A stretch of DNA of 24,516 bases from a virus. Numbering within the stretch: the stretch's first letter is position 1; the number at the start of each line of letters is the position of its first letter. A program made the translations under genes and the position numbers. Under the pieces are notes generated by a model. The model did not search any database, had not been told where the DNA came from, and saw only the letters and a list, made by a program, of their open reading frames with translations. Location: the IMG/VR virus record IMGVR_UViG_3300020472_000159, positions 1 to 24,516 of that record; one strand, 5' to 3'. Shown here in pieces: positions 1 through 24,516 of the stretch.

Positions 1-319
1 ACTCTTTATTTACATCCACGCAGTAGAATCTCCCTTCTGGGTGTTTCTCCTTGCAGAGATCGACGAATTTGTCGCTTATATCCAGCCCGATATATTCGTT
101 CTCGTTTAAGCCGGCTGAAATAAGATGAGAATATAGTAGCCCTGTCCCGCACCCAAAATCAAGTATTGTTGCCGGCTCTGTGCTTCTTATTATGCCCAGC
201 ATTACGTCAAATCTAGTTTTTAGCTCAGACATATCTGGCCAGTCTACGCCGAGATGGCTATCGCCATGTGTTTCGAGACATTTTTCATAATACCTTTGTA
301 TACTAAGATATTCGTCCAA
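1..319 (-). CDS. SAM-dependent class I methyltransferase, N-terminal part (cut by window edge)
   Basis: The visible 106 residues contain the class I methyltransferase motif I (DFGCGTG, residues 54-60), which forms the glycine-rich SAM-binding loop. They also contain an acidic residue after strand 2 (GLD, residues 78-80) that would contact the SAM ribose. The N-terminus (YYEKCLETHGDSHLGVDWPD) resembles small phage and bacterial methyltransferases of unknown substrate. The reading frame is closed upstream by the TAA of the preceding gene (335-337). No ATG lies upstream of the SAM motif except an internal one about 30 codons in. A GGAG at 326-329 stands 6 nt before a TTG at 317-319, so I take TTG as start. 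The rest of the protein lies outside the window, so the substrate (protein, sugar or nucleic acid) cannot be judged. It follows the capsid and fibre genes and may modify a virion component, but that is inference. Confidence 0.82.
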   Translation of the reverse strand, partial: MDEYLSIQRYYEKCLETHGDSHLGVDWPDMSELKTRFDVMLGIIRSTEPATILDFGCGTGLLYSHLISAGLNENEYIGLDISDKFVDLCKEKHPEGRFYCVDVNKE

Positions 320-334
320 TCGCGACTCCGATTT

Positions 335-619
335 TTATTTTGTTGTGTTCTTTTTCTTAGTCTTGCGAATTGGTGTTGTTTTGGGAGCATCATAAACGCT
401 CGTACCTTTTTTGCGGGCGACTTTCTTGGTAACAGTCGACTGTGTAGCGGTTTCTACCACTGGTTCTGTTTCGATGGCAGTTTCCACTACCGGCTCAATG
501 ATCGGCGCGGCGGCAACGGTCTGTGTTTCCACAGTAGGGGTCACTTGGGTTGCTGCAGCGGCTGCTCGCTTCTTGGCGCGGGCAGCATTTTTCAATCTCA
601 ATCTTTTACGGGGGTTCAT
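335..619 (-). CDS. Small Lys/Arg/Ala-rich protein with Thr/Val/Glu-rich middle
   Basis: A 94-residue protein. Residues 1-20 are strongly basic (MNPRKRLRLKNAARAKKRAA). The middle is low-complexity with repeated PVVET-type units, and the C-terminus is again basic (KKVARKKG and RKTKKKNTTK). The open frame extends upstream to 754, but that part runs through a terminator hairpin. The ATG at 617-619 has a clear AAGGAG, so I start there. It lies directly downstream of a WCTATTTAY box (642-650) and 15 nt ahead of the methyltransferase, so the two are probably co-transcribed. The charge pattern would suit DNA or RNA binding or packing inside the head. I do not recognise a family, and the function is unknown. 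Confidence 0.7.
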   Translation of the reverse strand: MNPRKRLRLKNAARAKKRAAAAATQVTPTVETQTVAAAPIIEPVVETAIETEPVVETATQSTVTKKVARKKGTSVYDAPKTTPIRKTKKKNTTK

Positions 620-712
620 AGTAATTCTCCTTGGGGATAACGTAAATAGTTTGCCCGGGGGCAAAAATCTCAAAAAATTGCCGGGGAAAAAATTTGGCAG
701 ATCGACATTTTC
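620..712 (-). other. Intergenic leader with GC palindrome next to a promoter-like box
   Basis: Between the terminator of the upstream gene and the start at 619 there is an AT-rich stretch. It holds a 16-nt palindrome, TTTGCCCCCGGGCAAA on the minus strand (about 649-664). The palindrome abuts the ACTATTTAC box at 642-650. It could be an operator or a second weak hairpin terminator. I see no coding potential here. Confidence 0.4.
642..650 (-). promoter_or_regulatory. WCTATTTAY box (candidate late promoter element)
   Basis: Minus-strand ACTATTTAC, 22 nt before the ATG at 619, with an AAGGAG ribosome site in between. It matches four other intergenic boxes in this window at 8 or 9 of 9 positions. 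It lies just downstream of a rho-independent terminator, which is where a new transcript would need to start. Confidence 0.5.
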
Positions 713-748
713 AAAAAAAGCCCCCAATCTCAGAGAAAGAAGGGGACT
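713..748 (-). terminator. Rho-independent terminator after the 776-1249 gene
   Basis: On the minus strand AGTCCCC pairs with GGGGGCT across a 16-nt loop that holds a short inner stem. A run of seven T follows directly. The hairpin begins 28 nt after the stop of the fibre-like gene at 776. This is a textbook intrinsic terminator and the strongest in the window. Confidence 0.85.
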
Positions 749-775
749 AATCAAGATTTGAATTTCAAGAAGCTT

Positions 776-1249
776 TTATGAGGTTTGAGTGATGATATCA
801 TTAACGATTCCACTAACGTACCAATTAGTGCCGTCGCTCCAGAATTCTAATGTATCACCTAGAGCTGCATTTGAATTGTGCAATGTTAAGGCACTTTTAT
901 CGCTTATGCCAACTCTTGCTACCGTAGCACCGTTCGTATTGTGGTGATAGCCACCTTGTAACTTTGAACTTCCCCCGTTTATCACGTGTGCCACTGCCGT
1001 GGTAGCAACAAATCGGAAACTTATGCCCGCGGCTGGTGTTGGCAACGTCACAGTTGAGGCATCGCTGCCGCCCATGTTAACAATAGCCCCTGAATCATCA
1101 GAGGTCAAAGTACGTGTGGCACCGGAACCAGTTAAGGAAATTACCTGCTTCAACCCACCCTTTAAGGTTGATTGATTTAACTGTAATTCTCTTTTGAGAT
1201 TTTGAATTAGGGCTTGCGTTCTCGCTAAGCCTACTCTTTTACTTCCCAT
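776..1249 (-). CDS. Small fibre-like structural protein (ART-helix N-terminus, beta C-terminus)
   Basis: A 157-residue protein. Residues 1-31 form a predicted helical module (MGSKRVGLARTQALIQNLKR...) shared with the 343-residue protein at 5723-6754. The remainder is a Gly/Thr/Ser-rich beta domain. Within it are a STVTLPTPAAG strand, as in phage fibre domains that hold TITLP, and a C-terminal WSDGTNWYVSG motif shared with the genes at 6899 and 10643. A good ribosome site (TGGAGGG) precedes the ATG. It stands alone between two terminators (1334-1366 and 713-748), so it is probably its own transcript following the capsid gene. A virion role such as head decoration or short fibre is inferred from sequence type and location. 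I cannot name the exact structure. Confidence 0.85.
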   Translation of the reverse strand: MGSKRVGLARTQALIQNLKRELQLNQSTLKGGLKQVISLTGSGATRTLTSDDSGAIVNMGGSDASTVTLPTPAAGISFRFVATTAVAHVINGGSSKLQGGYHHNTNGATVARVGISDKSALTLHNSNAALGDTLEFWSDGTNWYVSGIVNDIITQTS

Positions 1250-1333
1250 AGTTTAAAACCCTCCATTTATAATCATGTTAAAAACATTATGGTGAACCTT
1301 TCGATTCGTCTGTAATTAGTTTTGGGATAAACA

Positions 1334-1366
1334 AAGACCCCCGCCTTTTTCAAGACGGGGGGCTTT
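1334..1366 (-). terminator. Rho-independent terminator after the major capsid gene
   Basis: A GC-rich stem (minus strand AAAGCCCCCCGTC against GGCGGGGGTCTTT, one mismatch and one G-T pair) closes an 8-nt loop about 50 nt after the capsid stop codon. The downstream tract TCTTTGTTTAT is U-rich but interrupted. The position suits termination of the scaffold-capsid transcript. The remaining 1250-1333 stretch holds the leader of the next gene, with a TTATAAATGG sequence at about 1265. Confidence 0.8.
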
Positions 1367-1417
1367 AATTTTACATTTGCTTAGGTTTTGCAACTCACAG
1401 CTAACAAAAGTTAACTA

Positions 1418-3244
1418 TTAAGTAGTAGAACCTGACTCGCCAATGAGTCCGCGGACGATAACAAGACCGTACATATCAGGACGCACCATCTTCTTGGCAT
1501 AGCGCGTCATGACTCCCTTACGGGGTACGAAGTCTTCTGGTCCGAAGATCGTAGGAGTGGTTTGCAGCGGCACGTATGGTGCGTACACATATCCACTTTC
1601 AAGGAAAGAGGATCCGCGACGTCCAACAAGAATCAAGTTCTTTTGGAAGTAAGGATCAACGATAACGTCAAACTTCTTACTCAAAGAACCGACCTTGACC
1701 GAACCAATAGAACCTCGATCGTCGTCATGAGTGACGGAAGCGCGGAATCCAGCGGTGAACTCAAGAATGTTGGCAACTTCAGGTCCGCAGACGATGAAGT
1801 TAGCACCACCCCGAAGAGTCTTACGGTGGATAGCGGCAGATACATCATTGATGGTCTCTGCAAGGGTCTCATACCACTCTGATACGGTACCGGTGAAGTC
1901 CGGAGCCGCAGAGCTAGCGCCAATTTCAGCACCAGTTTCACGGTTAACGAACAGTCCCGGAGAACGCGACCAGAAGTATGTAGCACCAGTCGCACCATTA
2001 ACGAGATCGGCAAGAATCTCACGATCAATTTCAAGAGCAATTTGCTCCGAAAGGATCGAGGTCAACTCAACCTCGGCATCAAGGTTGTGGTAGGCGTTAA
2101 GGTCTTGACCTAACTCCGGAGTCCACTTAGCCTTGAGCTTCTTCGTCATGGCGGTGACAGCCACAGAATCGACCTTAATGTCGATCTCAGGAATCTGAGT
2201 ACTACCCTCAAGTCCCCACTCGGTTGTACCAACGATGGCACCCATAGAGCTAGCTACCGCATCAAAGTCATCAGTCATCGGAACTTGAACCGCAATTGGG
2301 TTCTGTTCAGTAACTGCACCAACACTCGATGACTTCGCTACAAGATAGTAACGAATACCCTCAACTCCACTGGCAGCATCTGCAGCAGAGACGATTTGAG
2401 TGAGGCGGCGGACCTGACGGACAGAGCCTGACCAATTTGGAGTAAGACCACCGGCGACAGCACCAGACAGGCACGTATCAACGTTGGTAATCTTAAACGC
2501 AGACAAGTTGTTGAAGTCTGCTTGGGCATTAGCATAATCTGTGCTCTTGTCAACCTCAAGAACGATAACCTTGTACGAAGTGCCACTACCAGAAAGAGCA
2601 AGAAGATCGGCATCAAAGTCGATCAGCTTCAAGTTGCTTTCAGTTGCAGGGTTGTCGTCCAAGTCGAACTGAGCCTTGACCACGTACTCGTCGAGCGCGC
2701 TCTGGGCGGAACCCGTTGGAGAGCCGTACGCGTAACCACGCCCGGAAATACGAGGACCACCGAGATCAGCACTAGATGACTGAACAAGGTCAACACCACC
2801 GGTGATTTGGGAACCAACCTGATCAGTACCATAAATGGACTTATTGGCTGTGTTACCAAACCGTTGGGTTTGGGTGTCCTTGTCTCCCGGTCCGCCAAGA
2901 TCTGGCGAGAACAAGAAGTCAAGGAAGAAAATGAGACCCGATGGGAGACTCATTGGCTGAACACTAACTAATTCGTTAGAAATTAAGCCTGCGAAAACAC
3001 GACGGACGATCGGGAATGCGACGGCTGCGAAACCTTCGACATCACCAGCTGCCATGCTGCTGTTCTCGCGGAGAAGCTCTTTAGCTTGGTTCTCAAGCAA
3101 ACGAGCCATGGATGATCTTTGGCGACCATCATTCAGACCTTCAAGAAGTCCCGTCTTTTCCCACTTGGAAAGAAGAGCGGATCCTTCGGCCTGCATATCA
3201 CGATTGACAATACCTTCTGTCAATCTTCCAATAATACTAGACAT
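1418..3244 (-). CDS. 23: Major capsid protein, T4 gp23-like (HK97 fold)
   Basis: This is the main shell subunit. It is built as a precursor around the scaffold and cleaved by the prohead protease. The N-terminus follows the gp23 pattern: ALLSKWEKTGLLEG (23-36), then a RLLENQAKELL block (48-58), then VRRVFAGLISNELVSVQPM (80-98). The mid-region TKKLKAKWTPELGQDL with HNLDAEVELTSILS and IALEIDREIL matches the gp23 core. The C-terminus (KFDVIVDPYF, YVYAPYVPLQ, TRYAKKMVRPDMYG) is diagnostic. A cleavage at LRE60 is plausible, close to the E65 site of T4. At 608 residues it is longer than T4 gp23 (521). The extra length lies roughly at residues 112-330, probably a surface insertion. A perfect AAGGAGGT at 3252-3259 with 7-nt spacing suits very high expression. 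It follows the scaffold gene by 30 nt. Confidence 0.97.
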   Translation of the reverse strand: MSSIIGRLTEGIVNRDMQAEGSALLSKWEKTGLLEGLNDGRQRSSMARLLENQAKELLRENSSMAAGDVEGFAAVAFPIVRRVFAGLISNELVSVQPMSLPSGLIFFLDFLFSPDLGGPGDKDTQTQRFGNTANKSIYGTDQVGSQITGGVDLVQSSSADLGGPRISGRGYAYGSPTGSAQSALDEYVVKAQFDLDDNPATESNLKLIDFDADLLALSGSGTSYKVIVLEVDKSTDYANAQADFNNLSAFKITNVDTCLSGAVAGGLTPNWSGSVRQVRRLTQIVSAADAASGVEGIRYYLVAKSSSVGAVTEQNPIAVQVPMTDDFDAVASSMGAIVGTTEWGLEGSTQIPEIDIKVDSVAVTAMTKKLKAKWTPELGQDLNAYHNLDAEVELTSILSEQIALEIDREILADLVNGATGATYFWSRSPGLFVNRETGAEIGASSAAPDFTGTVSEWYETLAETINDVSAAIHRKTLRGGANFIVCGPEVANILEFTAGFRASVTHDDDRGSIGSVKVGSLSKKFDVIVDPYFQKNLILVGRRGSSFLESGYVYAPYVPLQTTPTIFGPEDFVPRKGVMTRYAKKMVRPDMYGLVIVRGLIGESGSTT

Positions 3245-3251
3245 TTAAATT

Positions 3252-3259
3252 ACCTCCTT
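3252..3259 (-). promoter_or_regulatory. Full-length Shine-Dalgarno of the capsid gene
   Basis: The minus strand reads AAGGAGGT, 7 nt before the capsid ATG. It is a complete complement to the 16S rRNA tail and stronger than most ribosome sites of the neighbouring genes. It fits a protein needed in many hundreds of copies per virion. Confidence 0.75.
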
Positions 3260-3274
3260 AAAATTGTAATTGGT

Positions 3275-4474
3275 TTATTCTATTCCAGCTAGTCTCTTCA
3301 TACGATCCGAAAACGGATCATGAGGAGTTGACTCTTTACGAGTCGCACGAATAACAGAGGAACGACTTCCGATTGCTTCGCTCAGTGATTGTGGACCGCG
3401 CTTAGGTGCAGCCTCCACTGTGCTTTGAAGTGTCTCGTGAATCATTTTTGCTTCCGTGACTGAACCAGCATTAGAAATAGCTTCGACAATTTTATCTTTT
3501 TGCCGCTCATTTAAGGAGGTATTTCGTAAAACACGGTTCGTGTAAAGCAAGCGAGCGTTGGAAAGATTTACATCTTGTAAACTTTCTTTAAGCTCTTGAA
3601 TTGCTTGCTTATATTGTGAATTGTGCTCGGTGAGTTGGTTATTTTCGAAAACCAACTCTTCTTGAGCTTTCTTCAAATCTTTTAATTCTTCTTCGACGTC
3701 GGTGCTGCGTCTGTGGGCTAATGCTTTCTCGATTTCCCACTTCATACTTTCGGAGGAGCGACCAGCCCAACCAGAAAGAGTGGCACCCATGTCCACTGTA
3801 AGCTTTTCTGCGATAGCATCAACAAGCTCATCCAGATTGGCGTCGTCGGCGCTCTCCGACTCTTCTAATCCAGCTTTTGTCATTGCATCAGCGTCGGCTT
3901 CTTCCGCTGCAGCAGAGCCAGCAAGGGCTGCGGCGCTCGAATTGCCAGTGGCAGACTCTTCGTCAGCCTCTTCCCCGGCAAAAGAGCCGGGATCGTTGAC
4001 TTCTTCTAACTCGTCATCGTCGAGTATTTCTGAAAGGTCAACTTCAATCTCTTCGGACTCTTCTAGTCCTTTAATTGCTTCTTGGAGGGCACCTAAATCG
4101 ATATTCAACTCTACTGGGGCGCCGGCGTCTGGAAAGCCTCTAAGGTTCTCGCCATCTAAATTATTAAAACCGTCGGTGGCGGCGAGCGGAACATTGTCTT
4201 CGGCGTCAATAGGCTCTGTGGTACCTGTTTCTTCGCCCATCTCTCCTTCAGTTGCTTCCAATCCGGCATCGAGTTCCGGTGCAGGCTCTTCTCCGGCAGC
4301 GGGCTCCAGATCGCCTCCCAATTCTAAATCCAAATCGTCTTGTTCCAACATGCGATCTAAAGTTTTCTTTACCTCTTGGGAATATTTTTCAATAACCATG
4401 GTTTCTGCATTTTTTAATGCTGCAGCGCGTAAAGCTTTTGCGTCTACAATAGCCTCGCTAAGTAAGTTAGACAT
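3275..4474 (-). CDS. 22: Prohead core scaffold protein, T4 gp22-like
   Basis: This is the internal scaffold on which the capsid shell assembles, later degraded by the prohead protease. The N-terminus (MSNLLSEAIVDAKAL) carries LSE7 before Ala, like the LIAE site at the start of T4 gp22. Residues about 45-235 are highly acidic and Ala/Gly/Ser-rich. Residues about 258-302 form a coiled coil (EEELKDLKKAQEELVFENNQ). The block SNARLLYTNRVLRN...LNERQKDKIVEAI (305-332) is the conserved gp22 core as I know it from marine T4-like phages. The C-terminus DPFSDRMKRLAGIE is also typical. It is 399 residues long versus 269 in T4, mainly through the acidic region. It sits immediately upstream of the capsid gene with a WCTATTTAY box 32 nt ahead of its start, so scaffold and capsid probably share one transcript. 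Confidence 0.88.
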   Translation of the reverse strand: MSNLLSEAIVDAKALRAAALKNAETMVIEKYSQEVKKTLDRMLEQDDLDLELGGDLEPAAGEEPAPELDAGLEATEGEMGEETGTTEPIDAEDNVPLAATDGFNNLDGENLRGFPDAGAPVELNIDLGALQEAIKGLEESEEIEVDLSEILDDDELEEVNDPGSFAGEEADEESATGNSSAAALAGSAAAEEADADAMTKAGLEESESADDANLDELVDAIAEKLTVDMGATLSGWAGRSSESMKWEIEKALAHRRSTDVEEELKDLKKAQEELVFENNQLTEHNSQYKQAIQELKESLQDVNLSNARLLYTNRVLRNTSLNERQKDKIVEAISNAGSVTEAKMIHETLQSTVEAAPKRGPQSLSEAIGSRSSVIRATRKESTPHDPFSDRMKRLAGIE

Positions 4475-4506
4475 ATATTAACTCCTAAAATGACATTAAT
4501 TCAGGA

Positions 4507-4515
4507 ATAAATAGT
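4507..4515 (-). promoter_or_regulatory. WCTATTTAY box ahead of scaffold-capsid unit
   Basis: Minus-strand ACTATTTAT, 32 nt upstream of the scaffold start. It lies in the 91-nt gap after the beta-propeller gene. Its context GGAAACTATTTATTC shares the purine-A-A flank with other copies. It is probably the start signal for scaffold and capsid. Confidence 0.5.
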
Positions 4516-4565
4516 TTCCAGACTCACAAAAGTCCATTTTTTAAAGCACCTCGCCATTAGTATTA

Positions 4566-5723
4566 CTATAGCGGCAAATAAAGATCGACAGCTAAGCCTT
4601 CGACGTTTCGATCGCCGCTCTTGTTTATGTCACTTACGATAAGAGACCATGAGAGTCCATTGTCCGTGCTTCTTAAAATATCTCCGCCGTTTTTGCCGTC
4701 AGAGCCCACATACCATGTGCCTGTACCGTCTGTGCAGATAGCGTTTGTATTGCCTCCGGTGTCGGGCAGTGTTTGGCGGCTCCCGGTAACTACACACGAT
4801 GTTCCATCTACATTAACTGCAAGACTGTTACCCTTATCGATACACACGACTCGCCCGTTGCCAGCGGCGCATCTTTGCGTATATGTACCATGAATGGAAT
4901 TGGAACCATCTGTTAAATGAACTCGGCTACCCCAAGTGGTAGTATCACTAGCAGCAGCCGATATAACGGAGGCTTGCCCGTTACTCGAACTGTCATCATA
5001 TTTATATAAACACATCACACTGCTGTTTGTGAAAACTAAATCTCTAATCATACCAGCAGATGAATCTCCCACATCGAGAGTATGCTCTAATGCCCATGTT
5101 GCCGCATCGTCTGAGGATTTATAAATTTTGCTTCCGACGCCAAACCACCATCTACCCTCTCCGTCGCTGGTGAGCGCCTTAATATCATTGGCTCCCGGAT
5201 CGGCAATGTCGGTCAGACCTGTGAGGTCGATCGACGACCATGTAGATCCGTCTGTAGAGCGCCATATTTTGCGAGTCGGAGTGGTGATATTACCGGCGGT
5301 AACCCACACATCATTGCCCCAAAGCACTGTCCATTGTTGAGGGCCAACCGCACGATTTGTCCAGCTATCTTTGTCATCAATGAAATTGGCATTCGTAGAA
5401 TCGTAAACGCACTCACTAGAAGCAACTCGAATTGCCACCCAATGAGCTTCGCCGCTAGCGTCTTTTCCATAAGCAACATCTATTAGATCCCATGACTCGG
5501 CGCCTCCAGCCAGAGAATACGCATTGCTTTGATATTTGGACTTGTTGGTTATATCATCCATTCCGACATAAGATATATAAGCATTATCCATGGCGACGAT
5601 TAATTTTGACATAACCGGTGCACGGAGCACTCCATTGATGCTATAAATCGATGCGTCTAACACACTATCATAAGAAGTCATGTTGCTCGCGCTGACAGAG
5701 TTGACAGAAGTATAATTAGCCAT
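4566..5723 (-). CDS. Asp-box (BNR) beta-propeller virion protein
   Basis: A 385-residue protein built of repeated WSS/TW blades. Three Asp-boxes of the S-x-D-x-G-x-T-W type are visible: RSTDGSTWSS, KSSDDAATWAL and RSTDNGLSWSL. Degenerate blades lie between them, as in sialidase-type or BNR propellers. The N-terminus (MANYTSVNSVSASNM) is Ser/Asn-rich. The start overlaps the stop of the 5723-6754 gene by one base (TAATG), so translation of the two is coupled. No catalytic Arg triad or FRIP motif of sialidases can be seen. I therefore read it as a binding or structural propeller, probably displayed on the virion to contact carbohydrate, rather than as an enzyme. The ligand is unknown. Confidence 0.8.
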   Translation of the reverse strand: MANYTSVNSVSASNMTSYDSVLDASIYSINGVLRAPVMSKLIVAMDNAYISYVGMDDITNKSKYQSNAYSLAGGAESWDLIDVAYGKDASGEAHWVAIRVASSECVYDSTNANFIDDKDSWTNRAVGPQQWTVLWGNDVWVTAGNITTPTRKIWRSTDGSTWSSIDLTGLTDIADPGANDIKALTSDGEGRWWFGVGSKIYKSSDDAATWALEHTLDVGDSSAGMIRDLVFTNSSVMCLYKYDDSSSNGQASVISAAASDTTTWGSRVHLTDGSNSIHGTYTQRCAAGNGRVVCIDKGNSLAVNVDGTSCVVTGSRQTLPDTGGNTNAICTDGTGTWYVGSDGKNGGDILRSTDNGLSWSLIVSDINKSGDRNVEGLAVDLYLPL

Positions 5724-6754
5724 TATTTTATAACCATGTAGTCCGGACTAGGATTGAAGTAGATAACATTAGCAGTAGGAGAACAGGTCCCCACTACTCT
5801 TAATATTTCGCCGCTACTAGAGGGAGCAATCGTTGTGAGATAACCGCTTCCTGTGATGTACACGGTGGCGCCAATAGTAAAGCTCCCTTCAAATTCAAGG
5901 TATGTGTTGTAGTCAAAGAATCCGCGCAGTAGCATACCGTCGGAGGATGGCGACGTTCCCAAAGCGGTAGCCAACATTCCCAAACCTCCTGATGCCGCCA
6001 CGGCATTAGTGACCTCGTCCCATTCTCCGTTACTATGTAGATAGTATGTCTTGCCTTTGGTCGTCGTACCGGTTCCGAAGCCTACAACCTCGCCGCTGCC
6101 TTCGTTGTTAGCCAAAGAAACTGCAGTATAGCGCGTGTTTCCATAAAAAGCAGAAGCTGATATATTTGTTGAGGCGGATATATTTCTAAATTGCGAATCC
6201 CCATAAGAATCTATCTGAGCTACTCCGTCACCACTATTGTTTCTAATTTGAACTTTTGTGGAGCCGGCATCGTCTCCAACCTGTATTCTTATGTCCTTGT
6301 TGTTGGCGCTATTTCTGATTTGCATGTGCACGGTCGACGCCTTAATTTGAGCATGGCCGCTATTTGATTCGGCTATTTCAAATAAATTGTTTGCAGTATA
6401 GAGAGCAGATGAGGAAATATTCAAAGAAGATGAAACATTTCCTATCACTTTTAAATTCGTGTCATCCCAAACAAAGTTTGAAGAAGCTCCGAAATCGGTA
6501 CCGCCGTTGTTGAATTGAATCTGGGTGTCACTGCCTGCAGCAGATGTGCTGCCGCCGGCGGTCAATTCCACGCCATTAGCATAAAATGCGGCACCCGAAA
6601 TATTAAGAGAACTTGAAACGTGCGTTTTATTGATGACAGTGCCATTCGTGTCGATAATCACGTCCGTCAGCGTTGAGTTGTTCATGTCCAACTCTCTTCT
6701 TAAATTTTCAATTAATGCCTGTGTTCTAGCCAAGCCGATACGGCGCGATCCCAT
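5723..6754 (-). CDS. Fibre-like structural protein with ART-helix N-terminus
   Basis: A 343-residue protein. Residues 1-30 (MGSRRIGLARTQALIENLRR) match the N-terminus of the 157-residue protein at 776-1249 and probably form a helix that attaches it to the particle. After this comes a long Ser/Asn/Gly-rich beta region with repeated SSLNISGAAFYANG / SSLNISSSALYTAN / STNISASAFYGNT units. It also has a GSDTQIQFNNGGTDFGAS motif common in phage fibre proteins. The C-terminal domain (FTIGATVYITGSGYLT, then VGTCSPTANVIYFNPSPDY) is a beta fold seen at the end of such fibres. Translation continues into the beta-propeller gene through a one-base overlap, which suggests the two products act together. Virion location is inferred. 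Confidence 0.85.
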   Translation of the reverse strand: MGSRRIGLARTQALIENLRRELDMNNSTLTDVIIDTNGTVINKTHVSSSLNISGAAFYANGVELTAGGSTSAAGSDTQIQFNNGGTDFGASSNFVWDDTNLKVIGNVSSSLNISSSALYTANNLFEIAESNSGHAQIKASTVHMQIRNSANNKDIRIQVGDDAGSTKVQIRNNSGDGVAQIDSYGDSQFRNISASTNISASAFYGNTRYTAVSLANNEGSGEVVGFGTGTTTKGKTYYLHSNGEWDEVTNAVAASGGLGMLATALGTSPSSDGMLLRGFFDYNTYLEFEGSFTIGATVYITGSGYLTTIAPSSSGEILRVVGTCSPTANVIYFNPSPDYMVIK

Positions 6755-6898
6755 TTTATATCCTCCACTTGATATGTTATATATAGCACTGTAAAATGGA
6801 AGATTCCCGTATTATATACCAGCCTCTTCGGAGTACATTCGATAAAGCCTCTCTTTTTTTCTAATCTCTAAAATAAGGGAATATTAGAATTATATTTT
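6755..6898 (-). other. AT-rich intergenic region
   Basis: This gap lies between two fibre-like genes. On the minus strand it holds GTGGAGG as ribosome site and GCTATATATAAC at about 6777-6788, a relaxed variant of the WCTATTTAY box. I found no convincing terminator and no coding potential. Confidence 0.35.
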
Positions 6899-8035
6899 TT
6901 ATGTCCCTTTTGAGGCAATCACCCACCAATTTGCACCATCAGATTGGAGTGTTCGTGACGAGTAGTTCATCTTTATGGTCATTTCTGAATTAATATCAAT
7001 ATTGGCTTCGAGTGATTTGACAATAACGAGTCCGGATTTGATGCTGTATTTATTAGCGCTAGCCTTCTTGATGACAAGTATTCTTCCAACGTTGTTGCAT
7101 GCAGGTGGTAGTGTGATAATTGTCTTATCTTTTTTGTGACCGTTAGTGTCACACAATATAGTATAATCACGATCGCCTATCTCGTACTCACTGTCGGAAA
7201 TCATTTTAATATTTTTAGTAACGGCCCCGCCCATGGCGACGGACTCTTCAACAGACAGGTGAGTAGTCTTTGTTTTTCCTTCAACCTTAAGTAAGTTATT
7301 TTTTGTATCATAAGATAAAGAAGGAGTGGCAGTAAATCCATTGTGATCTTTAATTTGTATCTCATATGGCGCGCCGGCAGGGGCTGGTGCCTTTCCTTTA
7401 ATATAGTTTTCGTACAAATTTTGTAATGTAGTGTTGTATGTTCCTCTTCGAGAGACATCAGAAACCAGCATTACATCCGTATCGCTTAAATTTTGACCAT
7501 CGGTAGATATGTTTTTTGCTATAAGAGGGTCTACGGTTAGCGCCTTGTTGACTATAGACAAGCCACAAGATGAGTCGAGTGCAATATGCAACCCACTTTC
7601 GTTTGCTACCAAACCTTGCGATGTTTTTATTTGAAGCGATCCTCTTATATTGTGTAGACCATGGGCATGATCTATGTGGTTGGCTTTAATTGGTTTGGTG
7701 AATTTGTTGTTTGGAATATTTGTTAATCCCTCTCCGGAGCCAGTAAACTTTCTAGCTCGGATGTCTCTTGTCACTAACTCTTCGCCATCAAATGTTAATA
7801 AGGTTTCCGCGCGGAGAGTTGTATCTCCTTGTGATATTAACACGCATCCCGGGCCGCCACCGCGTATTTCACGAACTGCCACATCTTTTAAAGTTGCGCA
7901 TGGGCTCTGTGCGTCTGTATCATAAAAAGCGCTCGCACTCAGTGTATTTTTAAAAACCTTGACGCCACCAATTTCCTGATCGGTGTGTTGGGCAACCGCA
8001 CCGTCAACTGTGCCTTTTAAAACATTATAAGCCAT
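6899..8035 (-). CDS. Fibre-like structural protein (MAYN family)
   Basis: A 378-residue protein beginning MAYNVLKGTVDGAV, like MAYNAVSGTLTAAQ in the gene at 9858. A short ARKFTGSGEGLTNIP motif near residue 100 is the 'GDGSxLTNLP' element common in phage fibre proteins. The C-terminal ~100 residues (YTILCDTNG, then TIITLPPACNNVGRILVIKK, ending SDGANWWVIASKGT) form the beta domain shared with the genes at 9858, 10643, 8153 and, more weakly, 776. Its own WCTATTTAY box lies 18 nt upstream, right behind the terminator of the previous gene, so it is likely transcribed separately. It is richer in Lys and Ile than its neighbours, which may mark a different origin. Confidence 0.82.
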   Translation of the reverse strand: MAYNVLKGTVDGAVAQHTDQEIGGVKVFKNTLSASAFYDTDAQSPCATLKDVAVREIRGGGPGCVLISQGDTTLRAETLLTFDGEELVTRDIRARKFTGSGEGLTNIPNNKFTKPIKANHIDHAHGLHNIRGSLQIKTSQGLVANESGLHIALDSSCGLSIVNKALTVDPLIAKNISTDGQNLSDTDVMLVSDVSRRGTYNTTLQNLYENYIKGKAPAPAGAPYEIQIKDHNGFTATPSLSYDTKNNLLKVEGKTKTTHLSVEESVAMGGAVTKNIKMISDSEYEIGDRDYTILCDTNGHKKDKTIITLPPACNNVGRILVIKKASANKYSIKSGLVIVKSLEANIDINSEMTIKMNYSSRTLQSDGANWWVIASKGT

Positions 8036-8053
8036 ATTTTTCCCTCTTCATCA

Positions 8054-8062
8054 ATAAATAGA
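8054..8062 (-). promoter_or_regulatory. WCTATTTAY box ahead of the 6899-8035 gene
   Basis: Minus-strand TCTATTTAT, 18 nt from the start codon, with AAGAGGG as ribosome site between. It lies about 32 nt downstream of the hairpin terminator at 8094-8117. The terminator-then-box order is what a fresh transcription start would look like. Confidence 0.5.
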
Positions 8063-8085
8063 TTCTCCTTGCGTAAACTCTTAAA

Positions 8086-8117
8086 TAAAAAGATGCCCCC
8101 CCACAAGGGGGAGGCAC
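8086..8117 (-). terminator. Rho-independent terminator after the 8153-9733 gene
   Basis: On the minus strand TGCCTCCCCC pairs with GGGGGGGCA around a TTGT loop (one internal mismatch). TCTTTTTATTT follows. It starts about 35 nt after the stop codon at 8153. Stem GC content and U-tract both meet the usual intrinsic-terminator pattern. Confidence 0.85.
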
Positions 8118-8152
8118 CAAAAGGATACTGTAACCCAAACAATAAGTTTAGA

Positions 8153-9733
8153 TTAGAAGATTCTCCAAGTATCAGCAGCAACGTACTTAATGGAAACAGC
8201 AGAATATGCGGAATTCATTGTGATAGCAGTTTCACCATCAATGGTTTGAGAACCAGCGCGCGCAATTGTAAGAGCAACGTTGGCAGCCAATCCGGCTAAT
8301 TTAACGTGAACAACATCGCCCACAGACATACCAGCAGAAGCTGGAAGGGTCCAAGTGCGAGCAGCCGAAATGGTAGCAGTACCGTAGTTGAACGACTCGG
8401 TGAGAGTGGCATCGGCATCGCCAATTCCATTAACACCGGCAGCAGCAGAGGTGCTCAACACACCATTACTAGCGGTAAGACCGGTACCAGCCATCGCAGC
8501 AACAAGGTCAGCAATGCTTTCCTTCTTAGAGGCGTTGGAGTCGTTGGCGTCGACAATAGCAAGGCTATCGTTAGCGACATCAACAGCAGCAGCACCCAAC
8601 TCGTTAAGGTCAAGAGCCATCACTGCCGAAGAGGCAGACAGACCAACACCAGCGAAAAGAGTAGCCATATCGTCGATAGTGACCTTCTTAGGAATGTCAG
8701 AATCGTTAACATCAGCAAAAACGAACTCATCGAGCGTTTGAACTGCGGCAGCGCTTAAGCTTTGTGGATCAAACTGAAGCTTACCACCCGAAGATGCGAA
8801 GCCGGGCTCCGAAGCAACAAGTGCAGCTGCATAGTCAGCCATGGTGTCGCGGTGGAGTCCACCATCGGCATCGCGGAAATAGAAGCTATCAGCACTAACG
8901 TCAAGCGCCGTGTCCGAAGCGTCGATCTCATCGATGTAAGCCTTATCAACGTGAAGTTCAGCCCACTGAAGCGCGCTAGTGCCTAAGTCACTAGTAGAAT
9001 CAGCGATTGGAATAAGATCAGAGTCGAAGCGACCGGTAACAGTAACAGTGTCTGTACCAGCGTTACCAAGGTCTACATTGCCCTGAACACCCAAAGAGCC
9101 GATAACCTCGACTAAGGTAGCTGTGATGTCAACATCACCGCTTGATACGATGTCTAGATCAGTACCATCGCCGGAGATATATTCGCCAGCGTTACCGAAA
9201 GCGAGCCTAGCTCCACTCGCGGCCATCACGCAGTTATTCGCTGCTTGATCGGTCAAAGTGAACTTAGACGTACTACCAATGTTGATGATTGCACCATCAG
9301 ATAACAGATCGAGATCATCACCGATAACCGCACTTTTAGCAACACTCAAGCCACCATCGGTTTGCAAAGAACCGTCAGTAGTAGAAGTTGCCTCAGTGGT
9401 GTCGTCAGTTTTGAGAATAGCAGAGTAAGTACCGGTGGTACCAACAACCGCAGCGAAAGAACCGTTAGCAACTGAGCTAGCACCAATAACAGTGCCGTCG
9501 ATGGCACCAGAATCGATGTCAACGTTGGTCATGTTTTCATTAGCACAATCCATAGCGCCGTTAAGCGTAGAGATAGCACCAGCTGTGGCAGCTAACACGT
9601 CAATGTTTGCAGTTCCGTCTAGATAAAGATCTTTCCACTCTTTACCGGACGCACCAAGGTCAAATGAATCATCATCTGTTGGAGCGAGAGCACCACTAAG
9701 TTCAGCGGTACCTACTTGAAATTTATAAGCCAT
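8153..9733 (-). CDS. Large Ala/Asp-rich repeat fibre protein
   Basis: A 526-residue protein. It opens with MAYKFQVGTAELSGALAPTD and two DLGxSxxxWxxLxxD units: DLGASGKEWKDLYLDG near residue 25 and DLGTSALQWAELHVDK near 245. These are a beta motif frequent in marine phage fibres. The second half holds three degenerate repeats of about 50 residues, with cores FYFRDADGGLHRDTMADYAA, FVFADVNDSDIPKKVTIDDM and LAIVDANDSNASKKESIADL, the last two followed by AGxGLSAS/AGTGLTAS. The C-terminus (ISAARTWTLPASAGMSVGDV, ending WRIF) is the shared beta domain. Codon use is more G/C-ending than in its neighbours. It forms a single-gene unit between a WCTATTTAY box 95 nt upstream and a strong terminator. A trimeric fibre or decoration role is inferred. 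Confidence 0.85.
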   Translation of the reverse strand: MAYKFQVGTAELSGALAPTDDDSFDLGASGKEWKDLYLDGTANIDVLAATAGAISTLNGAMDCANENMTNVDIDSGAIDGTVIGASSVANGSFAAVVGTTGTYSAILKTDDTTEATSTTDGSLQTDGGLSVAKSAVIGDDLDLLSDGAIINIGSTSKFTLTDQAANNCVMAASGARLAFGNAGEYISGDGTDLDIVSSGDVDITATLVEVIGSLGVQGNVDLGNAGTDTVTVTGRFDSDLIPIADSTSDLGTSALQWAELHVDKAYIDEIDASDTALDVSADSFYFRDADGGLHRDTMADYAAALVASEPGFASSGGKLQFDPQSLSAAAVQTLDEFVFADVNDSDIPKKVTIDDMATLFAGVGLSASSAVMALDLNELGAAAVDVANDSLAIVDANDSNASKKESIADLVAAMAGTGLTASNGVLSTSAAAGVNGIGDADATLTESFNYGTATISAARTWTLPASAGMSVGDVVHVKLAGLAANVALTIARAGSQTIDGETAITMNSAYSAVSIKYVAADTWRIF

Positions 9734-9828
9734 TTAAAAACCCTCCATATTATAAGTTTTATATTTAGGCGAACAGGCGCCATACACCAATCCCCCGAAG
9801 AGTCGTGATACAAGGTGCCCGTCCACTC

Positions 9829-9837
9829 ATAAATAGT
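9829..9837 (-). promoter_or_regulatory. WCTATTTAY box ahead of the 8153-9733 gene
   Basis: Minus-strand ACTATTTAT within the 124-nt gap between two fibre genes, 95 nt upstream of the ATG. It sits in a CAGACTATTTATGAG context. The leader would be longer than at the other copies. No clear terminator separates it from the 9858 gene. Confidence 0.45.
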
Positions 9838-9857
9838 CTGTAGAAAAGTCTGAAACT

Positions 9858-10619
9858 CTAGTAAATGAAGTACTTCGAGATTCCATCACAATAAAGCTGC
9901 ACTGCTGCAAAAGATGAGCCCAAAACAACTGAATTTTGACCATCGATTAAATTGCCCCCTTGAGTATTAACGGTAATCGGCTTGGTTATTCCTTGACCGC
10001 CTTCGTCCTTTACTATAACTGTTTGTCCGCTTTGCATTGCATTAGCCACCGGCATTGTTATTATCACCGATCCAGCTGCTTCGGCAGTATCTACTCCCAC
10101 ATAATAATCACTAGTAGTGATAGTGTAGTCGTCGCTTACGGTTACTCTCTTGTACGATACCGATCCGCTCAACAGGGAGCTGCCAGCAACAGAGAGTTGA
10201 TGATCTGGGGTGGCGTTAGAGCCGATCTGCACGCTGCTCGTTGTAAATGCTTTGGTGGCATTAATTTCTGTGAATATGCCCCCGCCAGAGCCACCACCAC
10301 CGGGCAAATTGGTCAACATACTACCGTCGCCTTGAAAGTAGGAAGCCGAGATACCAATGCTTGCTGTTAATTGTCCAGTGACAGTGAGGATGCTACCATC
10401 GAATGTGAGATTAGTCTCGGACGTGAGAGCGTTAAAATCGCCACCAACATTGGTTACTATGCCATTGTTGACTGCATTGTCCAAACGCGGAACATTAATA
10501 ACAGACGCGCCGTCCGAAGTGCTTAAGTTGCCTGACACCACGTTAGCGATGATAGAACCACTAGCGGGAAGATAATTTTGTGCGGCGGTAAGTGTGCCCG
10601 ATACTGCATTATATGCCAT
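9858..10619 (-). CDS. Fibre-like structural protein (MAYN family)
   Basis: A 253-residue protein. The N-terminus MAYNAVSGTLTAAQNYLPAS matches the style of the 6899 gene. Residues ~75-110 carry NLTFDGSILTVTGQLTAS followed by SYFQGDGSMLTNLPGGGG, a classic phage-fibre motif with a Gly-rich hinge. The C-terminal ~90 residues (DYTITTSDYYVGVDT, IITMPVANAMQSGQTVIVKD, GGNLIDGQNSV, ending ISKYFIY) form a beta domain of the same plan as the C-terminus of the 10643 gene. It lies 23 nt after that gene and probably shares its transcript. A virion-surface role is inferred from these features. Confidence 0.83.
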   Translation of the reverse strand: MAYNAVSGTLTAAQNYLPASGSIIANVVSGNLSTSDGASVINVPRLDNAVNNGIVTNVGGDFNALTSETNLTFDGSILTVTGQLTASIGISASYFQGDGSMLTNLPGGGGSGGGIFTEINATKAFTTSSVQIGSNATPDHQLSVAGSSLLSGSVSYKRVTVSDDYTITTSDYYVGVDTAEAAGSVIITMPVANAMQSGQTVIVKDEGGQGITKPITVNTQGGNLIDGQNSVVLGSSFAAVQLYCDGISKYFIY

Positions 10620-10642
10620 TCATGGAGTCTCCCTAAATATAA

Positions 10643-11326
10643 TTAGAAGACAAACCAATTGGTACCATTTGAATACAAACTAATTGCTGGCATTGTGCCG
10701 GATAATTCATAAGAAGCCGCCCCGTCAATCAGATCTCCCGATCCCGCAGAAGCCGTAATGGTGATGGCACCGGTGCGACCGGTATTCTCATCTTTAAAAA
10801 CATACACTCCGCCAGCTGCAGCGGCAGAGGCGCTATGTAATCGAAAAGTTATATCTCCTCCCGCCGTAATTCCATAAATATAATTTGCCACCGACGAGGT
10901 TTGATTGTTCGCTGAAATGGCTGTGTAGCCGCCGCGGAGTCCTGTGGTGTATGTTTGATCATTTTCTACTGTTAGTGTCGAGGCTGCGCCGGCTTTGCCC
11001 ACATAAAGGCTACCAGTACGAATATGTACATCATCGGTACTATCGCCAAACCTAGTGGAGCCAGTTGTATCAATCTCAGCAATATCTTTAATATGGTAGT
11101 GACTGGCAGACAGAGTACCTGAGACTACGAGAGTTCCAGTCAACACCATCGTATTGGCGGCGAAGTCGCCCGGGTTGGTGGACGAACTATAGTACATCAA
11201 GCTAATGCTACCGGTCGTGTTTCCCGAACCGCTTAAATATTGTATTGAACCTACGGGTCCGTACGCACTACCATCCGCACTTCCCGAATCTCCACAATCT
11301 ATATATGCCCAACCAAACTTAGCCAT
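10643..11326 (-). CDS. Fibre-like structural protein (MAKFGWAY family)
   Basis: A 227-residue protein beginning MAKFGWAYIDCGDSGSADGS. The middle reads GSISLMYYSSSTN, MVLTGTLVVSGTLSASHYHI and DTTGSTRFGDSTDDVHIRTG. This is the strand pattern of proteins I associate with marine phage fibres or decoration. The C-terminal ~90 residues (GGYTAISANNQTSSV, ITFRLHSASAAAAGGVYVFKD, SGDLIDGAASYEL, ending YSNGTNWFVF) share the beta-domain plan of the 9858, 6899 and 8153 products. It follows the 11331 gene after only 4 nt, so the two are almost certainly co-translated. There is no enzymatic signature. Confidence 0.83.
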   Translation of the reverse strand: MAKFGWAYIDCGDSGSADGSAYGPVGSIQYLSGSGNTTGSISLMYYSSSTNPGDFAANTMVLTGTLVVSGTLSASHYHIKDIAEIDTTGSTRFGDSTDDVHIRTGSLYVGKAGAASTLTVENDQTYTTGLRGGYTAISANNQTSSVANYIYGITAGGDITFRLHSASAAAAGGVYVFKDENTGRTGAITITASAGSGDLIDGAASYELSGTMPAISLYSNGTNWFVF

Positions 11327-11330
11327 GGGC

Positions 11331-11759
11331 TTATCCTACGCCTGCTGAACCTGACCAGCTTGGACCCTTCGAGCCGCTACACTTGTTAGCATCTATCGAA
11401 GTAAGTCCTGCAACAATATCAACATTTGAAGATCCAGAAAGCCAAAGCTCAGTTACCTTAAGCTCCAGCGGTCCCTCAACTGAAGACTGCCCGGGCGCTC
11501 CGCCGCGTTTTGAAATGGTGAAGTTGTTGGTTCCCATTAATCCAGCCTGAGAAAAACCAACCGTTGCAGCCAACCCTGTATCATTATTAATTATAGCTAC
11601 CCATCGGGTCACAGTAGGGAACTCTACTTTGACACCATCGACGCCATTTGCGGTGGTATCCAAGGAACCAGTGGCCCATGGTCTACCGCTTACCTGATAG
11701 GCAGGTACATAATTTAATCCGACCTCAGCTTGCCATGATGGTCTCCAGTTATTCGCCAT
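11331..11759 (-). CDS. Small structural protein (MANNWRPSW family)
   Basis: A 142-residue protein: MANNWRPSWQAEVGLNYVPA, then EFPTVTRWVAIINNDTG, then KVTELWLSGSSNVDIVAGLT, ending GPSWSGSAGVG. The alternating hydrophobic pattern suggests a compact beta sandwich. I recall similar small proteins from uncultured marine T4-like phages, without assigned function. It is the first gene after bS21, has a WCTATTTAY box 31 nt ahead of its start, and heads the 11331-10643-9858 unit. Its size and position suit a head-decoration protein or the base to which the following fibre proteins attach; this is inference. Confidence 0.8.
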   Translation of the reverse strand: MANNWRPSWQAEVGLNYVPAYQVSGRPWATGSLDTTANGVDGVKVEFPTVTRWVAIINNDTGLAATVGFSQAGLMGTNNFTISKRGGAPGQSSVEGPLELKVTELWLSGSSNVDIVAGLTSIDANKCSGSKGPSWSGSAGVG

Positions 11760-11790
11760 ATTATAAAACTCCTAAATTTGTTATTCTCTT

Positions 11791-11799
11791 ATAAATAGT
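11791..11799 (-). promoter_or_regulatory. WCTATTTAY box overlapping the end of the bS21 gene
   Basis: Minus-strand ACTATTTAT. It overlaps the TGA of the bS21 gene by one base and lies 31 nt before the start of the 11331-11759 gene. It would start the first fibre-gene transcript. Confidence 0.5.
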
Positions 11800-12047
11800 C
11801 ATCTCTTTTTTCTATTACGCCTTTCTTGTGCTCTAATTAATTTTTGTTTCTCTCTATGTCTGCGTCGTGCTGCTCGTGCTTGCTTTTCTTTCTTAGCTTC
11901 GGAAGGCTTCTTGTGGTACCTCTTGTCCCTTACTTTTTCAACTATTTTCTCTTTTTTGCATTTTTTTATAAATCGACGAATCATTCTTTCGTGATTTCCT
12001 CTACAGCTTTGCGCGGTGACTTTTACGTTTGATGTTTTTCTACCCAT
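11799..12047 (-). CDS. rpsU: Phage-encoded ribosomal protein bS21 homologue
   Basis: An 82-residue, very basic protein. Residues ~18-50 (ERMIRRFIKKCKKEKIVEKV, then RDKRYHKKPSEAKKEK) follow the bS21 pattern of a RRF-K-x-CE/K helix, an E-V-R-x-R-x-Y/F-x-KP turn and a K/R-rich second helix. The C-terminus is a long Lys/Arg helix. In bacteria bS21 binds the small-subunit platform near the anti-Shine-Dalgarno region of 16S rRNA and helps initiation. Phage copies of bS21 are known from pelagiphage-type myoviruses and many metagenomic phages. It lies between head-core genes and fibre genes, 4 nt from the neighbour at 12052, so it would be expressed with late genes. The N-terminus (MGRKTSNVKVTAQSCRGNHE) is somewhat longer than in E. 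coli. An unrelated basic protein is the alternative. Confidence 0.85.
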   Translation of the reverse strand: MGRKTSNVKVTAQSCRGNHERMIRRFIKKCKKEKIVEKVRDKRYHKKPSEAKKEKQARAARRRHREKQKLIRAQERRNRKKR

Positions 12048-12051
12048 AGTA

Positions 12052-12453
12052 TTACTTCATCGCCTTCCACATTTTAGCGGCGCCGCCCATGATAGAACCA
12101 ATATCGACTCCGGGATCTCCGGGCTCACCGAGATCAACGGCGCCGGCTTTGGGTGTTGCAACTTCACGTGATGTAAAAGGAGTAGTATCTTCAAAAATAT
12201 TCACCCCATTATAGGCATCCTTTCCGATTGCATCTAAAAGTGCCTGTTTTTGCTCTTTGAGTTGTTGCTTTCTTTGTGGTGGCGGCGACTGATCGTAGAC
12301 AGGTTGTTGTGCGGATTCCACCATGGGAGCCGCTTGTAGACCTTTGGTTACTTCAGTTACCACATTAGCCAAAAGACCCTCCTCGATAAGAATCTCATTA
12401 ATACATTCTTTGATTAGGGGCTTTATTACTTTCTTCAGTTCGTGTTTTTTCAT
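12052..12453 (-). CDS. Prohead-core candidate, small protein after the protease gene
   Basis: A 133-residue protein. Its amphipathic N-terminus (MKKHELKKVIKPLIKECINE) carries INE20, LIE and IEE sites of the (L/I)-x-E type used by T4-like prohead proteases. The middle is Gln/Pro-rich (QSPPPQRKQQLKEQKQ), and the C-terminus is Gly/Pro-rich, ending GGAAKMWKAMK. It starts 6 nt after the protease stop and ends 4 nt before bS21. No family is recognised. Size, location and processing motifs suit a minor core or internal head protein; this is inference. Confidence 0.75.
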   Translation of the reverse strand: MKKHELKKVIKPLIKECINEILIEEGLLANVVTEVTKGLQAAPMVESAQQPVYDQSPPPQRKQQLKEQKQALLDAIGKDAYNGVNIFEDTTPFTSREVATPKAGAVDLGEPGDPGVDIGSIMGGAAKMWKAMK

Positions 12454-12459
12454 ATAATC

Positions 12460-13068
12460 CTACTCTTCTTCCAAGATCTCATTCAAGAGGCGATTGATTC
12501 TATCGCCCTTAGTAAAGACCTTAGATTCATTTAAATCTTTAACTTCCTTCATCATGAAGGCGCCGGGGGTGGATGGTTCTGAAACCATATCAAAGCAGAT
12601 TAATTGAAAGTCGTCTTCTACGATCGTCTGTCCGCCGGATTCCGATACCGATCCCATTCCTCGGGAAGACACTCCCACCGTTACGCCACCATTTACTAGT
12701 TCTTGTAAAATTTTACCTGATGGAGTGTTGAGGACCTTCATTTTGCCCATTACGTTTTTACCCTCCATCCACATCGCTGTTACCGAATGTGATACATTCT
12801 TTAAATTAATTACTGAATCGTCTGGGTGATCCAATTCGCCAAGGGCGCGCGCTTCTTTTATAAGCTTCTGATAATTCTTCACTTCTCGCTCCATAACTGC
12901 GTGAGGGTACACTCTTCCGTTGCCGTTTTGTGTCTCAGTCATCTGCATGATGCCTGACAAAATCATGCCACCTTCGGAAACGTATCTCTTTTCATCTTCT
13001 GTCAAAAGATCCTGACAAACTCCACCATCGCAAAGGGCATAATACTCTCTTAATAATACTTTGCTCAT
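12460..13068 (-). CDS. 21: Prohead core protease, T4 gp21-like (peptidase U35/S80 type)
   Basis: A serine protease that matures the prohead by cutting scaffold, capsid and internal proteins after (L/I)-x-E. The catalytic elements appear in order: His81 in GELDHP (78-82), Ser135 in VGVSSRGMGS (131-140), and Asp160 in ICFDMVSEPS as probable third member. QNGNGRVYPHAVMEREV (47-63) is the conserved N-terminal substrate-groove block. The 202-residue length is close to T4 gp21 (212). Both ends carry candidate self-cleavage sites, LLRE8 and LLNE197, in keeping with autoprocessing in T4. It follows a membrane-protein gene by 12 nt and belongs to the head-assembly run downstream of portal. Confidence 0.95.
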   Translation of the reverse strand: MSKVLLREYYALCDGGVCQDLLTEDEKRYVSEGGMILSGIMQMTETQNGNGRVYPHAVMEREVKNYQKLIKEARALGELDHPDDSVINLKNVSHSVTAMWMEGKNVMGKMKVLNTPSGKILQELVNGGVTVGVSSRGMGSVSESGGQTIVEDDFQLICFDMVSEPSTPGAFMMKEVKDLNESKVFTKGDRINRLLNEILEEE

Positions 13069-13080
13069 AGCTAAGATCCC

Positions 13081-13422
13081 TTACAGCAGTGTCGGACTGG
13101 CTGCAGCATCCACTTTTGTGTCCAAATGTTTGTGTTCATGTTTAATTCCCTCGTCTCCGATAATCATGTTTAAGGCGTAAGATGTTCCTGATGATAAACC
13201 ACCCAGAAGAAGGGCGTTTACTACACTTACATCAAAACTAAATAGTTCTGTAAATGGAGAAAGAAGCATTAATAACCAGCCAACGTGGAATCCTACGCAC
13301 ATTGGGCACTTAAATAATTCTCCAAGCAGTCCTTCTGTTGGTCTTACTTTGTTTAAAATTGTACCATAGACAATCCCTTGTGTTAAACCATATGCACAGA
13401 GTATGAATATTACAATTTCCAC
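13081..13422 (-). CDS. Small membrane protein with CPMC motif (DUF1360-like)
   Basis: A 113-residue protein with three hydrophobic segments: about 2-22, 42-58 and 66-90. Between the first two lies FKCPMCVGFHVGW, a Cys-x-x-Cys followed by a Gly/His/Trp helix. This resembles the CPxCxGxW signature of DUF1360 membrane proteins. The C-terminus (KHEHKHLDTK) is hydrophilic and His-rich. The gene abuts the 13423 gene without a gap and precedes the protease by 12 nt. T4 proheads initiate at the inner membrane, helped by gp40. A membrane protein inside this head operon could serve such a role, but that is inference. Metal binding at the Cys/His residues is another option. Confidence 0.78.
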   Translation of the reverse strand: MEIVIFILCAYGLTQGIVYGTILNKVRPTEGLLGELFKCPMCVGFHVGWLLMLLSPFTELFSFDVSVVNALLLGGLSSGTSYALNMIIGDEGIKHEHKHLDTKVDAAASPTLL

Positions 13423-13968
13423 TTATTCTCCCGCAGCTATATTGTGAACAGTGTTACCCGTAGAGTTTCCTATTTGTCTATCGGCTAGCCATTGTTTAAT
13501 GACCTCGTCCATATTGGGAATGGGAGTGTTGGGGGCTTCAGATGCCATCTGCTCTACTTCGGGCATTTTTTCTTCTATGAACGCCTCTTCGAGTCGATCA
13601 TCAATTAGCTCTTGAAAACCATCGCTTAAATTAAAGGCTGCCAATACAGGATTGTTGGCAGTTACTTCATCTGGCTTTTGGGCATATATTCGGAAGATCT
13701 TTGTAGCTGCATCGCCGACGCTCTTTAGGGTGCCGGCAAACGGTATCATGTCCTGCAGAAGCGCAGCCACTAGATCTTTGCCAGCATCGCCCATCACGTC
13801 CAGAAGCTGTGCTTCGCGGTCTTTGTCTAGTTTTCCTTGGGCTTTAAGTGCTGCGCCTTGGGTTATGACCTTCAGTTGAGCCCAAGTCATTGGCGCTTTT
13901 TTTGGTTCAATTTTAAGTTCAGAGAGGTAGCTGTCCCAGTTTTCCATTATTAGCTTCATGTGTGTCAC
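13423..13968 (-). CDS. Head-core candidate with ENW N-terminal motif
   Basis: A 181-residue protein. After a GTG start it reads MTHMKLIMENWDSYLSEL, which has the same layout as the MKKLFENWRKHLNE peptide of the genes at 22112 and 23346. It ends in LSE, a likely prohead-protease site. Residues ~50-130 are helical with a hydrophobic stretch (DLVAALLQDMIPFAG). The tail is polar. GGAG at 13977-13980 stands 8 nt from the GTG and 17 nt from the in-frame ATG at 13959, so GTG is favoured. It lies in the portal-to-protease interval, where T4 keeps core genes 67 and 68. A core or internal head protein is the likeliest role, but no homologue is named. Confidence 0.78.
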   Translation of the reverse strand: MTHMKLIMENWDSYLSELKIEPKKAPMTWAQLKVITQGAALKAQGKLDKDREAQLLDVMGDAGKDLVAALLQDMIPFAGTLKSVGDAATKIFRIYAQKPDEVTANNPVLAAFNLSDGFQELIDDRLEEAFIEEKMPEVEQMASEAPNTPIPNMDEVIKQWLADRQIGNSTGNTVHNIAAGE

Positions 13969-13979
13969 ACTACTTTCTC

Positions 13980-14519
13980 CTAAATCGTATACAGGTAATT
14001 GAGCGCGTAAGGATCTCTGACATAGCCGGGTCGGATCGACCCCTTCTGGTCCGCTTGTGGAACTTCGCCTAGTTCGGTGGAGTCTGCCTTATCCGGCTTA
14101 AGTAACTCATCGTCCGACATCGATACGATGGCTTCGGTTTGTTCAAAGTAGGGTCTCTCTTCTTCGATAAAATTCGAGATATTAATCAATGTCAATTTTG
14201 GTGCACTGATATCTTCTGAGAGGGGCGTCTCAAGGGTTGCCTCGAAAGATCCAAAAAACGAACCGGCTTGAATAGTTTCAGGAACTACAAGTCCCTTCTT
14301 TTGTAGAAATGCAAACAATCGGTTTTGGGCGCCGTATGTTAAGTCATTCATGGTCTCTTTGGGGAATACTACTACTTTGTTCTTAGCGGACGATAGGACG
14401 ATATCAATATCCCCATGATCAAAAATCATAACATCTCCAGATAAACTTTTTCGAGCATCTATCTCTAGGCGCACTGTTTTCTCGTTAACGCCTTCGCCTA
14501 TTCTAATTACGATTGCCAT
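13980..14519 (-). CDS. Unassigned head-region protein
   Basis: A 179-residue protein from ATG 14519 (MAIVIRIGEGVNEKTVRLEI). A TTG two codons upstream at 14525 has better spacing to AAGGA (5 nt against 11 nt), so the start is ambiguous. The N-terminal half looks like a mixed alpha/beta domain (GDVMIFDHGDIDIVLSSAKN, KVVVFPKETM). The C-terminal half is acidic and Pro-rich, ending RPGYVRDPYALNYLYTI. It overlaps the upstream gene by 17-23 nt, so translation is coupled. I know similar proteins only as hypotheticals between portal and protease genes of marine T4-like phages. It may be a prohead core or portal-associated factor; function unknown. Confidence 0.75.
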   Translation of the reverse strand: MAIVIRIGEGVNEKTVRLEIDARKSLSGDVMIFDHGDIDIVLSSAKNKVVVFPKETMNDLTYGAQNRLFAFLQKKGLVVPETIQAGSFFGSFEATLETPLSEDISAPKLTLINISNFIEEERPYFEQTEAIVSMSDDELLKPDKADSTELGEVPQADQKGSIRPGYVRDPYALNYLYTI

Positions 14520-15339
14520 CTTCAAAAATTTCCTTCACTAATTGTTGGGTCCTCAACACTGTATTAATAACATCTTCATCAGGAGCAGCTCGGCGGTAAG
14601 ACTCTAGTTTGACAATAAGGGTGTTTGTCTTGTTGGACATGGCTTCATCTGATTGTATGATTTCAGATTTAGATGCTTTCCTCAACATCTCACTAATACG
14701 GGCGATCTCTTCATTAAGAAAATTCTTTAATTCTAGTGCGTTATCAGAAAATGAATTTATATAACACGCTAAGAGTGTTCGCTGCTCATCTAAAAGTTGA
14801 TTGTCGTATTTATCATTAAACTTTTTAACCAAAGTTTTGTAGACAACATCATCAATTTCAGCGGTCGGTGGCGGCGAATCCGGGACACCGAGCATACTCT
14901 CTATAATATGAGACTCTAAAATAACTTTATTCTTCGGAGACGTCTTGGCTGAAAACATCTGTGCGATGGTTGCCAGTGTCTTATAGTTTGGAACGTAGTT
15001 CATAAATACTGTGGTGGATATCTCACGATTAATGTCGTTAATGAGAGCTGTCTGTTCCTTGAATAGTTGTGGTGCATCTATGGCTTCTTTTTTTCTTTTA
15101 GCTTCCGATATAATTTGAGATGACATATCGCGATCTCTGACAACTCCCTCATACAAGGAACGATAGCAATCCAAGTCTGCACGCAAGAGCGAATCGGCTG
15201 TGAAGTGTTTTTTAAGTAGCGTGATGATCTTATGGTGGTTTTCTTCGTCGTGTTTCAAAATCGCTAGCGTCCCCTCGCGCAGAAGCGCCTCATAGACAAA
15301 TGCGGTATTTCTTTTTTTATTGTGCTTTGCTTTCATCAT
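14503..15339 (-). CDS. Helical protein next to portal (unassigned, prohead region)
   Basis: A 278-residue, mostly helical protein: MMKAKHNKKRNTAFVYEALL, then long charged helices (e.g. ELKNFLNEEIARISEMLRKA), ending QLVKEIFEDGNRN. The open frame extends to 15396, but the ATG at 15337-15339 has AAGGA at 5-nt spacing and overlaps the portal end by 23 nt, so I start there. No catalytic motif or membrane segment is visible. A LLRE site near residue 21 would be open to the prohead protease. Its place directly after portal corresponds to the T4 gp67/gp68 slot, but it is far larger than those proteins. It may help portal or core assembly; this is inference. Confidence 0.8.
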   Translation of the reverse strand: MMKAKHNKKRNTAFVYEALLREGTLAILKHDEENHHKIITLLKKHFTADSLLRADLDCYRSLYEGVVRDRDMSSQIISEAKRKKEAIDAPQLFKEQTALINDINREISTTVFMNYVPNYKTLATIAQMFSAKTSPKNKVILESHIIESMLGVPDSPPPTAEIDDVVYKTLVKKFNDKYDNQLLDEQRTLLACYINSFSDNALELKNFLNEEIARISEMLRKASKSEIIQSDEAMSNKTNTLIVKLESYRRAAPDEDVINTVLRTQQLVKEIFEDGNRN

Positions 15340-17305
15340 TTTGTTCCTTAGTTGTTTCTTCTTTACTCTGGAGCCCTTCCAGTAAGGTGCGCACACTATC
15401 TCCTATTTCGAACAATTTGGTCTCTTCAGATTGCTCTCTTACACTATAAGTAGATTGCTCCTCCTCGTAAATACCAGTAGCCAAGCCACCCATCTTAGTT
15501 ATCGACCCTAACTCTGAATAACCGGGCATAATATTTCTTATGGTGCTGGAGCTTTTTTCCTTAGAGTGTTTGGATGCGTATGACCTCGATCTAGCGCCTG
15601 CAGAGCGCTTGTCTGTCTTAACGGGAGTGTAGACTTTTCCTTTAGCACCGGGCGTGAGGCGCGGAGCATTTCTAGATCCGGGAGGTACCGCCAAGAGTGG
15701 AGAATCATCACCTCCCCCTTCATCGCCACCAGCGTCAAGGTCAGCATCACCAGCCGGCATCTCTTCCGGGCCACCCAAGTCTAGGTCTCCGCCAAGATCT
15801 CCGCCAAGGTCTCCGCCTAGATCACCACCTAGGGCGCCGGCAGTTTCGCCGGCAGCTGCGGCTTCAGCAACCTGTTGGAGTGACGCGTCGTGCTTGCGAT
15901 CGTAATACATTTCTCTTTGGTTGCGAATGAACTCTTCATGAGACATGCCAAATACATTTTCAGTTACCCAGCGACGAGAGAAATAGCCCTCTGTGGCTGA
16001 GGCGGCAATATCAAACTTCTGCTTCCAGTGTTCAATCTCTTGAAGTTCGGCAATCTTTGACGGATTGTTTAACGACAAGCTAAACGCCAACAAATCATCG
16101 CCGCGGAAGCCGAGCGTATAAAGATGAATAATTCCAATCTTAGTCAACTCTGCAACTATAACTCTCTGCAATCGTTGGATAGTGCGAGAAAATCGGATAT
16201 CTTTTTGTGCCAGAGTGGTCTTATCTTCTTCGGCGCCCTCGCCCATAGTCAAGTATGATTGAGGAATTTTTAGCGCGGAAAAGAGTTTGTCGCGCAGATA
16301 CTTAATATCATCAATGGCTGTAATGTTTTGTGCACCGGCAAGTGACTGAATTTCTGTTTGTGAGCCTGCGCGCACAGGAATGAAATAGTCCTCTTCAATA
16401 CTCATTGGATTGTACCGTAAATCAATTTTACCGTTATCCGGGTTAACAACCGAGTGTCTCTTCAGTTGACTCACGATTTTCTCCATATACTGTTCCACAT
16501 CTTGCGGTGGAATAGAGCCTACATCAATCTTAAACACGCGGCGCTCAGACGAACGAACCACGCGGTAAGCCATCATCGCATCTTCCATCAGTGTAAGTTG
16601 ACGCCAAATACGACGAGCCGGCTCAAGAATAGATGTGCCATATGGTGCGTATTTGTCATTACCGAGAATGCGGAAATGTGCAACTTGCCAGTTTTCAAAC
16701 GTCATACCAGCAGAGTTCCACTGATATTGGATGTAGTTGGGGTTGGTTGAATCTTCACCCTCAAGTCTTTCGATTTCTGCCGGAGGTAATGCGATGACCG
16801 ATTGTATTCCGTACTTGTCGTCGATATCTAAATACAGAAAGAAGTCTCCGTACTTGCACATGGTGCGCGCCCAGCCAAAAAGATTGTATTCGACGTTAAG
16901 GATATTCGAATAGAGAATTGCTAGCACCGCTTTAATCTCTTCATTGGGGCAATCAATGTTTAACATGGGTCGTAGATCAGAATAGGTGGTCATCTCATCA
17001 GCATAGATATCCATAGTAGATGCAATTTCCGGCATGTACTCCATCTGGTCGAAGTCAACATATCTCTCGCTTCGGCGTTGGTTTTGAATGGCGTTGGACG
17101 CAATATTGTCCAAAGGATTGTATACTGATTTCTTAAACTGTTGACCCGACGCTGATTTAAATCGCGACGAGAACTTATCTAGATGTTGTCTTCTGATTCT
17201 GCGGCCGCTCTGAGAGCGGTAGCTTATAATTGGTCCGGAAAACAGACGCGTGAGCGCCTTAAATAAATTTGCTTGGGGGTTTTTAGGGTTTTTGTCTGCT
17301 GGCAT
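15317..17305 (-). CDS. 20: Portal vertex protein, T4 gp20-like
   Basis: A dodecameric ring that nucleates head assembly and forms the DNA channel. Family blocks include SERYVDFDQMEYMPEIASTM (79-98), YADEMTTYSDLRPML (101-115), the clip/stem region LTLMEDAMMAYRVVRSSERR (237-256) and VFKIDVG. They continue with EEDYFIPVRAGSQTEIQSLA (304-323), AGAQNITAIDDIKYLRDKLF (324-342) and ALKIPQSYL (345-353). At 662 residues it is longer than T4 gp20 (524). The extra sequence is a C-terminal tail from about 473. It holds four GGDL repeats (493-508), an acidic Gly-rich stretch, then a basic Ser/Arg segment. It starts 8 nt after the terminase stop and overlaps the next gene. The long low-complexity tail is unusual for a portal and may reach into the head interior. 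Confidence 0.96.
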   Translation of the reverse strand: MPADKNPKNPQANLFKALTRLFSGPIISYRSQSGRRIRRQHLDKFSSRFKSASGQQFKKSVYNPLDNIASNAIQNQRRSERYVDFDQMEYMPEIASTMDIYADEMTTYSDLRPMLNIDCPNEEIKAVLAILYSNILNVEYNLFGWARTMCKYGDFFLYLDIDDKYGIQSVIALPPAEIERLEGEDSTNPNYIQYQWNSAGMTFENWQVAHFRILGNDKYAPYGTSILEPARRIWRQLTLMEDAMMAYRVVRSSERRVFKIDVGSIPPQDVEQYMEKIVSQLKRHSVVNPDNGKIDLRYNPMSIEEDYFIPVRAGSQTEIQSLAGAQNITAIDDIKYLRDKLFSALKIPQSYLTMGEGAEEDKTTLAQKDIRFSRTIQRLQRVIVAELTKIGIIHLYTLGFRGDDLLAFSLSLNNPSKIAELQEIEHWKQKFDIAASATEGYFSRRWVTENVFGMSHEEFIRNQREMYYDRKHDASLQQVAEAAAAGETAGALGGDLGGDLGGDLGGDLDLGGPEEMPAGDADLDAGGDEGGGDDSPLLAVPPGSRNAPRLTPGAKGKVYTPVKTDKRSAGARSRSYASKHSKEKSSSTIRNIMPGYSELGSITKMGGLATGIYEEEQSTYSVREQSEETKLFEIGDSVRTLLEGLQSKEETTKEQNDESKAQ
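15770..15829 (-). repeat. In-frame 12-nt tandem repeat coding GGDL in portal tail
   Basis: Four 12-nt units of GGNGGNGAYYTN code GGDLGGDLGGDLGGDL, followed by a degenerate DLGG. Third-base differences between units show the array is not a very recent expansion. Slippage at this site would change the tail length in steps of four residues. Confidence 0.8.
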
Positions 17306-17313
17306 TTATTTTC

Positions 17314-18897
17314 TCACTTTATAATCCATTTAAATTGGTCATATAGATGTTTGGCATCATTCATTTTATCAAAGATGTTATCTTTTTTGTAGCCTGTTTG
17401 TCCTTTAATCTGTGTGTTCATGGTTGTCTTACTGGTGTAGATTGCTCCAAGGAAAGCTTTTTGATAATTTAAATCTCTGGCGTTAGCTTGTAGGGCGGTG
17501 TCTCTCACCCAACACGCAATGGCTAATGCCATAATTAAATCATCATGATAACCTCCCATGGCTTGCGGCTTTCCGTTCTTCCAAATAAAAGTCTTCATCT
17601 CGTTAATTGTACGAGAGGAATATACTTTAATTAGTTTATTTCTGATAAACTCTTCTAATTTCGCCACTATTAGAGGGCGCGTTTTCATCGTGGTGGTAAA
17701 TCCGGGTACGGCTGATTGACGAATTTCTGCCTGATGTTGTTCGATGTATTCGTGTGTGGACTTGATTGAGTGGTATAAATTTGGATATGCATATTCAAGC
17801 AGCTTGTCTAAGACTGAGTACCCTACGTTGTTGTTTTCAACCACGAGCATGCAGCTGCCGAATTCCCTGCCGGCTTGGTTGAGCATGTTTGCAAACGTGT
17901 CTAAAGTTGGTTTTCCTTGGTATTCTCCCACTACTTCCAGCGTCTCTAGTTTAATAATGTGGAAAGTTGAAAAGTCAGCACCATCACCTCTAGCAACATC
18001 AGCAACCATGAGATAATTGCACGTGGGATCGAATTCTTCCCAAATCCAAAAGTTTCTATCAAAGCCGGTTCTGTGTTTTGGCTCGCAAACATTTGATAGC
18101 AGCCATTCCATACAGTCCGGATCGATGACTGTTTCGCCCGAGGTATTGAAATTGCATGCCAGCTCTTGTGCGATTTGTCTCTTGGACATGTTCCTAGTTT
18201 CTTTCTTGAACCATTCTTCGTCACGATCCGGGTGGACCTGCCATGGGAGAGTGGTTAAGTTAAAGTTATTGGCGCCGGCTTCAGAGTCCATGCATGTTTT
18301 GTGAAACCAGTTACCAACACCATTGGGAGTTGATAGGGCGATACACCGACCACCAGTCGAGAGCGTGGGATATAGTCCTGTCCACAAATCTTCTAGCCCG
18401 TCGATGTGTGCAGCCTCATCCAATACTAAGAGCGACAGTGCTTCTGAACGACCTGCATCGCCTGACGTAGACGCAGCTTTTATAGACGAACCGTTTGATA
18501 ATTCAAAAGAGTTTCTATTATCAACTGAAATACTGGCGATACGCAACCAATCTGGTACGTTCCTCATAATGTTTTTTACTTTCTTGACTAAGTTTCCGGC
18601 TGTCGCGAACTTGGTTGCCATGACAAGAATCGCCTTGTCTCTATGAAACAACATCATCCAGACAATATAGCCGGCAGTAATTGTAGATATACCTAATTGG
18701 CGCGCCTTAAGAATAACGTTAAAGCGATAATCATTAAAATCCTTCAGGAGATCGTCCTGAAAATCATAGGTGTTAAATAAAATTAACCCGTGTAGAGGGT
18801 GAGATATTCTAGCATAATTGTTGAGAAAATATGAAGGGTCGTTTCCACACTTTAATATCTCTTGAACTCTTTGCTTCTTGTCTAATTGGAAACTCAT
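17314..18897 (-). CDS. terL: Terminase large subunit, T4 gp17-like
   Basis: The ATP-driven DNA packaging motor and headful nuclease. The ATPase half has a Q-motif-like region (NTYDFQDDLL, 42-51) and a deviant Walker A at 64-72 (KARQLGIST). There the lysine precedes the loop instead of the usual GK(S/T). Walker B is LLVLDEAA (156-163) and the coupling motif is ALSTPNG (187-193). The RNase-H-like nuclease half shows the acidic triad at D300 (LMVADVARGDGADFS), E354 (LVVENNNVGYS) and D452/D453 (GGYHDDLIMALA). The 527-residue length is somewhat below T4 gp17 (610). The start overlaps the preceding stop as ATGA. The portal gene follows 8 nt downstream. Confidence 0.97.
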   Translation of the reverse strand: MSFQLDKKQRVQEILKCGNDPSYFLNNYARISHPLHGLILFNTYDFQDDLLKDFNDYRFNVILKARQLGISTITAGYIVWMMLFHRDKAILVMATKFATAGNLVKKVKNIMRNVPDWLRIASISVDNRNSFELSNGSSIKAASTSGDAGRSEALSLLVLDEAAHIDGLEDLWTGLYPTLSTGGRCIALSTPNGVGNWFHKTCMDSEAGANNFNLTTLPWQVHPDRDEEWFKKETRNMSKRQIAQELACNFNTSGETVIDPDCMEWLLSNVCEPKHRTGFDRNFWIWEEFDPTCNYLMVADVARGDGADFSTFHIIKLETLEVVGEYQGKPTLDTFANMLNQAGREFGSCMLVVENNNVGYSVLDKLLEYAYPNLYHSIKSTHEYIEQHQAEIRQSAVPGFTTTMKTRPLIVAKLEEFIRNKLIKVYSSRTINEMKTFIWKNGKPQAMGGYHDDLIMALAIACWVRDTALQANARDLNYQKAFLGAIYTSKTTMNTQIKGQTGYKKDNIFDKMNDAKHLYDQFKWIIK

Positions 18898-19592
18898 ACA
18901 TTCTTCAAGGCAACCACAACTTCTTCGCGATTAGCTAAATCGCCTTCACCGTCAAGAACCACTATCTCTTCAAAACCATCTCTCCACGCTGCGTCAACTA
19001 TTTGCGCGTCAGTCATCTCATCAAATCCGTGAGGATCGAGCGCGTTGTACATTTCGTCTTCGCCTCCCATATCATGATAGTGACCCTCTGATATTACTTC
19101 GCGTATAAGCTTCATCAATTCTTCCATCTTGAAGCCTACTTGTGGGCGACCTTCGGCGCCGGGAGTGTAGAGCGTTTCGGGTTCCTCTTCTGCGGGACCC
19201 ATCTCTACGCCGGGGATCTTCTCAAATACTGCCTGAAATAAGTCAGCCACCTCTTCTGGTGGCAAGCCTTGGATCAGATCCATAAGCTGATCTTCCAAAG
19301 GTGGGCCAGCACGATCTTGGAAGCCGCTAACATCTCGCTCTGGAGCGTCATCTGACGGGATGTCCGAAGGTCCAAGGGGCATCGTGTCATCAGCAGATGG
19401 CGCAGGTTCGGGGGTTGGTGGTAACTCGGGGGGATCCGGGATTTCTCGATCGTCATCTACCCAGTCGGGCTTTTCGCCGCCCTTAACCCAAGCAAGAAGA
19501 TCGTCCACTTTGTCCTCGCTAAGTATAATACCTTCTTCGGCGGCATATTCTTCAACAATTATTTTGTAAAGATGTTGGCGACTTATCTGCAT
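18894..19592 (-). CDS. Acidic Pro-rich protein upstream of terminase
   Basis: A 232-residue protein. The N-terminal amphipathic helix (MQISRQHLYKIIVEEYAAEE) has IVE/EEY sites. A Pro/Asp/Glu-rich linker (about 45-90) includes PDPPELPPTPEPAPSADD. A helical middle (LEDQLMDLIQGLPPEEVADL) is followed by a second amphipathic helix (KMEELMKLIREVISEGHYHD). It ends with an acidic domain (AAWRDGFEEIVVLDGEGDLA). The last codon overlaps the terminase start (ATGA). This position is often that of the small terminase subunit, but I see no DNA-binding helix-turn-helix and no gp16-like central coiled coil. It may instead be an internal head protein, because two segments look like capsid-targeting helices (the second reads LIREVISEG). 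Function not established. Confidence 0.75.
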   Translation of the reverse strand: MQISRQHLYKIIVEEYAAEEGIILSEDKVDDLLAWVKGGEKPDWVDDDREIPDPPELPPTPEPAPSADDTMPLGPSDIPSDDAPERDVSGFQDRAGPPLEDQLMDLIQGLPPEEVADLFQAVFEKIPGVEMGPAEEEPETLYTPGAEGRPQVGFKMEELMKLIREVISEGHYHDMGGEDEMYNALDPHGFDEMTDAQIVDAAWRDGFEEIVVLDGEGDLANREEVVVALKNV

Positions 19593-19601
19593 CTTGTTCT
19601 C

Positions 19602-20141
19602 CTATTTCTTAGATCTGGTGTCGTTCTTGGGGCGCTTGCCCTGCCAGCCACCTTGATCCAAGAAAGTCTTCCAGCTGCGATCAACGCGGTCAGTAGATTC
19701 TTGTGCATCATTCATTTCTTCACCAAGACCACCAACTTTATAGTGCTTCTTGGCTTGTACCCAAGTTCTAACACGCGAAGAATTTTGAACCATCACATCG
19801 ACTTCGCCTTCTTCGGTAAGAGTAACTGACTCTCCTGTGATTTTCTTATATTCTTTTTTAAGCCAGCCGGATATATCAGTTAATCTTTGATCTATCTCTT
19901 GTTCAAAGCCGCTAGCGTAAACTTCCTTCAATTGAACTTCTGATTGGTATGTTAGGCACATCATGTTTCCATAAAACTTCACATTAAACCCATCCATGAC
20001 CCTCTGATCAATCAGAGCATCACCCTCTTCTCTTCGTAAAATTCCGTCGTTTGCCGGCTCATAATCTTCGCCGAGGGCGCCGTCATATGAATTTGCGGCG
20101 GCTTGCGCCAAACCTTGGATTATTTCGTAAACTGTAGCCAT
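19602..20141 (-). CDS. Unassigned conserved-type phage protein
   Basis: A 179-residue protein: MATVYEIIQGLAQAAANSYD, then a mixed alpha/beta region (GFNVKFYGNMMCLTYQSEVQ, ISGWLKKEYKKITGESVTL). It ends in basic WVQAKKHYKV and KRPKNDTRSKK segments. I recall the same N-terminal layout in hypothetical proteins upstream of terminase genes in marine T4-like phages. Start and preceding stop overlap by one base (TAATG). No catalytic motif, membrane segment or signal peptide is visible. An ACTATTTAG sequence lies 28 nt upstream inside the preceding gene. Its place before terminase and portal suggests packaging or head work; function unknown. Confidence 0.75.
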   Translation of the reverse strand: MATVYEIIQGLAQAAANSYDGALGEDYEPANDGILRREEGDALIDQRVMDGFNVKFYGNMMCLTYQSEVQLKEVYASGFEQEIDQRLTDISGWLKKEYKKITGESVTLTEEGEVDVMVQNSSRVRTWVQAKKHYKVGGLGEEMNDAQESTDRVDRSWKTFLDQGGWQGKRPKNDTRSKK

Positions 20142-20716
20142 TAATGATCTCCTCTCATTTTCTTATACTCTAAATAGTGTTTAACTGAGGAAAGGTAATC
20201 GGATGCTTTTGTAATTTTAGCTTGAACCCAGCTATCCAATTCTTCTCCATCTTCTATCATTTGCTCTAATTCTGTTGCGTATTCTGCAGTGCGATACAAC
20301 TGAGACTTTGCCATGCGTCCTTCTCCGTCTTCGATTGAGTCTGAAGTACCAGAGGCGAGCGGATCGTCGGGGCTAGGAGAGCCGCATTGTTCACTTACTG
20401 GTTCTTGTGGTGCCTGAGTGGTGCTGGGTACAATTTGTTTTTGCAACATCTTCATTACTCTTTGTAGGGTTGCTTTTTTGTTGTTCAGTTCCACGCCGGG
20501 TAGCTCAGCGAGGTTTAACAAGAATTGATCTATCTGCTGTACTATTCCTCTTTCCAAGTTGGAGAGTTCTGGGTTTGCTTCTTTTCGTTGCTCTTTGCCA
20601 GATGCCGCAAAGCTAGCTCCACCCATTGAGGACGTAGTAATCTTTTGTGGATCTTGTTGCTGTTCTCTTAATACTTCATAAATAAGAGACTCAAGGTTTT
20701 GTGGTGTCAGCTTCAT
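20141..20716 (-). CDS. Helical protein with LRE-type N-terminus
   Basis: A 191-residue protein. The N-terminus MKLTPQNLESLIYEVLREQQ is an amphipathic helix ending in LRE18, a candidate prohead-protease site. A Gln/Ser-rich linker follows, then LERGIVQQIDQFLLNLAELP (helix). The C-terminal block GRMAKSQLYRTAEYATELEQ...WVQAKITKASDYLSSVKHYL (133-184) is a helical domain I have seen repeatedly in marine phage hypothetical proteins. It overlaps the upstream zinc-finger gene by 26 nt. Together with the 19602 gene it forms a coupled pair. An internal virion protein is a reasonable guess; nothing enzymatic is seen. Confidence 0.75.
   Translation of the reverse strand: MKLTPQNLESLIYEVLREQQQDPQKITTSSMGGASFAASGKEQRKEANPELSNLERGIVQQIDQFLLNLAELPGVELNNKKATLQRVMKMLQKQIVPSTTQAPQEPVSEQCGSPSPDDPLASGTSDSIEDGEGRMAKSQLYRTAEYATELEQMIEDGEELDSWVQAKITKASDYLSSVKHYLEYKKMRGDH
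20170..20178 (-). promoter_or_regulatory. Possible WCTATTTAY-like box inside the end of a gene
   Basis: Minus-strand ACTATTTAG, one base off the consensus, 28 nt before the start of the 19602-20141 gene. The distance equals that of the intergenic copies. However, it lies in coding sequence, so chance is hard to exclude. Confidence 0.2.
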
Positions 20717-21089
20717 TGGGGCGCCATCCTTCTGTCCATCTTTCTTCTCTTCCTTCTACGTGTTGAATATAGCATTTGTAACAACAATCGAATTTGATGT
20801 AACAAACGTCGTCCATGGATTTCTTTGGAAAAGCACCACAGACTGAACAATACTTTAGAGATTCTCTATTAAATAGTTTTTTTGACACCTTTATACCATT
20901 TATATCTATTTTCTCGCAATACTCTTCGTTTTTGGATGTTTTTTGATAAAGCTCTTTCATTTGCTTAAGGTATTCTTTTTCTTTTTCTTCATCCCAATTG
21001 GCGCGAGGATTTGCAACAGCTTCGGTGCCATATTTTTTAGCAATAGCTTTTTCAATTGAGGCAATTTGATCTGTGTTTTTATTTTTCAT
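20691..21089 (-). CDS. Zinc-finger protein
   Basis: A 132-residue protein. The N-terminal half is a charged helix (EEKEKEYLKQMKELYQKTSK). The C-terminal half has Cys81-x2-Cys84 (CSVCGAFPKK) and Cys102/Cys103-x2-Cys106 (DCCYKCYIQH), which fit one zinc site of four cysteines. It continues VEGREERWTEGWRPNE. I recall similar proteins encoded near terminase genes of marine T4-like phages. The start overlaps the stop of the upstream signal-peptide gene by 11 nt. The finger could bind nucleic acid or protein. No partner can be named. Confidence 0.78.
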   Translation of the reverse strand: MKNKNTDQIASIEKAIAKKYGTEAVANPRANWDEEKEKEYLKQMKELYQKTSKNEEYCEKIDINGIKVSKKLFNRESLKYCSVCGAFPKKSMDDVCYIKFDCCYKCYIQHVEGREERWTEGWRPNEADTTKP

Positions 21090-21501
21090 CTAAAGCCTTA
21101 TACACTCCGTAGGACCCAGCAGTGCCAATTACAATCCCACCAGCAAAATATAGCCACTTATATCGCGGAGAGGTCTTCTTCAGCGCGGCAGCTAATAAGT
21201 CTATTTCTTTATCCTTTTGAATTATAAACAAATCGTATTCATCTGTTAAGGATTTATGTTTTATTTTTAAACTTTCTATTTCGAACTTGTGGGTTTCTTG
21301 TAATTTTTCTATCTCATAGTCTACTCTTATCTGGCAGGCGTATGCTGCAATGTCGTAGTCGGATAGGATTGTCGATATCGAATGCTCATCAAACAAAACA
21401 CCCTCAAAGGGCGCTGGTTGTTTGTATTCTAGAAAAGTAAACTTTGCCGGCTCAGTGGCATTTGCGGTCAAGGATAACATTAACATTAATTTAAGGAACA
21501 T
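21079..21501 (-). CDS. Signal-peptide, coiled-coil protein with C-terminal membrane segment (spanin-like)
   Basis: A 140-residue protein from ATG 21501. Residues 1-17 (MFLKLMLMLSLTANA) are a signal peptide with an ANA cleavage site. The mature part begins TEPAKFTFLEYKQPAPFEGV, a start typical of small periplasmic phage proteins. A long charged coiled coil follows (about residues 55-110). WLYFAGGIVIGTAGSYGVYK near the C-terminus is a membrane helix. The build recalls unimolecular spanins, but no lipobox cysteine is present. It overlaps the 21491 gene and follows the holin-like gene, so it is likely part of a lysis cassette. The open frame reaches 21513 through a TTG; the ATG with the signal peptide is preferred. 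Confidence 0.72.
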   Translation of the reverse strand: MFLKLMLMLSLTANATEPAKFTFLEYKQPAPFEGVLFDEHSISTILSDYDIAAYACQIRVDYEIEKLQETHKFEIESLKIKHKSLTDEYDLFIIQKDKEIDLLAAALKKTSPRYKWLYFAGGIVIGTAGSYGVYKALDEK

Positions 21502-21874
21502 ACTCGATCCCAAAAGTTTCTTCTATGTCTTTAATCAGTTGTTCTCGATCGCTATTGAATTTGTTTCGATATTTGGTCTTCTTATCTTCTCTTAATTCTT
21601 TGATCATCTGCAGTGAGTCTTCATAGTCTTCTTCGATTGCTGCCAAGGATTCGAGATAGTTCTCCGTTAGGAGGCGCCTTTCCTCTATTTCCCGAGCATG
21701 TATTTCCTTAAGCCCTTCTATTTGAGCTTCGTGGGACTCAGCTTGGGTTTCGTACGCCTTCTGCATTAGTTTGTAGTCGTTTCTGTTTTTAAGGCCCACA
21801 ACGATTAAAAGCGATACGATGAGTATCGCTTTCCAATTCTTTAACGCAAAATCTAATATTCGTTTTTTAATCAT
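21491..21874 (-). CDS. Inner-membrane spanin-like protein (Rz-type layout)
   Basis: A 127-residue protein from ATG 21874 (MIKKRILDFALKNWKAIL); the open frame runs on to a TTG at 21895. Residues ~14-30 (AILIVSLLIVVGL) form an N-terminal membrane anchor with positive residues on the cytoplasmic side. A periplasmic coiled coil fills the rest (AQIEGLKEIHAREIEERRLL, NYLESLAAIEEDYEDSLQMI). This is the topology of i-spanins, which link the inner membrane to an outer-membrane partner in the last lysis step. It overlaps the holin-like gene by 8 nt and the next gene by 11 nt. Assignment is by layout, since Rz proteins share little sequence. Confidence 0.68.
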   Translation of the reverse strand: MIKKRILDFALKNWKAILIVSLLIVVGLKNRNDYKLMQKAYETQAESHEAQIEGLKEIHAREIEERRLLTENYLESLAAIEEDYEDSLQMIKELREDKKTKYRNKFNSDREQLIKDIEETFGIEYVP

Positions 21875-22067
21875 TGTATCCCCGTAATCTAGCAATGCCG
21901 TCGATAACTGTTTGACCTCCGATGTAGATTGCTGAAATGACCACCCAATCTTCGCTAGTCACATGACCTGCAAGAGTTAGTCCTGTTGCGGTTAACCAAA
22001 CCATGAGCTTACGAGAGGTAAGTTTTGCTAGCCATGTATCCATAAATGCTTGTGCTTTAGCCATCAT
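21867..22067 (-). CDS. Holin-like small membrane protein
   Basis: A 66-residue protein (MMAKAQAFMDTWLAKLTSRK). It has two hydrophobic stretches, LMVWLTATGLTLAGHV (about 21-36) and WVVISAIYIGGQTVIDGI (about 41-58), joined by a short turn (TSED). The charged tail reads ARLRGYND. The sequence SRKLMVWLTATGLTLAG...VYLGGQ-like resembles small phage holins. GGAG stands 6 nt from the ATG at 22067. It opens the overlapping run of membrane genes down to 21079. No endolysin is visible in the window, so the lysis role rests on size, topology and neighbours. Confidence 0.7.
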   Translation of the reverse strand: MMAKAQAFMDTWLAKLTSRKLMVWLTATGLTLAGHVTSEDWVVISAIYIGGQTVIDGIARLRGYND

Positions 22068-22083
22068 TAATCACTCCATTATC

Positions 22084-22111
22084 GAGTCCGACCGGACTCC
22101 TCCCTTTCGGG
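22084..22111 (-). promoter_or_regulatory. Two adjacent hairpins ahead of the lysis-like cassette
   Basis: The minus strand reads CCCGAAAGGG (a GNRA-type loop) immediately followed by a GAGTCC-GGTC-GGACTC stem-loop. Both sit between the stop at 22112 and the ribosome site of the holin-like gene. No U-tract follows, so a plain terminator is unlikely. A translation control or RNA-processing element is possible. Confidence 0.45.
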
Positions 22112-22540
22112 TCAATCATCTTCTTCTATTTTGGATGTGCACATCTCTTCTGCCTCTGCGGCTGATAAGCTATCGGCGCGCTCAGATGCAGGCTTATCTT
22201 TTTGTGCGCATGCCCAACGCCGTTGTTTTTCCGAAGATACTTCGTCAAGCTCATCTTCTCCCTCGGCTGCTGTATCGATTTTTGGTACTGCTTCCATTAC
22301 CGCTTGAAGATCTTGTACCGCTATGTTTTTTACGAATGCGCGGCTTACTTTCTCTTCCAAGCCCAAGTCCATTAAAAAAGCCATTGCGCGCGCTTGTATT
22401 TCTGAATCCATAATGTCTGATGGATTCGTGGGAGGGAATCGCTCTAGGGCGCCCAGACCACCGGTCATACCGCCCATGTTCGAAACTTGCCCATCGCCCT
22501 CATTTAAATGCTTTCGCCAGTTTTCAAACAGTTTTTTCAT
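22112..22540 (-). CDS. Candidate internal head protein with MKKLFENW targeting module
   Basis: A 142-residue protein starting at ATG 22540. The first 14 residues, MKKLFENWRKHLNE, are identical to those of the gene at 23346 and end in LNE, the (L/I)-x-E type of prohead-protease site. A Gly/Met-rich linker (VSNMGGMTGGLGALERFPPT) follows, then a helical part (ARAMAFLMDLGLEEKVSRAF). The C-terminus (VSSEKQRRWACAQKD, LSAAEAEEMC) is a motif I know from other marine phage proteins. The open frame extends to 22597, but that would overlap the previous gene and loses the shared N-terminus. Delivery into the capsid is inferred. Confidence 0.75.
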   Translation of the reverse strand: MKKLFENWRKHLNEGDGQVSNMGGMTGGLGALERFPPTNPSDIMDSEIQARAMAFLMDLGLEEKVSRAFVKNIAVQDLQAVMEAVPKIDTAAEGEDELDEVSSEKQRRWACAQKDKPASERADSLSAAEAEEMCTSKIEEDD

Positions 22541-22575
22541 TTTCAGGAATCTTCCGCTTTGGTAATCTTCATCAT

Positions 22576-22884
22576 CTAATCGCACCCATAATCGCACCCA
22601 AAAGATATGCTATGCGCTTTTTTGAAATCACCTACCGAAGCGGCAATACTTTTTTTGGTGCAAGGTCCATCGTACCAAGCATCAAATAATTCTTTAATTT
22701 GGGCATTTCTAATTTCACTGGGGCGTACGCCTTGCTCAAGCAAAACTTCCCACAAAATTTCACCAACTAGTTCGGAGTCATCTTCCTTCAGCGCCGGCGC
22801 ATCTGGTGCTGGTGGGTTTTCTGTGATATCCTCGTGACTAGTCTTGCTCAGCCATGATTTGATTGTGTCTAATAATCTCTTCAT
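22576..22884 (-). CDS. Small unassigned protein between head-module genes
   Basis: A 102-residue protein (MKRLLDTIKSWLSKTSHEDI). It has a Pro-rich linker (ENPPAPDAPALKEDD), then a helical region (LVGEILWEVLLEQGVRPSEI, AQIKELFDAWYDGPCTKKSI), ending ISFGCDYGCD with two C-terminal cysteines. The N-terminal amphipathic helix has the size of the targeting peptides in its neighbours but lacks an (L/I)-x-E motif at its end. It starts 5 nt after the stop of the 22890 gene. Codon use and spacing fit the run. Function unknown. Confidence 0.7.
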   Translation of the reverse strand: MKRLLDTIKSWLSKTSHEDITENPPAPDAPALKEDDSELVGEILWEVLLEQGVRPSEIRNAQIKELFDAWYDGPCTKKSIAASVGDFKKAHSISFGCDYGCD

Positions 22885-22889
22885 GTTAA

Positions 22890-23300
22890 TTATCTCAACC
22901 TGCTAGCAATCATTTCAAGTTGCCCTTGTAAATTCAAGAGAGCGTTTCTCATTTGTTCGTCTGCATGACTAGCCAAGACAGCTACTTCTCCAGCCAAGTC
23001 AAGCAAAAGATCGCTGGACCCCCCTTGTTCGGCTATGGCAGTGTCGGGCTCGGATTCACCTTCTTCAAAGTACTTGCTTTTTTCTGGGGGATAGCCGGCA
23101 TCTTCGCGTGCACGACGCATGCGCTCTTCTTTCTCGCGGCGGTGTTTACGTGCTTCGTCCGTTTCAGGCTCGACATCTTGCCTGTTTGAGTATCGGGATT
23201 TCCAGTTTCCAGCCGAATCCCACGCTTCGTTAATAGTTTCTGTCTTCTCATTCATAAACCAACGAGGGTCAACTCTTTTTGTGTTTTTTCTTCTAGCCAT
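22890..23300 (-). CDS. Candidate internal head protein with RKNTxR targeting module (copy 1)
   Basis: A 136-residue protein. Residues 1-25 (MARRKNTKRVDPRWFMNEKT...) closely match the start of the gene at 23968 (MAIRKNTRRFDPRYFMDEKT...). They end in INE before Ala, a good prohead-protease site. The remainder differs completely between the two: here a charged helix (EARKHRREKEERMRRAREDA) and a C-terminal amphipathic helix (LLLDLAGEVAVLASHADEQM, ending MIASRLR). The DNA around the start belongs to a 115-nt direct repeat. A shared targeting head on different bodies is how T4 internal proteins are built, so packaging into the capsid is inferred. Confidence 0.75.
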   Translation of the reverse strand: MARRKNTKRVDPRWFMNEKTETINEAWDSAGNWKSRYSNRQDVEPETDEARKHRREKEERMRRAREDAGYPPEKSKYFEEGESEPDTAIAEQGGSSDLLLDLAGEVAVLASHADEQMRNALLNLQGQLEMIASRLR

Positions 23301-23343
23301 TATATTATTCCTTTTAAGTTGCTAATCCATTCATACTTAGTAT
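23229..23343 (-). repeat. 115-nt direct repeat, copy 1 (leader plus first codons)
   Basis: This copy aligns without gaps to 24274-24388 (offset 1045). The best 65 nt (23279-23343) differ at only three positions. It covers the first ~24 codons of the 22890-23300 gene, its ribosome site, and a relic of the 3' end of another gene (ILSMNGLAT then stop). That relic has no function here, because the preceding gene already stopped at 23346. Confidence 0.85.
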
Positions 23344-23345
23344 CA

Positions 23346-23948
23346 TTATAGCGATTTGGCAACCTCATACCAGTTACCTTTTTTGCCGATCTTTTTTGAA
23401 TCAAGAAGGCTCGGATCTTGTTCAATCCCGTCTGCTAATTTCATAAAAAGCTCTTTAAATTCTTCTACATTCTCGGGGGCAACTTCACCTAATGCTTTTT
23501 TGAAGCTGACTCTTCCGGAATACTTGTCCCATTCTTCACCAGCTGCACCTTTGCGCAAATAGTCAGACAAATTCGTACCGCGAAAACCTGTATTTCCTTG
23601 TGCGCGTGCATTAAACCATGCATTGATGTATGATGCAACGTTCCTGATATCACGCGGCAGGTTGTCTTGCGGCTCTGCGGGCGCATCAATATCAGCAACA
23701 GCACGACCGGGTTCGTAATGCCCTTGGGCTCCGCCTTCGTTTAAGTCTTGTTTGGCGCTTTCCATCTCATCCTTGTGGCGCTCAAGCCAACGCTCTGCTT
23801 CTTCATCGGAAAGATCAGTAGTTAAACTCTTTAGTGCTTCCTTAGCACTTAGTCCTGTTTTCTTCATCTTTTTAACGACATGTTGGGCTGAATGTGGTAC
23901 AGCTGCTTCGTTTAAATGCTTTCGCCAATTTTCAAATAGTTTCTTCAT
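23346..23948 (-). CDS. Candidate internal head protein with MKKLFENW targeting module (long form)
   Basis: A 200-residue protein from ATG 23948, beginning MKKLFENWRKHLNEAAVPHS. The first 14 residues equal those of the 22112 gene, with LNE before Ala as likely cleavage site. A small helical segment follows (KKTGLSAKEALKSLTTDLSD), then a second LNE (DLNEGGAQGHYEPG), which may be another cut. The C-terminal domain (about 95-200) is RDIRNVASYINAWFNARAQG...RVSFKKALGEVAPENVEEFK, a folded alpha region. The open frame runs further upstream to 24092 but overlaps the previous gene there. The shared N-terminus fixes the start. No known family; capsid delivery is inferred. Confidence 0.75.
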   Translation of the reverse strand: MKKLFENWRKHLNEAAVPHSAQHVVKKMKKTGLSAKEALKSLTTDLSDEEAERWLERHKDEMESAKQDLNEGGAQGHYEPGRAVADIDAPAEPQDNLPRDIRNVASYINAWFNARAQGNTGFRGTNLSDYLRKGAAGEEWDKYSGRVSFKKALGEVAPENVEEFKELFMKLADGIEQDPSLLDSKKIGKKGNWYEVAKSL

Positions 23949-23967
23949 ATTGTTAATCCATTCATGT

Positions 23968-24345
23968 TTAAATATCTTGATGCTTTCCGTGATGTGGTTT
24001 GCCAAGTTCTGCAAAGATCTGAGAAATCTCAATGAAAGCTTCTTTGCCGGGGCGACCCATATGCTCAAGACCGCTCTCAAGTGAACTCGCAATCTGATCT
24101 ATGCTGAAATATTTCAATGCGTTTTTCATATCTGCGGCAAGTTTTGTCTTATCAACCTCAACATCGTCGTTGTAGAAAGGATCATAAGGCTCTGACATAT
24201 CCGGGTACTTCTCTGGTTCGGGCTCTGGTTCGTAAACGCTTTGGCCCCCGGGGGCGTCGAAGTTAATTGCCTCTTTAATTGTTTCTGTCTTCTCGTCCAT
24301 AAAATAACGAGGATCAAATCTTCTTGTGTTTTTTCTTATAGCCAT
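23968..24345 (-). CDS. Candidate internal head protein with RKNTxR targeting module (copy 2)
   Basis: A 125-residue protein (MAIRKNTRRFDPRYFMDEKT, then ETIKEAINFD). Its N-terminal module matches the 22890 gene at protein and DNA level and ends in IKE before Ala. A Pro/Glu-rich linker follows (YEPEPEPEKYPDMSEPYDPF), then a helical C-terminal part (LAADMKNALKYFSIDQIASS). The region after the module bears no likeness to copy 1. AAAAGGA precedes the ATG. With the 23346 gene it forms a module pair (RKNT type followed by ENW type). The downstream genes 22890 and 22112 repeat this pair with the 102-residue gene inserted between them. Confidence 0.75.
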   Translation of the reverse strand: MAIRKNTRRFDPRYFMDEKTETIKEAINFDAPGGQSVYEPEPEPEKYPDMSEPYDPFYNDDVEVDKTKLAADMKNALKYFSIDQIASSLESGLEHMGRPGKEAFIEISQIFAELGKPHHGKHQDI

Positions 24346-24388
24346 TATATAATTCCTTTTATGTTGCTAATCCATTCATACTTAGTAT
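24274..24388 (-). repeat. 115-nt direct repeat, copy 2 (leader plus first codons)
   Basis: This is the partner of 23229-23343. Here the upstream portion is the genuine 3' end of the gene that enters the window from the right (LIAILSMNGLAT, stop at 24359). It is therefore the likely parent copy, and the other copy carries a displaced piece. Confidence 0.85.
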
Positions 24389-24516
24389 TGCAATCAGACC
24401 GGGCACATTCTTTCTGACATAAACGCCAGAGAAAAGTGTCTCGCATCGACCGCCGACATAAGCGATTGCCGACTCAATATTTTTACTGACTTTTGGATCA
24501 GCTACCATCTCCTCTG
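24359..24516 (-). CDS. C-terminal end of an unidentified protein (cut by window edge)
   Basis: The last 51 residues are visible: EEMVADPKVSKNIESAIAYV, GGRCETLFSGVYVRKNVPGL, IAILSMNGLAT. The segment mixes helix and strand with no motif I recognise. The stop is 13 nt before the ATG of the 23968-24345 gene, with that gene's ribosome site between, so they are probably in one operon. A copy of its last ten codons reappears at about 23315-23343. Function unknown. Confidence 0.65.
   Translation of the reverse strand, partial: EEMVADPKVSKNIESAIAYVGGRCETLFSGVYVRKNVPGLIAILSMNGLAT

Follow-up and report, generated by a model that had tools for sequence, protein, structure and literature searches.

Small proteins of this virus, and of many other uncultured phages, begin with one of several short peptides whose conservation stops sharply at an [LI]-x-E motif and behind which unrelated bodies are exchanged; these peptides are very probably T4-style capsid-targeting propeptides, cut after [LI]-x-E by the gp21 protease, so that the cargo would go with the DNA into the host. 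The window, by which the whole 24.5-kb virus fragment analysed is meant, carries the head genes of a T4-type phage as a module encoded on the minus strand, comprising TerL, the gp23 major capsid protein (1418-3244), a gp21-type prohead protease that is the presumed cutter (12460-13068, phrog_207, E 2.7e-56) and a T4-type gp20 portal protein (15317-17305, PF07230, E 2.6e-79). A scaffold gene is located at 3275-4474. A gp21-type protease and T4-type head genes are present together in the window phage and in its relatives. In the proposed mechanism, the peptides would bind the prohead scaffold core during head assembly and bring the fused protein into the prohead, the protease would free the cargo by cutting after [LI]-x-E, and the freed cargo would remain with the packaged DNA and probably enter the host at infection. 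One phage may possess several unrelated peptides for this same task.

The initial annotation described four small proteins that pair two N-terminal peptides with unrelated bodies, and all four peptides are indeed present, on bodies without similarity to one another. Peptide 1, MKKLFENWRKHLNE, begins at ATG 22540 (next residue G) in a 142-aa protein (22112-22540, minus strand, tag 22499-22540, cut LNE|G) and at ATG 23948 (next residue A) in a 200-aa protein (23349-23948, minus strand, tag 23907-23948, LNE|A), called here the 23346 protein. Peptide 2 begins at 23300 as MARRKNTKRVDPRWFMNEKTETINE|A in a 136-aa protein (22890-23300, minus strand, tag 23226-23300, predicted cut INE|A) and at 24345 as MAIRKNTRRFDPRYFMDEKTETIKE|A in a 125-aa protein (23968-24345, minus strand, tag residues 1-25 at 24271-24345, predicted cut IKE|A). 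Alanine thus follows the predicted cut in three of the four, as had been noted. Both families are real, but the inventory had overlooked a third peptide-1 tagged protein between the portal and gp21 genes (13423-13959, minus strand, MKLIMENWDSYLSE|L), two peptide-3-like starts recognised only by pattern match or resemblance (MQISRQHLYKIIVEEYAAEE at 18894-19592 and MKLTPQNLESLIYEVLRE at 20141-20716, both minus strand), and a fifth gene of the same block (22576-22884, minus strand), which encodes a small protein with another N-terminus (MKRLLDTIKSWLSK...ITE|N). Starts judged by eye to be like that of this fifth protein (MNxLxxLWNxLxSK) come after the array repeat described below in five other loci. 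The gp21-like protease gene, said to adjoin the tagged genes, is actually about 9 kb away, inside the same head-gene module.

Degenerate DNA patterns located peptide 1 (MKxLxENWRxFLxE) at more than 120 loci in IMG/VR and peptide 2 (MARRKNTRRFDPRYFMDEKTxIxKE) at 36 loci. Peptide 3 (MKITKxQLxQIIKEExxxLxE; MKITKTQLKQIIKEEISKVLSE), found at more than 120 loci, was met via relatives of the 23346 protein, the second module of which is fused behind it in locus L191. A single record holds as many as seven peptide-1 genes or nine peptide-3 genes. Chance is excluded as the source of the matches, because the peptide-1 and peptide-3 patterns matched 30 and 57 times, respectively, over 21 large phage records, and the reversed controls not once. 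Among genomes of bacteria and archaea (257 Gb), a stricter peptide-1 pattern matched only five stretches. Peptide-1 genes (L187 and L189) are located on CP070664.1, the chromosome record of a WOR-3 metagenome-assembled genome, and are possibly phage DNA within that assembly. Tblastn of peptides 1 and 2 against cultured-phage records, a search limited by the short queries, gave no match, a peptide-1 query in two copies had just one match, in Microviridae and at chance level, and peptide 3 matched weakly in a single uncultured huge-phage record of 484 kb; the peptide strings tried did not occur in the literature text searched. Codons vary synonymously throughout peptide 1, which indicates that selection acts on the protein.

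Alignment of 131 tagged proteins showed MKLLxENWRxFLxE to be conserved, and nothing beyond residue 14. A first count of the predicted cut site (147/172) was partly biased, as Glu at position 14 was forced by the pattern that had supplied many of the loci; with a search pattern that does not require this residue, [LIVM]xE stands at positions 12-14 in 86 of 101 peptide-1 proteins, ten others gain one residue and retain the motif shifted by one, and five are without it. Overall, the motif is retained in 96 of the 101 (95%); of the residues in the nearby body, 9% are Glu. The site is also found behind peptide 2, where the pattern does not force it (27/31, versus a null of 0.13), and behind peptide 3 (148/187 or 79%, versus a null of 0.19), the null being body windows of equal length, which contain such a site in 13-19% of cases; about 20% of peptide-3 proteins are without a clear site near the tag. 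In 18 phages, cultured ones of Flavobacterium and Microcystis among them, an [LIV]-x-E close to residue 61 of gp23 never varies (LLRE|N in the window), in agreement with the 65-residue propeptide of T4, which makes it plausible that these phages have a protease of the expected specificity.

Peptide 1, alone among the three, is clearly an amphipathic helix by hydrophobic moment, and a tubulin gene precedes the array of tagged genes, as might be expected if the peptides directed their proteins to the membrane, the nucleoid, a replication compartment or a tubulin filament, with [LI]-x-E serving as a helix cap. Such a role is quite improbable, however, given that the motif moves with the end of peptide 1 when a residue is gained, that three dissimilar peptides have the same [LI]-x-E ending, that joints between cargos with no tag bear it too, and that the tags track gp21.

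By their bodies, the 423 tagged proteins form 273 clusters, of which seven cover two or three peptides, and 63 pairs of proteins are homologous across peptides (E<1e-5). For example, a peptide-1 protein (L041) and a peptide-2 protein (L148) are 69% identical, beginning a few residues past the tag, and in L088 and L326 peptide 3 carries a body 62% identical to that of the 22112 protein. Behind its tag, the 22112 protein has two modules, E (22241-22498, minus strand, ending LDE|) and F (22115-22240, minus strand, starting VSSEKQRRWACAQKDK), and the latter, its last 44 aa from the internal LDE, is 98% identical to a stand-alone peptide-3 cargo in L319. Likewise, module B of the 23346 protein (23736-23906, minus strand, ending DLNE|G) is on peptide 3 in L125 and L134 (86-93% identical), and module C (23349-23735, minus strand) is on peptide 3 in L191 and straight on peptide 1 in L192. 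The predicted fold of module C is all-helical at moderate confidence (pLDDT 73), with no match in PDB. Other proteins (L194, L197 and L198) are strings of modules joined at MNE, LDE, LNE or LEE, and 18 of 29 non-redundant internal junctions are at [LIVM]xE versus 17.8% expected (binomial p 1.5e-7). Cargo is traded between peptides at the cut site itself, and some cargo genes encode strings of modules that the protease would take apart. Three peptide-3 proteins (L289, L319 and L330) have a second, internal peptide-3 tag ahead of another cargo, which suggests fused tag-cargo-tag-cargo genes.

The two peptide-2 genes of the window have 120 nt of DNA in common (23224-23343 and 24269-24388, 89% identity), consisting of 43 nt upstream and codons 1-26 and stopping just past the predicted cut, and the two peptide-1 genes of the block have 44 nt in common (89% identity). 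Such similarity upstream of and within the tags would also be left by ordinary paralogy, in which one ancestral gene was duplicated and the body diverged past recognition, the start being the slowest part to change. This account is scarcely credible: divergence cannot place the same body, at 60-98% identity, behind unrelated peptides, the cargos come from unrelated enzyme families, and simple gene duplication is contradicted by the cross-peptide cargo pairs. The initial proposal that bodies vary behind a constant peptide is borne out across many uncultured phages, and its idea of cargo loading by interchangeable heads is supported by homologous bodies on different peptides and by the presence of gp21 in nearly all large tagged records.

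Few of the cargos are recognised by Pfam; those that are include Nudix, GNAT, DUF192, RNase_T, M23, Amidase_2, zeta toxin, 2H and 5'-nucleotidase domains. One tagged Nudix cargo also matches the portal-fused Nudix family phrog_15528, in line with a published survey (PMC9503650). Cargos with 'YHYT/YHAT' motifs, suspected by eye to be ADP-ribosyltransferases, found no support as such in Pfam, PHROGs or a fold search; the candidate family (L018) has no Pfam or PHROG match, and its low-confidence model (pLDDT 58) has no fold match. Tags on replication or tail machinery, which would have spoken against head cargo, were not seen among 131 cargo representatives scanned, two of which are peptidoglycan-hydrolase domain proteins (M23 and Amidase_2). 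The latter could instead act in lysis, and they count against the capsid-targeting reading, as does the position of the array, which neighbours lysis-type genes and is some 9 kb distant from gp21. Clear amphipathicity in peptide 1 alone and the peptide-3 proteins that are without a clear site weigh against it too.

In relatives of the window phage, tagged genes of all three classes are preceded by a 24-nt repeat (TAAGYATGAATGGATTAGCAACAT), which is present in 58 of 442 upstream stretches versus about 1.2 expected. Of 103 distinct copies, 82 stand before a clearly tagged gene, and approximately ten others before a variant of these tags or before an additional start codon placed one residue upstream; in large records the repeat occurs just a few times. 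The tubulin/FtsZ-family gene that heads the array ends in this sequence, and the MNGLAT-stop frame is retained in 97 of 99 copies. In the window, the C-terminal end of this tubulin/FtsZ-like gene, cut by the window end (24359-24516, minus strand), contains the parent copy (24358-24384, minus strand, ...ILSMNGLAT stop), and further copies precede the 23346 gene (23944-23970, minus strand) and the 22890 gene (23313-23339, minus strand). A full-length relative (L041:2015-3175) has the GGGGTGS motif and matches PF00091 above cutoff (E 6.5e-8). It is an observation in its own right that a tubulin/FtsZ-family gene directly precedes the tagged array in a T4-like phage lineage.

In these relatives the tagged genes make up a cassette array behind the tubulin gene, each with a copy of the tubulin end ahead of it, and the repeat may be either a translation-coupling element or the marker of a point of cassette addition. 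Short common DNA between variable genes could serve recombination, as in the mobile regulatory cassettes and modular shuffling of T4-type phages; unlike those cassettes, the repeat here comes from the 3' end of a tubulin gene and is placed before tagged cargo genes. It is quite possible, if not quite probable, that the whole constitutes an open cargo-loading platform, in which independent tags draw on a pool of modules swapped at protease sites, strings of modules are cut in the head, and a cassette array grows with the tubulin 3'-end copy as the acquisition site for injected effectors.

Of 38 tag-bearing records of at least 40 kb, 19 contain the gene for gp21, as do 15 of 20 peptide-3 records; at lengths of at least 120 kb these figures rise to 10 of 11 and 11 of 12, respectively, or 21 of 23 together. 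The rate among phage records generally, a set not matched to the tagged records for habitat or size, is 2,491 of 50,697. The gene for gp23 is found in 16 of the 38 records of at least 40 kb. The records are fragments, so a missing gp21 or gp23 is weak evidence.

In T4, gp67 and gp68 are encoded between the portal and gp21 genes, and the third peptide-1 protein of the window occupies just this position. The tagged proteins might therefore be parts of the prohead core (scaffold), like T4 gp22, gp67 and gp68, that gp21 cuts and that are largely removed rather than injected; many cargos are small, acidic and without known family, and several module joints would undergo cutting. We consider this rather unlikely, because the cargo is too diverse and patchy for assembly parts, as its clustering indicates, with domains such as Nudix, GNAT, RNase_T and zeta toxin, and because a peptide-1 tag is within 4 kb of gp21 in no more than 2 of the 19 records. 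The same count led us to reject a tagged gene as a constant neighbour of gp21, in the position of gp67/68.

Capsid targeting with subsequent injection has its closest precedent in the internal proteins of T4. The capsid targeting sequence is the sole common part of the T-even internal proteins, and gp21 cleaves after L/I-X-E (PMC3012670, PMC9026906); the first 10 residues of IPIII are enough for packaging (PMC9026906). Comparison of the T4 sequences showed that IPII and IPIII have an identical start, MKTYQEFIAE|A, and unrelated bodies. As with IPI, IPII and IPIII, the proteins described here have a short N-terminal peptide on unrelated small bodies, an L/I-x-E|A end, a gp21-type protease in the phage and sets of cargo that differ from phage to phage (PMC3012670, PMC9026906). 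The plan of the peptides resembles that of MKTYQEFIAE (MK, hydrophobic and acidic residues, L/I-x-E), but the sequences are too short and differ too widely for a call of homology. In contrast to T4, where the tags are of 10 and 19 residues, those here are of about 14, 25 and 22 residues with other sequences, and there are several unrelated tag families per genome, hundreds of cargos, swapping of cargo, module strings and a repeat-bounded cassette array, packaging here being inferred from T4.

Nudix domains among the tagged cargos recall T4 Alt and the other head-packaged NAD/ADP-ribose enzymes (ART, Nudix) of myoviruses, but delivery here would use a cleavable tag instead of a portal or MuF fusion. 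Head proteins of SPN3US and phiKZ also lose N-terminal propeptides to the prohead protease, which cuts behind a short motif with a final E (PMC10052503), but there the motif is A-x-E, most propeptides are long (111-254 residues) and a tag that is shared and interchangeable has not been described. Cultured relatives possess versions of their own: gp003, gp076 and gp077 of the Flavobacterium phage immuto have a common MENFDLKKFLVEN...[LI]xE and mostly unrelated bodies, and three related proteins of Mel-JY01 bear MIKLKSLLKE. Thus, the principle is that of T4, whereas, within the reach of the searches, the novelty lies in the scale, the interchangeable tags, the strings of modules and the cassette array.

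The tags provide a sequence handle on proteins of uncultured marine phages that are probably head-borne and active in the first minutes of infection. Of the T4 internal proteins, IPI blocks the GmrSD restriction enzyme and IPIII is required on E. coli strain ECOR17 (PMC9391042). As T4 internal proteins oppose host defences, the tag lists yield hundreds of candidate injected effectors, most without a known family, and offer a direct route to testing them. The interchangeable tags and the junctions at cut sites also suggest how phages gain cargo without redesigning it.

Several other genes of the window, all on the minus strand, deserve mention. Close to gp21 is a homolog of ribosomal protein S21 (11799-12047, phrog_21469, E 1.3e-4), and Microcystis phage Mel-JY01 has an annotated RpsU at the equivalent position. 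A series of Gly/Ser/Thr/Asn-rich proteins with C-terminal regions that look alike (5723-11326) are probably fibre proteins of the tail or the head. Three small putative membrane proteins (21079-22067) separate the tagged array from the head genes; one is holin-like, and the other two have a hydrophobic N-terminal stretch and a coiled-coil-like region. The trio looks like a lysis cassette, and in L263 and L309 the array repeat is followed by small membrane proteins similar to these.
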